A DNA stretch of 64,000 nt from Hoeflea algicola (GTDB lineage Bacteria; Pseudomonadota; Alphaproteobacteria; Rhizobiales; Rhizobiaceae), in contig NZ_JAOVZR010000001.1 in assembly GCF_026619415.1 (NCBI RefSeq), forward strand, positions 3,394,501 through 3,458,500. Direction: 5' to 3'. The notes under the pieces are model-generated. The model worked only from the letters and a program-made list of their open reading frames with translations, did not search any database and was not told where the DNA came from. Shown here piece after piece: positions 1 to 64,000 of the stretch (the stretch's first letter is position 1; each line of letters starts with the position of its first letter). The translations under genes were made by a program, and so were the position numbers.

Positions 1-1
1 C

Positions 2-295
2 CATTTTATTACTGGCTTATGGTGTGGCAAATCCATGCCTCGCGTGGGGGCAAAGGTTGTGACAGGTGTTCGTGCCGAGCGTGTGCGTCTTTCGAATGCC
101 AACGAAGCTCCTTTGTCGGCCAACGGGATTTCTTGCCGCCGCAGGGCCTCGGTTTACAAGGGCAAATACCTTGATCTGACACTGGATACGGAAATCGGTC
201 CGATCCGGACCCGCCTCTGGGATGTCGACGCCGCGCCAACCGAACCCACCTTCATCCACTGGTCGCACGATACGTGCACCGTCATGGATCCCTGA
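2..295 (+). CDS. ABC transporter ATP-binding protein, C-terminal part (partial)
   Basis: This is the last 97 codons of a gene that begins left of the window. The readable part has the look of the C-terminal TOBE region of PotA/MalK-type ATPases: a VRAERVRLS stretch, followed by a short beta-rich tail with WDVDAAP. No Walker motifs are in view. It lies 72 bp before a polyamine-type binding protein and two permease genes on the same strand, so it is most likely the ATPase of that importer. The assignment rests on the TOBE-like tail and gene order. Confidence 0.7.
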   Translation, partial: HFITGLWCGKSMPRVGAKVVTGVRAERVRLSNANEAPLSANGISCRRRASVYKGKYLDLTLDTEIGPIRTRLWDVDAAPTEPTFIHWSHDTCTVMDP

Positions 296-367
296 ACGGG
301 TCCATCCACGATTCCGCGACCGTCAACAAACGGCGAGGAAGCAACCGGAAGTAAAGGGAGTAAACAA

Positions 368-1564
368 ATGTCTACAGTAGAGACCAAGGACTTCGGTATG
401 AACCGGCGTTCTTTTCTGAAATCTGCCGGCGTCAGTGTCGCCTTTGCCGGCTCCAGCCTCGGCTTCGTCAGCTCGGGAATTGCGCAGGAAACCGTGCTGC
501 GGGCCTATGGCGTCACCACTGCGCAGATGGATGACCCCAGCCTGATCAGCAAGGCTACCGGTATCAAGCTGGAATTTACGCCGACGGATGCCGACATTGG
601 CGTCTTTATGCGTGATGCACTCGCCAACGATATTGGCGAAACACACGACATCATGATCTTTGACGGCGGCACGCAGGATATCCTGGGGCCGCAGGGCTTC
701 TATGCCGAGATCGACGAGACGAATCCGGCACTCGACCTTTGGGAGCGGACGCCGGATTTCTGGAAGAAATCCGACATTAGCGTCTATGACGGCAAGACCT
801 ATGGCGTGCCGATCCTCGGCAACTGCGATGCTTTTGCCTATTTCGCCGACGCCATCGGCGCCAACCCGAACGGTCAGGACGAAATCCCTTATTCAGTTCT
901 ATACGAAGACGACCGCACGCGCGGCCGCGTCGCGCTGGATAGAGTTTTCTCCCAGTCGCTCGCCTGCATGGCTAACTTCCTCAAGGTCAATGGACGCCTG
1001 CAGATCGAAGACCCGGCGAACCTGACGCCCGAGCAGGCCAAGGCCGTCGTCGACTATGCGGTCGAGCGCAAGAAGGCCGGCACATTCCGCACGCTGCACA
1101 ACAGCTTTGAGGAGCAGGTACAGCTCATTCAAAGCCGCGAAGTCGATGTTCTCGAATGCTGGGAGCCTGCGGTGAAGGAAGCGGAAAAGACCATGAAGGA
1201 CGAGGCTCCGATCTATGCCTACGCGGTTGAGGGCGGCAAGAAGTGGGGCCATGGCGCTTACATTCCGAAGCAGGCGCTGGAGCGCGGCAATGGCGAGGCC
1301 ATCTACGAGGTCCTCAACTACTTCCTCGGCGGTGAGTTCAGGGCCTACCAAGCACGCGATCGCTCCTATGCCGGACCGAACATGGACCTGGGTGTGGAAT
1401 ATGCCGAAAAATCCGGGTGGAGCAGTGAGCAGGTCGAAGAACTGCGCGCAACCGATAAGAAGATCTCCCGCAAAATGTCGAACCCGAACGCCTTCTGGGC
1501 CAAGCCGACGGCACCCCATGCCGGCGTTATGGAACAGGAGTGGCAGCGCTTCCTGAGCGCCTGA
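368..1564 (+). CDS. ABC transporter substrate-binding protein, spermidine/putrescine type, Tat-exported
   Basis: This 398-residue periplasmic binding protein resembles the PotD/PotF group. The N-terminus carries a twin-arginine signal (NRRSFLK at residues 12-18, then a hydrophobic stretch ending near SGIAQE), so it is probably exported folded by Tat, which is common for this group in rhizobia. A purine-rich ribosome site (aaagggag) precedes the ATG. It is followed by two permease genes and preceded by the end of an ATPase gene, giving a complete importer. The ligand cannot be read from the sequence; a polyamine, amino acid or related amine is the family expectation. Confidence 0.88.
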   Translation: MSTVETKDFGMNRRSFLKSAGVSVAFAGSSLGFVSSGIAQETVLRAYGVTTAQMDDPSLISKATGIKLEFTPTDADIGVFMRDALANDIGETHDIMIFDGGTQDILGPQGFYAEIDETNPALDLWERTPDFWKKSDISVYDGKTYGVPILGNCDAFAYFADAIGANPNGQDEIPYSVLYEDDRTRGRVALDRVFSQSLACMANFLKVNGRLQIEDPANLTPEQAKAVVDYAVERKKAGTFRTLHNSFEEQVQLIQSREVDVLECWEPAVKEAEKTMKDEAPIYAYAVEGGKKWGHGAYIPKQALERGNGEAIYEVLNYFLGGEFRAYQARDRSYAGPNMDLGVEYAEKSGWSSEQVEELRATDKKISRKMSNPNAFWAKPTAPHAGVMEQEWQRFLSA

Positions 1565-1630
1565 TCACCCTATCGTCAAAAATCCAGATCGAACCCGCCG
1601 AGATGATCCTCGGCGGGGAAAGGTTGAGGT

Positions 1631-2545
1631 ATGACCGCACTCGCTCTCTCATCACCGCCCCGTCGCCGCTGGCGGCTACCAGGCACCGCGACAGGCTGGT
1701 TCACGGGCTGGTTCCTTTTGATGTGGATCGGCGTGGTCGTGCTGCCTCTGCTAATCATATCGACGTTCAGCTTCTTCAGCATGCACCAGTATCAGATCGT
1801 TTACGATCCGACCCTCGCCACGTGGACCAGCCTTGTCGACACGGGACGCTGGGTGGTCGTGCTGCGGACGATCCGCTTCGCCGTGTCGGTGACGTTGCTT
1901 GAAATCCTGGTGGCATTCCCGTTTGCACTCTGGTTGGCCAAGGGTTGCCGCTCCGCTGCGGTCCGCGCTGGCGTCATCACGCTTTTGACTATCCCGTTTT
2001 TCATCGACGCCTCGTCGCGCATCATCGTCTGGCGTTCGATCCTGGGCACCAACGGAGTCGTCAACAACCTCCTCGTCGGCAGCGGCCTCATCGACAAGCC
2101 GCTGGCTTGGCTTCTCTATTCGGACTTCTCCGTCAGCTTCGGCATGTTCGGCAGCTATTTCCCGACCGCCGTTTTTCCGATCTTCCTGACACTTAGCCTG
2201 ATCGACGACGATCTCATCAAGGCCAGTTTCGATCTGGGCGCCAGCCGTCTGCAGACCTTGCGCCACGTCATCCTGCCTTTGGCCATGCCTGGGATTGTGG
2301 GCGGCATCGTCTTCACCTTCGTGCCCCTGATGGCGGCTTGGATCGAACCGCAATTGCTCGGCGGAGGTCAGGTGAACCTGCTCGGTCAGTCCATCCAGAG
2401 CGCGCTGAACAACCTCAACTATCCCGTTGCGGCGGCACTCTCGACCATTGTCATTGCGGTGCTCGTCCTGATGCTCGCGGTGCTGGTCGTCAGCCTGCGT
2501 GGTCGCTTCAAAATGTCGTCCCTGTTCCAGAGCGTTGATGGCTAG
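1631..2545 (+). CDS. ABC transporter permease (PotB-like)
   Basis: This inner-membrane permease of 304 residues has about six hydrophobic helices. The EAA-type cytoplasmic loop is visible as DLGASRLQTLRHVILPLAMPGIVGG near residues 198-222, the surface that contacts the ATPase. Length and order (binding protein, then this gene, then a second permease) match the PotB position of spermidine/putrescine importers. A gaaaggttgagg ribosome site lies just upstream of the ATG. The next gene begins 10 bp after its stop, so the two permeases are surely co-transcribed. Confidence 0.87.
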   Translation: MTALALSSPPRRRWRLPGTATGWFTGWFLLMWIGVVVLPLLIISTFSFFSMHQYQIVYDPTLATWTSLVDTGRWVVVLRTIRFAVSVTLLEILVAFPFALWLAKGCRSAAVRAGVITLLTIPFFIDASSRIIVWRSILGTNGVVNNLLVGSGLIDKPLAWLLYSDFSVSFGMFGSYFPTAVFPIFLTLSLIDDDLIKASFDLGASRLQTLRHVILPLAMPGIVGGIVFTFVPLMAAWIEPQLLGGGQVNLLGQSIQSALNNLNYPVAAALSTIVIAVLVLMLAVLVVSLRGRFKMSSLFQSVDG

Positions 2546-2555
2546 GAGGCCCGTA

Positions 2556-3413
2556 ATGACTCATGTTGCACAACAATCAAACGGAACGATATCGCGTCGG
2601 CGCAAGACGCAGCGTTCGTTGCTCGACCGGATCGCCGAAGCGTCGGCTTGGAATGTGGTGGCCATTGCGCTCGGAACGATCGCGCTCGCGCTAATCTATG
2701 GGCCGTTGATCTGGCTTGGTGTGATGTCGTTCAGCGCCGAACCGTTGTCCGGAAAACCCTATCCCTTGACGTTCGCCCATTACGGCATGTTGTTTTCGAA
2801 CGACAAGTGGCACGTTCCCTTTGTCAAGAGCGTCGTTCTGGGCCTTGTCGTGGCTCTGGCGTGCATGATCATCGGCACTTTCCTGGCCCGCGCGCTTGTG
2901 CGGCTGAAAAGGCCGGGAGGCGTTTTGTTTGTCGCCCTATTGCCGTTGTTCGTTCCGGGTCTGACGATCGGGGCTGCCCTGTTTATCTTCCTGCGCACGA
3001 CGCTCGATCTTCGCTTGGGTATGTGGTCGCTGTTCATCGGGCACATGGTCTGGGCCTTCCCGTTCGCGTTGCTTTTGATTTTGATCGTCACCATCCGCTT
3101 CGACGTGAAGCTGATCCAGGCGGCCGAGGATCTCGGCGCAAAGCCGCTGCGGTGCTTCCTCGATATCGAGTTGCCGTTGCTCATGCCCGGCATATCGGGA
3201 GCCGGCATCTTCGGCTTCCTGTTGTCGTTCAACGAGTTGCTGCGCTCTACCTTCCTGCGGGGCAGCGAGACGACAATGCCGGTCTACAATTGGGCGATGG
3301 CGTCGGCGCAGCAGTCGCAGGTGCCGATCGTATTCTCCCTCTCGACCCTCATTCTGGCCGTAACCTTGCCCTTGATGGGCGGCCTGTTCTTCATCCTTTT
3401 TGCGCGCAAATGA
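2556..3413 (+). CDS. ABC transporter permease (PotC-like)
   Basis: This is the second inner-membrane permease of the importer, 285 residues. The ATG at 2556 is chosen over an in-frame upstream start because a strong aggagg lies directly before it and overlaps the stop of the preceding permease gene. About six membrane helices are visible. The EAA loop reads DLGAKPLRCFLDIELPLLMPGISG at roughly residues 190-213. It would pair with the preceding permease as a heterodimer. Confidence 0.87.
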   Translation: MTHVAQQSNGTISRRRKTQRSLLDRIAEASAWNVVAIALGTIALALIYGPLIWLGVMSFSAEPLSGKPYPLTFAHYGMLFSNDKWHVPFVKSVVLGLVVALACMIIGTFLARALVRLKRPGGVLFVALLPLFVPGLTIGAALFIFLRTTLDLRLGMWSLFIGHMVWAFPFALLLILIVTIRFDVKLIQAAEDLGAKPLRCFLDIELPLLMPGISGAGIFGFLLSFNELLRSTFLRGSETTMPVYNWAMASAQQSQVPIVFSLSTLILAVTLPLMGGLFFILFARK

Positions 3414-3479
3414 TCACTCAATAGTGACCTCTTCTGGCGCCAAGCGCGATTTCCTTAAAACACAATTCCGGAGGCCCAA

Positions 3480-4304
3480 TTGACCAACACCGTAACCGTT
3501 GCCGTTGCCCAAGTTCCTGCCAAGCTTGGCGATGTCCGTGCCAATCTCAACGCCATGGACGGCTATCTGCGCGAAGCCGCCGCCAAGAAGGCGAAGCTGC
3601 TTATCCTACCTGAATGCTATCTGTCGGGTTATATGTTCGATGATCGCGCCGCTGCTGTCGCCGCGGCCATCTCCGCCAACGGTTCCGAGATTGGTGAGAT
3701 TGTCGCCTTGTGCGCCAAGCACGACGTAGAGGTGGTCGTCGGCTTCCTTGAGACAAACGGGGGCAAGCTCTACAATTCGGCGGCCGTCCTGGGTGCGGCT
3801 GGCGTGATTGGCATCCATCGCAAGCGCCATCTTCCGCATCTCGGCGCCGACCGCTTCGTCGACGAGCCGCCGGGCACCGAATTGTCGCTGTTTGAGACGT
3901 GCGTAGGCAAGGTCGGCGTGGCCATCTGTTACGAGATCCGCTTCCCCGAAATCATGCGTTCGCTGGCCCTGGCTGGAGCGGACTTCATTGCTCTGCCGAC
4001 CAACTGGCCTGTCCAATCGGTGCTACTGGCTGAGCAGTTCACGCGCGTGCGCGCCGCCGAGAACTTCATCTACCTGCTTGTTGCCAACCGAGCCGATACG
4101 GAAGGCGATGCCACCTTTCTCGGCCAGAGCCAGATAGTCGATCCGCTCGGAGGCGTGATCGCCAATTCCGGTCGTTCGGAAGGTCTTCTTGTTGCCAGCG
4201 TCGATGTCGCGCGCGCCCGCAACAAGACAATCACCATCAAGGCGGGAGAATTCGAGGTTTCTCCCTTCAAGGACCGCCGTCCCGCCACCTACCGGATTTC
4301 GTAA
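3480..4304 (+). CDS. Carbon-nitrogen hydrolase (nitrilase superfamily amidase)
   Basis: A cytoplasmic amidase of 274 residues with all three catalytic residues of the superfamily: Glu45 in LILPECYLSG, Lys115 in IHRKRHL, and Cys150 in VGVAICYEIRFPE. The start is TTG with a good ggagg 7 bases upstream; no better ATG exists nearby. Family members hydrolyse amides, N-carbamoyl compounds or omega-amides and release ammonia. Placed between an amine-type importer and an aminotransferase, it may deamidate the imported substrate or an intermediate, but that is inference. Omega-amidase and N-carbamoylputrescine amidase are both possible. Confidence 0.85.
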   Translation: MTNTVTVAVAQVPAKLGDVRANLNAMDGYLREAAAKKAKLLILPECYLSGYMFDDRAAAVAAAISANGSEIGEIVALCAKHDVEVVVGFLETNGGKLYNSAAVLGAAGVIGIHRKRHLPHLGADRFVDEPPGTELSLFETCVGKVGVAICYEIRFPEIMRSLALAGADFIALPTNWPVQSVLLAEQFTRVRAAENFIYLLVANRADTEGDATFLGQSQIVDPLGGVIANSGRSEGLLVASVDVARARNKTITIKAGEFEVSPFKDRRPATYRIS

Positions 4305-4326
4305 AGCGCGTCCACAGGAGCCTTCC

Positions 4327-5466
4327 ATGCCGATTACCAACGTCAAAGCGCAAGCTGTCCATATTCCGTTGAAGACGCCGACGCGCATTTCCACGCGTAT
4401 CCTCGACAAGCGCGACTTTGTCATCGTCACCGTGACCTGCGACGAGAGCGATCTCGTCGGCCAGGGTTATAGCTACTTGGGAACCGCGGGCGGCCGCGTT
4501 GCGGTGGCGGCGGTCGAAGACCTTCTGGCGCCAGTGCTTATCGGAGCTGACACCGACGATATCCTCGGCCTGTGGGACAGGATGTATCAGGAGACACTGC
4601 TGACCGGTCGGCGCGGCGTGGTGGTTCGCGCCCTGTCCGCCGTCGATATGGCGCTGTGGGACCTCGCCGCCAAGCGGCGGGGAATGCCGATTGCGGTGAT
4701 GCTGGGCAGCACCGCAAGGCCCATTCCGGCATACGCATCAGGCGGTTACTATCGCCCGAGCGAAGGTTCGTGGACTGATAACGTCAGCGCCGAAATCCGC
4801 TTCAACATAGCCAACGGTTTCACCGATCACAAGATCAAGGTCGGTGGCTTGGCGATCGCCGAGGATGCCGACCGGGTACGCGCGGCCATCGACGCGATGG
4901 GCGGAGAGGGCAGGCTGGGGCTCGACGCCAACAACGCCTACCGAGATTTCAGCCACGCCCTAGAGGCAGCTCGCGCATTCGAGCGGGCAGCGGGTCACCA
5001 TGGCCTGTGGTGGTTCGAGGAGCCCTTGTCACCGGAGGACTATGAAGGTCATGCCAAGCTGAGCCGGGTCCTCGATACCCGAGTGGCGACCGGCGAAATC
5101 CATCAAACGCGCTACGAGTTCCGACACCTGCTGGAGGAACGTTCGACGGACCTGCTGCAGCCCGACATCTGCGTTCTGGGCGGTGTCAGCGAATGGCTGC
5201 GCGTCGTCAAGACGGCTGAAAGCTTCGGCCTCAGCATAGCTCCTCACTGGCACGCCAACGCCCACGCGCCGCTGGCGGCTGCAGCGCCCAACTGCATCGC
5301 GGTGGAGCATTTCATCCTGGAGAAGGACATCTACAATTTCGAGGCGATCATGACGCCCGAGAGCCGCCTGAAGACAGGTCGCAATTCTGTCATCGTTAGT
5401 AACATGCCGGGGTTTGGCGTGGAGCTGGACGACGAGAAAGTGCGCTTTTACAGCAGACACCAATAA
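4327..5466 (+). CDS. Mandelate racemase/muconate lactonizing enzyme family protein (enolase superfamily)
   Basis: This enzyme of 379 residues has the capping domain at the N-terminus and a TIM barrel behind it. Visible active-site elements are the KIK motif (Lys169 and Lys171), metal ligands Asp200 in GLDANNAY, Glu231 or Glu232 in WWFEEP and Glu257 in TGE, then Asp280 and His307 (IAPHWH). The Lys plus His base pair is typical of the MR subgroup, which racemises or dehydrates alpha-hydroxy or sugar acids. The ATG at 4327 has acaggag upstream; a longer in-frame start would overlap the amidase. Substrate unknown. Confidence 0.87.
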   Translation: MPITNVKAQAVHIPLKTPTRISTRILDKRDFVIVTVTCDESDLVGQGYSYLGTAGGRVAVAAVEDLLAPVLIGADTDDILGLWDRMYQETLLTGRRGVVVRALSAVDMALWDLAAKRRGMPIAVMLGSTARPIPAYASGGYYRPSEGSWTDNVSAEIRFNIANGFTDHKIKVGGLAIAEDADRVRAAIDAMGGEGRLGLDANNAYRDFSHALEAARAFERAAGHHGLWWFEEPLSPEDYEGHAKLSRVLDTRVATGEIHQTRYEFRHLLEERSTDLLQPDICVLGGVSEWLRVVKTAESFGLSIAPHWHANAHAPLAAAAPNCIAVEHFILEKDIYNFEAIMTPESRLKTGRNSVIVSNMPGFGVELDDEKVRFYSRHQ

Positions 5467-5559
5467 AGCGGTGATCAGTTGCAACCAAGAAGGAGTGATG
5501 ATTTTGCAAGAAGCGAATGTAAGAAATGATATTACTTTGAAATTGGGAAGATTTATCGA

Positions 5560-6894
5560 ATGAACACTGAAGAACTACACCGTTGGGATCTGGCCCATGT
5601 CGTCCACCCTTGGAGCTATGCTGGTCCGTCGCTGATGATCGCAAAGGCGAAGGGGACGAGGTACTGGGATGTTGATGGCAAGGAATATTTGGACGCACTA
5701 GGCGGTATCCAGAACTGCTCCGTCGGCCATAGCCGCCCCGAGTTGATTGAAGCTGCCAAGGCGCAGATGGAGCGCCTGGAATATGTACCCATGCATTGGA
5801 ACTTCACCAACGAGCCAGCGGTTCGGCTCGCCCGGACAATCGCGGAACTGGCACCAGCTGACCTGAACCAGACCTATTTCGTCAGTAGCGGTTCAGAAGC
5901 GACCGAAAGTGCGGTCAAGCTGATGCGGCGTTATCATTACCTGCGGGGCGATACTAAACGCGCGACCATTCTCTGCCTGAAGCAGGGTTATCATGGCGCG
6001 ACGATCCTCGCGACCGCTGCTACGGGTTTCGAGAATCTCCAGCAGGGTTTCGGGCCGCTTCCTGGCGGTATCAAGTTCCTCACTCCGCCGCATGTCTACC
6101 GTAGTGAGTTGTTCGGCGGCGAAGATCCAGTCGAATTCTGCATCCGACAGTTGAAGCAGGTGATCGCTGACGAGGGCGGCGATACGATCGCTGCAATAAT
6201 GGCTGAACCTGTTCTGACCGTCGGTGGTGTAATCGTACCACCTGCCGAATATTGGCCGGCAGTGTCTGAAATTTGCCGCCAGCATGGTATCCTCCTCGTC
6301 GCGGATGAAGTCGTCACCGGATTTGGTCGTACGGGGGCTTGGTTCGCCGGACCAGAACTCGGCATGTTGCCAGACGCTATCGTCTTCGGAAAGGGTGTTA
6401 GCAGTGGTCATTTTCCACTCAGCGGCGTGATCATGTCCGACACGATTGCCGAAGTGATAAAGTCGGCTCCCGACGGGCTGATGCATGGCTTCACGTATTG
6501 CGGCCATCCGGTGGGCTGCGCGGTGGCGAGCCGTAACATCGAGGTGCTTCAGGAAAACAAGCTGCTTGAGAACTCCAAGGAAGTCGGCGGCTATCTGCTG
6601 GGTACTCTGAAAGAGAAGCTCAGGGATTCTCCGATCGTCGGCGACATTCGTGGCTATGGCATGCTTCTGGCGGTTGAGCTGGTCTCCGACAAGGCGACGC
6701 GTGAGCCATTGCAGTTCAAGCGACAACTGCTTGCCGACCGCATCCGAAATGAGCATGCGGTCGTTGTTCGCAGCATCGGCGCGAACATCATCATCGCACC
6801 GCCGTTGATCCTGGGCCGCTCCGAAGCCGACACTATCGCCCACGCTCTGGAGGAGGTCATAAGCACAACCAACACTGACGGAACGAGCCTATGA
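5560..6894 (+). CDS. Class III PLP-dependent aminotransferase
   Basis: A 444-residue omega-type aminotransferase. The PLP lysine is Lys278 in VFGKGVSSGHFPLSG, Asp249 in LLVADEVVTGFGRTG binds the pyridine nitrogen, and the phosphate-binding SSGSEATESA lies at residues 109-118. Members use omega-amino acids, diamines or 4-aminobutyrate-like compounds. It is the last gene of the cluster, 93 bp behind the enolase-superfamily gene. With the amine-type importer and the amidase it suggests breakdown of an imported amine or amide. The exact substrate cannot be deduced. Confidence 0.88.
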   Translation: MNTEELHRWDLAHVVHPWSYAGPSLMIAKAKGTRYWDVDGKEYLDALGGIQNCSVGHSRPELIEAAKAQMERLEYVPMHWNFTNEPAVRLARTIAELAPADLNQTYFVSSGSEATESAVKLMRRYHYLRGDTKRATILCLKQGYHGATILATAATGFENLQQGFGPLPGGIKFLTPPHVYRSELFGGEDPVEFCIRQLKQVIADEGGDTIAAIMAEPVLTVGGVIVPPAEYWPAVSEICRQHGILLVADEVVTGFGRTGAWFAGPELGMLPDAIVFGKGVSSGHFPLSGVIMSDTIAEVIKSAPDGLMHGFTYCGHPVGCAVASRNIEVLQENKLLENSKEVGGYLLGTLKEKLRDSPIVGDIRGYGMLLAVELVSDKATREPLQFKRQLLADRIRNEHAVVVRSIGANIIIAPPLILGRSEADTIAHALEEVISTTNTDGTSL

Positions 6895-7377
6895 GACGTA
6901 TAAGACGGGTCTGACGCCGGCGTTTTTACGGTCAGTGTTCAGTGGATGGACTTGAGCCATTTACATGAGTTGAGGAACGAAACGCGGTCTCTCGCCGGGC
7001 CGCGTTTCTATTCGGGCTATGTCGCAACCTTGCTGTTACGGTTTATCTGGTATTGACGTGAGACACCGTTTGGTGCCGCCTTTAAGAAGCGCTCAATCGA
7101 TCAAGTACGATCGCACGATCTCTCAATATGTCTCGTGACAGCGCGCGGACAATATTAGTTAAGATGTGGGATTGTACATGGGGTTCGTCAGTAATCATTT
7201 TGATATTATTTACTATTTCAGTAATTTATATACAATTATGGCGGATAGGGTGGGGGTCTCTACCAAGCTGCCCGTAATCTATTGGTTCAAATGGAATCAA
7301 ATCTCAGCTTGGGTGCGTGAATGGGTGCGCGGAAAAAGTATTTACTGAAAAGTACATCGTCAATCATTACTTCCTTA
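6895..7377. other. Intergenic region, no gene seen
   Basis: From the end of the aminotransferase gene to the first IS66 copy. It contains one terminator-like hairpin (listed separately). I see no convincing coding sequence; the short frame at 7166-7348 has no ribosome site and biased, low-complexity content. Confidence 0.5.
6979..7008 (+). terminator. Hairpin, possible terminator of the catabolic operon
   Basis: Nine-base inverted repeat gaaacgcgg / ccgcgtttc with a 12-base loop, followed by ctatt. It lies about 85 bp after the aminotransferase stop. The T-run is poor, so rho-independent activity is uncertain. Confidence 0.4.
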
Positions 7378-8752
7378 GTAATTACCCACCCCCTTGCCAT
7401 GCACCACAATGTCTGAATCCATGATGATATGGATCGGACTGATTTGCAGCAGCTGAGCAAGGACGAATTGATCGAGATGGTGCTTCGGCTCCAACGGCCT
7501 TCCAAGGATTCTCGGACGTCTTCCAAGCCGCCCTCGACGGACAAGAAAGAGAAACGCGTCAACTCACGACCGGGTGGAGCCAAGCCCGGGCATGAACCCC
7601 ACAATAGGGTGCTGGCGGATTTTGCCGACATGTTTCGCGATCATGAACCGACCGCCTGCAAGAGATGCGGCCATGCGTTTTCCGGTGATGATACGATGGT
7701 GCTGGCCGGGGCCTATGACGAGATCGATATTCCTGCGATCCGTCCTCATGTCACCCGGCATCGGCGTTTTTCCTGTCATTGCCCGCAATGCGGCACGACA
7801 ACAAAAGCCACCGCACCTGCCGTGGCAACCGCAACGCCGTTCGGGCCAGGCATTCACGCGCTGGCGATCTACCTCAAGAGTTTCCATGCATTGTCTTACG
7901 AACGCCTGAGCGGTGTGTTCATGGATATCTTCGGCCTTAATGTGAGCGAGGGCGCGATCATGAACATGTTTTCCCGCTCCCGTCCGAGCTTCCAGGCCAC
8001 AGCACAGGCCGCCAAGGCCAGCCTTCGAGCCGCCCGCGTTGTCGCCAGCGACGAAACCGGTGTGCGTATCGAGGGCACAAATGCCCAACACTGGGTTTTT
8101 CATTGCAAGGATGCTGTTGTCCACCAGCCCGATTACTCCCGTGCAGCACGGGTCGTTCACGAGACCATGGGCGGCCATGTCCCCGAGGTATGGATATCTG
8201 ATCGGTATTCAGCCCAGCAATCTCACGGCCATCGACATCAAACCTGCCTTGCACATTTGGCGCGTGATACAGCCTTTGCGCTGGAACATGGCGAGGATGA
8301 TCTCCCTCTTCGCTTCCAGCTTTGGTTTGGCCGTGTGTTTGATTTCGCCAGAGCCATAAGCACATTCGCTGCGTCTACCGTCGCAAGCAAGAAGCGCAAA
8401 TTCGATAAACAGCTTGCCGGGCTTCTATGCGCCCCGACTTCGTGCGACCTGGCCCAAAAGCTCCAGGCCAAGATCGGGCGGGCCCGCGATCAGCTGCTGA
8501 CGTTTTGCGACTATCCCGGAGAAGTCGATGTCACCAACAACACATCTGAGCGAAAGCTCCGTCCATGGGTCATTCAGCGAAAGGTGACAAACGGATATCG
8601 CGCCATGTGGGCCGCCCAAGCCGAGGCGGATGTACGCACGACCATCGACACCGCCCGCCTCAAAGGCGCAAACCCCTTCCAGGTCATCGCATCCGTCCTG
8701 GCATAGGCCGGTAGAAGAACCGGAAATCACGAATTCGGGGGTGGGTAATTAC
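7378..8752 (+). mobile_element. IS66-family insertion sequence, single-ORF type, copy 1 (1375 bp)
   Basis: The ends are inverted: gtaattacccacccc at the left and ggggtgggtaattac at the right. It is flanked on both sides by the 8-bp direct repeat cttcctta (7370-7377 and 8753-8760), the duplication size typical of IS66. It contains one transposase gene and no tnpA/tnpB, as in the ISBst12-like subgroup. Two more 1375-bp copies lie at 24161-25535 and 35857-37231. Confidence 0.93.
7429..8706 (+). CDS. IS66-family transposase (single-ORF type)
   Basis: A 425-residue DDE transposase. An N-terminal coiled segment is followed by zinc-finger cysteines (CKRCGHAF at about 77-84 and CHCPQCG at about 114-120). 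The catalytic acids are probably the Asp in VASDETGVRI, the Asp in WISDRYSA and the Glu in NNTSERKLRPW. It fills almost the whole element. The encoded protein is identical to those of the other two copies. Confidence 0.93.
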   Translation: MDRTDLQQLSKDELIEMVLRLQRPSKDSRTSSKPPSTDKKEKRVNSRPGGAKPGHEPHNRVLADFADMFRDHEPTACKRCGHAFSGDDTMVLAGAYDEIDIPAIRPHVTRHRRFSCHCPQCGTTTKATAPAVATATPFGPGIHALAIYLKSFHALSYERLSGVFMDIFGLNVSEGAIMNMFSRSRPSFQATAQAAKASLRAARVVASDETGVRIEGTNAQHWVFHCKDAVVHQPDYSRAARVVHETMGGHVPEVWISDRYSAQQSHGHRHQTCLAHLARDTAFALEHGEDDLPLRFQLWFGRVFDFARAISTFAASTVASKKRKFDKQLAGLLCAPTSCDLAQKLQAKIGRARDQLLTFCDYPGEVDVTNNTSERKLRPWVIQRKVTNGYRAMWAAQAEADVRTTIDTARLKGANPFQVIASVLA

Positions 8753-8873
8753 CTTCCTTATGTTCGAGAGTGGTAGTGTGTCAGCAATTGGCAAATGCTT
8801 AGATTGCTGGATATTGTCTCCAGAGGTGCACCTCCAAAAGGTGCAGCGTTTTACTTGTATGCTGAGTTGGTAC

Positions 8874-9527
8874 TCACTGATCCAGCTTTGTAGCAACTAT
8901 CTTCGCGACCAGATGGACGAGATTCCTAGCTTCAAACTGGATTTTCAATTTCTCGATACGGTGCTCGATGGATCTTTGTGAGAGGTTGAGCATTTCGGCG
9001 ATTTCTTTCGCTGTATGACCCTCTATCAAGAGCTGAACGATACCCTCGTCTGTCAAGTCGATTTTCCTCCCCTGGTGATAGGGAATGGCGAATCGCCCCT
9101 CCTTAAGACTAAGGCACCATCTGGGAATGCCATCAGTCTTTTGCGGGATAATAAGCCGCTCATATCCGACTCTAATTCCAATTATTCTAGTCTTCACGAA
9201 ATCAATAGAAGGCCTTTTGGAATTTAACACTATCCGGAATGCAGGAATAACATCTCTGTCAATAAATGATCTGTCAAGATCACCCAACAATGAATCCGGG
9301 TATCTGGACAAAATGGAATTTAAAACATCGCTCTTGTAAGTAAATTGCTTTACTCGCGTGAATTTCCACTCATAAGGGTTGCTTGAAATTGTTTCTATAA
9401 CCGATACACCCATTTTTATACTAACATCCTTAATAATCGGTGCGTAGAGGTCTTTGGGCGTTTCAAGCGAATCGGATTGAACCCACTTATCGATAAGCCG
9501 ATTACACAGTGAATTAAATGAAGCCAT
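8874..9527 (-). CDS. LuxR-type HTH transcriptional regulator, promoter side cut by an IS
   Basis: A 217-residue protein with a C-terminal LuxR/FixJ helix-turn-helix (LTDEGIVQLLIEGHTAKEIAEMLNLSQRSIEHRIEKLK, about residues 158-195). The N-terminal part of about 150 residues is not recognised; it could be a sensor of the PAS or autoinducer type. The natural start is taken as the ATG at 9527, because the longer frame upstream consists of IS66 sequence. The 8-bp duplication of the neighbouring IS overlaps the start codon, so the native ribosome site now lies 2.5 kb away and expression is probably lost. In the uninterrupted state the gene would be divergent from flagellin. Confidence 0.75.
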   Translation of the reverse strand: MASFNSLCNRLIDKWVQSDSLETPKDLYAPIIKDVSIKMGVSVIETISSNPYEWKFTRVKQFTYKSDVLNSILSRYPDSLLGDLDRSFIDRDVIPAFRIVLNSKRPSIDFVKTRIIGIRVGYERLIIPQKTDGIPRWCLSLKEGRFAIPYHQGRKIDLTDEGIVQLLIEGHTAKEIAEMLNLSQRSIEHRIEKLKIQFEARNLVHLVAKIVATKLDQ

Positions 9528-9616
9528 TTTTACGTAAGCGGTGTTCTGTCCCCACATTGCCCTGTCATCGCTGATCTGTGATCGGCTTTCCATGGATGAG
9601 CGAAGGGAGTTTCTCC

Positions 9617-10003
9617 ATGGACACTACACTGGAGATACTCACGACTGGGAAGACCGGTCGTGAGCGACATCGCCGTTGGCCTGATGCGGTCAAGGCCAAG
9701 ATCGTTTCGGAAAGTCTGCGCCCGGACGTGACGGTGAATCAGGTGGCAGAGCGCTACGGGTTGAAGCCCAACCATTTGTCTGCTTGGCGCGCGATGGCAC
9801 GGCAGGGCAAATTGGTTTTGCCTGCGCCCGAAGATGCGATGGAATTCGCAGCGATGGTCGTCGAGACGCCATCTGCCGAACCGCCGGCCAAAGAAGTCAG
9901 CCGTCCCGAGATCATTGTCGGCCCTGTCACGATCCGCCTGGAGGAAGGTGCATCGACCGCTCGGGTCGTGGCTGTTGCACGTGCGCTTGCGACCTCGGCA
10001 TGA
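9617..10003 (+). CDS. tnpA: IS66 accessory protein TnpA
   Basis: A 128-residue basic protein with a transposase-type helix-turn-helix near the N-terminus (RRWPDAVKAKIVSESL, then VNQVAERYGLKPNHLSAWR). The ATG at 9617 follows gaagggag; an earlier in-frame start would fall among the terminal-repeat sequences. Its stop overlaps the start of tnpB (ATGA). Needed for transposition of three-gene IS66 elements, though its exact role is not settled. Confidence 0.88.
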   Translation: MDTTLEILTTGKTGRERHRRWPDAVKAKIVSESLRPDVTVNQVAERYGLKPNHLSAWRAMARQGKLVLPAPEDAMEFAAMVVETPSAEPPAKEVSRPEIIVGPVTIRLEEGASTARVVAVARALATSA

Positions 10004-10353
10004 TCTTTCCATCAAACCGCGTGCGGATCATGGTGGCGACGAAGCCTGTGGACTTCCGCAAGGGCCATGACGGCTTGGCTGCGCTGGTGAAGAACGAGTT
10101 GCGCAAAGACCCGTTCACTGGAACGGTGTTCGTGTTCCGGTCACGCAAGGCGGATCGGTTGAAGCTGATCTACTGGGATGGCAGCGGTCTTGTGATGGCC
10201 TACAAGCGACTGGAAGATCACACCTTCACTTGGCCGGGTATCAGAGATGGCCTAATGACATTGGGCCATGCTCAGTTCGAAGCGCTGTTTGCGGGCCTCG
10301 ACTGGCGACGCGTTCGTTCCGTGGAAACGAGAGCACCGGAGGCCATCGAATAG
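10000..10353 (+). CDS. tnpB: IS66 accessory protein TnpB (IS66 Orf2)
   Basis: A 117-residue protein with the family signature VATKPVDFRKGHDGLAALV at residues 13-31 and FRSRKADRLKLIYWDGSG at about 49-66. The ATG overlaps the tnpA stop, which implies coupled translation. Function in transposition is accessory and not well defined. Confidence 0.9.
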   Translation: MIFPSNRVRIMVATKPVDFRKGHDGLAALVKNELRKDPFTGTVFVFRSRKADRLKLIYWDGSGLVMAYKRLEDHTFTWPGIRDGLMTLGHAQFEALFAGLDWRRVRSVETRAPEAIE

Positions 10354-10421
10354 CTGCGGCACGATGACTCGGGTGGCAAATACCAAAGGCAATTCGAAGC
10401 GGGATTTAGTAGATTCCGGCC

Positions 10422-11981
10422 ATGCTGAACGCCGCCGATCTTCCCGATGATGTTGCCGCCCTGAAGGCGATGCTGATTGCGGCGCAGGCACGCGAGGCAG
10501 GCAAGGACGCCCAGATTGTCCGCAAAGATGAGCGGATCGAACGGCTGGAGAAACTGGTTGCCGCCTTCAAGCAAGCGGCCTTCGGGCGCAAGTCCGAGAA
10601 GACCGATCCCGACCAATTCGATCTGGCACTTGAAGACCTGGAAACGGCAATGGCCGCGATCCATGCCGAGGATGAGGCGGACGCCCCCTTGGGCAAGCGG
10701 TTCATCAAGCCACGAGCGACCAATCGCGGCTCTCTTCCAAAGCATCTTCCTCGTGTCGAAGAGGTGATCGAGCCGGAAAGCCTGATCTGCGCCTGCGGCG
10801 GATGCCTGCATTGCATCGGCGACGATGTGTCCGAGAGGCTGGACGTGATCCCGGCCCAGTTCCGCGTCATCGTCACACGCCGCCCCAAATATGCCTGCCG
10901 CGCCTGCACCGACGGCGTCGTTCAGGCCCCAGCTCCTGCACGTCTGATCCAGGCTGGGTTGCCGACGGAAGCGACGGTCGCCCATGTGCTGGTCTCCAAA
11001 TATGCCGATCACCTTCCTTTGTATCGGCAGGCTCAGATCATGAGCCGCCAAGATATTGATCTCGACAGGTCCACACTTGCCGATTGGGTCGGTCGCGCAG
11101 CCTTCGAATTGTGTCCCGTCTTTGATGCGCTGATCTCCGACCTGAAGCGTTCGAGCAAGCTCTTCATGGACGAGACCCGTGCCCCCGTGCTTGATCCCGG
11201 CTCCCGTAAAACCAAGACAGGATACTTCTGGGCCTTGGCTCGTGATGATCGTCCATGGGGCGGTGGTGCGCCACCAGGCGTCGCCTTCACCTACACTCCC
11301 GGTCGCGGGGGCATTCATGCCGAACGGATATTGCAGGGCTTCTCGGGCATTCTGCAGGTCGATGGCTATGCCGGATACAACAGGCTGATCGCGCCAGACC
11401 GGATTGGCCCGGACATTCGGCTTGCCTATTGTTGGGCCCACGCTCGTCGCAAGCTGGTGGAGATCACCCGCAACGGAGCAGCACCGATTGCCGAGGACGG
11501 CGTCAAACGGATCGGCGAACTCTACCGGATCGAAGCCGAATTGCGCGGCCTTCATCCGCAGGCTCGCCTCGCCGGGCGACAGGAACGATCAGCCTCGCTG
11601 GTAACCGAATTGGAAACATGGCTCGTTCATCACCGTGCCCGTGTTGCGGCCAAATCGCCGCTTGGCGAAGCCTTGAAATACATCGCCAAATACTGGGAGG
11701 GTCTGCTTCTCTTCCTCGCCGACGGCCGCATCGAAATCGACAACAACAGCGTGGAGCGAACCATCCGGCCGATAGCCCTCAATCGGAAGAACGCACTCTT
11801 CGCCGGCCATGACGCTGGAGCCGAAAACTGGGCCATCATCGCCTCGCTCGTTGAGACCTGCAAACTCAACGCCGTTGATCCGCAGGCCTATCTGACCAGG
11901 ACACTTACCGCCATCGTCAACGGTCATAAACAGAGCCGGATCGATGAGCTGCTTCCTTGGAATTATCCTGCCAAGGTGTGA
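10422..11981 (+). CDS. tnpC: IS66 transposase TnpC
   Basis: The 519-residue transposase of the three-gene element. In order it has an N-terminal leucine-rich coil, an AFGRKSEK basic motif, zinc-finger cysteines (CACGGCLHC and YACRACTDG), a central region with MDETRAPV and VDGYAGYN holding the two catalytic Asp, and NNSVERTIRPIALNRKN with the catalytic Glu. Full length with no visible frameshift, so the element may still move. Confidence 0.93.
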   Translation: MLNAADLPDDVAALKAMLIAAQAREAGKDAQIVRKDERIERLEKLVAAFKQAAFGRKSEKTDPDQFDLALEDLETAMAAIHAEDEADAPLGKRFIKPRATNRGSLPKHLPRVEEVIEPESLICACGGCLHCIGDDVSERLDVIPAQFRVIVTRRPKYACRACTDGVVQAPAPARLIQAGLPTEATVAHVLVSKYADHLPLYRQAQIMSRQDIDLDRSTLADWVGRAAFELCPVFDALISDLKRSSKLFMDETRAPVLDPGSRKTKTGYFWALARDDRPWGGGAPPGVAFTYTPGRGGIHAERILQGFSGILQVDGYAGYNRLIAPDRIGPDIRLAYCWAHARRKLVEITRNGAAPIAEDGVKRIGELYRIEAELRGLHPQARLAGRQERSASLVTELETWLVHHRARVAAKSPLGEALKYIAKYWEGLLLFLADGRIEIDNNSVERTIRPIALNRKNALFAGHDAGAENWAIIASLVETCKLNAVDPQAYLTRTLTAIVNGHKQSRIDELLPWNYPAKV

Positions 11982-12005
11982 GCGGAACACCGCTTACATT
12001 TTTAC

Positions 12006-12316
12006 CCGCCCCCCTAAAATCCATCTCTGGTCGGAATCAATCGATAGTTGCGCTACATGTGCAAGATCGCGCCGTAATATCAAGCATCAAATTGAACAGA
12101 AGACACACATTTGGTCGGGTGGTTTTTGTTCCCTCATAAACTCAACCGCGCTTTGACCGGGAACAAGGGAGGAGCGGAGCCAATTATCTGAACCGCCGTA
12201 TTTTTACCCTCCCATACTGCTTTGTCTGTTAACCTTTTGTGAACCATATTGATCGGGGAGAGCTAAGGCTCGACTGAAGTTTTTTGCGTCCAGATTTTCA
12301 TACCTTGCGTGTTCGT
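12006..12316. other. Intergenic region upstream of flagellin
   Basis: Before the IS66 insertion this was the shared control region of the LuxR-type regulator (leftward) and flagellin (rightward). Read on the minus strand, the left edge holds a G-rich stretch (aggggggcggg) that probably was the ribosome site of the regulator. I could not pick a confident promoter for flagellin. Confidence 0.4.
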
Positions 12317-14086
12317 ATGACGAGTATCCACACAAACATATCAGCGATCACAGCGCTTCACACACTGCGCTCGATTACGTCCGAGTTATCTGAGACGCAA
12401 CATCGTGTCAGTTCAGGATTGCGCGTGAAGACTGCATCAGACAATTCTGCCTATTGGTCAATTTCCACGACGATGCGGTCAGACAATCTGGCGCTATCGG
12501 CTGTGACTGATGCGCTCGGATTAGGCGCGGCGAAGGTCGATGTTGCGTATACGGGTATGGAAGCTGTCATCGACATACTTGGCGATTTCAAGGCCAAGCT
12601 CGTGGCTGCGAGGGAGCCAGGTGTCGACAAGGCGAAAATCCAGAAGGAGCTTGCCGAGCTCAAGAACCAGGTGGTCAGCATCGCGACGTCCGCAAGTTTT
12701 AACGGACAGAACTGGCTCTCCACCGACATACCTGACATTTTCGACGAGACCCTCAACCGTTCGTCCGTGGTATCTTCTTTTGTTCGCGATGCTGGCGGCA
12801 ATATCACCGTCAAATCACTAGAGGTCGCGTTGTCAGAAACGTCACTTTTCAACTTGAACGGGGGAGGGTTGTTGCAAGCCGACCCGCGCGATTTCAAGAC
12901 TGTTGGTGGTCTGCGGTATCCCTATGCGACCTACAGCGATGGCACGCAAGCAATGAGTACCCACCCGTTCAACCAGCGAGGTTCTAGGCCCGGTTATCAG
13001 ACGTTCGCCTTTTCGGGCGCTTTCACCTTCGGTGCCGCTGATACGATCTCATTCGATATCACCGTAGATGCTGACGACCCTGCCGATGTTCCCCCGCCGC
13101 ACAATCCTGGCGTTTCGAAGACAGTGGTGATCGACCGTTCAACGGTCGACGCCGCCCTCGGCACCAGCGACGGCGTGATTGCAGACTACAAGCAGTATAC
13201 GGCAGTGATCGCCCGTGCGATGCAGAACGGCGGCGCAAGCACCAATGCTTTTGTCACCACGTTCACGACATGGGATAATGATCTCAAGAAATACGTCGAC
13301 GTCCCGGACGTGATAGGCTTCAATACGTCTGAAAACAGCGGCCTCAACGGCTCATCAATTCAAATAACCAACGTTTCCAGCACCATCGGCATGCCCGGTC
13401 TGGCAGCAACGGCAATCAGCTACGGCCCGCGCAATTCTGACATGACGCTGAATTTCGAGCCATTTACTGTCTATTCCGATACGGTGGTTAGCTTCAATCT
13501 TGCGGTCGAAAATGAAACGCCGCTGCACTACTCCTTTGACAAGGACTACGTGAACGGCCTTTTGGGGATCACGTCAGGCGAGATTTCCACATCGGCCGAA
13601 ATGGCGCTTCTTCTCAATTCGTTGATCAATCGTAGCGATGTGACAATCACGGCTGCAGGTCCAGGGACTATAACCGTTGAGCCTGATCCTAACCTGCATA
13701 AGAAAGCCGGCTCAAAGAGCGGGATAGCTTTTACTGGTGTCAATGTCAGCATCGAGCCTATAGGTACTCGCAATTTCCGAGACATTGATGTCGATCAACA
13801 CCCCGACATGATCGATGCGTACATTGGCTACATGGATATTGTGACCAGCAAAATCGTCGATTCCGCTGCCACGCTAGGTGCATTGCAGAAGAGGATCGAA
13901 ATTCAATCCAACTTCACCATGAAACTGATGGATACGATCGACAAAGGCATTGGCCGCCTTGTTGACGCGGATATGAACGAGGAGTCGGTGCGGCTCAAAG
14001 CGTTGCAGACGCAAGAGAAGCTTGCCATTCAGGCGCTGCAGATCGCTAATGCCACACCAAAGAGCATACTCTCCCTGTTCCAGTGA
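12317..14086 (+). CDS. Flagellin
   Basis: A 589-residue flagellin of rhizobial type. The conserved N-terminal D0/D1 part starts MTSIHTNISAITALHTLR and runs through SSGLRVKTASDNSAYWSI and ALGLGAAKVDVAYTGME. The C-terminal D1/D0 part (QKRIEIQSNFTMKLMDTIDKGIGRLVDADMNEESVRLKALQTQ) is also complete. Between them lies a long variable surface region of about 350 residues, which makes it larger than typical rhizobial flagellins of 320-430. The start at 12317 is preferred because homologues begin MTSI. No other flagellar gene is in the window, so it may be an accessory copy. Confidence 0.88.
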   Translation: MTSIHTNISAITALHTLRSITSELSETQHRVSSGLRVKTASDNSAYWSISTTMRSDNLALSAVTDALGLGAAKVDVAYTGMEAVIDILGDFKAKLVAAREPGVDKAKIQKELAELKNQVVSIATSASFNGQNWLSTDIPDIFDETLNRSSVVSSFVRDAGGNITVKSLEVALSETSLFNLNGGGLLQADPRDFKTVGGLRYPYATYSDGTQAMSTHPFNQRGSRPGYQTFAFSGAFTFGAADTISFDITVDADDPADVPPPHNPGVSKTVVIDRSTVDAALGTSDGVIADYKQYTAVIARAMQNGGASTNAFVTTFTTWDNDLKKYVDVPDVIGFNTSENSGLNGSSIQITNVSSTIGMPGLAATAISYGPRNSDMTLNFEPFTVYSDTVVSFNLAVENETPLHYSFDKDYVNGLLGITSGEISTSAEMALLLNSLINRSDVTITAAGPGTITVEPDPNLHKKAGSKSGIAFTGVNVSIEPIGTRNFRDIDVDQHPDMIDAYIGYMDIVTSKIVDSAATLGALQKRIEIQSNFTMKLMDTIDKGIGRLVDADMNEESVRLKALQTQEKLAIQALQIANATPKSILSLFQ

Positions 14087-14134
14087 TAGCGGTCAAAACC
14101 GCTGGAAACCATGTAAAATCAATAGGGTGGTTGA

Positions 14135-14154
14135 TGGCGGAGAGAGAGGGATTC
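14135..14154 (+). repeat. Left attachment repeat (copy of the tRNA-Ser 3' end)
   Basis: The 20 bases tggcggagagagagggattc are identical to and in the same orientation as 45212-45231, the CCA end and T-arm portion of tRNA-Ser. The match stops abruptly on both sides. This is what an integrase leaves at the far end of an island inserted in a tRNA gene. Confidence 0.85.
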
Positions 14155-14932
14155 TCCCCCAAAGCCCCCATTACATTGACAAAATAGGCCTAATTGAGTT
14201 TTGCCGCGCTTTCAGCGATACATTGAACGATACCTTGGTCAACATTCTACCGCAAGAACAGAAATGGATCTATGGGCCTCGAAACGCGGAAATAATTTCC
14301 GGATTCCGCCGATTATGGATAAATGGGCGCTCCCTACCGGTTTGTATTTCGGAAGAATTGGGCAGCGGCCAATATTGCAAGAAACCGAAGCCACAAGATT
14401 AGCATCTCAAGTCAACAAAAATGCCAATTGGGCGAAAACTAATCTTATTTATGTTGTACGAAAATTTGTTTTTCGCATCGCATGTAATGACATTGATGCT
14501 AGCGCATCAGAATGCGACGACGCTTACAGTCGGTGCAGATTCTGGTGCCAGAGGCACAATGTCCACGCGTTATCCAGCCATCCCGGCGCGCTCCAGAAAC
14601 CTGAATAATATTCCAACACCTGCCCAGAGCAATAAGATGTTCCGAACTCCAGTTTTTCCATTTGATATTGGCGGAGCATGGCTGGGGCACTAGGACACAT
14701 GTACCAATTTACCTTGCAGGAGAACGGAGTAGCTTTGGTCATTGTCAGAGACAGAGATTCACTAACGCCGGGCAATCAACATACCCAATTCATGGGTCTC
14801 TCTTGGATTGGGTATGTTTGCATAAGGACTGCACTTGGATGTCGATAAAACCAAATCAGATGGAGCACATGAGGCCTTCACTTGTCGGGCGCATTTTTAC
14901 TTTGATATTTTGAACTTGGGCAGGATTGCGTA
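14155..14932. other. Left arm of the island, no gene recognised
   Basis: It holds one copy of the 17-bp island palindrome (14286-14302), one divergent copy of the GTACAT-type motif (14693-14710) and a 10-bp-arm inverted repeat catacccaat/attgggtatg at 14780-14789 and 14807-14816. Frames at 14201-14608 and 14524-14775 lack ribosome sites and recognisable features. Confidence 0.5.
14286..14302. promoter_or_regulatory. Island palindrome, copy 1 (near left end)
   Basis: GCGGAAATAATTTCCG plus a G where the other copies have C. It lies 131 bp inside the left att repeat. Identical 17-mers are at 34567-34583 and 45048-45064. The function is not known; see findings. Confidence 0.5.
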
Positions 14933-15104
14933 TTCCGGGACGATCCGGCCACTGATTCCGATAGCATCCGGCCACCCATTCCGATTTGATCCGGCCGGGG
15001 ATTCCGGGGCATCCGGCCACCCCCATTTCAACCCAGTTTAGGCTGCTGCGAGGCGATCTGTAACAGGGCTACTGTTCCGTTCCTTTGGATGGAGAGAGCC
15101 CTTT

Positions 15105-16634
15105 ATGAAGAGATTGCCTATGCGGAAGATAAGGGAAGCCCTGCGGCTTCGGGCGGATGGATTTTCAGGCCGCCAGGTGGCGCAAAGCCTGTGCGTGGCC
15201 CGTGCGACGATTTCGGAATATTTTCGGCGCGCTGATCTGGAAGGTTTGAGCTGGCCTCTGTCTGCTGATCTGTCGGACGCCGACCTTGAGAACCGCCTGT
15301 TTCCCGTTTGCCCCGGCGATGTCCGTCGCGCGGTTCCTCAGCCTGTCTGGGCGCATGTGCATGCCGAGTTGCGGCGCAAGGGCGTGACGCTGTCGCTGCT
15401 GTGGGAGGAGTATCGCGGGGTTCATCACGATGGATACGGCTATAGCCGATACTGTGAGCTCTACACCCGCTGGGAAGGCAAGCTGTCTCCGGTGATGCGT
15501 CAGCGTCATCCTGCAGGCGAGCGGCTGTTTGTCGATTACGCGGGCCCGACAGTTGATGTTGTCTGCCCCAAAACGGGAGAGGTGCGCACCGCACAAATCT
15601 TTGTCGCGACGCTGGGAGCGTCCAATTACACCTATGTCGAAGCCAGCTGGACACAGGGCCTGCCGGACTGGGTATCCAGCCATGTGCGTGCCTTTGAGTT
15701 CTTCGGTGGCGTGCCTGCGCAGCTGGTTCCAGACAATCTCAAGGCAGGCGTCACCAAGGCCTGTTTTTATGATCCTGAGATCAATCGCACCTATGGTGAT
15801 ATGGCGGCACATTACGATACCGCCATCGTTCCGGCGCGGCCTGGAAAGCCGAAAGACAAGGCAAAGGTGGAAGGCGCTGTTTTGCTGGCCGAGCGCTGGA
15901 TTTTGGCGCGGCTGCGCAACCAGCACTTTTTTGGCCTTGATGAGGTGAACGCTGCCATCCGGCCATTGCTGGATCAGCTCAACGGCAAAGTCAGTCGCCA
16001 TCTTGGTGCAAGCCGCCGCGATCTGTTTGAACGCCTGGATCGGCCCGCTCTGAAGCCCTTGTCTATGGAGGCCTATGTTTATGCCGAATGGAAGCAGTGC
16101 CGCGCGGGCCTCGATTACCATGTCGATATTGGCCGCCATTATTACTCGGTGCCGCATCAGTTGCTGAAGCAAAAACTATGGGCAAGGATCACCGCACGCA
16201 CCGTAGAGGTATACTTTAATGGGCAACGCGTTGCCTCTCACGCCAGAACCTCGGGCAATCGCCAGCACTCCACGATCCGCGATCACATGCCCGCCCATCA
16301 TCGCTTCCGCGAGGATTGGACGCCACAGCGTATCCGCGGGCAAGCTGTGCGCATCGGCCCAAATGTTGAGGTCTTTGTCGATGTGATCATGCGCCAGCGC
16401 AAACATCCCGAACAAGGATACAGAACGTGCCTCGGTGTTTTACGGCTGGCCAAGACCTTCGGGCGGGAGCGCCTGGATGCCGCCTGTTTGCGTGCGCTTG
16501 AGATCAACGCCCACTCCTACACATCCCTGCATTCCATTCTGAAGAATGGTTTGGACCGTCAGCGCCGCGAACCCACCACGGACGGCCCTGCGATCACTCA
16601 CCCCAATATCCGTGGTGCGGATTACTTCCATTGA
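15105..16634 (+). CDS. istA: IS21 transposase IstA
   Basis: A 509-residue transposase with an N-terminal helix-turn-helix (FSGRQVAQSLCVARATISEYFRR, about 20-42) and an integrase-type DDE core: Asp in FVDYAGPTVD, Asp in LVPDNLKAGV and Glu in KAKVEGAVL. It binds and joins the element ends. It is followed by istB after 12 bp. Intact, so the element may be active. Confidence 0.93.
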   Translation: MKRLPMRKIREALRLRADGFSGRQVAQSLCVARATISEYFRRADLEGLSWPLSADLSDADLENRLFPVCPGDVRRAVPQPVWAHVHAELRRKGVTLSLLWEEYRGVHHDGYGYSRYCELYTRWEGKLSPVMRQRHPAGERLFVDYAGPTVDVVCPKTGEVRTAQIFVATLGASNYTYVEASWTQGLPDWVSSHVRAFEFFGGVPAQLVPDNLKAGVTKACFYDPEINRTYGDMAAHYDTAIVPARPGKPKDKAKVEGAVLLAERWILARLRNQHFFGLDEVNAAIRPLLDQLNGKVSRHLGASRRDLFERLDRPALKPLSMEAYVYAEWKQCRAGLDYHVDIGRHYYSVPHQLLKQKLWARITARTVEVYFNGQRVASHARTSGNRQHSTIRDHMPAHHRFREDWTPQRIRGQAVRIGPNVEVFVDVIMRQRKHPEQGYRTCLGVLRLAKTFGRERLDAACLRALEINAHSYTSLHSILKNGLDRQRREPTTDGPAITHPNIRGADYFH

Positions 16635-16646
16635 AGAGGATAGAGA

Positions 16647-17405
16647 ATGCTTGATCACCCAACGCTGGATCAGCTCAAAACACTCAGGCTCGACGGCATG
16701 GCAGAAGCCTTTGCCGAGATGCAAAAACAGGACGGCACAGCCGGGCTTAGCCACGCTGAATGGCTTGGGCTGCTCATTGATCGAGAGACCGCCAGTCGTG
16801 AGACGAGGCGATTTGAAAGCCGCATGCGTACAGCAAAACTGCGCCACGTCGGTGCCTCGCCGGAGGACGTGGATTACAAGTCGCGGCGCGGCCTCGACAA
16901 AGCCATGTTCCAGCAGATGCTGACCGGGCGCTGGATCAAGGACAAGCGCAACCTGATGATCACTGGCCCCTGCGGCGTTGGCAAAACATGGTTGGCCTGC
17001 GCTCTGGCGCAAGCCGCCTGCCGAGACGGTATCACTGTGCTGTACAAGCGCATGCCACGTCTCTTTGATGAATTGGAACTGGCCCATGGTGACGGACGCT
17101 TTCCGCGTCTGTTCAAGGCCCTTACCAAAACTCAACTGCTAATCCTGGACGACTGGGGACCGGATCGCCTCAATGCCAGTCAGCGTCGTGACCTTATGGA
17201 AATAGTCGAGGACAGATACGAGGTTGGATCAACCTTGATCACAAGCCAATTGCCCATCGACACCTGGCATGACGTGATCGGGGAACCCACCTTCGCCGAT
17301 GCCATTCTCGATCGCCTCGTACACAACGCCTATCGCGTCGAACTCGACGGCCAGAGCATGAGGAAAACCAAACTCGGAACAGGTGACGAAAGCATCCAAT
17401 CCTGA
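16647..17405 (+). CDS. istB: IS21 helper ATPase IstB
   Basis: A 252-residue AAA+ ATPase of the DnaC/IstB type. Walker A is GPCGVGKTW at about residues 109-117 and Walker B is LLILDDWGPD at about 162-171. IstB selects the target and stimulates IstA. The ATG at 16647 lies 12 bp after the istA stop, with gaagaggatagag as ribosome site. Confidence 0.93.
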   Translation: MLDHPTLDQLKTLRLDGMAEAFAEMQKQDGTAGLSHAEWLGLLIDRETASRETRRFESRMRTAKLRHVGASPEDVDYKSRRGLDKAMFQQMLTGRWIKDKRNLMITGPCGVGKTWLACALAQAACRDGITVLYKRMPRLFDELELAHGDGRFPRLFKALTKTQLLILDDWGPDRLNASQRRDLMEIVEDRYEVGSTLITSQLPIDTWHDVIGEPTFADAILDRLVHNAYRVELDGQSMRKTKLGTGDESIQS

Positions 17406-17536
17406 TAACCAAATCATCAGGCCTCGCAGCCGCTATATAAGGGTGGCCGGATACCCCGGTTTAGGTGGCCGGATGTTATCGGAATGGCCGGCCGGATACT
17501 CCGGAATGCGCACAGGATCAAATGCGGCGAAGCCAT

Positions 17537-18052
17537 ATGCGAAAAATTGTGGTGATATTGGTATCAATTGTTATGGCGACGTCAGCCACTAGGAAAGTCG
17601 ATGCCAATGAATGGACAACTATCTCCGGCAAAAACGCAAATGGTCTGGCATTCGCAAATATGCGGACTGAGATGCATGAATTCGCATTCGAATTTTACTG
17701 CGATGGAAATGATTGGGAAGACAATCGTCTTGGTATAAAGCTTTTCGCAATCTCGCTCCCAAGATTATATGCGCAAGATGACGCGGACGCCAGTTTATCC
17801 CTCCGCTTCATCTTGTCCGGAGGCACCTCTTATCGAGAGCGTCTGGGCGCCAACTATTTTGACGGCGGTCAGGGAGATCAGGCCTGGTTTGGTTCGATCA
17901 ATGCCGGCAAATCCGAGCTTGATGCTTTAGCGGCGTCGCATCGTCTGGACATCTTGAATCAGGATGGTGAGCTTGCCTACACTTTTGGGACTAAGGGCAG
18001 GGCTATTGGAGTTGCCGCGATCCGCAAACACTGCAAACTTGGAGCGAAGTGA
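17537..18052 (+). CDS. Exported protein of unknown function
   Basis: A 171-residue protein not recognised by me. MRKIVVILVSIVMATSATRKVDA is a Sec-type signal peptide. The mature part has few cysteines (YCDGND and KHCKLGAK) and a mixed beta-like composition. The start at 17537 is chosen for the signal peptide; a longer frame begins inside the IS21 end. IS21 has landed 30 bp upstream and probably separated the gene from its original promoter. The next gene starts directly at its stop codon. Confidence 0.65.
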   Translation: MRKIVVILVSIVMATSATRKVDANEWTTISGKNANGLAFANMRTEMHEFAFEFYCDGNDWEDNRLGIKLFAISLPRLYAQDDADASLSLRFILSGGTSYRERLGANYFDGGQGDQAWFGSINAGKSELDALAASHRLDILNQDGELAYTFGTKGRAIGVAAIRKHCKLGAK

Positions 18053-18553
18053 GTGGAAATATCCAAAATCAGACGATGTGCACAATGCCACCAACCCAAT
18101 CTGATGCCGGTTTCGCGCAAGATGCAGATTTACAATTCGATTGTTCATTACAAGTGCGGAAATTGTGATGCTGAAGTCGACATCACGCCTGCTGCCAGCA
18201 TAGGTGTCGCGACAACGGTTGGAATTCTGGCACTTGGGTTTTGGGGGTGGGTTCTCTTCAGAGGCAGCGGCTCTCCCGGATTTATCGCTTTATCGCTATA
18301 TGGCGTAGTCGGCCTCATCTATTTCTGGTTTACGCTTACTCCACTCATGAAGCATTTCCGGAATCCGTTGCTCAAGCATGGTGAACCGGTTCAGACGCCT
18401 GTTGACCCTGCAAATGCCCACATCGCCAGAAGACCAATTCTCTGGATAGAGAGCCTTGGGTATTTTGCCGGCTTGATCGCACCACTCATCTTCATAATTT
18501 GCGTCTTGGGTGGTGCAGCGCTGATTGGTTATATCAATTTCACCTATTTCTGA
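18053..18553 (+). CDS. Membrane protein with N-terminal zinc-ribbon-like cysteines
   Basis: A 166-residue protein not assigned to a family. Residues 9-12 are CAQC and about 35-38 CGNC, a likely zinc ribbon. At least three hydrophobic helices follow (ATTVGILALGFWGWVLF, FIALSLYGVVGLIYFWF, GLIAPLIFIICVLGGAALIGYINF). It starts with GTG one base after the stop of the preceding gene, behind ggagcgaag, so the two are translationally coupled. Confidence 0.6.
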   Translation: MEISKIRRCAQCHQPNLMPVSRKMQIYNSIVHYKCGNCDAEVDITPAASIGVATTVGILALGFWGWVLFRGSGSPGFIALSLYGVVGLIYFWFTLTPLMKHFRNPLLKHGEPVQTPVDPANAHIARRPILWIESLGYFAGLIAPLIFIICVLGGAALIGYINFTYF

Positions 18554-18673
18554 GCCAAACTCAAAGTTCCAAGCACTCAGGATCCCCTACAAAATTTGAC
18601 GATGGGTGCTGACTTCACCGCCGTCACGATCCGCCATTGTTTTGGAGAGTCCGGGAGACTGTTGCGGTCTTGC

Positions 18674-18892
18674 CTATTTCTTGCGCGCCTGCCTATACCA
18701 AAAAATGCCAACTCCAAGCGCCCAGATCAAATCAATAAACCAAACGACAATTCCGAAAAATACAAGAAAAACGGTTGCCGCGAGCACCAACGCGCAAGCC
18801 AGCAGCAGCAACTGAATGGTCCCGACAACCGGCTTCCGCATAAACAGGGTGCCGAGACCCGGTACGACCAAATTGCACAGGATTTGAAGCAT
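18674..18892 (-). CDS. Small membrane protein, TM2-like
   Basis: A 72-residue protein consisting mostly of two or three hydrophobic helices. It begins LCNLVVPGLGTLFMRKPVVGTIQLLLLA and ends IDLIWALGVGIFWYRQARKK, which resembles the PGLG-turn and hairpin of TM2/DUF-type small membrane proteins. Read on the minus strand, opposite to its neighbours. The ATG follows a ggctcac stretch, a weak ribosome site. Confidence 0.5.
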   Translation of the reverse strand: MLQILCNLVVPGLGTLFMRKPVVGTIQLLLLACALVLAATVFLVFFGIVVWFIDLIWALGVGIFWYRQARKK

Positions 18893-19030
18893 GTGTGAGC
18901 CCTCTGAGATTTTCTGGTTTTAATGGTATCCAGGTTGAAGCGAATTTCTCTGATCACTTAAGACGGTGTGTCCAGCGCATCCGGTTTTCGGTCTCTTGAG
19001 CGCCACTCATTTATAACGTACTGCTGATTC

Positions 19031-19669
19031 ATGATGGTTTGGGAATTCGGGGGTAAAGCATTGGTCGGCAGGATTATTATTGCTGACGATCACCCGCTAT
19101 TCCGTGAAGGTTTGCGACGTATCATTCAGCGCGTAATTACGGCGTCTCTTGTCGAGGTGACGGACACGGAATCCTTGTTGTTAGAGGCGCAGAAAGACGA
19201 AGCTCCGATCATGATGCTGCTTGATCTGGTGTTCCCCGGCTTCAAGGGTGCGGAAACTGTTGCTGATTTGCGCAAGGCATATCCTGGGTCAGCTTTGGTT
19301 GTTATTTCAATGACTGACGACAAGACGGTTGCGGACGAAATGATCGCGGCGGGGGCAAACGGTTTCATCTCGAAATCCGTCTCCGCCGACGAAATTATGC
19401 TTTCCATCAACAAAGTCGTCGAGGGTGAAATTGTTGTCTGTCTGGATGGCGATGATTCGATCGGACAAAGCATTATCCCGAACCTCCCGCAACGGCACAT
19501 CGATGTGCTCGTCGGATTGGGCCAGGGAAAAACAAACAAGGAAATTGCGCGCGAATTGGGGATTTCTCCCTTTACCGTGCGCGCACATATTTCCGCAGTG
19601 TTCAAGTCACTGGGTGTATCCACTCGCTCGGCCGCATCGGCATTGGCCGTTTTGTATGGCTTGATATAA
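19031..19669 (+). CDS. Response regulator, NarL/LuxR type
   Basis: A 212-residue two-component regulator. The receiver domain (about 13-130) has the acidic pair ADDHPLFREG and the phospho-acceptor Asp65 in LLDLVFPG. The C-terminal LuxR helix-turn-helix is at about 150-205 (RHIDVLVGLGQGKTNKEIARELGISPFTVRAHI). The start may instead be TTG at 19061, which has ggggg upstream and gives the usual N-terminus. It ends 4 bp from the convergent kinase gene, its likely partner. It may control the exported-protein genes nearby. Confidence 0.87.
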   Translation: MMVWEFGGKALVGRIIIADDHPLFREGLRRIIQRVITASLVEVTDTESLLLEAQKDEAPIMMLLDLVFPGFKGAETVADLRKAYPGSALVVISMTDDKTVADEMIAAGANGFISKSVSADEIMLSINKVVEGEIVVCLDGDDSIGQSIIPNLPQRHIDVLVGLGQGKTNKEIARELGISPFTVRAHISAVFKSLGVSTRSAASALAVLYGLI

Positions 19670-19673
19670 CTCA

Positions 19674-21272
19674 TCAGCTTGCGTCGGCGTAGTTGGCTGT
19701 CATTGCCAATAGGACAGATCGCAGTTGCATTGGCGACACAGGCTTGTGGAGTGTCCAGAATCCCTCCTGTTTTGCAAATCCCTCGATCTGGTCGGTGATG
19801 GTGCCGCTGATAATTGCGGTAGGCACCGGGGCTCTCTGATTAATTTCTCTTGCAAGCTCGATGCCGTTTTTCGGGGTATTGAGGTGATAGTCCATAAGCA
19901 GCACGTCAAAGCGTGCTGGAAATTCCGACATGGGAGTCCTGGTCTCCACGTCATAGCCCCAATTCTGGAGAAGGTTCTTCATTGCCTTCATCACCTGAGG
20001 ATTGTCGTCGATGATCAGCACAGTCTTGTTGGGCTTTTTGAAAACCTCACTGGAAACGGCAACAGCTTGTTCTTGAATTGGTCGGGACGAAACGCGAAGT
20101 CCCTCAATGGCGACATGGGTACCGACACCCTCTGTCGACCTGAAATCCACATCCAGACCCAGAAGGCGCGCCGTCCGCGATACAATCGACAACCCCAAAC
20201 CCAGCCCATCCCTGCGGCCCGGACCGTGCGGATTGCCGCGAACAAACTCGTTAAAAATCGCTTCCTGGAGATGATCCGGCACGCCAATTCCCTGATCGAG
20301 AACATGAACACTCGCCGCGCCATTTCTGACCCTTGCACCGAGAAGTATCTTGGCTCCCGGGGCGTATTTGACAGCATTGAAAACCAGGTTCTGGAGTATC
20401 GAAGACAGAAGGGCCTTGTCGGTTTTCACACTGATCGAAGTGCCGACCAGCTTTATGGTACCACCATGCTCTTCTGCTTCAGGCAGCGCTTGCCGCACGG
20501 TTTGGCGCAGCACTTCATCCAGAGAAAAAGTTGTCAGGTCGGGTTTCAGGCCGCCGGAATCCAGTGAAGTGACATTGAGAAGGGATTTGAACAAATTGGA
20601 AAGATTGTCGATGGACAGATCAATTGTATCCAGAACATCTTCCCCGTCGGCATCGAGTTTTTGATCCCGCAAGCACTCGGTAAGAAGCCCGATGGCATGT
20701 ATTGGCTGACGCAAGTCGTGATTTGCCTGCGCCAGAAACTGGGTCTTGGCGGCATTGGCTATATCCGCCTTCTTTGCAGCAGCGAGATATTTATCTGCCA
20801 GATCGAGATTTTCGAGTTTGGTCGCCAGATACTCGGACAACTCCTCGCTGGTGTCGTTGGCCAATCCACACATCATGACAGCGAAGATGAGGACGAGAAC
20901 CCCCAGCAGAACAAAATCGCCGCCGATCATGAAAATCCGGATGGCGAGTAGCCCGGTAAAGGGGATTTCGTAGAAAAAGAACGAGAACTTGAATATGCCC
21001 AGGGAGCGAGCGGCAGCGGCTGAAGCCCCCGCCACGATTGCCATCTGGATGGAAAAATGCGCCGGGTTTTGAACGTCCAGCCCGAAAAAGAGAAACGTAC
21101 CCCAACTGGTGCCAACAAGGGCAAAAAGCGCGTGCAGTTTGTTCTGCCAACGATCCAGATTGAGCTCCCGGCTCGTCGGGTTTTCAGCTTGTTTGCCGAG
21201 AACGTAGAGCAGAGTTGGCGTCACCAGAATTTCCCAAACGCCCCACAGTGCAAGCCAGTGCAGCGCCAGCAC
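19674..21272 (-). CDS. Hybrid sensor histidine kinase with receiver domain, possibly frameshifted at its 5' end
   Basis: Readable as 532 residues from a GTG at 21272. Order: membrane helices (about 1-135), coil, HisKA with His185 in FLAQANHDLRQP, HATPase (NLVFNAVKYAPG, LDQGIGVPD, GLGLGLSIVSRTARLLG) and a C-terminal receiver (VLIIDDNP, LLMDYHLNTP). Upstream, an ATG at 21400 opens a different frame (KTLFPGDVDFQADRARLF) that runs to about 21330. From there the kinase frame continues as DFFGHIASASVLIYLAW. A single missing base near 21330, beside a T7 tract, would explain this. Convergent with the response regulator, 4 bp apart. Confidence 0.82.
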   Translation of the reverse strand: MLALHWLALWGVWEILVTPTLLYVLGKQAENPTSRELNLDRWQNKLHALFALVGTSWGTFLFFGLDVQNPAHFSIQMAIVAGASAAAARSLGIFKFSFFFYEIPFTGLLAIRIFMIGGDFVLLGVLVLIFAVMMCGLANDTSEELSEYLATKLENLDLADKYLAAAKKADIANAAKTQFLAQANHDLRQPIHAIGLLTECLRDQKLDADGEDVLDTIDLSIDNLSNLFKSLLNVTSLDSGGLKPDLTTFSLDEVLRQTVRQALPEAEEHGGTIKLVGTSISVKTDKALLSSILQNLVFNAVKYAPGAKILLGARVRNGAASVHVLDQGIGVPDHLQEAIFNEFVRGNPHGPGRRDGLGLGLSIVSRTARLLGLDVDFRSTEGVGTHVAIEGLRVSSRPIQEQAVAVSSEVFKKPNKTVLIIDDNPQVMKAMKNLLQNWGYDVETRTPMSEFPARFDVLLMDYHLNTPKNGIELAREINQRAPVPTAIISGTITDQIEGFAKQEGFWTLHKPVSPMQLRSVLLAMTANYADAS

Positions 21273-21458
21273 ATCCCAGGCGAGATAGATGAGTACGCTT
21301 GCTGAAGCAATGTGGCCAAAAAAATCTTGGCGGGCGCACGCGCAAACAAGCGGGCGCGGTCCGCCTGGAAGTCAACGTCACCGGGAAACAGCGTTTTCAT
21401 ACGACGTCTATCCTAATAAACACGCCCTAACCTAGCCCGGCAGAAGAGCTGGCGCACT

Positions 21459-21478
21459 AGTACATCTGTCCCAATTGC
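21459..21478 (+). promoter_or_regulatory. GTACAT-type repeated upstream element, copy A
   Basis: agtacatctgtcccaattgc, ending 64 bp before the start of the exported protein at 21543. Similar elements lie at 25902-25921 and 28164-28183 before other exported-protein genes, and a divergent one is at 14693-14710. Likely an operator or promoter element; inference. Confidence 0.45.
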
Positions 21479-21542
21479 AACAGCCCGTCTCTCGCATCTA
21501 GCTTTCAGCCACCTTGGCAATAAGCAATGATTGGAAGCGAAA

Positions 21543-21866
21543 ATGGTTGGAAATCAAAACTCAATTAAAAAACTGACTTTCCTGGGCGGAGCATTGTTGT
21601 GCGCTTTGTCGACCGCCAGCCTGGCAGGCACAAGCGCACCCTTTTACTTCAGTGATCATGCCGGAAATGTGCAAGGCCTGTACACAGATACCCGTTGCAA
21701 TGGAATACAGAGCGGTTGCGTTGGATTTGGACGGTACTGCAACACGGATTTCTATTCGAATTCATATGCACTTAAAAAGGCAAAAGAGACCTGGCAATAT
21801 CGAGGATACATTGGCATTCGCCAAAACTCAGGAAATAATTCCGTGGTATGTGAACTGAAGAAATAG
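21543..21866 (+). CDS. Small exported protein, unknown function
   Basis: A 107-residue protein with a signal peptide (KKLTFLGGALLCALSTASLAGT, residues 8-29) and a cysteine-containing mature part (RCNGIQSGCVGFGRYC and VVCELKK). The signal region closely resembles that of the protein at 25985 (VTFLAGALLCLTSGAGLAET), so the two may be distant relatives. The ATG at 21543 follows ggaagcgaaa. A lipoprotein gene starts 8 bp after its stop and is presumably co-transcribed. Confidence 0.6.
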   Translation: MVGNQNSIKKLTFLGGALLCALSTASLAGTSAPFYFSDHAGNVQGLYTDTRCNGIQSGCVGFGRYCNTDFYSNSYALKKAKETWQYRGYIGIRQNSGNNSVVCELKK

Positions 21867-21874
21867 CAAATTTC

Positions 21875-22699
21875 ATGAAATACCTGTTTCTAATTCTTCT
21901 GTTCATTGCATCTGGGTGTTCGTCAACGTGGGAATCCTCCAGCGCTGTCTCGACACGAGGAAGCGGTGAACAGAGAACGATTGTTGCGGCTAGCACTCAA
22001 CGGGCTGAAAGCCTCAATGGCGACGAGGTGTTCCTGCTGATTTACCGCGAAGGCGGATTTGTCGGCTCCGCGACAGCATGGCCAGTTCAGTACAATGGAA
22101 CCAAAATTGGCGCACTGAAAAACGGATCGTTTATAGCCATCAAGACAAATGCCGGGATAAAAACGCTCACGCCGGAATCCCATCTCGGTATCTATTCCGA
22201 AGGGGTGGAGCAATTTGAGCTGAACGCCGATGCCGGCCGCACCTATTATTTGAAGCATGGTCCGGATTCAATCTACACCTCGAAGGTCAAGATCAGGCAA
22301 GTACCGGCGGCAAAAGCCAGCGCTGAAATCGCAAAATATTCGCTTGTGAAAGTTATCAACGAATACAGAGGCTCAGTGGTCAAATCCGAAGGCAATATCA
22401 GCTCCGTCATCGGAAGGGTGTTTATTGAGCGGGGAATCAGGACATTGCCGGCCAGACCAGGCTCCCCGTTGTACGTTGGCGACAAGGTCAATGTGGAAGA
22501 GGACTCGAGAGCGAACATAATCATTCGTGGCGGGCTCATCAAGATCACCGAGAAGATGTCTTATCAAATACCAGATGCCCCAAAAGCCGCGCCGCCGCCC
22601 GGCATGGCATCAAAGGCGTGGATCAAGATCAAGAAACTGCTTGAGGGGGAGAATTTCGAACTCAAGGGGGCAACGTCGACCGGGGGTGTGCGCGGATAG
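21875..22699 (+). CDS. Lipoprotein with DUF2846-like and FecR-like parts
   Basis: A 274-residue lipoprotein. The lipobox is FIASGC (Cys15). The first part (about 50-130: VFLLIYREGGFVGSATAWPV, KIGALKNGSFIAIKTNAG, YYLKHG) looks like DUF2846. The second (about 175-225: GRVFIERGIRTLPARPGSPL, VGDKVNVEEDSRANII) looks like a FecR domain. The combination suggests an outer-membrane or periplasmic anchoring role. Both domain calls are by eye. It follows the small exported protein after 8 bp. Confidence 0.6.
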   Translation: MKYLFLILLFIASGCSSTWESSSAVSTRGSGEQRTIVAASTQRAESLNGDEVFLLIYREGGFVGSATAWPVQYNGTKIGALKNGSFIAIKTNAGIKTLTPESHLGIYSEGVEQFELNADAGRTYYLKHGPDSIYTSKVKIRQVPAAKASAEIAKYSLVKVINEYRGSVVKSEGNISSVIGRVFIERGIRTLPARPGSPLYVGDKVNVEEDSRANIIIRGGLIKITEKMSYQIPDAPKAAPPPGMASKAWIKIKKLLEGENFELKGATSTGGVRG

Positions 22700-22924
22700 A
22701 GGCAGACAGGGTGAGCGCATCTTTCCGCCTACTCAATAGCGAAACTCATTCCGACCACATCAATCCCGGATCACCTTATGGGGCAGGCCGAGCAATCTGG
22801 CGCAAGGCAAAAGCGGGCGTTCCAGGCTGCGCCATCAAAGACGTCCCTTGGCGTTTGCCGCTCCGCCGGCGCCGATGATTTGCGCAGTTTTCTCAGAGAC
22901 GGGCTCCACCAAGGGAACATCACC

Positions 22925-23371
22925 ATGCCTTCTGAACTCATGTTTACCTCAGCAATAATTGTTGCCTATCTCGCGCTGTATTGCGGCGCGCTCTTTCTGC
23001 GCAATGCTTCCGGCCGTGCGGCATTCCATTTTCTAGTCGCGTCCATGGTAGCCGTGACTGCGAGCATTTTCATAAGCAAAATGGATATGGCTATTTGTGA
23101 CGGGGAATTTTGTGTCTTTCTTTTGCTCGTGTCCGCTCAACTAGTCACATCCATTCTTGTTTCCAAATACCTTGGACTTGATATATTCTTCGCTGTAATG
23201 CCCGTTACATTTGCAATAATTGCTACATCCATATTCTTCGTTGCAATAATCGTATTGGTTTTTCCATCAGTATTGTGTCTCGTATCGGCATTTGGGTTTT
23301 GGCTGTTTCCTTTCAAGGAGAACCAGCGGGCCAACCGAGAGCGCAACCAGCCTGCGACAGACAGTGAATGA
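22925..23371 (+). CDS. Membrane protein, unknown function
   Basis: A 148-residue protein with about four hydrophobic helices (FTSAIIVAYLALYCGALFL, AFHFLVASMVAVTASIFIS, VFLLLVSAQLVTSILVS, and a long one from FAVMPVTFAIIATSIFF onward) and a polar tail. The ATG at 22925 is chosen over a longer upstream frame with unlikely composition; aaggga lies upstream. Not recognised. Confidence 0.55.
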   Translation: MPSELMFTSAIIVAYLALYCGALFLRNASGRAAFHFLVASMVAVTASIFISKMDMAICDGEFCVFLLLVSAQLVTSILVSKYLGLDIFFAVMPVTFAIIATSIFFVAIIVLVFPSVLCLVSAFGFWLFPFKENQRANRERNQPATDSE

Positions 23372-23613
23372 ATAGCCCTTGGATTCGCAGGCACGTTCTC
23401 CCTCGATTCAGAGGCATGAGAGCCATCATGAGCACAGTCATTTTGGTAACAATTTCAATCACGACAGCCTAGCTGAGCGCGACTGCCAGGTTGCGAATGG
23501 TCTTGAAGTCATTGGGCGTCAGTGCCCAATCGCTTTATGTCGGGAAAGAAGCGGCTTGGCCAAAACAGGTTCCCGCGCCGCTTTAATGGATTTCTACGCA
23601 GGCAAAATCCCTG

Positions 23614-24066
23614 TTAGCCAACAACATTGATGAACACCGTATAGCGTCCCGTGCCAAGCATCTTGAACACCATCACGTCAAGCAAGCCGGGAACTCGGCC
23701 CTGCGAAATCTGGCGTTTGAGTGCGGTGAGATTAATGTTGCAATAAGTTACGAGCTGACCGGTCTCCAGCAGCGCGCGGTTTGCTGGTTTACCGAAAAAA
23801 CTGTCATGACTATCCATCTCGCTGCCGGTTTTGAATTTGTGAACATTGGCGCGATCCTGACGCAGGATCTGTTCCGCATTCGACAACCCCACCCCTTTGG
23901 AGTTGTAAAGATCCTGCTCCTGGATGTCGGCCAAATAGTTCACAATGAACCGGGCGCCTGGATATGTCTTGCCGGCATCATAGATGTCATAATCGACACA
24001 GCCCTGAGCAAACGCGGCACTATTGTTCACACACAGAAATATAAACGCAGCGAGCCAAAAACGCAT
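23614..24066 (-). CDS. Exported protein, unknown function
   Basis: A 150-residue protein with a clear signal peptide (MRFWLAAFIFLCVNNSAAFA, cleavage before QGCVDYD). The mature part has a Cys near the start and one in LVTYCNINL, possibly a disulfide pair. The ATG at 24066 follows ggaggc on the minus strand. The 5' side is cut off from its upstream region by IS66 copy 2, 94 bp away. No family recognised. Confidence 0.6.
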   Translation of the reverse strand: MRFWLAAFIFLCVNNSAAFAQGCVDYDIYDAGKTYPGARFIVNYLADIQEQDLYNSKGVGLSNAEQILRQDRANVHKFKTGSEMDSHDSFFGKPANRALLETGQLVTYCNINLTALKRQISQGRVPGLLDVMVFKMLGTGRYTVFINVVG

Positions 24067-24160
24067 TATGAAAGCCTCCAATAAACGAATAACATTCTGA
24101 AATACCTACAAGATTTCTGCATATTGCAAACAGACTTGTTGCGTTTTCAAAATGGAAACT

Positions 24161-25535
24161 GTAATTACCCACCCCCGAATTCGTGATTTCCGGTTCTTCT
24201 ACCGGCCTATGCCAGGACGGATGCGATGACCTGGAAGGGGTTTGCGCCTTTGAGGCGGGCGGTGTCGATGGTCGTGCGTACATCCGCCTCTGCTTGGGCG
24301 GCCCACATGGCGCGATATCCGTTTGTCACCTTTCGCTGAATGACCCATGGACGGAGCTTTCGCTCAGATGTGTTGTTGGTGACATCGACTTCTCCGGGAT
24401 AGTCGCAAAACGTCAGCAGCTGATCGCGGGCCCGCCCGATCTTGGCCTGGAGCTTTTGGGCCAGGTCGCACGAAGTCGGGGCGCATAGAAGCCCGGCAAG
24501 CTGTTTATCGAATTTGCGCTTCTTGCTTGCGACGGTAGACGCAGCGAATGTGCTTATGGCTCTGGCGAAATCAAACACACGGCCAAACCAAAGCTGGAAG
24601 CGAAGAGGGAGATCATCCTCGCCATGTTCCAGCGCAAAGGCTGTATCACGCGCCAAATGTGCAAGGCAGGTTTGATGTCGATGGCCGTGAGATTGCTGGG
24701 CTGAATACCGATCAGATATCCATACCTCGGGGACATGGCCGCCCATGGTCTCGTGAACGACCCGTGCTGCACGGGAGTAATCGGGCTGGTGGACAACAGC
24801 ATCCTTGCAATGAAAAACCCAGTGTTGGGCATTTGTGCCCTCGATACGCACACCGGTTTCGTCGCTGGCGACAACGCGGGCGGCTCGAAGGCTGGCCTTG
24901 GCGGCCTGTGCTGTGGCCTGGAAGCTCGGACGGGAGCGGGAAAACATGTTCATGATCGCGCCCTCGCTCACATTAAGGCCGAAGATATCCATGAACACAC
25001 CGCTCAGGCGTTCGTAAGACAATGCATGGAAACTCTTGAGGTAGATCGCCAGCGCGTGAATGCCTGGCCCGAACGGCGTTGCGGTTGCCACGGCAGGTGC
25101 GGTGGCTTTTGTTGTCGTGCCGCATTGCGGGCAATGACAGGAAAAACGCCGATGCCGGGTGACATGAGGACGGATCGCAGGAATATCGATCTCGTCATAG
25201 GCCCCGGCCAGCACCATCGTATCATCACCGGAAAACGCATGGCCGCATCTCTTGCAGGCGGTCGGTTCATGATCGCGAAACATGTCGGCAAAATCCGCCA
25301 GCACCCTATTGTGGGGTTCATGCCCGGGCTTGGCTCCACCCGGTCGTGAGTTGACGCGTTTCTCTTTCTTGTCCGTCGAGGGCGGCTTGGAAGACGTCCG
25401 AGAATCCTTGGAAGGCCGTTGGAGCCGAAGCACCATCTCGATCAATTCGTCCTTGCTCAGCTGCTGCAAATCAGTCCGATCCATATCATCATGGATTCAG
25501 ACATTGTGGTGCATGGCAAGGGGGTGGGTAATTAC
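24161..25535 (-). mobile_element. IS66-family insertion sequence, single-ORF type, copy 2 (1375 bp)
   Basis: Same inverted ends as copy 1 (gtaattacccacccc / ggggtgggtaattac), opposite orientation, with the 8-bp target duplication tggaaact at 24153-24160 and 25536-25543. Against copies 1 and 3 I find one base difference (T at 24291), silent in the transposase. Confidence 0.93.
24207..25484 (-). CDS. IS66-family transposase (copy 2)
   Basis: 425 residues, identical in protein sequence to the transposases at 7429 and 35908, with the same zinc-finger cysteines and DDE positions. One synonymous change (Ala codon, at 24291) separates it from them. Confidence 0.93.
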   Translation of the reverse strand: MDRTDLQQLSKDELIEMVLRLQRPSKDSRTSSKPPSTDKKEKRVNSRPGGAKPGHEPHNRVLADFADMFRDHEPTACKRCGHAFSGDDTMVLAGAYDEIDIPAIRPHVTRHRRFSCHCPQCGTTTKATAPAVATATPFGPGIHALAIYLKSFHALSYERLSGVFMDIFGLNVSEGAIMNMFSRSRPSFQATAQAAKASLRAARVVASDETGVRIEGTNAQHWVFHCKDAVVHQPDYSRAARVVHETMGGHVPEVWISDRYSAQQSHGHRHQTCLAHLARDTAFALEHGEDDLPLRFQLWFGRVFDFARAISTFAASTVASKKRKFDKQLAGLLCAPTSCDLAQKLQAKIGRARDQLLTFCDYPGEVDVTNNTSERKLRPWVIQRKVTNGYRAMWAAQAEADVRTTIDTARLKGANPFQVIASVLA

Positions 25536-25984
25536 TGGAAACTAGCGAAATTCGGGCTTGGGTGTCTACATGTACAGATGTACAGGCTAGCAAAGCAGCC
25601 GAGGCATGAATGTCGTCTTCATGCGCCGCGGACTTTGTCTGCTTTGCAACCACAGGAACCAGGCTCTGATCGCGGAAAGAGCTTTTTGGGGAGGTGGAAA
25701 CCGATCTCCTTTGGTTCAATCAGCGGATGGCTCAAACTGCTCCGCGTTGGGGCGACAGTTACGCCGACCCCTTGAATACCCGGATTTCGACAGCCTCCGA
25801 CAATCGCCAGCCAGACCGTAGCCGCTCATCCGGCGTCTCCGATCGAGACGGTTAAGTGCGGCGAAGCATAGATGAAAATCCCGTTCGCGAGCTTGCGACA
25901 TGGTACATCTGTACCAATTGCCTGTGATCTGCTTTCGGCTCCAATGTTGACGCATGACAACCGAACATTTTTCAGGATTGATCT
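25536..25984. other. Intergenic region with GTACAT-type elements
   Basis: No gene seen. It contains a perfect tgtaca-ga-tgtaca inverted repeat at about 25573-25586, and element B (listed separately) just before the exported protein at 25985. Confidence 0.5.
25902..25921 (+). promoter_or_regulatory. GTACAT-type repeated upstream element, copy B
   Basis: ggtacatctgtaccaattgc. Its core ggtaca-tc-tgtacc is a perfect inverted repeat, as expected of a dimeric regulator site. It ends 63 bp before the ATG at 25985, nearly the same spacing as copy A to its gene. Confidence 0.45.
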
Positions 25985-26413
25985 ATGACTGACAAAAGAA
26001 GCTCTCTACAAATAGTCACTTTTCTTGCAGGAGCACTGTTGTGCCTCACTTCGGGAGCCGGTCTGGCTGAAACCAATGGATCGGGTTCCTTGCTTGACCA
26101 GGCTGAAAATCAGCGAACCATACACACAGATTTTCCGTCGATCTCAGTGATCGCCGCAGAGCCCAATCCACATCAACCGGACATCGAGATTTCGGCGCAA
26201 ACGTACAAATCACGTTGGGATCAGGTCGGCGGCAGCTTTACGACAGGCTGGGTGCCAAACAATTCACAGCCGGTTTGCTACTCAAGCGCTCAATGCAACT
26301 GCAACGGCCAGGACTTGTGTGGCACGTTTTACTCCGGACAAATCAACTACTGGTGGCCGCGTGGATGTCACAAACCTCCGATGAAAATTCAATGCAGTTC
26401 GGTTCCTGACTAA
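25985..26413 (+). CDS. Small exported cysteine-containing protein, unknown function
   Basis: A 142-residue protein. Signal peptide about residues 8-29 (LQIVTFLAGALLCLTSGAGLA), similar to that of the protein at 21543. The mature part has a cysteine-rich second half (PVCYSSAQCNCNGQDLCGTF, then GCHKPP and IQCSS), suggesting disulfides. The ATG at 25985 follows caggattgat. Function unknown; genes nearby are also exported proteins. Confidence 0.6.
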   Translation: MTDKRSSLQIVTFLAGALLCLTSGAGLAETNGSGSLLDQAENQRTIHTDFPSISVIAAEPNPHQPDIEISAQTYKSRWDQVGGSFTTGWVPNNSQPVCYSSAQCNCNGQDLCGTFYSGQINYWWPRGCHKPPMKIQCSSVPD

Positions 26414-26559
26414 TAGGGATTCCTGATCGGCAGCAAGGCACGCAGAAGCGAGTTTCTGAAGCCGGATACCAGGTCCCGCGATACGACATCAAAATTTCCA
26501 AGTGCATCTGGTGTTGCCGGGAATGGCAAATTCAATTTTCGGACAGGTTTTCTCTTCAA

Positions 26560-27807
26560 ATGCAATTCAGGTTCTTCTCATCGTCTCGTAGCTCAGCAAG
26601 GCAACTTGTGCTTTGCTTGATTGCTCTGTTCTCTGTCTGCAGTACCAATGTCGGTGCTGTGGAAGCGAAGGATGATATCCTTCAATTTTATTCCGAGCTG
26701 CGGGAAATGGCCAGTTCGCAATTGGAGTACAGGATCGAGAAAAGAAGCGGAAAATGGGTCGTCAAGGCTTCGGCTTGGGACGAGTATTTGCCGATCGAAG
26801 TTGATAAACGTAATGGTTACATCAGGATTGTGGACGAAGGGACCGGCGGCGGTGCCGAAGAAATTCAGGTGGTTCTGTGGCGGCTGGAAAATGGCGATCC
26901 ACTAGTTGGAATATCCCAGTCGATATTTGATGAGGGAGTTCCGGCCACCCATGCACTCCTGTTTTTTCGCAAGCGAAAAGAAAGTTGGTTGAACGTAACG
27001 GATTCTGTCTTCGAACCCGTCAGGCCTCGTGATTTCATCAGGGTAGCTCAGACGCCTGAGGACCGGATGTCCCTGACCACGATTGGAGCCCGCGTCTATT
27101 ACGAGCTCCCTAAAACGGGAACGACAATTGGCGCCTATCTGGCACTGAAAACGGAAATGATCAACGCGGTTTGCAGCGGCTCCGACATGATCGTCGTCCC
27201 CGAACCTGCAATTTATCAACACTATTGCAATGATCTGAATGGCCGGATGGCAAATGCCATGCGGTTCGATTGGAACAAGCAGGACGTCACATTTTCCCCC
27301 GGCGTTCCCGTTTATGTTGAGTTCATGCCCTGGAGCATGCCGGAAGAAGGTGATGGCGCATCTGCAGATTTGTCGCAAAACCAGATTTCATGGAAAACGA
27401 ATGCCGGTAAAGACAGCCGGGGGAAAAAATATGCATATTCAAAGATAACACAGGACGACAATAGCTTTTCCCTGAGATGTTCGCAGGACTCTGACCAAAC
27501 GCATGCATTGCTCATTGGGGAGAATATCCAGCTGTTGAGCAGAGAAGACGACACTGAAATGGTGCTCAATATTGTTTTCGTGTCGAGTGACAGAGTGTCT
27601 CCCAACTACCCCGTCAGAATGTGGTATTTTGGCCCCGACAGAGCGTGGACCGGTCAATTCCAACCAAGCGCGGCTTTTCTAAAGGGCTTTGCCGCTGCCG
27701 GGCATATGATGATCACCAATCAATCGGGCCAGGAAATTGCCAGTTTTTCTGCTCGCGGCACCTCTGAAGCAAAAAGGGCAATGGCAAGTCACTGCGAGAG
27801 CTATTAA
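26560..27807 (+). CDS. Exported protein of 415 residues, unknown function
   Basis: The N-terminus has a basic start and a hydrophobic core (ARQLVLCLIALFSVCSTNVGAVEA), a Sec signal. The mature protein is mixed alpha/beta with no motif I recognise. The mid-part mentions ELPKTGTTIGAYLALKTEM and the C-terminal part AFLKGFAAAGHMMITNQSGQEIASFSARGTSEA, which is reminiscent of the invasion-associated-locus-B-like tail found in exported rhizobial proteins, but this is weak. It lies 146 bp after the small exported protein at 25985. Confidence 0.6.
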   Translation: MQFRFFSSSRSSARQLVLCLIALFSVCSTNVGAVEAKDDILQFYSELREMASSQLEYRIEKRSGKWVVKASAWDEYLPIEVDKRNGYIRIVDEGTGGGAEEIQVVLWRLENGDPLVGISQSIFDEGVPATHALLFFRKRKESWLNVTDSVFEPVRPRDFIRVAQTPEDRMSLTTIGARVYYELPKTGTTIGAYLALKTEMINAVCSGSDMIVVPEPAIYQHYCNDLNGRMANAMRFDWNKQDVTFSPGVPVYVEFMPWSMPEEGDGASADLSQNQISWKTNAGKDSRGKKYAYSKITQDDNSFSLRCSQDSDQTHALLIGENIQLLSREDDTEMVLNIVFVSSDRVSPNYPVRMWYFGPDRAWTGQFQPSAAFLKGFAAAGHMMITNQSGQEIASFSARGTSEAKRAMASHCESY

Positions 27808-28300
27808 TCGGCTTTGTCAACAATTTTCCTTCCATCTCATTTAGAGAACCGATCGGCAGCTTCTGCCTCAAAACCTCTGTTTCATTAATGCCTGGGTTTC
27901 AATCGAGACCTGCCATAAAGACGTGAACGGAGTTGTGGACAAATGTCTGGGCCGCCGCGCAATAAAATCCGACAAATGTCAGAAATATGGACGGAACCGT
28001 CTTTCAATGGACCGGAGGTCTAGGTCGAGTTCAAACCAAGGATGCCGCTTGGCGTTTTTGGTGAGAACGATGTTGTGTCTTTGTATATTTTGGTGGCCGG
28101 ATTTACGCATTGTCGAAAAATGGTTGAGCAACCGAGCGAGGGAAGGTCACCAAATTTTTTGCTAGTACATGTGTCCTAGTTGTAGCGTCTGACATTTTTT
28201 GGTTTCATCGGCACGGCTTAATGGAGTGAGGAGAGCGCATACTGGAAATAGGTGCATGCAAATTTCCATGATTGCGCCCAATCTAGAAAAGGGAAATCAA
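27808..28300. other. Intergenic region, no gene seen
   Basis: Contains element C of the GTACAT-type motif at 28164-28183. The frame 27923-28165 lacks a ribosome site and recognisable features. Confidence 0.5.
28164..28183 (+). promoter_or_regulatory. GTACAT-type repeated upstream element, copy C
   Basis: agtacatgtgtcctagttgt, upstream of the small exported protein at 28301 (117 bp to the ATG). It matches copies A and B at 13 or more of the 20 positions. Confidence 0.4.
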
Positions 28301-28549
28301 ATGCAAAAAGTGATTCTTGCCGCCATTTTTTCAATAGCTTTCATTGCTGGACCAAATATTGCTCTGGCTGGTTCAAATTCGAAGATTGTGGAGATTGCAA
28401 TGATGTCTCCTGCACTCATCAATCTTGAAACAGGAGAAGAAAAAACTGATGTGATTAATATCTGCAACGATGCCAAAATGGCTTGTGTTCACGGCGTAGA
28501 TACTTGCTGCGGTGGCAATGCCTGCCCGGAAGAAGGCGTATGTCCATAA
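28301..28549 (+). CDS. Very small exported cysteine-rich protein
   Basis: 82 residues. The signal peptide is MQKVILAAIFSIAFIAGPNIALA. The C-terminus is dense in cysteine (ICNDAKMACVHGVDTCCGGNACPEEGVC: six Cys plus one), suggesting a disulfide-knit peptide. The ATG at 28301 follows aaaaggga. No family recognised; a secreted effector, inhibitor or toxin-like peptide are all conceivable. Confidence 0.6.
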   Translation: MQKVILAAIFSIAFIAGPNIALAGSNSKIVEIAMMSPALINLETGEEKTDVINICNDAKMACVHGVDTCCGGNACPEEGVCP

Positions 28550-28882
28550 AACCTTGGCACAAGCGCCAAGACCACAGCTAAATATATGTCCTGCCCAGAA
28601 AACGCGGGCCATAAACATTCGATTATCCAGCGATCAGACGTCTAACTGGCGTTCCTCACCACTGAATGTTGTGTCCACATTCATGTTATCTGATGTCGCC
28701 TACGAGAGGAGATCGTCAACTACCATTGCCATCATTCAATATGTATTGCCAGCAAGCTTGTTTCAGGAAAGTTGAGCAATGCTGCTGCGATTCCTCCGCA
28801 AACGCCGTGATCGGAAGTAATGGGGGGAAAGCGAATATGATTGATTAAACGGCGTTTGAAAAACGGCACTGAACATGGCGGT
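28550..28882. other. Intergenic region, no gene seen
   Basis: Between convergent genes. I see no clear terminator and no credible coding frame. Confidence 0.45.
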
Positions 28883-29203
28883 TCAGGCAGGCTTCAGATG
28901 CCGCTTAGGACGGAATGGAAAGAGACCATCGGCGTAACGTGCAGCAAGTTCTTCGAAGACATCTTCGCTTTCACGAACATCAAACCCCTGAAGCTCAAGG
29001 CCATCAACTATCTCATCGCGCAACCGGTCCAGCGCCTGGCGTTGTCCTAGATGGTGCTTCTCGGCACTCATGATCATTTTCCACAGCAGCATGCGGGCCA
29101 GATCATCTCGCGACGGCCGACAGCGAAAACGGGCCTCATCTCTCACTCTCTGCTGGCGGGCACGCTGCTTGGCATTTCTGTCCCCATTTGTTTTTCTTGT
29201 CAT
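28883..29203 (-). CDS. Conserved-looking hypothetical protein (106 aa)
   Basis: A basic N-terminus (TRKTNGDRNAKQRARQQRVRDEARFRCRPSRDD) is followed by a helical region (LARMLLWKMIMSAEKHHLGQRQALDRLRDEIVDGL). The ATG at 29203 has agggagatcagg in front, better than the longer frame that runs into repeat DNA. It may be a small DNA-binding or regulatory protein, but nothing specific can be said. Same strand as the split-FtsH operon. Confidence 0.5.
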   Translation of the reverse strand: MTRKTNGDRNAKQRARQQRVRDEARFRCRPSRDDLARMLLWKMIMSAEKHHLGQRQALDRLRDEIVDGLELQGFDVRESEDVFEELAARYADGLFPFRPKRHLKPA

Positions 29204-29653
29204 CCTGATCTCCCTGTTCATCGTGGAAACCCAGTCTGATGGCCGGCGATGCAAGGAACAAACGCCGTTTGCCTCCCAATGTTGACAATCTGGAAGGGGG
29301 GGCCGCGGCTTGGTTTCGAGGTCACCAACCCCACTGCCACAAACGGCGTGCAAAGAGGAATCGCGGTTTCCCGGCTTCGAATCGGCAAGACCGAGTCCAG
29401 AATCGCGGCAGGATAAATTGAGCTGACTTGTTTCGAGTTGCCCGCACGTCATTGCGGATTGAGCTGGCGTCGCGATGACTTGAATCGGGTCACCTGCACG
29501 TTGCTTCAATGGATATCAAATTGCGGCGCGCTGTTTGCTGAATTCCCTGCAGCCGCCTTTGAGTGCATGGAGCGTTGGAAGCGCCAACAATCTCCAAGCA
29601 CGCCGCCGCAACTTGCCGTTACCAGAATCCACGGGCCTGAATTACCGTTGGCG
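29204..29653. other. Intergenic region containing a short 21-bp repeat array
   Basis: No credible gene. It holds the three-unit array at 29345-29407 and several more diverged copies of the aatcg-ended unit. Confidence 0.5.
29345..29407. repeat. Short 21-bp tandem repeat array (3 units)
   Basis: Three consecutive 21-bp units ending at 29365, 29386 and 29407. The last two end in gaatcg and the first in ggaatcg. Same period and end motif as the larger array at 29986-30174. Confidence 0.6.
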
Positions 29654-29881
29654 TCAACGGCTGATGCGGGGCTGCATCCATTTGGGTTCATCGCCCGAGA
29701 CCTTTCGGATTGTCCGTGCCAGCGCATCGCTCAGGTCAACGACAGCATTGTAGTGTGCGCTCTGGGGCTTGAGGTCGCAAAGCAGAGGGACCAAGTCTTT
29801 ATGCATGTCTGTCGTCCAGGCGACGAGGTCATCAATCTGTGCCGAAGTGAGTTCCGGTTTCCGCTTATGTCTTTTTGTCAT
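29654..29881 (-). CDS. Small hypothetical protein (75 aa)
   Basis: A basic start (TKRHKRKPELT) followed by a helical stretch (SAQIDDLVAWTTDMHKDLVPLLCDL). The ATG is preceded on the minus strand by caggaaggctcatt, a good ribosome site. No family recognised. It sits between the two repeat arrays, on the strand of the operon upstream. Confidence 0.45.
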   Translation of the reverse strand: MTKRHKRKPELTSAQIDDLVAWTTDMHKDLVPLLCDLKPQSAHYNAVVDLSDALARTIRKVSGDEPKWMQPRISR

Positions 29882-29985
29882 AATGAGCCTTCCTGAAAGA
29901 GGGCCCGCCCTGGCTCTTGGTTAGCTGATTCACGCCTTAACGCAAATCATGACCGTGAAGGCCGCTGATCGTCTGACGTGAATCG

Positions 29986-30174
29986 CAGATTCCTGGGTTG
30001 GAAACGGCTGCGCTGAGATCGGATCCGCCAAGGCTGAATTTGGCAACGCAGGGACTGATTTCCGAAACGGCGAATCCTGGGTCGGAATCGCCGTTTCAGT
30101 ATTGAGAATCGCAAAGGCCGACCTGGGAATCGCGGGCGCCGGGTTTGGTAACGCGGAAGCCGAATTCTGAATCG
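29986..30174. repeat. 21-bp tandem repeat array, nine exact-period units
   Basis: Nine consecutive units of exactly 21 bp, each ending in acg, ccg or tcg (mostly gaatcg or gaaacg). Units start at 29986, 30007, 30028, 30049, 30070, 30091, 30112, 30133 and 30154. Sequence varies between units but the period does not. There are no unique spacers, so it is not CRISPR. It begins 6 bp from the stop codon of the M41-type peptidase gene. Confidence 0.85.
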
Positions 30175-30179
30175 CAGTT

Positions 30180-30956
30180 TCAGGGCGCCGCTTTTTTGGA
30201 GCCGGTTGCGGCGGCATTCATTTCTTGAACAAGCAGTGCTCTCACTTCGCCGCCATCCAACGTCTTTGCTTCTGCAAGGCGGGTTGCCAGTGCCAACAAT
30301 GCATCCTGATGCTGGGACAGCAGTTCGAGAGCCATCCTCTCTGCGGCCTCAAGCCGGTCATGAACATGCTGCGCAAGCTGTCGATCAAGGGAAAGCATGG
30401 AGGGCTGTTCTTCCAATGATCGATAGAGCAATGGCTGAACCCTGCCGAACCCGATGTTCGTTTCAGAGTCAGTCGCAAACTTGGTCGCTCGTGCAAGGTC
30501 AGACCTTTCACTACCGCCAGCGCCAACACCAGCTTCGCCAAAGATGAGCTTTTCTGCTGCTTGTCCAGCGAGTACACAAGCAATCATCTGATTGAACCAA
30601 GATTGAGTTTGGACAACACCCTGTCGCATTTCGCTTTCGACATAGCCGCCAGACCCATTTCCAACGGTCACAGTAAAGACGGTTGCGATGTCGAACGCAG
30701 TCCACGCCAGCGCGTGGCCTGCTTCGTGGACAGCGATGCGCCAGACGAGGTCTGGTGGCATAGCTGCCTGGCCCGCGGTAAGCGCTGCGTGGATGTCGCT
30801 GTAAGTGAGCTGCCTTTTTTCACGGCGAGCTTTCTGACGAGCCTCACGGATCAGACGCTCGATGTCTGCACCTGTGCTACCAGCAGCAGCCAGCGCCAAA
30901 GGCAGGAGTACCGGGTTCACATCGGGCGCTGCAGCCAAGAGATGAGAATTATCCAT
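30180..30956 (-). CDS. M41-type (FtsH-like) zinc peptidase, separate chain
   Basis: 258 residues. Residues 25-60 (AGSTGADIERLIREARQKARREKRQLTYSDIHAAL) match the end of the AAA lid that precedes the peptidase in FtsH. Then comes the zinc motif HEAGH (77-81), AGQAAEKLIFG (130-140) and the third-ligand region SERSDLARATKFA with Asp153. No membrane segment is seen. The ATG at 30956 overlaps the end of the AAA+ gene by 8 bp. Together the two chains would rebuild an FtsH-like machine. It could degrade proteins, possibly those handed over by the ATPase. Confidence 0.85.
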   Translation of the reverse strand: MDNSHLLAAAPDVNPVLLPLALAAAGSTGADIERLIREARQKARREKRQLTYSDIHAALTAGQAAMPPDLVWRIAVHEAGHALAWTAFDIATVFTVTVGNGSGGYVESEMRQGVVQTQSWFNQMIACVLAGQAAEKLIFGEAGVGAGGSERSDLARATKFATDSETNIGFGRVQPLLYRSLEEQPSMLSLDRQLAQHVHDRLEAAERMALELLSQHQDALLALATRLAEAKTLDGGEVRALLVQEMNAAATGSKKAAP

Positions 30957-33042
30957 TGATGAGCACTCCTTCCTTGCTGTCGTGGAGTTGATCACTGCCG
31001 TTGCCGGCAATGGTGGTGTTGGTCTGTGCAAGCAAAGTCTCCGCCGAACTGTTGCGACCGGTCGACCTGCCCATCTCACTGCTGTTCAAGACCGAGTCGA
31101 GGTCACTTCCTAAGTGATGCGCAATGATTTTTACCAAGGCAGCGGTATCGGGTTGTGGGATGATGATGTGCTTTTCAAGACGGCCTGAACGCAAAAGTGC
31201 AGGATCAATCTTGTCTGGCCGGTTGGTTGCTCCAACGACAATGACGCCTTCCGTTTTTGCCGCTCCATCCAGCAATTCCAACACGCGGTTTACGAGGCTC
31301 GACCAGTAATCATCATATGGTCGGTCACTGCTGCCGCGGTTTCCGATGTTGTCGACTTCATCGATGAACAGGATGCAAGGTGCACTGCGAGTGGCATGTT
31401 TGAATGTTGCATTCATCGCTGCCAGAACATCGCCAAGATTCGACGCTTCCAGCCATCTCGCAACCGACGTCGCGATCAGCGGAACCTGAAGCGTGTTGCA
31501 GAGTGCCTTTGCGAATGTTGTCTTGCCCGTGCCGGGCGGCCCGGATAACAGCAGCCGTGAGCTGAGATCGGGCCAGCCGACTTCCTTGTTACCGAATGCT
31601 TCAAGGTCGAGCTTGAGATCAAGCGCCCATTGCTGTGCATCACCATAACCGGCCAATCTTTCAACGAAGAGGTGATCCTTTCCGGACGTCGGTTTGGCAG
31701 ATTGTTTCGCCGTCTGCCCCTTGCCTGATTCTGGCGCAGTCAGTTCTTTGTCTGGCTCGATGATGTCGAAGCAGCCCGAATATTTCTCGCGCTTCTTTGC
31801 ATCAGAGCGTTTTAGCAAAGCGCCTAATCGGCCCTCCTTTTCTTCGTCCTCCTTTGCTTCTGCCATGGCGCGGTTTTCGGCTTCAAGCGTCGTCAGGATT
31901 GCCATGATTTTGGTCGGTGACCGTCCAGGGCGAATTGCAATCGCGAGATCATCAATGCCGAGATGACCGGGCTCGAAATCGAGTTCCGTCATGAGGAACC
32001 AAGTCCGAGTGATCGGGATGTTGTGGCAGATTGCAAGCACATCTGCGATCAGGCTGGCATCAATTCCGCTTCCCGAGATCACCATGTCCGCGACAGCGAC
32101 AAGCCGAGCCGGTAGGGGCTGATCACGCTCGTCGCAAATGATGAGCGGTTTGAACGCCGTGAGAACCCGCTTCGATACGATCGTGCGAAGTTCGTCATCA
32201 TCATCATACCGCTTTAGCGAAGCGCTCCCGAAACAGCTGAAGGATTTCCGTGGCGTTGTATCCGCAAGTGCTTTGAAGCGGCCAGTCAACGTTGGGCCTT
32301 CTGCTATCGGTTCAAGCGACACATGAAACGGCAACGGCAAGCCGTCTTCGAGAAGACAGCCGAAGTGTCGTTCGAAATCCCTGACTGGGACCTGGACAGC
32401 AACAATCGATTTCCTTCGTTTCATGATCGAGAGCAGTCGGTCAAGGCCGTGCTCATCCCGCTCGATTGCCCTTGCTAGAAGTAGTGCTGCAGCAACTTCC
32501 GGAACCTTGGGTGCCGGCGCAAAGCCTGCAACAATCGAAAGAACATAACCCCTAAGTGCCGCCATTTTCTGAGAGGACAAATTGGCCGCCTTACCCTCTC
32601 CAGGAACTGGGCCACCTGATTTGGACGTCAGGTTTGCGGGCGGCTCACTTTCACCGCCAGCTTCAGGCAGCGTGTCGGAATGTCCCGAAGCGTTTCCAGC
32701 AGACTTGGCGGATGCGCCAACAGTTTCATCAGCGCCGTTTTCTTCATCCAAATTGAATGCATCGAACTCGCCAGATTCGATCCGTCTCTCGATTTGCTTC
32801 CTGTTTCGTGAGGATGCCTCCAAAAGCGATTGGACCAGTTTCCGGTCCTGATCGACATCACCGGAAATCAGCACTGCCATTTCCGCGGCGAGGTTCCAGA
32901 CCACCCCGCCGTGCTCAGTTTCGGCGAGCGGCTGACTTTCGAGAATGCCAGCGTCCATGGCCTGCCCAAAGGATTTAAGCCGAGCGGCGCGCTTCAGTCG
33001 AGCAATGAGATATTTGGAGACGCGTTTGTTGATCTTGCTCAT
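30949..33042 (-). CDS. AAA+ ATPase, FtsH-like, separate chain
   Basis: 697 residues. The C-terminal third is an AAA+ module: Walker A GPPGTGKT (501-508), Walker B ILFIDE (557-562), sensor NRPD (607-610), arginine-finger region LLRSGRLEK (617-624). It ends shortly after, within the lid; the rest of the lid lies in the next gene. The N-terminal 450 residues have no membrane helix and are not recognised; they include a low-complexity linker at about 100-155. The ATG at 33042 has gaggag upstream and overlaps the stop of the preceding gene (TGATG). Confidence 0.85.
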   Translation of the reverse strand: MSKINKRVSKYLIARLKRAARLKSFGQAMDAGILESQPLAETEHGGVVWNLAAEMAVLISGDVDQDRKLVQSLLEASSRNRKQIERRIESGEFDAFNLDEENGADETVGASAKSAGNASGHSDTLPEAGGESEPPANLTSKSGGPVPGEGKAANLSSQKMAALRGYVLSIVAGFAPAPKVPEVAAALLLARAIERDEHGLDRLLSIMKRRKSIVAVQVPVRDFERHFGCLLEDGLPLPFHVSLEPIAEGPTLTGRFKALADTTPRKSFSCFGSASLKRYDDDDELRTIVSKRVLTAFKPLIICDERDQPLPARLVAVADMVISGSGIDASLIADVLAICHNIPITRTWFLMTELDFEPGHLGIDDLAIAIRPGRSPTKIMAILTTLEAENRAMAEAKEDEEKEGRLGALLKRSDAKKREKYSGCFDIIEPDKELTAPESGKGQTAKQSAKPTSGKDHLFVERLAGYGDAQQWALDLKLDLEAFGNKEVGWPDLSSRLLLSGPPGTGKTTFAKALCNTLQVPLIATSVARWLEASNLGDVLAAMNATFKHATRSAPCILFIDEVDNIGNRGSSDRPYDDYWSSLVNRVLELLDGAAKTEGVIVVGATNRPDKIDPALLRSGRLEKHIIIPQPDTAALVKIIAHHLGSDLDSVLNSSEMGRSTGRNSSAETLLAQTNTTIAGNGSDQLHDSKEGVLING

Positions 33043-33521
33043 CACTTTTGCTCCTCGGCGCATGTGGAATACTCCGCGATTGTCTGGATGTTGGCTGGCA
33101 GGAACCGTCTGTTTCCATCAAGCCAGTCTTTCAGGATGAGGGCCGCGGGATGCTTGAAGCGGCACATCAGATCAAGCCGCCGCTTTAGATGTTTGGTTAG
33201 CTCGGCCTTGCCGGTATAATCTGGTCCGGCGCGGCGAAGGATGTTGCGGACAAGACCTGGAGCCATCTCATCGATCAGCTCAGGCGTCGGGTTGCCCTTC
33301 ATCGTCAGGATTTCAATTCGCTGGCGATGTCGATGCAGTACGTCATCTCCCGTACTTGCGTGAAGCGGAGGTCGGAACTCGGGTGAGGGTTTGCTCTGCC
33401 GCCGCTTAGGCTTGCGCGTAAGAGGTCTTTGAGGGTGGACCGAGGTAGCGGAAGGATGCTTCCGCTGCTGCTTTGGAAACGCGATGACATTGCTTTTGGT
33501 GGTGGGATCGGATTTACGCAT
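33042..33521 (-). CDS. Hypothetical protein in the split-FtsH operon (159 aa)
   Basis: Basic, probably disordered first half (RKSDPTTKSNVIAFPKQQRK, PLTRKPKRRQSKPSPEF), helical second half (TPELIDEMAPGLVRNILRRAGPDYTGKAELTKHLKRRLDLM). Not recognised. The ATG at 33521 follows caggagaaat; its stop overlaps the start of the AAA+ gene, so the two are translationally coupled and it is likely a partner or adaptor of the machine. Confidence 0.6.
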   Translation of the reverse strand: MRKSDPTTKSNVIAFPKQQRKHPSATSVHPQRPLTRKPKRRQSKPSPEFRPPLHASTGDDVLHRHRQRIEILTMKGNPTPELIDEMAPGLVRNILRRAGPDYTGKAELTKHLKRRLDLMCRFKHPAALILKDWLDGNRRFLPANIQTIAEYSTCAEEQK

Positions 33522-33605
33522 GACAGATTTCTCCTGCGCCGGATCGTTGGGATCGGCGGGTGTCGTGAACAAAAAAGTTGATGAGTGAGTGGAGGCAGGC
33601 GTCCG

Positions 33606-34511
33606 TCAGTGACGGGTAGGCGCTTGAGCAAAGCCCAGTTTGATCAGCTGCGCATTGCCGCTGACGTCCATGACGTCGGCTTCGTCAGAAGACTGATTAT
33701 CCTCGTCATCAGTCTCCACCTCATAGAACGTGCCCTCGGACTTGCCCGGGGGTGCTATCGGCGAATGACAGGCCTGGGCGAAAGCCGCGCATGCCTGTTT
33801 CCAGTGTTCGTCAACACGAGAGCGAAACTCTGCCTGCAAAGATGCGATCGCTGCGCCAGCACCTTCAACTTGAACCAGGTGGTCCAGCTGCGAGAGATGC
33901 CAGATACCGCCGTTCAGGTCCGTCTTCCGACTGTCAGCAGTCAGGATAACGATCCTGACTTCCTTGACGTTCAGGCGTTGATGTTCCTTGTAGAGGAAGT
34001 CTGGCAACGAAAGACCCGCCGCTTTCATGCGGTTCTGTAGATCAACAAGCCGAACGCGGTCATATGTGTAGACACTGCGTTTCGCATCGACCACGTGCGC
34101 CGTATTCGTGCGTTGATTGAGAATGACAAAGTCCGGCGTATATGTCTTGCGGCCGCCCATGTCGGAATCGAACGTTAACGCCCTGAAATTCTCGGCGTGA
34201 TTCATCTCGACGATTTGCAGCGCAGTTGGCGAAACTGGTAACCGCAGGTTCTGCGTGAGGACCTTCAGGTCCGTATTGCACCTGGCAACTGCAGCGATGC
34301 CGAGTTCGATGAGCCTGCCTTCAATTGCAGGCAGTGGACGAAGCACAGCGGCAAGGGCATCAATACCGCCAGATAGTGCTTGTGCAATGGCGTCTACCGA
34401 CAGCGAGGGATCGACGAGTTCGTTGATGAACGCATCGAACTGCTGCTTCAGTTCCAGAGAATTGGCGGAATGCGCATACACGGGTGCAGTGGTTTTCTTG
34501 AGTTTGGTCAT
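33606..34511 (-). CDS. PD-(D/E)xK nuclease-like protein
   Basis: 301 residues. TPDFVIL (Pro126-Asp127) followed 15 residues later by VVDAK (Asp142, Lys144) fits the PD-(D/E)xK core, and Glu69 in LIELGIA could be the helix acid. An acidic tail is at about 265-280. First gene of the four-gene minus-strand operon, 84 bp before the next. A 17-bp palindrome lies 56 bp upstream of its start. Could be a DNA nuclease or a catalytically silent fold member. Confidence 0.6.
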   Translation of the reverse strand: MTKLKKTTAPVYAHSANSLELKQQFDAFINELVDPSLSVDAIAQALSGGIDALAAVLRPLPAIEGRLIELGIAAVARCNTDLKVLTQNLRLPVSPTALQIVEMNHAENFRALTFDSDMGGRKTYTPDFVILNQRTNTAHVVDAKRSVYTYDRVRLVDLQNRMKAAGLSLPDFLYKEHQRLNVKEVRIVILTADSRKTDLNGGIWHLSQLDHLVQVEGAGAAIASLQAEFRSRVDEHWKQACAAFAQACHSPIAPPGKSEGTFYEVETDDEDNQSSDEADVMDVSGNAQLIKLGFAQAPTRH

Positions 34512-34566
34512 GGAAATCTCCTGTGGGGAGCGATGACGGCAGCCAGGCAGCCTCAGAGGCTCGTAT

Positions 34567-34583
34567 GCGGAAATAATTTCCGC
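34567..34583. promoter_or_regulatory. Island palindrome, copy 2 (upstream of the split-FtsH operon)
   Basis: GCGGAAATAATTTCCGC, extended to 9-base arms here (tgcggaaat-a-atttccgca, 34566-34584). It lies 56 bp before the first gene of the operon, a position fitting an operator. Identical 17-mer at 45048-45064, one-base variant at 14286-14302. Confidence 0.55.
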
Positions 34584-35312
34584 ATTGGCTGTCCAAGATG
34601 GGGAAGCCTGAGCTTTAATGTCGGCGAGGAACTGGCGCTATCGCAGTGAAGTGAAACGATCAGCGACGAGAGAACGAGATAGGTGACCGCCATAGGTCGC
34701 CAGCCCGCGTAATGCGTTGCCGTGATCGGGCTTCAACAGGAGAGGGGTGGGATCGGTCTTCCCCATCGGGGGAGATAACGATAAAGGTCAACATAGCCTT
34801 ATGCCTTCTTACCAAGGTTGCGGGTCAGGCCCTCGTTCGATGTTGACGCATCGGCGGGGGCCGTTAAGTCACTGCAGAAATTCAGTTTCTGGCGACAAAC
34901 GATAAATAGTCCGGAGTTGCTTGTCCGGCAAGACAAAAAAGAACGTATCCGGAACAGAGCTCCGGAGTGGTTAACAGATGACGCGGGCGTCTTGAAAGAC
35001 CAGCCAAAGAACAACTACGCAACTAGCATGTTATGCGGCTCTCTTGTCGGCTGAAACGCTTAAAGTAGTTCCAAGACGGACAGGATTTTCTTGCAGCTGC
35101 CTTTCCGATCGGCGGTTGGTAATTGTGTCTGTGATCAGGCTGACCTCTTCCTGACTGCGCTCCTGAGAAACTGATAGTCGCAATCGCTGAATAGCCGATT
35201 TCGACCCCACGGCGGCGGTGCCTCGTCCAGCTGCGGACCGACCTGTTACAGACATTGGCAATGGTCGTCAGAGCGCATACTATCTGAACGTCGATACAAC
35301 AGAGGTGCCATC
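34584..35312. other. Intergenic region, no gene recognised
   Basis: Between the divergent operon at 34511 and the small gene at 35313. Only short frames without ribosome sites, e.g. 35031-35261 on the minus strand. Confidence 0.45.
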
Positions 35313-35579
35313 ATGGACCGGGAACCAAACCTGATCATTTCAGGCATGTCGCGGCGGATTGTCGAAGACGGCGTTCCCTTTAAGATAGACATCTACAAGC
35401 TTGAAGGTGGAATTGGGTGGACGCTGGAAGTTGTGATCGACGACGGAACATCAATCGTCTGGGATGATTTGTTTGACGACGACAGAGCCGCTTTCGAAGA
35501 GGCTGTCACCACGATTCGAAACGAAGGTGCCATGGTTTTCGCTAACGGTGGATCAAACGTGGTCCCGTTCAGGAAATAA
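35313..35579 (+). CDS. Small hypothetical protein (88 aa)
   Basis: Begins MDREPNLIISGMSRRIVEDG, mixed alpha/beta, acidic in the middle (WDDLFDDDRAAFEEA). Preceded by acagaggtgccatc. Not recognised. Lies within the island between the split-FtsH operon and IS66 copy 3. Confidence 0.5.
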   Translation: MDREPNLIISGMSRRIVEDGVPFKIDIYKLEGGIGWTLEVVIDDGTSIVWDDLFDDDRAAFEEAVTTIRNEGAMVFANGGSNVVPFRK

Positions 35580-35856
35580 GTCGCGTAGTGATCAACTGAC
35601 GTCCTCCACCCACTTATTGGGTGACAGTTTTGCGCCCTCAGCGCGGCCGTTCGCTTTCTTGGTCCCAGCTCCTGCAAGCAGTCATTCGCTGCACTCTGCA
35701 CCGAGGTCCTAAGAGGGCGGGAAGCTGCCGTTCACTACGCTGGGAACGAATGGCCTAAATGGGGTAGGGAGGGAACTGGCCGCTAACTGACGACAGTTGA
35801 CCTAAGCGGACATTCATTCGTTCCTGTTTCAATGCAGGTGGGGCCTAGATGCATGT

Positions 35857-37231
35857 GTAATTACCCACCCCCTTGCCATGCACCACAATGTCTGAATCCA
35901 TGATGATATGGATCGGACTGATTTGCAGCAGCTGAGCAAGGACGAATTGATCGAGATGGTGCTTCGGCTCCAACGGCCTTCCAAGGATTCTCGGACGTCT
36001 TCCAAGCCGCCCTCGACGGACAAGAAAGAGAAACGCGTCAACTCACGACCGGGTGGAGCCAAGCCCGGGCATGAACCCCACAATAGGGTGCTGGCGGATT
36101 TTGCCGACATGTTTCGCGATCATGAACCGACCGCCTGCAAGAGATGCGGCCATGCGTTTTCCGGTGATGATACGATGGTGCTGGCCGGGGCCTATGACGA
36201 GATCGATATTCCTGCGATCCGTCCTCATGTCACCCGGCATCGGCGTTTTTCCTGTCATTGCCCGCAATGCGGCACGACAACAAAAGCCACCGCACCTGCC
36301 GTGGCAACCGCAACGCCGTTCGGGCCAGGCATTCACGCGCTGGCGATCTACCTCAAGAGTTTCCATGCATTGTCTTACGAACGCCTGAGCGGTGTGTTCA
36401 TGGATATCTTCGGCCTTAATGTGAGCGAGGGCGCGATCATGAACATGTTTTCCCGCTCCCGTCCGAGCTTCCAGGCCACAGCACAGGCCGCCAAGGCCAG
36501 CCTTCGAGCCGCCCGCGTTGTCGCCAGCGACGAAACCGGTGTGCGTATCGAGGGCACAAATGCCCAACACTGGGTTTTTCATTGCAAGGATGCTGTTGTC
36601 CACCAGCCCGATTACTCCCGTGCAGCACGGGTCGTTCACGAGACCATGGGCGGCCATGTCCCCGAGGTATGGATATCTGATCGGTATTCAGCCCAGCAAT
36701 CTCACGGCCATCGACATCAAACCTGCCTTGCACATTTGGCGCGTGATACAGCCTTTGCGCTGGAACATGGCGAGGATGATCTCCCTCTTCGCTTCCAGCT
36801 TTGGTTTGGCCGTGTGTTTGATTTCGCCAGAGCCATAAGCACATTCGCTGCGTCTACCGTCGCAAGCAAGAAGCGCAAATTCGATAAACAGCTTGCCGGG
36901 CTTCTATGCGCCCCGACTTCGTGCGACCTGGCCCAAAAGCTCCAGGCCAAGATCGGGCGGGCCCGCGATCAGCTGCTGACGTTTTGCGACTATCCCGGAG
37001 AAGTCGATGTCACCAACAACACATCTGAGCGAAAGCTCCGTCCATGGGTCATTCAGCGAAAGGTGACAAACGGATATCGCGCCATGTGGGCCGCCCAAGC
37101 CGAGGCGGATGTACGCACGACCATCGACACCGCCCGCCTCAAAGGCGCAAACCCCTTCCAGGTCATCGCATCCGTCCTGGCATAGGCCGGTAGAAGAACC
37201 GGAAATCACGAATTCGGGGGTGGGTAATTAC
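35857..37231 (+). mobile_element. IS66-family insertion sequence, single-ORF type, copy 3 (1375 bp)
   Basis: Same ends as the other copies, with the 8-bp target duplication atgcatgt at 35849-35856 and 37232-37239. No difference from copy 1 found by eye. Confidence 0.93.
35908..37185 (+). CDS. IS66-family transposase (copy 3)
   Basis: 425 residues, identical to the transposases at 7429 and 24207, with intact zinc-finger cysteines and DDE residues. Confidence 0.93.
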   Translation: MDRTDLQQLSKDELIEMVLRLQRPSKDSRTSSKPPSTDKKEKRVNSRPGGAKPGHEPHNRVLADFADMFRDHEPTACKRCGHAFSGDDTMVLAGAYDEIDIPAIRPHVTRHRRFSCHCPQCGTTTKATAPAVATATPFGPGIHALAIYLKSFHALSYERLSGVFMDIFGLNVSEGAIMNMFSRSRPSFQATAQAAKASLRAARVVASDETGVRIEGTNAQHWVFHCKDAVVHQPDYSRAARVVHETMGGHVPEVWISDRYSAQQSHGHRHQTCLAHLARDTAFALEHGEDDLPLRFQLWFGRVFDFARAISTFAASTVASKKRKFDKQLAGLLCAPTSCDLAQKLQAKIGRARDQLLTFCDYPGEVDVTNNTSERKLRPWVIQRKVTNGYRAMWAAQAEADVRTTIDTARLKGANPFQVIASVLA

Positions 37232-37251
37232 ATGCATGTTAACTAACTATG

Positions 37252-37379
37252 GGCACTAGCCACCACAAGATCGAGAACATCTTTGGAAAACTCAAAGACT
37301 GGCGGAATCCATACCCGCTACAACCATTGCGCTCGCCATCAGGTCAGCCAAGGCAATTGCAGCGGACATCATCGCCTAA
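37252..37379 (+). pseudogene. Remnant of an IS5-type transposase C-terminus
   Basis: HHKIENIFGKLKDWR (37261-37305) is the typical end motif of IS5-type transposases (R-x-IENMFGRLKDWR). The next expected piece, IHTRYNHCA, follows in another frame, and the last piece before the stop at 37377 in the third. At least two frameshifts, so dead. Only this small tail remains, directly right of IS66 copy 3. Confidence 0.55.
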
Positions 37380-37487
37380 CAATATTAAAATGATGGTTAA
37401 GTTCAATATCCGTATAGTAATATAACATCTTCAGGCGCTACGTGTTCGTGGTGCCGGTGACAACAACCGAGGTCATGCGGTTGCTCC

Positions 37488-38288
37488 CTAAGGATTCGCC
37501 TCAACAGCCAGTGCGGGTATCGTATCAGACGTCAACACAACAGTCAGACCGCCGTCGACGACGAGATTGGTACCCGTGACATAACTGGCCTGCGAGGACG
37601 CGAGGAACAAGCAGACCTCAGCGATTTCCGACGGCTGCGCATAACGACGCAGCGGTATGCGTCTGGTCCAGCCGTGGTGGGCACCGATCGAGCGCTGCTC
37701 ACGGCTCATCGGAGTCTCGACGAAACCAGGCGAGACCGCATTGACTCGGATGCCGTATGCAGCAAGCTCAGCGGCCATCTGCTCCGTCAAGCTGATGACG
37801 CCGCCTTTCGCGGCGGCGTATGCAACGTTGACCTGTGGGGAAACAGCCCGAATGCCCGCGATCGACGCAATGTTCACAATCGCTCCACCTCCCGCGCGCT
37901 TGAGCGCCGGAAGCGCTGCGCGGGCGGTCATGTAGATCCCGCTGAGGTCGACGTCGAGAACTCGCCTCCACTGTTCGCTCTCAGTCTCCTCCAGCGAGCC
38001 GCGCCCGATGATCCCTGCCGCACCAACCAGTATATCGAGGCGCCCGAACGTTGCATCGATTTGGCTAAATGCATCTAGCACTTCGTCTTCGCACGTGACG
38101 TCAACCGTGTATCCGCGGGCACGCTCGACGGGTAACGAAAGCGTGGCCAGCGCATCAGAAATCGATGCAGCGTTGACATCAAGAATCGCGATCGCCGCAC
38201 CTTCCTTGGCTAGCGCCTCAGCTACAGCTAGGCCGATACCGGAAGCGCCGCCGGTGATCACAGCCACCTGTCCGTCAAACTTATTCAT
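37488..38288 (-). CDS. Short-chain dehydrogenase/reductase (SDR)
   Basis: 266 residues. Classical SDR elements: TGGASGIG (12-19) for the dinucleotide, LVGAAGI (88-93), Ser142, Tyr157 and Lys161 in YAAAK, and the PG turn NAVSPGFVETPM. Asp at the end of beta-2 (AILDV) suggests NAD+ preference. The ATG at 38288 has caggagaacgcg upstream. It follows an acetoacetate decarboxylase-like gene on the same strand, so a small catabolic operon is likely. Substrate unknown. Confidence 0.85.
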   Translation of the reverse strand: MNKFDGQVAVITGGASGIGLAVAEALAKEGAAIAILDVNAASISDALATLSLPVERARGYTVDVTCEDEVLDAFSQIDATFGRLDILVGAAGIIGRGSLEETESEQWRRVLDVDLSGIYMTARAALPALKRAGGGAIVNIASIAGIRAVSPQVNVAYAAAKGGVISLTEQMAAELAAYGIRVNAVSPGFVETPMSREQRSIGAHHGWTRRIPLRRYAQPSEIAEVCLFLASSQASYVTGTNLVVDGGLTVVLTSDTIPALAVEANP

Positions 38289-38418
38289 CGCGTTCTCCTG
38301 AAGAAAATTCGTCGGTATTTGGGGTAAAAGTCGGCGGCGCCTGGTTTGAATGCCAAGGAGGCGTCGCCCAGCCACGACACAACCGGTGCGAACTGAGCTG
38401 TCGCTTCATCGGCAGCGT

Positions 38419-39192
38419 TTACTTGAGCTGATCTATGATCTTTGCCCAACCATGCTCATCACTACTTACATGCATGCCTTGACTGTAAAAGCCACCTAGC
38501 ACCTCAATCGGTAACAGCGCATCGAGCGGGTTGGACCGATTGCCACGCAGGGCGACAGTAACATTGCCGGTGCGCTTGAATTTCGGTTTATTATCTGGAG
38601 ATGGGTCACGCGATAGAATCCGCTTCTCCAGAATACCTGGTCCTTCTGGATTTGCGACGGTATGAATCATCAAATGCGGGTTTAGCTTAACTTCCGGAAG
38701 ATTCTCAATCGGTTTGCTCTTAAAATCAAAAGCTAATGTGATGAGTTCATTGCCCCCTACAACACAAGTAGCAACGGCTGACTCATCCGTCTCTTCATAG
38801 GTGGAGGACATCAACTTCTTTGGATACCCCCAAACCTCGCGTCCTGCACACACCGCAGCGAAGTGATTTTCGAACCATGTAAAAGTGTATCCGCCTACTA
38901 TATCTTTATATCTAACCGGCACCGTAAACCTACAATGCATGTATCCTGCTATGTCTACTTGATGACTATTAGGAAATACAGAATTACTAGAATCTCCAAA
39001 TGTAATATTAAATATATTGTCAACATATTCAAATGGAGTTGTTTTTAAAATTCGCTTCACGACATCAGCATCTGTGCGACATACAGCAACTATACCACGA
39101 TAGTCATTCGAGGAATATGGATTCAACGGATCCGGATATGCTGCTGTGCCCAGGAACATATCAAAGCGATCTGTCAAGTTCTCTCTGCTCAT
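38419..39192 (-). CDS. Acetoacetate decarboxylase family protein
   Basis: 257 residues. GREVWGYPKKLMSS contains the lysine pair (Lys125-Lys126) matching the Schiff-base lysine and its neighbour in acetoacetate decarboxylase. The ATG at 39192 has ggagaag upstream. Many family members are not true acetoacetate decarboxylases but act on other beta-keto or unsaturated acids. Lies between the SDR and a NitT/TauT-type binding protein gene, 387 bp from the latter. Confidence 0.82.
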   Translation of the reverse strand: MSRENLTDRFDMFLGTAAYPDPLNPYSSNDYRGIVAVCRTDADVVKRILKTTPFEYVDNIFNITFGDSSNSVFPNSHQVDIAGYMHCRFTVPVRYKDIVGGYTFTWFENHFAAVCAGREVWGYPKKLMSSTYEETDESAVATCVVGGNELITLAFDFKSKPIENLPEVKLNPHLMIHTVANPEGPGILEKRILSRDPSPDNKPKFKRTGNVTVALRGNRSNPLDALLPIEVLGGFYSQGMHVSSDEHGWAKIIDQLK

Positions 39193-39579
39193 CGGTCTTC
39201 TCCATTCTAAACTAGTCACGAAGGCTTGGACTTATGCGTTCTCTTGCTGCGGATTGATCTAGTCGATCTCCAAGCCTCATCCCCACTCACTTCCGAATAG
39301 GAATTCATATAAAAAGGCGACCGCGCTAGATGCTTCTCCAGATTGGTTTCTCGTGTCAAAACGGCGTTAGGCAGTAATTCGCTGCGTTGTCGAGAAAGCC
39401 ATAGATGGAATTGCATTGACTGGCGACTGAGGATCAAGCTTGCCGCGTTCGACCATCGACTGACAAGCCAGTCGATGGTGAGTGCAAAGAGGCAACAGCC
39501 TACATCATTGATCGATATCCATGCACCATATGGGACGAGGCCATTGCGCACTGCGGCTCAAGACAACTCGCCCGAAGCG
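39193..39579. other. Intergenic region, possibly decayed DNA
   Basis: No intact gene recognised. The minus-strand frame 39216-39551 has neither a ribosome site nor recognisable features. A gene for a transporter component may have been lost here, since the binding protein gene next door has no permease or ATPase; that is speculation. Confidence 0.4.
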
Positions 39580-40596
39580 TCACGGTGCCTTATCGTATAC
39601 AATACGGTCTACGGACAACGGCTCGCTGATCAACTTGTTGGCGAGCAGGAAGTCGTTAAAGCCATCGACGGCCTTTCGATCAAAGTGACTGCCGTACCCC
39701 TGAATGGTGCGCCGGACAAGTTGGTCGAACACGACTTCGGGATTGGGGACGTCGCCGAGTTTGAACCGTTGGCTGGCGATCTCCTTAACTTCATTGAGGT
39801 TCTTCGGGTCCTGAAGCCACTGGACAGCTTGCTCATGCGCGCGGACGAAGGCATCCACGGTAGCAGCGTTTTCCTGCACATACTCGCCAGGGGCATAGTA
39901 AGCAGCATAGCCGCCGTTCATAGCCTGCAGACCGGCAGGACCCTCACCCTGCGAGAGATCAGCAAAGACAACGCATGATTTGGTCGCGTCGCAAAGTGCA
40001 GGAACGGGATCCCAACTCACGATTGCATCGACCTGCTTCGCAGCCAGAGCTGCATACGCAGTAGCCGGACCGCCGACCGCTACGAAAAATGCTTCGTCAG
40101 GCTGCATGTCGGCCCCGGCCAACAGAGCCCTCGCAATCATCTCAGGCGAACCACCGCGTGCCACGACACCGATACGTTTGCCGGCAAGCGACTTCATGTT
40201 CTCCGGGTAGGATTTCCCCGCGACCGTCTCCGCGACCTCGGCAGAAGCGGACAGTGAATAGACGTTGTTGGTGAGATCCGGACCAATAATCTTGAGGTCA
40301 TACCCCTTGTCCACCGCTTGCATCATCACGTCCAAAGAGCTGATGATGATATCCACCCCCTCTGTTGCCGCCGCTTGCATTGCCAATATAGCGCTTGCTA
40401 GGTAGACGGGTTGGCAATCGAGCCCCTCCTTAGCGCAGAACCCCTTGTCACGCATGACCCAGTCGACAATGTGTATGATACTGCCCGGGTACTCATGTAT
40501 CTGAACGACTTTCTGCTCTTCAGCTATCGCATGTGTTGACCCGAGTGCAATGGCAGCAACAGTTGAGATGACGATTCCCAATTTGATCCGGCTCAT
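39580..40596 (-). CDS. ABC transporter substrate-binding protein, NitT/TauT (SsuA/ThiY-like) type
   Basis: 338 residues with a Sec signal (SRIKLGIVISTVAAIALGSTHAIA). The mature part has the NMT1/SsuA-like pattern: early substrate loop, MQAAATEGVDIIISSLDVMMQAVDKG, then KRIGVVARGGSPEMIARALL and AKQVDAIVSWDPVPALC. Members bind taurine, sulfonates, nitrate, pyrimidine precursors or aromatic acids. No permease or ATPase is adjacent, so the importer is incomplete here or assembled with parts elsewhere. Confidence 0.85.
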   Translation of the reverse strand: MSRIKLGIVISTVAAIALGSTHAIAEEQKVVQIHEYPGSIIHIVDWVMRDKGFCAKEGLDCQPVYLASAILAMQAAATEGVDIIISSLDVMMQAVDKGYDLKIIGPDLTNNVYSLSASAEVAETVAGKSYPENMKSLAGKRIGVVARGGSPEMIARALLAGADMQPDEAFFVAVGGPATAYAALAAKQVDAIVSWDPVPALCDATKSCVVFADLSQGEGPAGLQAMNGGYAAYYAPGEYVQENAATVDAFVRAHEQAVQWLQDPKNLNEVKEIASQRFKLGDVPNPEVVFDQLVRRTIQGYGSHFDRKAVDGFNDFLLANKLISEPLSVDRIVYDKAP

Positions 40597-41995
40597 ATTT
40601 TTCCTCCCTTAATTGTAAAGAGAATATAAATCTTATTTTGTAGCTATTATTATTATTTTACTACTGTTCTATAGCTATATTCTAAGATTAATCTCTTGTA
40701 TGAATTTGCACTAAACACAACTAGACGAGAAAAAAATATCTTACGCAAGTTAATAATAATTAACCGACGCTAAAGAAAAACTTACGATCAGTGATGTGAT
40801 CCTGCATCCTGGTGGAAACTATGGATCCGCAAAACTTGTCAGAACACCAGCTACAGGCCAACCGTTCAAGCACGATGGAAGGTTCGGACCGAATTCCCGT
40901 CCTGCCCAGATGAGTTCACGGACGACGGCCAAATGCTCCGCGCCTCGAGATTGTCGTTCTGTACGATTTTTGCTCTGAGTGAACTTTTCACAAGCCTAGT
41001 GGTGGAGCGCCGTCTTCTAGAGGACGATTTAATCGTGCTCACGCGCATTGCCGACGAGGCTATCAAGGATTGGGTGGTGTCCGCATCTCGGTCCTTGAGG
41101 GCCACTTCCTCCACCGCAGTGGGGCAACCTTCTACCCCCTCCAAGGCGCATTAAGGCACTTTAGCGCGCTGGCCGGGGAGCAGTTTGAGGAATCTATGGA
41201 CGACTACCGCTGAGGGCCTGCAATCGTTAAGCGCTGGTGAGTCAAGGTTGCAGCCGCTCTAGCTTTCCGGCGGCGTTCTCCACCTCTATTGGACCTGGTA
41301 GCGAGCAGACGAGAAGGTCCGCTTACAGGCATTTGCCAAGGCTACTTAAACGGCTGAAGTGGGGGCGCAATGCAGCCGTTAGTTGGGGACCAATCGAAGG
41401 GCAGCTAAGGGCCGTGAGTGACACCGCGCCAGTGAACGCGGAACGACTGCTTTCCCGACTTCGCTCCAACAAATTGCCTGACAGGTCGCGGCCCTGTTCC
41501 GGTCATTTGCCCTCTGAAATAAAAATCACTCAAGACCTCCGAAGCGGCCCCAATCATGACCGATTGGGTCGCTGCATCAATGCCGGAGAGTCCCGCCCCA
41601 GGCGCATAGCTGCAGCGCCGCATCTAATATTGGGCTACCCGATCGCTCTGGGCCGTAAGCTCCCAGAGGGCCGTCCACCACGCTCAATTTCGTCAAACCT
41701 ATCATTGGCAACCATGTGATGCAGGCTCGTGCCGCAATTGAGAATTGCCTCGAAATGTAGATTGCCCCTTTTTGGGACGCGCATTCAGTATGCCTTTCGA
41801 GCCTCGTGGGGGAAGTCATATAACGCGGAGATGTAAATATAGAATCAATCTAAGAATGCATAAATATAGCCTTGAATTCTATTTCAATTATGAAGATGTA
41901 TTTATCAATAGAATAATAAACTTGTAATATTGAAAGATATACTATATAATAGTAAAGCCTGCTTATGCGTAGATTAACAATACAGGGAGATAAAG
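40597..41995. other. 1.4-kb gap: AT-rich edges, decayed middle, no gene recognised
   Basis: Both ends (40600-40790 and 41820-41990) are strongly AT-rich. The middle (40800-41800) is of ordinary composition with only short frames on both strands and no matched start signals, as in decayed genes. A promoter for the gene at 41996 is seen at the right end. Confidence 0.5.
41922..41950 (+). promoter_or_regulatory. Putative sigma-70 promoter for the DUF3102-like gene
   Basis: ttgtaa at 41922-41927, 17 bases, then tataat at 41945-41950. It lies 46 bp before the ATG, in AT-rich DNA. The ribosome site cagggag follows. This is a near-consensus promoter, unusual for this G+C-rich host. Confidence 0.5.
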
Positions 41996-43156
41996 ATGGC
42001 ATCTATAGACAGGAAAATACAGCGCGCAGCCGCTGTAAAGCAGACCAAAAAAACTCGGGCGGAAAACAACCGTGTCACGAAGGAGAAGGTGGCCGCTGCG
42101 CGGGCACCCAGGGAAAATGAAGAACCACTTTCACCTGACGTCCAAGCACGCTTGGCTGAAATCGTAGAACGGGTCGTCTCGCTGCATCGCAAGTCGACCG
42201 GCCAGGTATTTGAACTGGGCGAGTGCCTGGCTGAAGCAAAATCCGTGCAACCGGAAAAACGCTTCGGTCGCTGGCTGAAGGAACATTGCGGCTATACCGT
42301 ACGTTCAGCCTGGAATTTCATTTCCGTGCATGAACGGCTTGCTGATCACCGTAAACGGCTTGAGAAGCACGCCGTCGCGTCGACCGCACTTATCGAGCTT
42401 GCAAAAGCAGAGCCGGATCAGATTGAATCCGTTCTCGATCTGTATGATGAAGGCAAGAGCCTCAAGCCTGCGGAAATCAAGGCGTTGATTGGCGGCAAAA
42501 AGGATGAGGCTGCAGAGGATATCGACCTAACGCAAGTGGGCGGTAGAGCAGGGCTACAGAAAATGGCCGCTGCCAAGCTCAAATCGAGCATCGCGGAGTT
42601 TCATCGATTGACCGCCGCTGTCTTGGCTGGGCTGGAAGAAGCTGTTGCGCATCACGAAAGCGGAAAGCGGATCGTCATGAGGACGCTGGCAGCTGATCTC
42701 GAAATCAATGCACGCCATGCATCCGATCTTTTCAAAGACGTTGTGGCTCCTTTGGTGCCGGTTGAGCGTATGCCGAAAGCCAATCTTGAACATGAAAGAT
42801 TGGTCGTTGAGACAGGTTGGGGTGCAGTCCAGCACAGCCTATACCGTTTGGGTGGCGCTGGCTCGTGGCCTCACCGCGATGAAATGGAAAAATGGGTGAT
42901 CGAAGTGGCACACCCGGCGCTACGTTTCGCAGTCCATGGCGAACCATATGTTGTCAGCCCAAAACCGGCCACTGCTCCCGTCTTGGATGTCGCAAAAGCT
43001 GACAACGACGTCACGAAAAATGATCAAATTGTGGTCGATAAGGAAACCGACGCTGATGAGACCACACCAAGCATTTCATATGCCGAATTGGATGCAACAC
43101 TCGACAACCTTATGGCGGTCAACAAGGCACCCGCTGAAGTACGCATGTCGCGATAA
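41996..43156 (+). CDS. DUF3102-like protein of the island
   Basis: 386 residues. After a basic N-terminus (RKIQRAAAVKQTKKTRAENNR), residues 60-115 (GQVFELGECLAEAKSVQPEKRFGRWLKEHCGYTVRSAWNFISVHERL) resemble DUF3102, a helix-rich domain found on plasmids, phages and islands with a presumed DNA-binding role. The remainder is unrecognised and ends with a variable, acidic tail. It faces the integrase gene convergently, with a shared terminator. A role in island maintenance or regulation is plausible but unproven. Confidence 0.6.
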   Translation: MASIDRKIQRAAAVKQTKKTRAENNRVTKEKVAAARAPRENEEPLSPDVQARLAEIVERVVSLHRKSTGQVFELGECLAEAKSVQPEKRFGRWLKEHCGYTVRSAWNFISVHERLADHRKRLEKHAVASTALIELAKAEPDQIESVLDLYDEGKSLKPAEIKALIGGKKDEAAEDIDLTQVGGRAGLQKMAAAKLKSSIAEFHRLTAAVLAGLEEAVAHHESGKRIVMRTLAADLEINARHASDLFKDVVAPLVPVERMPKANLEHERLVVETGWGAVQHSLYRLGGAGSWPHRDEMEKWVIEVAHPALRFAVHGEPYVVSPKPATAPVLDVAKADNDVTKNDQIVVDKETDADETTPSISYAELDATLDNLMAVNKAPAEVRMSR

Positions 43157-43210
43157 CAGGGGGCACGAGTTCGGCGGTTACGCCGCTCAATTCCTGCCCC
43201 AAACACCTAC

Positions 43211-43243
43211 CAAAGCCCCGCTGAATTCCCCAGCGGGGCTTTG
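43211..43243. terminator. Bidirectional terminator
   Basis: Perfect 13-base inverted repeat caaagccccgctg / cagcggggctttg with a 7-base loop. It lies between the convergent DUF3102-like and integrase genes and can serve both. Confidence 0.8.
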
Positions 43244-43264
43244 GCCTTTCCGATCAGGCATCTG

Positions 43265-45127
43265 CTATAGGTCTTCGGGCCGCCGCCGCGTTTTTGCTAG
43301 CTGATCAAAATCCAGGTCTCGGAACATCGAAAAATCAATCTTTGGATTGAGCGGCAAAGTAGCGAACATCTCGGCTTCGGACTCAGTCAGGGTTTTCCAT
43401 CCGTACTTGTTGTGATCGTCGCCGCCGAGCGCATGCCCTGCCTGCATTCGCCGTTCACGCTCGCCGATCTTCTTGTCCTCACGTGCCTGGCTAATGTAGT
43501 CACCGCGCAGAGAATGAAAGCGTTCGCCTGGCGAATCTTTGATGCCTGCCTTGTCAAAAAGACGTCTCATGTATTTCGACGCATTTTTCGCGGGATTAGC
43601 AAGTTGCATAAGCTGTGGAAACAGGAAGTTGTCGCCCTGCTTTCGGGCCCACTCGACATAGCCGATCTCGACCAGAAAATTGTGAAGTACAAAATACCGG
43701 CCGCTTTCTGTCGTCTTGATTGGTCGTCGGACCCACTTACCTCCGACCATCGCAATCCCTTCCACTTCTGCTACCCAGATTCCGTCGAACTTCTCCGTGA
43801 TGTCGGTCCCCACTAGATGCGTGAGCAGACCCAGACGGCGGCTGGTCAGCAAACCAAGCAGAGGCATCATGACATCGTCGATATACGGCGATTGAACGCC
43901 CGTGCGGAAAAGCTGCGTCAGCTTCTTCGCTGACAACGGCTCTGCGGAAACCGCATCCCGGGCAGCCTTGGGGTATTTAAGCGCAACATTTTTCACTGGG
44001 TTGTCGAAATCATGTTGCGTGGCTGCATTGCTGAAGACCGGCTTGATGACACCCATGAAACCATTCTGCAGCGTGTTCTTCGCAATCGATTTCTTGCTGA
44101 AATCCCGATTGCTGTCGATGATCTCTCTAGCTGACAGGTGAGACGGTTTATCATTATGTTTGCTCGGCCAGAACTGCATCAAATTGATGAAAGCCTGAAG
44201 ATCGGTCGGCGTGTAGCGATCGATCGGGTGATCGCCAATCAGCTCCACGAATATGTTCAGACGCATCTCGGCAGTCTTGATGTCGCCGCTGGCCTCTCCC
44301 ATGGCCGTGACCCGTTGCGCAAGATATTCGCTAGCAGCAATGCTGAACAACGGTTTGTCGGATGGCTCACGTTCAACAAATCGCCGATCCTTGTCGACCT
44401 CCGTTTTTACCTTCGCATTGACGAGTCCGGCCCGTGCGCTGATCTTGCCCTTGCCTATTGAGCCGCCTCCAAGTGGGGGCATGAGAAGCGACACTGGATC
44501 GTCCTTTGCTCTCTCGACCAAACGCCTTGCGAGCAATTCGGCGTTATCGCCAAGTGCCTTGTTGTAATCTTCACCCGCATCCTTGCGCGCCTTTTCCTGT
44601 GCAATCTGCACAAGCCCGCGCATCATTGCAAAATTGCCTTCCTCTTCGGCTGTTGACGGAGGAGGAGGACTGGTGATGTCGTAAAGTGCCGACTTGAGGC
44701 TCATGGTCACAGCTTGCCAAGCGCGCTTGCCTTTGGCTTCCTCATCGAGGCCATCAACATCGCCGCCCAACATGTCTTCCATCAATGGCCAGAAATCGTT
44801 CTCATCGTTGTTCGCCTTGGACATGGCAATCTCGATCCGTTCAAACTTTTCACGTGCGATCGCGGCCAGCTTGTCGGCAATCTTGCGGGCCTGAGGTTTC
44901 GGGATGACACCGAGGCCAACCCGGATAGGCCGCTTGACCTCACCGGCGATCGCTTTGGGCAGTCGCATCTGAAACATATAGGCCGAACCCGTTTTGATCA
45001 GGTAAAGACCGGGTGAGGAGCGAGGGCGACGTGTCTTGGGCTGATTTGCGGAAATAATTTCCGCGTTTTGGGATGATACCCCCGACGATACAGGCAACGA
45101 TACAAATTGACTTTCTGACATTGGCAA
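43265..45127 (-). CDS. Tyrosine-type site-specific integrase of the tRNA-Ser island
   Basis: 620 residues, large for the family. The N-terminal part (SSPGLYLIKTGSAYMFQMRLPKAI, about 37-60) matches the DUF6538 arm-binding domain of bacterial integrases. Catalytic residues seen: Arg430 (LLTSRRLGLL), Lys471, His538 and Arg541 (HSLR), His565 and Tyr575. It lies 84 bp from the 3' end of tRNA-Ser, whose end sequence is duplicated at 14135. The palindrome at 45048-45064 falls inside its first 25 codons, so the true start may be further downstream. Confidence 0.88.
   Translation of the reverse strand: MPMSESQFVSLPVSSGVSSQNAEIISANQPKTRRPRSSPGLYLIKTGSAYMFQMRLPKAIAGEVKRPIRVGLGVIPKPQARKIADKLAAIAREKFERIEIAMSKANNDENDFWPLMEDMLGGDVDGLDEEAKGKRAWQAVTMSLKSALYDITSPPPPSTAEEEGNFAMMRGLVQIAQEKARKDAGEDYNKALGDNAELLARRLVERAKDDPVSLLMPPLGGGSIGKGKISARAGLVNAKVKTEVDKDRRFVEREPSDKPLFSIAASEYLAQRVTAMGEASGDIKTAEMRLNIFVELIGDHPIDRYTPTDLQAFINLMQFWPSKHNDKPSHLSAREIIDSNRDFSKKSIAKNTLQNGFMGVIKPVFSNAATQHDFDNPVKNVALKYPKAARDAVSAEPLSAKKLTQLFRTGVQSPYIDDVMMPLLGLLTSRRLGLLTHLVGTDITEKFDGIWVAEVEGIAMVGGKWVRRPIKTTESGRYFVLHNFLVEIGYVEWARKQGDNFLFPQLMQLANPAKNASKYMRRLFDKAGIKDSPGERFHSLRGDYISQAREDKKIGERERRMQAGHALGGDDHNKYGWKTLTESEAEMFATLPLNPKIDFSMFRDLDFDQLAKTRRRPEDL
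45048..45064. promoter_or_regulatory. Island palindrome, copy 3 (5' end of the integrase gene)
   Basis: GCGGAAATAATTTCCGC, identical to the copy at 34567-34583. It lies at codons 21-27 of the longest integrase frame and 148 bp inside the right att repeat, nearly mirror to copy 1 at the left end. Confidence 0.55.
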
Positions 45128-45211
45128 AAGCCCTTGTTCTGGGCGGCCAGTCTCAAAAAAACCTTATCTATCAAAAACTTGGGAATGTCCGCTTTTGGTG
45201 CCCGGAGGGGC

Positions 45212-45231
45212 TGGCGGAGAGAGAGGGATTC
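45212..45231 (+). repeat. Right attachment repeat inside tRNA-Ser
   Basis: tggcggagagagagggattc, identical to 14135-14154. It covers the CCA end, the 3' acceptor strand and part of the T arm of tRNA-Ser, so integration restores a complete tRNA gene. Confidence 0.85.
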
Positions 45232-45301
45232 GAACCCTCGAGACGGTCACCCGCCTACACACTTTCCAGGCGTGCGCCTTCGACCACTCGGCCACCTCTC
45301 C
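45212..45301 (-). tRNA. tRNA-Ser (anticodon GGA)
   Basis: A 90-base gene on the minus strand including an encoded CCA. The acceptor arms GGAGAGG and TCTCTCC pair (one G-T), the anticodon loop lies in CCTGGAAAG giving GGA, a long variable arm is present as in class II tRNAs, and the T arm has GGTTCGAATCC. It is the integration site of the 31-kb island. Confidence 0.95.
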
Positions 45302-45590
45302 GCATATCCGGTATCGGACGAAAACCCGGCCATGCCGGCCGCTTTTGGGGCGGTCGCCGCAGCCCGGAAACAGTGCTGCGACGCACTGCAAATATCCGGT
45401 CCGGATCGGGCGGCACTATAGTCAAGACGCCTTGCTTGGCAACCGCTATTTGCGCGATTGGCAATACATTGTCGACGCGCCGCCCGCGAGCGGCGCAAAC
45501 GCGGCCATTGCATGATTGTTTTTGCGCCTCTATGTCAGGGATGCGCTGGTTGAATCCAGCGCTTGAGATTGTTTGGGAGCGGAGGAAGAG

Positions 45591-45908
45591 ATGCGGTTTG
45601 TCGCCCGGGTTTTGAGCTTGTTGCTCCTGGTGGTCGCGGTGATCGCCGGTTTGGTCGACGCGATCCAGTCGGTGGCCGCCAATCGCCCGGTGCTTACCCC
45701 GTTGCTGGAGGCCTGGACCGCAACCAGCCCGGATACGCTGGCGCTGTTGAGCGATCTGTTTGCCGACCGGCTTCCGGGCTGGGCCTGGGATCCGGCAGCG
45801 CTCTGGGTTCTGGGGCAGCCGGCATTCGCCGTGTTTCTGGCCCTGTCGCTGATTTTCTATCTCATCGGTTACCGCAGGCCCAAGGCCGCCGGGCGATTTG
45901 CGGTGTGA
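45591..45908 (+). CDS. Small membrane protein (105 aa)
   Basis: Two hydrophobic helices: residues 5-24 (ARVLSLLLLVVAVIAGLVDA) and about 74-93 (VLGQPAFAVFLALSLIFYLIGY). The ATG at 45591 follows ggagcggaggaagag. Rhizobial genomes commonly have such a protein of unknown function at similar positions. It lies between tRNA-Ser and the MsrA-like gene. Confidence 0.7.
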   Translation: MRFVARVLSLLLLVVAVIAGLVDAIQSVAANRPVLTPLLEAWTATSPDTLALLSDLFADRLPGWAWDPAALWVLGQPAFAVFLALSLIFYLIGYRRPKAAGRFAV

Positions 45909-46019
45909 GGTTCTTGCCGTATCTGCGCGGGCGCCGGGCGTGATCTGCCACGGCCAGCTCACAGCTCCGGCGCACCAGTGGGGCAGGACCCGCCCCACTG
46001 TTTCATCAAGGGTGACGCC

Positions 46020-46670
46020 ATGTTTTTAATCGACATGTTCAACCGCAAGACCGTTCTGCCCGAGCCAGCGCAGGCGCTTCCGGGCCGGCCCGAAGCTATT
46101 GAGACTGCGCCCACCCATGCTGTTGGCGGCGCTGCGCTCAAGGGCCCGTTTGCCGATGGCCTGCAGATCGCGCGGTTCGGCATGGGCAAGTTCTGGGGCG
46201 CCGAGCGGTTGTTCTGGAAGCTTCCCGGCGTATTCGTTACCGCGGCCGGCTATGCCGGCGGTTATACGCCAAACCCGACCTACCAGGAAGTCGTCACCGG
46301 CCTGACCGGCCACGCCCAGACCGTGCTGGTAGTCTTTGATCCGGATATCATCGGCTACCGGGACTTGCTCATGGTATTCTTCGAAAACCATGATCCCACC
46401 CAGGGCATGCGCCAGGGCAGCGATGTGGGAACCTTCTTTCGCTCGGTGATCCATACGGTTGACGCGGCCCAGGTGGCGGAGGCCGAAGTTGCACGCACGA
46501 ATTACCAGGCAGCGCTTGTGGCGGCAGGGCATGGCGGCAAGATCACCACGGGGATCGAACCGGCGCCGGAATTCTACTATGCCGAAGCCCATCACCAGCA
46601 ATATCTGGCCAAGAATCCCGGCGGCCAGAGTGGTCTCAAGCCGACCGGTGTGCGCTTTCCTACCGGTTGA
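46020..46670 (+). CDS. msrA: MsrA-like protein lacking all cysteines
   Basis: 216 residues aligning over its full length with rhizobial peptide-methionine (S)-S-oxide reductases: the N-terminus [11 protein letters not shown], then [19 protein letters not shown], then the core up to [12 protein letters not shown]. In active MsrA the motif is GCFWG with catalytic Cys; here Cys is replaced by Lys (codon aag). The C-terminal resolving cysteines are also gone ([14 protein letters not shown]), and no cysteine remains anywhere. The reductase reaction is therefore not expected. It may bind methionine sulfoxide or be a decaying paralogue. The ATG at 46020 follows caagggtgacgcc. Confidence 0.85.
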
Positions 46671-46880
46671 CGCCGTAAGCCGGCGATAGCCGCAAAAGTG
46701 ACGTAAAGTCAGCCGCATTCTTGTCTTTAAGGCGGAAAATCGGCGTTGTATTTCTCCCAGAAGCCATGCAAGGTGAGGGCTTCCGGCCCAACGTGGCCGG
46801 CAATTCCGCAGGTCTGTCTCAGGTTGAGGCATGCGGGAGGACCCACAAAGATCAACAAGTAACCTACAGGGCTGCATATC

Positions 46881-47873
46881 ATGAAACGCACGCTTTTGAG
46901 CCTCGTCGCACTGGCCGCCATGTCGGCTTCCGCCTTGGCCGCCGACATCAAGCCGGCCATCATCTACGACCTTGGCGGCAAGTTCGACAAATCCTTCAAT
47001 GAGGCCGCCTATAATGGCGCCGAGAAATTCAAGGAAGAAACCGGTGTCGAATACCGGGATTTCGAGATTTCCAACGACGCCCAGCGTGAGCAGGCCTTGC
47101 GCCGCTTTGCGCGCGACGGCAACAACCCGATCGTCGTTCCCGGATTTTCTTGGTCGGCAACGCTGGAAAAGGTTGCCGCGGAATATCCTGACACCAGCTT
47201 CATCATCATCGATTCGGTGGTCGATCTGCCCAATGTCCGCTCGGTTCTCTACAAGGAGCACGAAGGCTCCTATCTGGTCGGTGTGATGGCCGCCAAGGCG
47301 TCCGAGACCGGCACGGTGAGTTTCGTCGGCGGCATGGATATCCCGTTGATCCGCAATTTTGCCTGCGGCTACAAGGGCGGCGTTATGGCCACCAATCCCG
47401 ACGCCAAGGTGCTTGAAGCCATGACCGGTACGACCCCGGATGCCTGGAATGATCCGGTCAAGGGTGGCGAGATCGCCAAGTCGCAGATGGACCAGGGCTC
47501 TGACGTGATCTACGCGGCTGCCGGCGGCACCGGCATCGGTGTCATGCAGGCTGCTGCTGATGCGGGCAAGCTCGGCATCGGGGTTGATTCCAACCAGAAC
47601 GGCCTGCAGCCCGGCAAGATCCTCACCTCGATGCTCAAGCGCGTCGATGTTGCCGTCTACAATGGCTTTGCTGACGTCAAGAACGACAAGTTCACCACCG
47701 GGATGGAATTCCTCGGCCTGGCCGAAGGTGGTGTCGATTACGCCATGGACGACAACAATGCGCCGCTGGTCGATGACGAGATGAAGGCAGCGGTTGAATC
47801 CGCCAAGGCCGACATCATCTCCGGCAAGATCGAAGTCCACAACTACAATGACGACAACGCCTGCCCTTATTGA
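46881..47873 (+). CDS. BMP-family ABC transporter substrate-binding protein
   Basis: 330 residues with a Sec signal (KRTLLSLVALAAMSASALA). The mature part shows the BMP/PnrA pattern: IYDLGGKFDKSFNEAAYNG, DSVVDLPNVRSVLYKEHEGSYLVGVMAA, GFVGGMDIPLIRNF-like, then GSDVIYAAAGGTGIGVMQAA and IGVDSNQNG. Family members bind nucleosides or related compounds for import. No transporter genes follow, so the permease and ATPase would be elsewhere. A strong terminator follows at 47915. Confidence 0.88.
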   Translation: MKRTLLSLVALAAMSASALAADIKPAIIYDLGGKFDKSFNEAAYNGAEKFKEETGVEYRDFEISNDAQREQALRRFARDGNNPIVVPGFSWSATLEKVAAEYPDTSFIIIDSVVDLPNVRSVLYKEHEGSYLVGVMAAKASETGTVSFVGGMDIPLIRNFACGYKGGVMATNPDAKVLEAMTGTTPDAWNDPVKGGEIAKSQMDQGSDVIYAAAGGTGIGVMQAAADAGKLGIGVDSNQNGLQPGKILTSMLKRVDVAVYNGFADVKNDKFTTGMEFLGLAEGGVDYAMDDNNAPLVDDEMKAAVESAKADIISGKIEVHNYNDDNACPY

Positions 47874-47914
47874 GGCAAGGCCCCGGCGTCCGCGCCGGGT
47901 TGTGAAAATTGATC

Positions 47915-47940
47915 CGGCCGGGCCTTTGCCCGGCCGTTTT
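47915..47940 (+). terminator. Rho-independent terminator after the BMP-family gene
   Basis: cggccgggc - cttt - gcccggccg, then tttt. A second GC-rich hairpin without a T-run lies just before it (47882-47899). Confidence 0.85.
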
Positions 47941-48106
47941 GTTGCGCGGTCGCACCCGCCCGGGCTATAGCCCGCCAGATGCATGTCGCGCCGTATTGGC
48001 GTATCCGATCGATAACGGACATGCGTTGATTGAATGCTGATACTGCGTCTCTCACGCGTCCAAATGGGATGCCCGGCGCGGTAAAAAACAACAGGGATCT
48101 TCACCA

Positions 48107-48730
48107 ATGGCCGAAATCCGCACCCACAAGGGCGATCTCTCCGCTGATGCAATGGCGCGCTATACCGGCGACATCGCCATCGACACCGAAACGCTGGGGC
48201 TGGTGCCGCGCCGCGACCGACTATGCGTGGTGCAACTCTCGCCCGGCGACGGATCGGCTGACGTGGTCCAGATTTCCCGCGGCCAGACCAGCGCGCCCAA
48301 TCTGCAAGCTCTTCTGGCCGATCCGACACGGCGCAAGCTGTTTCATTACGGCCGGTTTGACATCGCCGTGCTGTTCAACACCTTCGGGGTGACCGCCGAG
48401 CCGGTGTTCTGCACCAAGATAGCCTCTCGGCTGACACGCACCTATACCGACCGCCACGGCCTCAAGGACGCGACCAAGGAGTTGCTCGGCATCGATCTGT
48501 CCAAACAGCAGCAATCCTCTGACTGGGCCGCTGAGACGTTGACACAAGCACAACTCGATTATGCGGCGTCGGATGTGCTGCATCTGCATGCGCTGACCGA
48601 AAAACTCACCGAACGGCTGGTGCGTGATGGGCGCGAAGCCCATGCCAGGGCCTGTTTCGAATTTCTGCCGACCCGCGCCAAGCTCGATCTGTTGGGCTGG
48701 GACGAAACCGACATTTTTGCCCATAGCTGA
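48107..48730 (+). CDS. RNase D-like 3'-5' exonuclease
   Basis: 207 residues with the DEDDy exonuclease motifs: IAIDTETLGL (Asp and Glu), FHYGRFDIAVL (Asp) and QLDYAASDVLHLHAL (Tyr and Asp). It lacks the HRDC domains of full-length RNase D (about 370 residues), as is normal for the short alphaproteobacterial form. Probably acts on 3' ends of structured RNA. Monocistronic here, between a terminator and a 1-kb repeat-containing gap. Confidence 0.87.
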   Translation: MAEIRTHKGDLSADAMARYTGDIAIDTETLGLVPRRDRLCVVQLSPGDGSADVVQISRGQTSAPNLQALLADPTRRKLFHYGRFDIAVLFNTFGVTAEPVFCTKIASRLTRTYTDRHGLKDATKELLGIDLSKQQQSSDWAAETLTQAQLDYAASDVLHLHALTEKLTERLVRDGREAHARACFEFLPTRAKLDLLGWDETDIFAHS

Positions 48731-49307
48731 CGGGGAACGCTGAGGCATGCGAAAGCAGCGCCGCGCGAAAAATTCGCCGGGGTGTGAGCATGGCATTCCG
48801 GAGGGCCGCACGCGGGCTTTGCCTTACGGAAAGTAAGTGAAGGGTGGCGCAACCCGCGCGCGGCCCGAATTTAGCCGGATGATGTCCGCATCCGACAGAC
48901 GGTTTCCTGCCCTTGCCAGATGGCCTGGACGAAGGCCGAGGGCAAGGACCCAAAAATCGCTGTCCGGCACGTCTTTCCGGTCAATCAACCAGAAATCCGC
49001 CACAGGCCCGGACCGGTGTCCCATCCCTGATCCCGCCCGAAGGCAAGACAGCGATGCGAGGCCGGCCCGGTGGCTGGCTTGGCCCGTTGATCCCGCAAGG
49101 GAGGCCGGGCTGCCAGCGGAGCCGCGATTGGTCGCCGCCTCCTCAAGAGTTTTCCGGCACGTTACCGCCAAACCCGAAAGGCATTCCTCCCGCCTGGCTC
49201 GAAGCGTTCGCGATCCATCCGGCAGCGGGAGTGGCATGAGTCTGGCATGGGAATGCGGGGGTGTGGATGAAATGGTGGGGTGTTTGTTCGTCACTGCCCT
49301 GCGGCAT

Positions 49308-49451
49308 CGTCATACCGGACTTGATCCGGGATCCAGCAGGCGAGCGTCGGCGAGCCGGGAAACCATTGCCATATCTTGGTTTTTTGACAAAAGGCTTCTC
49401 GCGCCCGCAGAAGCGGGCGCTGCTGGATCCCGGATCAAGTCCGGGATGACG
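49308..49451. repeat. Intergenic hairpin element with 32-base arms
   Basis: The arms 49308-49339 and 49420-49451 are complementary at 31 of 32 positions, each containing the ccggacttgatccgggatcc core that is widely dispersed between genes in alphaproteobacteria. The 80-base loop includes a second small hairpin (gcgcccgc/gcgggcgc). Likely a REP-like or small non-autonomous element. Confidence 0.7.
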
Positions 49452-49733
49452 GTGGGGAGAGGGTGGCATTTTTATGCTTCGTCTTCCTCGGCCCCCGAGC
49501 CGGGGATCCATACCGTGTTCCATCAGCGCATGGCGGTAATCGGAGAGATTGCGGAATGGATCCTATGGTCGGAGCCATAGGATGACGCCGGTGGGGGTGG
49601 GTGAGCCGGAAAATCGCCGCATCCAGTATCCGTTCAACCTGCCTATTTGCCTTCGACAGAGCCCCACCCGGATCGGCCGCGCTAGCGCTTGCCTCTCCGG
49701 CCTCGCCTTAAGGCGGAGGAGCGCGCCCATCAA

Positions 49734-49764
49734 AAAACCCGCCGGATCGCTCCGGCGGGTTTTA
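49734..49764 (-). terminator. rpsA terminator
   Basis: Read on the minus strand: aacccgccgga - gcga - tccggcgggtt followed by a T6 run. It lies 28 bp beyond the rpsA stop. Confidence 0.85.
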
Positions 49765-49791
49765 TTTGTCAGAAGTCAGATCCGGGAAGGA

Positions 49792-51498
49792 TCAGTCTTC
49801 GCTGTTCTGCTTCTTCAGGGCTGCGCCCAGAATGTCGCCGAGCGAGGCGCCCGAGTCGGACGAACCGAACTGTGCGACAGCCTGCTTCTCTTCGGCGATT
49901 TCAAGCGCCTTGATCGACAGCGTGACCTTGCGGTCCTTGCGCGAGAAGTTGGTGACGCGAGCGTCGAGCGTCTGGCCAACCGAGAAACGCTCAGGGCGCT
50001 GCTCGTCGCGGTCACGTGACAGATCCGAGCGGCGGATGAACGAGGACAGGTCTTCGTGATCAACCAGGATCACTTCAAGACCGCCATCGGTAACCGCGGT
50101 CACCTTGGCAGAGACAACAGCGTTCTTGCGCAGGTCGCCCGAAGCGGCGGCGTCGCCGATCGAGTCCTTGCCAAGCTGCTTGATGCCCAGCGAGATGCGT
50201 TCCTTGTCGACATCGACGTCAAGCACGACGGCCTTGACCATGTCGCCCTTGTTGAACTCCTCGATGACCTGTTCGCCCGGACGGTTCCAGTCGAGGTCGG
50301 AGAGGTGAACCATGCCGTCGACATCGCCTTCGAGGCCGATGAACAGGCCAAATTCGGTCTTGTTCTTGACTTCGCCTTCGACTTCGGTGCCGGCAGGGTG
50401 GCTCTGTGCGAACACTTCCCAGGGATTTTCAAGCGTCTGCTTGAGGCCAAGCGAAATGCGGCGCTTGTTCGGGTCGACTTCGAGAACGACCACGTCAACT
50501 TCCTGCGTTGTCGACAGGATCTTGCCGGGATGCACGTTCTTCTTGGTCCAGGACATTTCCGAAACGTGGATCAGGCCTTCGATGCCCGGCTCCAGTTCGA
50601 CGAATGCGCCGTAGTCGGTGATGTTGGTCACGGTACCGGTGATACGCTTGCCGGCCGGATACTTGACGCCGATACCATCCCACGGGTCGCTTTCCAGCTG
50701 CTTCATGCCCAGCGAGATGCGGTGTGTTTCCTGGTTGATGCGGATGATCTGGACCTTGACGGTCTGGCCGATCGACAGGATTTCCGACGGGTGGTTGACG
50801 CGGCGCCATGCCATGTCGGTCACGTGCAGCAGGCCATCGATGCCGCCAAGATCAACGAACGCACCGTAATCGGTGATGTTCTTGACCATGCCTTCAACGG
50901 TCTGGCCTTCTTCGAGGTTCTGCACGATTTCCGAACGCTGTTCGGCACGGCTCTCTTCGAGCACGGTACGGCGCGAGACCACGATGTTGCCGCGACGCTT
51001 GTCCATCTTGAGGATTTCAAACGGCTGCGGGATGTGCATCAGCGGGGAAACGTCGCGGATCGGACGGATGTCCACCTGGCTGCGCGGCAGGAAGGCCACG
51101 GCGCCATCCAGATCGACGGTGAAGCCGCCCTTGACCTGGTTGAAGATCACGCCTTCGACGCGTTCCTGGGCATTGAACTTCTCTTCCAGACGGACCCAGC
51201 TTTCCTCGCGGCGAGCCTTCTCGCGCGACAGCATGGCTTCGCCCAGCGCGTTTTCGATACGCTCGACATAGACTTCGACTTCATCGCCGACATTCAGCGT
51301 GCCGTCTTTCGCCTTGGCGCCGAATTCCTTCAGCGGCACGCGGCCTTCGACCTTGAGACCGACGTCGATGATGGCGACGTCTTTCTCGATGGCCATCACG
51401 ATGCCCTTGGCGACATAGCCTTCGGCGAGGTCCTGCGTGGCAAGCGATTCAGCAAACAGGGATGCGAAATCCTCTGTCATGGTTTCGGTTTGTGACAT
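49792..51498 (-). CDS. rpsA: 30S ribosomal protein S1
   Basis: 568 residues with six consecutive S1 RNA-binding domains, for example GMVKNITDYGAFVDLGGIDGLLHVTDMAW and GTVTNITDYGAFVELEPGIEGLIHVSEMSW. Length is normal for alphaproteobacterial S1. The ATG at 51498 (MSQTETMTEDF) has caggagaatt upstream. It binds mRNA and helps initiation on leader sequences. It lies downstream of cmk on the same strand, the usual rhizobial order. Confidence 0.97.
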   Translation of the reverse strand: MSQTETMTEDFASLFAESLATQDLAEGYVAKGIVMAIEKDVAIIDVGLKVEGRVPLKEFGAKAKDGTLNVGDEVEVYVERIENALGEAMLSREKARREESWVRLEEKFNAQERVEGVIFNQVKGGFTVDLDGAVAFLPRSQVDIRPIRDVSPLMHIPQPFEILKMDKRRGNIVVSRRTVLEESRAEQRSEIVQNLEEGQTVEGMVKNITDYGAFVDLGGIDGLLHVTDMAWRRVNHPSEILSIGQTVKVQIIRINQETHRISLGMKQLESDPWDGIGVKYPAGKRITGTVTNITDYGAFVELEPGIEGLIHVSEMSWTKKNVHPGKILSTTQEVDVVVLEVDPNKRRISLGLKQTLENPWEVFAQSHPAGTEVEGEVKNKTEFGLFIGLEGDVDGMVHLSDLDWNRPGEQVIEEFNKGDMVKAVVLDVDVDKERISLGIKQLGKDSIGDAAASGDLRKNAVVSAKVTAVTDGGLEVILVDHEDLSSFIRRSDLSRDRDEQRPERFSVGQTLDARVTNFSRKDRKVTLSIKALEIAEEKQAVAQFGSSDSGASLGDILGAALKKQNSED

Positions 51499-51645
51499 GA
51501 ATTCTCCTGGCGACCGCAAGAATAGATGGTTGAGCGGTCGGATGCGCCTGGTTCGTGTTGATCGGACCGGCGATGCCTGTCTGCCCTGAGCCATCATCAA
51601 AGAGGCAGGGCAAGTACGGCGCGGGACAGGCTCGCTGGCGTTAGT

Positions 51646-52272
51646 TCAGTGATCGAGCGCAGCGTCCACGAGGACACGGGCAGCTTCGAACGCGGCTTCT
51701 ATACCCATTTCGGTAGTATCTAGCAAGTGCGCATCGTCGGCAGGACGCAATGGCGAGTCTTCGCGCTGGGAATCTGATAAATCCCTGCTAATGATGTCCC
51801 TCAAAATTTCTTCATAAGACACGTTGACCCCGTGCCGAATCGCCTCGTGATGTCTCCGGGCAGCTCGGGATTCCGGATTTGCTGTGACGAAAATCTTTAA
51901 ATCTGCATTCGGCATAATAACCGTTCCAATGTCCCGACCATCTATGATTATGTCACTCTTATTCTTAGCAAAATTCTCAATATAAGTATTTATATATCTA
52001 CGTAATAGCTTGTTCGAGGCGTATTTTGCTGCAATCTTTGCTGTTTTTTCGCTAGACAAAATCTCTTCGTCAAATTTGATTTCATCAATGTTACGCAAAG
52101 CGTCTTCAAGATCGCTGTAGTCGGAGATTACTACTTCCCCATTGCTGAGAATTAGTCCCGCCTTCCGGAAAATTTTCCCGCTATCCAAGATCGGAAAATT
52201 ATAGAATGATCCTAGTAGCTTGGCTAAAGTTCCTTTTCCGGAACCAGCCGGGCCATCAATCGCAATTTTCAT
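51646..52272 (-). CDS. cmk: Cytidylate kinase, apparently a mosaic of two origins
   Basis: 208 residues. P-loop GPAGSGKGT (residues 7-15), IIIDGRDIGTVIMPNADLKIFVTA and RDLSDSQREDSPLRPADDAHLLDTTEM give cytidylate kinase, which phosphorylates CMP and dCMP. The last third is G+C-rich and matches rhizobial Cmk closely. The first two thirds are AT-rich (aat, aaa, ata codons) and continue in composition into the AT-rich genes next door. This suggests recombination replaced the 5' part. The ATG at 52272 is 31 bp from the divergent gene at 52304. An alternative start at 52287 is possible. Confidence 0.9.
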   Translation of the reverse strand: MKIAIDGPAGSGKGTLAKLLGSFYNFPILDSGKIFRKAGLILSNGEVVISDYSDLEDALRNIDEIKFDEEILSSEKTAKIAAKYASNKLLRRYINTYIENFAKNKSDIIIDGRDIGTVIMPNADLKIFVTANPESRAARRHHEAIRHGVNVSYEEILRDIISRDLSDSQREDSPLRPADDAHLLDTTEMGIEAAFEAARVLVDAALDH

Positions 52273-52303
52273 TTTAGACGCTCGCATAGGGGAAACGGTA
52301 GCA

Positions 52304-53071
52304 ATGCTTAACAACAAGGACATAACGGAGCTTTTACAAAATGGCACCCCTCTAATTGAAGCGGCGGATGGTAATGCTCAAGAACGTTTAGAAGAGCTAG
52401 TTCAGCCGGCATCGATTGACCTAACTGTTGGTAAAATATTCATTCCTCCGGATCGGACTACAGGCGATGGCGTGAAGGAAATCAACGACCATTATCTGCT
52501 CGAACATGGAGCAACCGCCATGGTTCAAACAAGTGAAAAACTAAATATTCCCGCCGACATAGGTGGCTTGATGTTTCCGAAAAATGGGCAGTTTGCGCTT
52601 CGAGGGATAATGGTGACTAATTTTGGACATGTAGATCCCGGATATAAAGGGCATTTAAAGTACACGATTATTAATTTTGGTGCGGATCCCTATCGAATTG
52701 AAATAGGTCAAAGAATAACGTCTTTAACGTTATACCGGATGAATTCAAAGGCAGACCCAGACTGGAGTGTCATTTCAAAACACGATCCAGATAAAATGGA
52801 AGGGCACGCAAAGGTTTTAAGTAGGGATTTTCTGGATATAGAAAATAGAGTGGTTGAAATGGTAAAGACACATACAAAACAAGCTATTCAGCTTCATGAT
52901 AGCGTTCGATCGTTTTGGGTTCCACTGATGGGTCTTGTTGCGACATTTTTAATCGCCATCGTTGCGGTATTTATGCCATTTTATATGCACTTAGATAGCA
53001 AAATAGATTCTATAGTAAAACATGATTACAACAAATACAGCGTGGCTGCTCAGGAGGATTATGAAAAATGA
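52304..53071 (+). CDS. dCTP-deaminase/dUTPase-fold protein with a membrane segment
   Basis: 255 residues, AT-rich. Residues 34-41 (QPASIDLT) and 98-146 (ALRGIMVTNFGHVDPGYKGHLKYTIINFGADPYRIEIGQRITSLTLYRM) fit the Dcd/Dut fold. Asp111 (VDPGYKG) corresponds to the conserved Asp, but the position of the catalytic Glu of Dcd (E138 in E. coli) appears to be Thr121. Residues 204-226 are a hydrophobic segment, followed by a 29-residue tail. The ATG at 52304 has agggga upstream. Its stop overlaps the kinase start (ATGA). May act on dCTP or dUTP, or sense a nucleotide. Confidence 0.75.
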   Translation: MLNNKDITELLQNGTPLIEAADGNAQERLEELVQPASIDLTVGKIFIPPDRTTGDGVKEINDHYLLEHGATAMVQTSEKLNIPADIGGLMFPKNGQFALRGIMVTNFGHVDPGYKGHLKYTIINFGADPYRIEIGQRITSLTLYRMNSKADPDWSVISKHDPDKMEGHAKVLSRDFLDIENRVVEMVKTHTKQAIQLHDSVRSFWVPLMGLVATFLIAIVAVFMPFYMHLDSKIDSIVKHDYNKYSVAAQEDYEK

Positions 53072-53679
53072 TAATTGTTTCAGGTAATATTGCAACAGGA
53101 AAATCAACTTTATCTAGAATATTATCAAATAGTATGAACTATGATGTATTATATGAAGATGTAAGCGGAAATGAATTTATTTCAGATTTTTATGAAGATA
53201 TGAGTCGTTGGGCAATGCATTCTCAATTGTATTTTTTGTATTCAAGAGCTCGAATGTTAAAGAATAAAAATAATAATACAAGAAAGGTAATTCTGGATAG
53301 ATCAATATCAGAGGATTTTTTTGTATTTAGTCAAAATCTATTGAATAGGGGGTTAATGTCACCCAGGGAATTTAAATTAGTTCAAGAGTGTTATGATAAC
53401 ATAAAAGATATAGAGAGTGATGTGGATCTATGTGTTTATTTGTATGATGAACCTGAATATATTATGAATAAAGTAATAGAGAGAGACAATGTATATGAGA
53501 AAGGAATAGATATAAATTATATAGAATCTCTCAACAGACTGTATGAGCAATGGATGGAAACAAGGCCATACAAAAATATAATAAAATTAAGAACGAGCGA
53601 TATAGATTTTAGAAAAAACGATGCCGTAGATATTATTATTAATAAAATAACAGAAAATATAAACACAATAAATATTTAG
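53068..53679 (+). CDS. Deoxynucleoside kinase family protein
   Basis: 203 residues, very AT-rich. P-loop GNIATGKST (residues 6-14), the DRS motif LDRSISEDFFVF (about 73-84, ERS in most members) and a lid/substrate region ERDNVYEKGIDINYIESLNRLYEQWM place it with dCK/dGK/TK2-type kinases, which phosphorylate deoxynucleosides. It is coupled to the preceding gene by a 4-base overlap, so the two products are probably made together. Host composition differs strongly, suggesting transfer from a low-G+C source. Confidence 0.82.
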   Translation: MIIVSGNIATGKSTLSRILSNSMNYDVLYEDVSGNEFISDFYEDMSRWAMHSQLYFLYSRARMLKNKNNNTRKVILDRSISEDFFVFSQNLLNRGLMSPREFKLVQECYDNIKDIESDVDLCVYLYDEPEYIMNKVIERDNVYEKGIDINYIESLNRLYEQWMETRPYKNIIKLRTSDIDFRKNDAVDIIINKITENINTINI

Positions 53680-53844
53680 TTTTATATAGTTATTATTACT
53701 GATGAATATCGTTGTGATAACAATATATATTTGTATGTTAATTCGTATGGGGAAAAATTATTAAACTTGTCTCTACTAGATTTAATAGAATAGATTTTGA
53801 AGGATACTTCGGCATCGGCTATTGGCGATTATATAATCGTCAGT

Positions 53845-54471
53845 CTAGATCTGGCTATAGAGCCGCACCAGTTCGGCCATTGCCGCATCACCATCTTCGG
53901 TCAGGCCGGCATGAACGCCCTTGCGGTCGGCCTCCGAGCGGTTCTGGCTCATCTTCCATTTGCCGGTCAATGTGTCGACCGTGATGTCGATGCCGACAAT
54001 CCCGCGCAATTGCGCCGCCACGTAAGCTTCCGGTGCATCATCGACCTTCCAGGGCTCGGCCCGGTTTGCCTCGTGCCGGTCGGTCAATTCGCCCACCTGT
54101 TGGCGCAGCCTGTCGCTGCCGGCCTCGATCCGCGCCGATCCACGGGCCTGCACCATGGCGTAGTTCCAGGTCGGAACCACCTTGCCGTGCTCGGATTTCG
54201 CGCGGTACCACGACGGCGTGATGTAGCTGTCGACGCCCTGGAACACCACCAGCACGCTGGCCCCGTCCTCAATATGGCGCCATTGCCCGTTGGCGCGGGA
54301 CATATGCGTGCGCAGCCGGGTGATGCCGTCATCGACGGAAACCAGAAACGGCAGCGGATTGGCTTGAAGGTCATCCGCGGACGATGAAATCAGCAGCCCC
54401 AGCGGATGCGCGGTAATCAGCGCCCGCATCACGTCCTCATCGGGTTCGGCAAAATGCGGCGGCTGGTACAT
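53845..54471 (-). CDS. FMN-binding negative transcriptional regulator, PaiB family
   Basis: 208 residues starting MYQPPHFAEPD, as in PaiB-type proteins. ITAHPLGLLIS, ANPLPFLV, LRTHMSRANGQWR and SYITPSWY are family marks of the flavin-binding split barrel. In Bacillus PaiB represses sporulation and protease genes; the role in rhizobia is unclear. Native composition. Its stop is 165 bp from the AT-rich kinase gene. The upstream isomerase gene ends 19 bp from its start. Confidence 0.87.
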   Translation of the reverse strand: MYQPPHFAEPDEDVMRALITAHPLGLLISSSADDLQANPLPFLVSVDDGITRLRTHMSRANGQWRHIEDGASVLVVFQGVDSYITPSWYRAKSEHGKVVPTWNYAMVQARGSARIEAGSDRLRQQVGELTDRHEANRAEPWKVDDAPEAYVAAQLRGIVGIDITVDTLTGKWKMSQNRSEADRKGVHAGLTEDGDAAMAELVRLYSQI

Positions 54472-54490
54472 GGCGTCTCCTCCCGAAGGT

Positions 54491-56559
<2,069 letters not shown>

Positions 56560-56708
56560 TCAGGGGCTGCGTCATCCGGCTTGCTTGAAAATAACAGTGA
56601 GAATGGCTTTGACAGGCGCGTTCAACATCATTATGGGGTCCGGACTCGCCGAAACGGGAAGACGTGCGCACCAGCGTACGCTTCCGGCTAGTTCATGAGG
56701 CTTCGACA

Positions 56709-57137
56709 GTGGCAAAACCGGAACTTGGAACAAAACGCGTTTGCCCCGAGACTGGGCGCAAATTCTATGATCTCAATCGAGATCCCATCGTATCGCCCTA
56801 TACGGGCAAGACATATCCGATCTCGTTTTTCGAGGAAACGGCCAAAACCGTAGCCGCGGCGAAAGAGGTTGAGGACGACAAAGAGGAAGAAGTCGCGGAA
56901 GTCGAAGAGGAAACGGCTGACGTGGAAATCGTGTCTCTTGAAGAGGCCGATGAGGGCACTGCAAAAACCAGCAAGTCCAGCAAATCCAGCGATCTTCCCG
57001 ATATCGACGCCGATGACGACGACGACGTTGACCTCGACGACGATGATGATGACACCTTCCTCGCCGACGACGATGATGATGACGACGACGATGTCGCCGA
57101 CATTATTGGCGTCAGCGATGACGACGACGATCAGTAA
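56709..57137 (+). CDS. FYDLN-acid family protein (TIGR02300)
   Basis: 142 residues. The N-terminus AKPELGTKRVCPETGRKFYDLNRDPIVSPYTGKTYP is the family signature. The remainder is extremely acidic with runs of Asp (DDDDDVDLDDDDDDTF). The start is GTG at 56709; a longer ATG frame upstream overlaps the promoter region. Found almost only in alphaproteobacteria, usually beside aroA and cmk as here. Function unknown; two CxxC-like Cys are not complete. Confidence 0.92.
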   Translation: MAKPELGTKRVCPETGRKFYDLNRDPIVSPYTGKTYPISFFEETAKTVAAAKEVEDDKEEEVAEVEEETADVEIVSLEEADEGTAKTSKSSKSSDLPDIDADDDDDVDLDDDDDDTFLADDDDDDDDDVADIIGVSDDDDDQ

Positions 57138-57308
57138 GCTGGCGTCTTTCGGCTCCAAAAGCCGGTTGATTGCGGAAACTGTCACCTAGAGTGATTTTTC
57201 GTCTTGATCTTGTGCGGCGGCAGACGTAAGAAGCCGCACCTGCCAGCCACGCGAATGCGGCTGGTTGTTCGTAAGGGGCCCGGTGGTATAGCCGTTCCCT
57301 TGCGTCCC

Positions 57309-57384
57309 GGGGCCATAGCTCAGCTGGGAGAGCGCCTGCATGGCATGCAGGAGGTCAGCGGTTCGATCCCGCTTGGCTCCACCA
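57309..57384 (+). tRNA. tRNA-Ala (anticodon GGC)
   Basis: 76 bases including CCA. Acceptor GGGGCCA pairs with TGGCTCC, D arm AGCTCAGCTGGGAGAGC, anticodon stem-loop CCTGC-ATGGCAT-GCAGG gives GGC, T arm GGTTCGATCC. The serine recombinase gene on the opposite strand ends inside it, marking it as the integration site of the right-hand element. Confidence 0.95.
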
Positions 57385-58918
57385 TCCTTCTTTCACCACC
57401 TGCAATCGATGCTAACACCTTGAATGGTAAGGTGGTTTTTGGTGTTCTAAGTCCATTATTTCGGCAATACGCCAAACGCTCAGAAAACGTCAATCTCAGC
57501 ACTAATTTTTGAAGAGCGGGATCGCCGGTTTGCCAGAGTTTCCAAGGGTTTGAGATGAAGTTCAGGGCGTGTTCTAACACATGCCCGATAGTGGTCTTTG
57601 GCATGGTGCCATTTTCGAGCTTATCTTGCGCCGCAAGCTTCTGCTGCTCCAGTGTCGCGATCTTTCTCTCATAGGCTTTGATCGCTGCCGGAGAGTCGCT
57701 TTCCACCAAGCGATCCAGAAAGCCATCAATCTGCGCTTCAATGGCGCTGATATCCTTTTGCAGCACCTGCCGCCACGATTTAGCCTGCGACAGCCGTTGC
57801 GCCCAAGCTCGCTCAATCATGACTTTTAGCAGCTCGACCAGTGACGGAATTGGCTGGAGGGTTTTCAGCAGTGATTCGAAGTCTCCTTCGATGGCTGAAC
57901 GGCGGATCGATTTGCCGTAGTGCCCACAGCCTTTGTGGTGGCACAGATAATAGGGATGGTGCTGCTTCTTGCCCTTTGACCAGCAAGCGGTCAGCGGTTG
58001 ACCGCATCCTGCACAAGCGACAAAGCCGCGCAGCGGGAAATCGATGGCGTTATCTTTACGTGCCGGTGCATAGGCACCGACCTTTAATCGCTCCTGGTTC
58101 TTGAGATAGGTCTGGTAGCTGATCAGCCCTTCATGCCGCCCTTTGCGAAGGCTGACATTCCAGTTCGGCGCTTCGACATATCCGGCATAGACGGGGCGTT
58201 CCAGCAGCTCCTTGACCCTTGAGCTATGCACCTCGCCTTTATGATCCTTCGGATAGAGCGGGTGTGCTTCAAGGAACCGTTGCAGCTCAACCTGGGACTG
58301 GAACCGTCCCGCAGCAAAGCCTTCCAGCGCCTCTTTGATGATGGAGGCGTGTGGTTCGTCCGGAACCAGTTGCTTGCCGCCATAGGATGATTTCGCGTAT
58401 CGGTAGCCTATGGGCGCTTTGAAGACCCATAAGCCCTGCTCTACGCGGGCTTTCATTTTCTGGACAACCTGCCGTCCGTTTTGTTCCCGTTCCAGCTCGC
58501 CTTGCGCCGCCAGCATGGTTTCGATGAACTTGCCTTCCGGCGTGTCTTCAAAGCGGAAGTTCAGGCATTCACGGGTTGCACCGCGCGCCGCCATAATGCG
58601 GCGGAGTTTCAGATGGAACTCGGTATCGCGCGCATAGCGCTTGAGGTCGTCGAAGATGACGATGTAATTTTCATGCGGCTTGGCATCGAGATACGCCAGC
58701 AACGCCACCATGCCCGGACGATTGATAAAATCACCGCCGCCCGACACATCATCGGGAAACACCGCATCCACAACGTAGCCGCGCTGCGCTGCGAATTCGC
58801 GGCAGCGGTGCTCCTGGCTTTCCAAGCCGCTTCCATCCGCAACCTGCCTCTTGGATGAGACGCGGCAGTAGATCACTGCCTTTTGCGGTTGAATGGCTTT
58901 GACGGATTGACGATTCAT
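57320..58918 (-). CDS. Large serine recombinase (integrase)
   Basis: 532 residues. Resolvase domain at the N-terminus (AVIYCRVSSKRQ with catalytic Ser21, then DLKRYARDTEFHLKLRRI), a recombinase domain (APIGYRYAKSSYGGKQLVPD), a zinc ribbon (CAGCGQPL, CHHKGCGHYG) and a long coiled coil. The last 21 residues (MVEPSGIEPLTSCMPC...) are encoded by the antisense of tRNA-Ala. Integrates the element at the tRNA-Ala 3' end. Its ATG overlaps the stop of the gene upstream. Confidence 0.93.
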   Translation of the reverse strand: MNRQSVKAIQPQKAVIYCRVSSKRQVADGSGLESQEHRCREFAAQRGYVVDAVFPDDVSGGGDFINRPGMVALLAYLDAKPHENYIVIFDDLKRYARDTEFHLKLRRIMAARGATRECLNFRFEDTPEGKFIETMLAAQGELEREQNGRQVVQKMKARVEQGLWVFKAPIGYRYAKSSYGGKQLVPDEPHASIIKEALEGFAAGRFQSQVELQRFLEAHPLYPKDHKGEVHSSRVKELLERPVYAGYVEAPNWNVSLRKGRHEGLISYQTYLKNQERLKVGAYAPARKDNAIDFPLRGFVACAGCGQPLTACWSKGKKQHHPYYLCHHKGCGHYGKSIRRSAIEGDFESLLKTLQPIPSLVELLKVMIERAWAQRLSQAKSWRQVLQKDISAIEAQIDGFLDRLVESDSPAAIKAYERKIATLEQQKLAAQDKLENGTMPKTTIGHVLEHALNFISNPWKLWQTGDPALQKLVLRLTFSERLAYCRNNGLRTPKTTLPFKVLASIAGGERRMVEPSGIEPLTSCMPCRRSPS

Positions 58919-59271
58919 GACTCCTCTCTTTCTGCCGGATGAGAGGGCGTCTCGTCGGCGCGGGGTTCTAAATTTGTTTGTGGAATATCTTTATCCAAGG
59001 ATAGCAGATCATCAGGAAGCCGGAGAGCAGAATTTGCATTTTGCTCACACCCTGTCTGGACCGGCGCAATGCCAAAACCCAGATCAACGAATGACACGGC
59101 AATCGACCAAAGGGTTTCGATAAACTCGCGCTTTTGATCATCGCTGAGGTCAGACTCATCCAGATAGGTGCCGTAAAACTCCCAATCGATGGACAGAGCC
59201 GGTGCGCAATCAGTCGGCGCACCGTCAGGCTGCAAGCCCTCATCAGAATAAGTATTGGTCTTGTCAGCCAT
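58915..59271 (-). CDS. Small acidic protein coupled to the serine recombinase
   Basis: 118 residues, acidic (LSIDWEFYGTYLDESDLSDDQKREFIETLWSIAVSFVDLGFG). The ATG at 59271 follows gaaggagac; its stop overlaps the recombinase start (ATGA). This gene pair is often seen with such recombinases. A role in controlling recombination direction is possible but not shown. Confidence 0.65.
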   Translation of the reverse strand: MADKTNTYSDEGLQPDGAPTDCAPALSIDWEFYGTYLDESDLSDDQKREFIETLWSIAVSFVDLGFGIAPVQTGCEQNANSALRLPDDLLSLDKDIPQTNLEPRADETPSHPAEREES

Positions 59272-59485
59272 TTTTTGTCTCCTTCTCCCGAACCACAAAT
59301 GGGTGGCGGGTTTGCTGCAATTCTCCTTTTCTGTCTTTCACCATGAAAGAACATATAGCGAACATACTAGGATATAAATCCTATTTCACCAAGAAGAATC
59401 TCTGTAACATTGTTGCGTTTTTCGAGTTTGTTCTTAGAACAACAGCGCAGAGACTGGACCGGCAACGACAAGGGTAATTGGGGTA

Positions 59486-60292
59486 ATGGGGATTGAGCCA
59501 AGCAAGGGGCGGGTTTTAGAACTTCCAAAAGCGACAAAGGAAGAGATCAAGGCGATCAGCCGCGTCGTGTCCGCAATTATGGCGGCGCGTGTGATGAGCT
59601 TTGAGAAGATATATGCTGCGGCTGTGGGGTCAATGGAAGGCTATGGACTTGAAGATAAGAGCAACCTTGGAAAAGGCTCAATAGCTCAATGGAAAGCCGC
59701 AAAATTCTACCGCTGGATTGTCGAGAACCATTTAGCGCTCGGCTGTCAGATCGCACCAGAAGTCTTTGACCCGTCCTTGTTGACACGATGGTCCGATTTG
59801 GTTCGCACAAAAGCGATTTATGGGTGTTTCACACACCGCATTGTCGGCGCGCTAGGATTGACCGAGCGCAGCAGCAAACAGCCCATCGCCGAACTCCCAA
59901 TCCGGTCAACAGATCAATTTTATTTCGAACTAGTGAGTAACCTGGATGGAATGGCGATCGCGCTTGAACAATCCAACGGGCAAATTTATCCGTTCTCGCT
60001 TCATGAGAACCAGGTTTCGCTTACTCTGCCGGTTAAGGTGGGATCGCAGTTCGTGCCTCGCCTACCGGGCACAGATAATGCGCCCGACCTATTGTCAGAC
60101 ACCGACGACCAAGGATTGCGTTGCTACTACATCCTGATTGCGACGCCCGAACTCATCGAAGAATGTTCCAAAGGTTTGAGTGAGGGGCACCCTATTTCCG
60201 CTGAGAAGCTTGACCAGATCGCCCTCGCCTTCAACGAGGCGAAACCTGGCAGCTTCGAGTTACACCGGCTCAATGTGGTATTCACGGCTTAG
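59486..60292 (+). CDS. Hypothetical protein (268 aa)
   Basis: Not recognised. Helical N-terminal half (KEEIKAISRVVSAIMAARVMSFEKIYAAAVGSMEGY), mixed second half. The ATG lies behind gggtaattggggta, a poor ribosome site. It overlaps the convergent metallopeptidase-like gene by 11 bp, so the two may be functionally linked, but they are on opposite strands. Confidence 0.55.
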   Translation: MGIEPSKGRVLELPKATKEEIKAISRVVSAIMAARVMSFEKIYAAAVGSMEGYGLEDKSNLGKGSIAQWKAAKFYRWIVENHLALGCQIAPEVFDPSLLTRWSDLVRTKAIYGCFTHRIVGALGLTERSSKQPIAELPIRSTDQFYFELVSNLDGMAIALEQSNGQIYPFSLHENQVSLTLPVKVGSQFVPRLPGTDNAPDLLSDTDDQGLRCYYILIATPELIEECSKGLSEGHPISAEKLDQIALAFNEAKPGSFELHRLNVVFTA

Positions 60293-61373
60293 TGGTCCTC
60301 ATATATCGAAGCCCCTTAAGTTCATCAGTTACACTCTGGCGACGACGCTCATCTAATTGAAACTGTTCCAGCCGATCTTCGTCCATCCAACCAGAACGAA
60401 GTCGGGTGTCTATTGATTTCAATTGGCTCATCGCTGAGTGGTTCATCAAGACATATTCCGACCTCGACCGACCAAGAGTCGCAGAGGCCCACTGATACAA
60501 ATATCGTAGGCGCATACTGGGGACGGGGTGGCTCTTGAACCCTGCGCCAGCGTTTTTTGGCCTTGTGGACGCGAGAAGCCAGAGCATTAAATATGCGGCA
60601 AACAAGATCAATTCCACGCGTTGATCTTCAGGTATGCCTTTGGAAAAAAATCCGAAGTCACACTCTCCGGATAATTCAATTCTTAGGCACGAGTCTAGTG
60701 CCGAAATATCGGCTTCCTGCTCCAGGTAATGCAGCAAAGACGGTTCTATCTTACCTTGCCCAGAAGAGCGTTGCGTCAGGTCTAATTCATAGATGCGCGA
60801 GTTCCGGAGTTTCTTATTTTCTGTCAGGTAATCGATGTGCCCAAGAAAACAGTGTGCAAACTCATGCAAAAGGACAAACCGGAACATGACGCATGAGACA
60901 TAAAGTGACAGGCGACGACGTTCCGGGTCTTCAGGAAGCTCAGGTAAATCCTCCGATATCATCCGAAACTCTTCGAGCTCATCACGGTGCTGTACTTGTT
61001 CCAAAATCGTCACAAGGAATTGACCACTGCCGTACTTACCTTGGTAAATGAAAGGCTGGCAAAAGCACAGATCGGCGTAATGAACAATTTTCTTGGCAAG
61101 CGAGTTCGATACGCCAACGAAGTGGTGCTCGCCGTTCCGTGCAGCAAATGCGTTGGGTTCGTCGTCGACCGTGATTCCCGGAGCTATTGAAAGGCCGCCC
61201 GGGTACCTCTCGCTTCTTAAAATCGGAAACTTTTCATGTAGCCCAATGAAGCTTCGCATAGACAGGTTTTCGATCCCATCATATTTTTTGTCCCAGGCGA
61301 GACACTCGAATCCAAGTGACTGGCGTGAATATCGTTCGAAGTGGTTTTGGTGATCGTCTGCAATGAGTTTCAA
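60282..61373 (-). CDS. Zinc metallopeptidase-like protein (HExxH)
   Basis: 363 residues. HEFAH at 170-174 (FVLLHEFAHCFLGH) followed by HYLEQEADISALDS at 215-228, where Glu218 or Glu220 and Asp222 could complete the site, as in M48/M78-like peptidases. A hydrophobic stretch (VELILFAAYLMLWLLAS) follows. No signal peptide, so cytoplasmic. ImmA/IrrE-type peptidases cleave repressors on mobile elements; a defence-linked protease is another option. Located 152 bp from the HerA gene, same strand. Confidence 0.65.
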   Translation of the reverse strand: MKLIADDHQNHFERYSRQSLGFECLAWDKKYDGIENLSMRSFIGLHEKFPILRSERYPGGLSIAPGITVDDEPNAFAARNGEHHFVGVSNSLAKKIVHYADLCFCQPFIYQGKYGSGQFLVTILEQVQHRDELEEFRMISEDLPELPEDPERRRLSLYVSCVMFRFVLLHEFAHCFLGHIDYLTENKKLRNSRIYELDLTQRSSGQGKIEPSLLHYLEQEADISALDSCLRIELSGECDFGFFSKGIPEDQRVELILFAAYLMLWLLASTRPKNAGAGFKSHPVPSMRLRYLYQWASATLGRSRSEYVLMNHSAMSQLKSIDTRLRSGWMDEDRLEQFQLDERRRQSVTDELKGLRYMRTTKP

Positions 61374-61525
61374 GATGGATCTCTTGATGGAAACAACAAA
61401 GAATCAGTCCTTGATAAAAAAGATACGCAAGATGTGTGCTGTATAACAGCACCATCATGGCAAGGGGGTCGCTGCGCACCCCCGTTGCATCCCCCGAGCC
61501 GTGACGCATTTCCGGCATTGAGCCT

Positions 61526-63355
61526 TCATCCGCCATCGAAACGTTCCGCCGTTTCATCACTGGTCAGGGCAGTGTCCCCGACACCCAGACCAAGGTCGTT
61601 CCGCCCTTTGGAACCCGACCCCTCCGGCGGATCAATTTCTGCCAATTTAATGCCGTCACCCGCTTTCCGATTCCGCCAGTAGTCGTTGTAGTCTGGACCC
61701 CGAGAATCTGGAGGACTGCTGGGTTCATGTATGTTGATTGGCATTGGCGCAGGCAAATCTGGTCCTACTATGATTGCCTCTCCTGGTGCCAGGGTTGGGA
61801 TAAACATCGCTGCATTCTTATCCAGATCACCGCAGGCACGTTCCACAGCATTTCGGTCTTCGTCGTTAGTCAGCCGATGGACGATGAGAGTTCCAAGCTG
61901 ACTTAACACGTCAGGAGGAATGTCCCTGGGTCGCTGGGTCGCCATCAGTGATGTTAAGCCGTATTTCCGCCCTTCTTTGGCAATTACTCCGAACGCTTCA
62001 AGCCTGACACTCGCGTACTCATCGCCGATGGTTCGTCCTAAGAACTGATGCGCCTCATCAAGAGCCGCTATCACAGGCTTTGAGCGAAAGACACCGCTCC
62101 TAGCTTCGCCAAGCAAATACCGACCAATAACATTGAGAAGTATCTCTCTCGTATTGTGCTCAAAATGCACACCCTTAAATGATAACCGGATGATGTCATC
62201 ATCCTCTTTTTCGAAAAAATCTGTAAGTACATCAACGAGAGACTGTCCCTCTTTATCAAAAAGGCAAGATAGTTGTGGGGAGCTGACATGTGTTCGAATT
62301 CGAGCGATAAGAGTCTCGCAATGAGCCAACGATGCATCTGAGCCACCCCAGTTCTGGAAATTCGCCCCTGGACCGTTTGACCAAACGCATTCGTTGGAAA
62401 CCTGTTCGGCAAGTGCTCCAATGTTAAAATCGCATAAAGGCGAGTTTATCAGCTCTTTCTGCTCCTCCAGTGCTGCAAAAAAAGGCGCGCGTGGTTGTCC
62501 AGCCTTCAACACCGCCCCGCCCGGTGTGCGACTGATACCCGCAGGCATTTTGCCGCGATAAATGCGTACCAATTTCAACGACCTTATGGCTTCTCGGAGC
62601 TTTGGACCTTGAGACTGCCCTGAGGGACGGAAGAGCGTGAAGAGGTCGTCTTCCGTCATCTGCGTGTAGGGAAAATGGACCCGCTGCGTTTTCTCTTCAC
62701 CCGATTGGAACGCATAATGGCGGCTAACGGATGACAATTCTGAAAATTCGCCAGTCGGATCAAAAAGTATGCATTTTCCACCGACCTTCTTAATCTCATC
62801 CAGTAAATGTGAAATTGTCCAACTCTTTCCCCCTCCTGTCGCGCCGAAAACACCACAATGTCGCCCGAAGAGAGTTTCCGGAGGCAACTTGAGATGCACT
62901 CCATTCCCCATACTGAGCGTCCCTAGATCAATTGTGATCTGATCGTCTTTTGCCAATGCGTTAGATGCGAGCTCTCCGAAAACGTCAGGTTGCGCGAGAT
63001 ACACCGAATCTCCCACACGAGGATGAGCGCGAAGACCGCGGACAAGCTTCCTCTTGCGCTGGTCGACGGAGGCAAGTAACTGAATGCGGCCGATAGGGTG
63101 CGGTTCTGGGGAAGCCCCCATCGCGGGCTCCACTGTTAATCTCTCCGCGTCAGGTAACTTTACTTCAGTTATTCTCCCCAGAAGCTTCACGCTCTCGCAA
63201 TCAACAAATACGAAATCCCCGACTGCTCCGCGCGCCATGGACCGTGTTTCAGGTCGTGCAGTGGCATGAGGAAGATTAGCTTGTGCAGATGACGCCGTGA
63301 CAGCGGTGATGGTACCCACATAGCGGAGTGAATCGACCAAACTAGGAGCAGACAT
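61526..63355 (-). CDS. HerA-type ATPase of a SIR2-HerA defence pair
   Basis: 609 residues. An N-terminal HAS-barrel-like part (about 1-110) precedes Walker A GVFGATGGGKSWT (169-180). The Walker B acid pair is ALDEAHQFLG, and late MATQRPRDIPPDVLSQLGT is typical of HerA/VirB4-like motors. The start overlaps the SIR2 stop (TGATG). Known SIR2-HerA systems form a complex that depletes NAD+ on phage infection. Confidence 0.88.
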   Translation of the reverse strand: MSAPSLVDSLRYVGTITAVTASSAQANLPHATARPETRSMARGAVGDFVFVDCESVKLLGRITEVKLPDAERLTVEPAMGASPEPHPIGRIQLLASVDQRKRKLVRGLRAHPRVGDSVYLAQPDVFGELASNALAKDDQITIDLGTLSMGNGVHLKLPPETLFGRHCGVFGATGGGKSWTISHLLDEIKKVGGKCILFDPTGEFSELSSVSRHYAFQSGEEKTQRVHFPYTQMTEDDLFTLFRPSGQSQGPKLREAIRSLKLVRIYRGKMPAGISRTPGGAVLKAGQPRAPFFAALEEQKELINSPLCDFNIGALAEQVSNECVWSNGPGANFQNWGGSDASLAHCETLIARIRTHVSSPQLSCLFDKEGQSLVDVLTDFFEKEDDDIIRLSFKGVHFEHNTREILLNVIGRYLLGEARSGVFRSKPVIAALDEAHQFLGRTIGDEYASVRLEAFGVIAKEGRKYGLTSLMATQRPRDIPPDVLSQLGTLIVHRLTNDEDRNAVERACGDLDKNAAMFIPTLAPGEAIIVGPDLPAPMPINIHEPSSPPDSRGPDYNDYWRNRKAGDGIKLAEIDPPEGSGSKGRNDLGLGVGDTALTSDETAERFDGG

Positions 63356-64000
63356 CAGTGCCCTCCACCGGAAGGCTCATGAAGTACCCTTATTCGGTCG
63401 GCGTGCCGCTCGCGCTCTGTCTGCGCGACAAGATCAGGAAGCGCCTGCGCAAGATCGTCGAAACGACCGTTCATCAGCGTAATCCGTTGATCGCCAATAT
63501 CACACAAGCGTTTCAATTTACTGAAATAAGTGCTGGATTTCGGTTGCGCAGCAGCCTCTGTTGACAGCGAATGTTCAGCCTTTTCTAGCTCTTCATCTGC
63601 AAGGAAAGCCACGTCGCACACAACCAAACGAAGCGACATGTTAGCTTCAATTGCCGCAAATATGGGCCTCGTAATATGATCATCATTGAAGCCAAAACCA
63701 GATATTATTAGCGTAGTGTCCGGGGCGCGCATTTCATTTTGCAAAGCGGACATCATATCGAGATATGGAGATTCAAAGGCTTCCTGATATTTGCTATCTC
63801 GAGGATAAATTAGTGTAGCTCTCCCATCCATAGGGTCTTTTGAGCGGATCAGATCCATGCCATTGCGACGCCAATCAATGGAGCCATGCAGCTTATGTAG
63901 ATGGAAGACATTCTCGATGTAATCGGGTCCGTCGGTGCCGACTTCACGGCGAACAATATCATGCGCAAAATGACCACGATCATACACCTGGGGCATTGTG
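63355..64000 (-). CDS. SIR2-family NADase, C-terminal part (partial)
   Basis: At least 214 residues; the start lies beyond the window. HLHKLHGSIDWRR and LIISGFGFNDDHITRPIFAAIEA are typical of SIR2-like defence proteins. Overlaps the HerA gene by one base. The N-terminal NAD-binding part cannot be seen, so activity cannot be judged. Confidence 0.85.
   Translation of the reverse strand, partial: TMPQVYDRGHFAHDIVRREVGTDGPDYIENVFHLHKLHGSIDWRRNGMDLIRSKDPMDGRATLIYPRDSKYQEAFESPYLDMMSALQNEMRAPDTTLIISGFGFNDDHITRPIFAAIEANMSLRLVVCDVAFLADEELEKAEHSLSTEAAAQPKSSTYFSKLKRLCDIGDQRITLMNGRFDDLAQALPDLVAQTERERHADRIRVLHEPSGGGH

Follow-up and report, generated by a model that had tools for sequence, protein, structure and literature searches.

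A tail-anchored dCTP-deaminase-fold protein coupled to deoxynucleotide enzymes in Hoeflea algicola and in distant relatives: a candidate nucleotide-sensing module

Introduction

Bacterial dCTP deaminases reportedly acting against phages were described by Tal et al. and by Hsueh et al. in 2022. The gene pair considered here consists of a tail-anchored protein of the dCTP-deaminase/dUTPase fold (Dcd-TM) and a deoxynucleoside kinase (dNK). It is found in the window, i.e. the whole stretch of 64,000 nucleotides of Hoeflea algicola DNA that was analysed (contig NZ_JAOVZR010000001.1). With the anti-phage dCTP deaminases, AvcID among them, Dcd-TM shares the deoxynucleotide theme, but it differs by the missing deaminase Glu, the membrane segment, the two-gene form and the lack of a PADLOC match. 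From the housekeeping dCTP deaminase (E. coli Dcd; TIGR02274) it differs by a Thr in the column of Glu138 and by a score below the cut-off, and it adds an extra helix, a membrane segment, a tail and a coupled kinase or synthase.

Sections of the article on the Clover system describe a defence in which dTTP is read under restraint by a partner-made nucleotide (PMC12265719). As far as these sections go, the likeness lies in the two-gene logic, in the reading of a dNTP level and in a partner enzyme that makes the controlling nucleotide. Clover is, however, composed of an HD-domain dGTPase and a nucleotidyltransferase (PMC12265719), neither of which is above cut-off in the window pair: no HD domain was detected in Dcd-TM or dNK at E values up to 1, and dNK gave only a sub-threshold NTP_transf_2 trace (12.1 vs 21 bits).

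The main-text sections of the DefensePredictor study report a thymidylate synthase domain validated in defence, as well as thymidylate synthase / 5-hmdU kinase systems, and predict, without validation, a dUTPase domain beside MazG and MazG-C types (PMC13092281). They cite Burroughs et al. 2015 for nucleotide-centred conflict systems (PMC13092281), a work that may describe part of the Dcd-TM module. No tail-anchored Dcd/ThyX or Dcd/dNK pair is named in these sections, and the word ThyX is absent from the main text (PMC13092281). Literature searches of open articles likewise gave, among the titles and abstract openings listed, no description of either pair.

Results

The pair lies in an acquired segment at cmk

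The features of the locus are collected in Table 1. G+C is 0.41 in the Dcd-TM gene and 0.27 in the dNK gene, as against 0.60-0.65 in the surrounding core genes. Among 12 congeners searched, the cmk locus was readable in 10, none of which carries an insert at this site; the native neighbour directly beside cmk is the FMN-binding gene in nine and a DSBA gene in one. Scored in 20-residue blocks against the congeners, codons 1-180 of cmk show 14-62 % identity, whereas the congeners share 65-89 % among themselves; codons 181-208 show 71-87 %, the same as any congener. Judged by this comparison, codons 1 to ~180 are foreign and the last ~28 native. The G+C contrast, the insert-free congeners and the cmk chimera therefore indicate that a single segment of ~2.1 kb was acquired. 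The preliminary description, which had seen AT-rich DNA in a G+C-rich core, was thus right, and this DNA is foreign. Recombination within cmk, a gene that is probably essential, may have brought the island in.

Table 1. Coordinates of the features discussed (positions in the window unless a locus is named).
Feature	Coordinates	Strand	Remark
cmk (CMP/dCMP kinase), chimeric	51646..52272	-	divergent from Dcd-TM, 31 bp between starts
Acquired AT-rich segment (5' part of cmk, Dcd-TM, dNK)	51735..53840	.	both borders approximate
Dcd-TM, tail-anchored dCTP-deaminase/dUTPase-fold protein, 255 aa	52304..53071	+	
Dcd-fold core, residues 1-152 of Dcd-TM	52304..52759	+	
HVDPGY motif, residues 109-114 of Dcd-TM	52628..52645	+	alignment
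Thr121 codon, column of catalytic Glu138 of E. coli Dcd	52664..52666	+	alignment
Hydrophobic segment, residues 206-224 of Dcd-TM	52919..52975	+	probable single transmembrane helix; 31 residues after it
dNK, deoxynucleoside kinase, 203 aa	53068..53679	+	P-loop GNIATGKS and DRS motif
FMN-binding protein gene	53845..54471	-	native right border
SIR2-HerA island	57309-63999		tRNA-Ala overlapped by serine recombinase, then HerA, then SIR2
ThyA-type synthase beside Dcd-TM	L138 2283-3251		
ThyA-type synthase beside Dcd-TM	L140 2112-2963		
ThyA-type synthase beside Dcd-TM	L043 6843-7685		

The distribution is patchy, with a Dcd-TM match at E 1e-10 in 2 of 18 genomes of the genus, the window genome included. 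The second is Hoeflea sp. NORP7, in which Dcd-TM is found at another chromosomal place and is coupled to ThyX. Elsewhere in the window, three ORFs of 425 aa (7429-8706, 24207-25484 and 35908-37185) with the shared start MDRTDLQQLSKDEL look transposase-like by eye; their region is lower in G+C and ends near tRNA-Ser.

Dcd-TM has lost the deaminase glutamate

Among the best 50 rows of each fold search with Dcd-TM, all are Dcd/Dut folds, spanning residues ~1-168. Together with the fold prediction this agrees with the fold first proposed for the 255-residue protein, and the single hydrophobic segment noticed near its C-terminus was found again at residues 206-224. All 13 of the other full-length clade A proteins that were examined likewise have one such segment; their tail beyond it counts 52-76 residues vs 31 in the window protein.

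Thirty-three tail-anchored proteins were aligned, of which 23 belong to clade A (counting the window protein, two proteins cut by contig ends, one broken fragment and near-identical proviral copies), six to clade B and four to clade C. Glu is found in none of the 33 at the column of Glu138 (E. coli Dcd numbering) vs 4/4 Dcd controls; what stands there instead is Thr, Tyr, Cys, Val, Ser, Ala or Phe. All 33 retain the conserved Asp (Asp128 in E. coli Dcd, Asp111 of HVDPGY in the window protein), the catalytic Asp of dUTPase motif 3. The motif TNxGH[VI]DPG, present in 22 of the 23 clade A proteins (the exception, L055, reads VNLGHIDPG), and TNPGHVDPGY of the window protein are closer to dUTPase motif 3 than to the Dcd loop. 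The motif-2 Arg of dUTPases is replaced in 18/23 clade A proteins, and the C-terminal glycine-rich motif 5 is absent from Dcd-TM, the chain continuing into a helix instead.

Judged by its aligned residues, Dcd-TM therefore falls outside the dCTP deaminases, having lost the catalytic Glu. It scores 59.9 bits against TIGR02274 (Dcd; curated cut-off 92.8) and 38.1 bits against TIGR00576 (Dut; curated cut-off 102.55), and PADLOC models matched it with 0 families at E up to 1. Two candidate identities were rejected. Depletion of dCTP, which had been part of the first guess about the pair, is unsupported because the deaminase Glu is missing in 33/33 aligned proteins and PADLOC gave no match at E 1. 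The alternative of an ordinary housekeeping dUTPase fails on the TIGR00576 score and the absent motif 5, and an ordinary Dut is encoded elsewhere in the window genome.

In a tree of the Dcd domain the branches are long, and two Dut rows stand beside the window row, near ThyX-linked proteins. Because of the long branches and the intruding Dut rows, this tree can neither establish clade A as a single group nor refute it.

The window partner is a deoxynucleoside kinase

As first noted, the start of the 203-residue kinase overlaps the Dcd-TM stop by ATGA. Both frames are intact, and dNK matches PF01712 with 142.8 bits (Pfam cut-off 27). A Shine-Dalgarno-like AGGAGG lies within the 3' end of Dcd-TM, ahead of dNK. 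By its motifs dNK looks like the bacterial dAK/dGK type, a purine type that does not make dTMP.

The preliminary description had proposed to look for the same pair elsewhere. No second Dcd-TM/dNK pair was found in viral contigs searched with the window Dcd-TM or with dNK, and searches of phage and plasmid proteins with dNK returned distant dNKs only (<60 % identity), the neighbourhood being examined for one annotated match. Within these searches, the outcome first named as refuting the module, homologues never found together, thus applies to the Dcd-like protein with dNK; for a Dcd-like protein with a dNMP-forming enzyme it does not, as described below. On an Acinetobacter plasmid (L089), copies of ISVsa3 flank a thymidylate synthase gene, a DHFR resistance gene and, following both, a relative of the window dNK.

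The recurrent partner of Dcd-TM is thymidylate synthase

Contigs of one genome per species (84,980 species) were scanned with a four-row alignment as query. This resulted in 17 loci, from Acidobacteria, Verrucomicrobia, Mycobacterium, Alpha-, Beta- and Gammaproteobacteria and Bacteroidales, three of which are cut at contig ends (L047, L060, L061). A ThyX-like gene lies within ~2.1 kb of Dcd-TM in 14/14 readable loci, representing five phyla, and directly 3' on the same strand in 11 of them. PF02511 matches ThyX at 13 of the 14, L054 being outside this search. The Dcd-TM frame is broken in L054 and L058.

Viral contigs yielded eight loci: four readable P2-like proviral ones, all with the order integrase, Dcd-TM, ThyX; one phage-like contig, in which Dcd-TM adjoins a ThyA-type synthase and a PfkB kinase; and three that are cut. 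Among 5,426 complete E. coli genomes one matched (70 % DNA identity). Its pair, WP_053891068.1 and WP_053891067.1, lies behind a prophage integrase and is annotated as 'dCTP deaminase domain-containing protein' and thyX, with both genes given as full length; 'P2-like' is for this prophage a reading of the annotation and the neighbouring ORFs.

By one test applied to all loci, a synthase was found within 1.5 kb in 20/23 readable clade A and C loci (excluding the window, the clade B loci and L141, which lies at a contig end) vs 0/30 ordinary Dcd/Dut loci; the query set of this control contained the partner proteins of 4 tested loci, the control loci hold at most 1.5 kb per side, and 3 of the 30 (L004, L005, L040) gave no ORF by the motif filter. 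Within 4 kb the count rises to 22/23. Four-base overlaps join 6 of 14 measured same-strand Dcd-TM/ThyX pairs (ATGA in four, GTGA in two). The partner enzymes retain their own active-site residues, and the RHR loop of the partner ThyX is one residue longer than in standard housekeeping ThyX (two references, too few to build on). The recurrent partner of Dcd-TM is thus a thymidylate synthase and not dNK. In the window genome, which has no PF02511 match for ThyX, dNK occupies the ThyX place of the other loci.

Four Acidobacteria loci (L045, L048, L049, L050) additionally hold a NUDIX-like gene and one of ~300-340 aa, perhaps as a four-gene form of the module. Pfam searches of L048 gave NUDIX (PF00293) above the cut-off and MazG below it, the latter in the 338-aa gene; this gene had no meaningful PDB match, and its counterpart in L050 no Pfam match. 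L049 carries, just upstream of Dcd-TM (3874-7005), an ORF that by eye resembles a recombinase, together with an antirestriction gene of the ArdC type (PF08401, PF18818).

ThyA-type partners and clade B cassettes

A Dcd-TM-type match at E 1e-15 was obtained in 7/297 genomes of the window's family, the window genome included. In clade C, a ThyA-type synthase (PF00303) is found directly 3' with a 4-base overlap at L138 and L140, and a dCMP deaminase adjoins at L140 and L141; L139 has neither. All three ThyA-type partners examined (two of clade C, one phage-like) keep the catalytic Cys and have Asp in place of the housekeeping Asn, which is present in 4/4 readable housekeeping ThyA proteins, that of the window genome included (five reference loci were fetched; L152, without the motif, was not counted). 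This Asn to Asp exchange moves a ThyA-type enzyme from dUMP to dCMP, as in the dCMP hydroxymethylase of T4. Because of the Asp, and on this background, the ThyA-type partners are probably not dTMP makers; by their residues they are possible dCMP methyl- or hydroxymethyltransferases. The idea of dTMP as a product common to all partners is weakened by this exchange and by the purine-type look of the kinase.

The clade B loci (L006, L016, L091, L092, L142, L143) show HMUDK_hel, MazG_C, ImmA/IrrE, TS-like or AcpS-like genes. 'TS-like' is here a label given by eye, since there was no Pfam match and, for the one protein searched, no PDB match. HMUDK_hel genes at two loci and MazG_C genes at two loci recall the DefensePredictor systems, and the clade B cassettes are perhaps the dUTPase systems predicted there.

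Host genomes mostly have another synthase

Another Thy1 or ThyA match was found in 13/13 searched genomes with a Dcd-TM/ThyX pair. It is clear in eight (ThyA in seven, standard ThyX in one), and judging from these matches the ThyX of the pair is mostly not the housekeeping enzyme. For the remaining five (G833-G836, G843), what was matched is a divergent Thy1 protein, which in four of them has two Thy1 stretches within 470-590 residues; the ThyX of the pair may therefore be needed for growth there. The 530-590 aa proteins with two Thy1 stretches in Acidobacteria genomes (L078, L079, L081, L082) have a DGQERSTRY motif and are unlike standard ThyX.

Restriction genes and prophages surround some pairs

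At 4/11 scanned genome loci (L046, L051, L052, L056) the pair has restriction or CARF-type genes as neighbours, a call based on 10 chosen proteins and L052. In the E. coli prophage a type I restriction-modification system is ~7 kb away. At E 1e-10, PADLOC matched 99 families in 104 neighbour ORFs (11 loci) vs 4 in 108 control ORFs, family counts being inflated because one methyltransferase matches many models. The control ORFs came from nine stretches of 9 of the 11 genomes, 108 of 109 being used (one ORF of 1,873 residues was left out). For the neighbours 104 of 105 were used; leaving out the 2,315-residue ORF of L055 reduced the 12 chosen loci to 11, and L047, L048, L054, L060 and L061 were outside the choice. 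Neither Dcd-TM nor its ThyX partner is represented among the PADLOC models. An HsdR-like gene, recognised by eye, is near the pair of L044.

Within the acquired segment of the window there is no defence neighbour. SIR2-HerA (PADLOC: HerA 2e-171; SIR2 2.4e-41, the gene being cut by the window end), 8 kb away with core genes between, belongs to a separate serine-recombinase island at tRNA-Ala from 57.3 kb. The defence hotspot of P2 adjoins the portal gene, according to sections of its description (PMC9519451); the proviral Dcd-TM pairs instead lie behind the integrase.

Discussion

We propose, tentatively and with a probability of about 0.43, that the pair is an accessory, horizontally moved and most likely anti-phage module of a nucleotide-sensing kind. 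According to this model, Dcd-TM, without the deaminase Glu, would be tied to the inner membrane by its one C-terminal helix, probably as a trimer, as the fold suggests. Its conserved pocket (TNxGH[VI]DPG) would bind a pyrimidine deoxynucleotide rather than deaminate it. The coupled gene product, which is ThyX in most relatives, of the ThyA type in others and dNK in the window, would make or modify a deoxynucleoside monophosphate and would thereby set the level of the ligand, or produce an unusual one. Phage infection would shift the pool and with it the ligand state of Dcd-TM, upon which the membrane part would act on the envelope and either arrest the growth of the infected cell or kill it, and so would give protection. 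The switch could work in either direction, the ligand holding Dcd-TM off or turning it on.

A sensor and effector with a partner-set ligand fits since a pyrimidine-dNTP fold without the Glu, a probable anchor, coupling to a dNMP enzyme and mobile carriage occur together. What the data show of it is the predicted fold, the hydrophobic tail, the lost catalytic residues, the pairing, the transfer, and the restriction or prophage setting at some loci; ligand, trimer, switch direction, membrane effect and protection are inferred. Another synthase match in 13/13 host genomes, the PADLOC excess among neighbour ORFs and Clover as a precedent for a defence that reads dTTP also count in its favour. The nucleotide-pool defence or sensing module originally suggested for the window therefore stays plausible, given the relatives in prophages and the restriction or CARF neighbours at 4/11 genome loci, although without its dCTP depletion. 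Counted against it are the uniqueness of the window dNK pair in the searches made and the conserved Asp, with which hydrolase activity is possible; P2-like proviruses, moreover, may carry thyX for their own use. Further points against it are the divergent Thy1 protein as other synthase match in 5/13 hosts, defence neighbours at no more than 4/11 scanned loci and none in the segment of the window, the lack of PADLOC models, the integrase position away from the P2 hotspot, and a dNK that looks unlike a dTMP maker.

That Asp leads to a different view, in which Dcd-TM is an active membrane-tied enzyme after all, either dUTPase-like or a new hydrolase of pyrimidine nucleotides. It and its partner would act in series and between them drain or rebuild a dNTP pool (depletion, not sensing). 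The catalytic Asp of motif 3 kept in 33/33 proteins, the resemblance of TNPGHVDPGY to this motif rather than to the Dcd loop, the very conserved pocket and the intact active sites of the partners are all in keeping with it. Replacement of the motif-2 Arg in 18/23 clade A proteins, a helix where the glycine-rich C-terminal motif should be and scores below the NCBIfam cut-offs for both Dcd and Dut nevertheless make such a hydrolase unlikely. We give the same low weight to a metabolic role, in which the cassette adds dTMP or salvage capacity at the membrane for host or prophage and has no part in defence. The partners (ThyX, ThyA type, dNK, NUDIX, dCMP deaminase) are indeed enzymes of nucleotide metabolism, thyX is common in phages (1068 phage records match), and 5/13 host genomes are without another clear ThyA or standard ThyX. 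Yet a clear other synthase exists in 8/13 hosts, the ThyA-type partners with Asp for Asn (3/3 vs 0/4 housekeeping proteins) probably do not make dTMP if the exchange has its usual meaning, distribution is patchy (2/18 genomes of the genus), and the membrane anchor is left unexplained.

The window pair taken by itself might also be a broken relative of the ThyX-type module, dNK being an unrelated passenger joined to Dcd-TM by recombination. The absence of another Dcd-TM/dNK pair from the searches made, the difference in G+C between the genes (0.27 for dNK vs 0.41) and the divergent window protein, unplaced in the Dcd-domain tree, argue for this. Against it, both frames are intact, the ATGA overlap is at the position where, in six other pairs, ThyX overlaps by 4 bases, and the AGGAGG lies inside the Dcd-TM end, so that we consider an accidental joining a little less probable even than the hydrolase or the metabolic role.

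If the sensing module is extended to all partners, a new class of nucleotide-signal defence would emerge. A deoxynucleotide signal would be made or held by a dedicated pyrimidine-nucleotide enzyme, be it ThyX, a dCMP-type ThyA homologue or dNK. Its reader, a pseudo-dCTP-deaminase anchored in the membrane, would open or disrupt that membrane once phage infection alters the signal; the partners would be swapped as a module, the window presenting the kinase version. We regard so general a formulation as doubtful, though less so than the alternatives above.

Were the sensing module confirmed, bacterial immunity would count the Dcd/dUTPase fold, as a membrane-bound receptor, among its nucleotide-reading folds, and the additional thymidylate synthases of prophages and islands, which are usually ascribed to dTMP supply, would gain a second meaning. 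The E. coli prophage version, with both genes annotated as full length, makes the question open to immediate testing. Even as metabolism alone, the coupling of a tail-anchored Dcd fold to ThyX across five phyla calls for an explanation.
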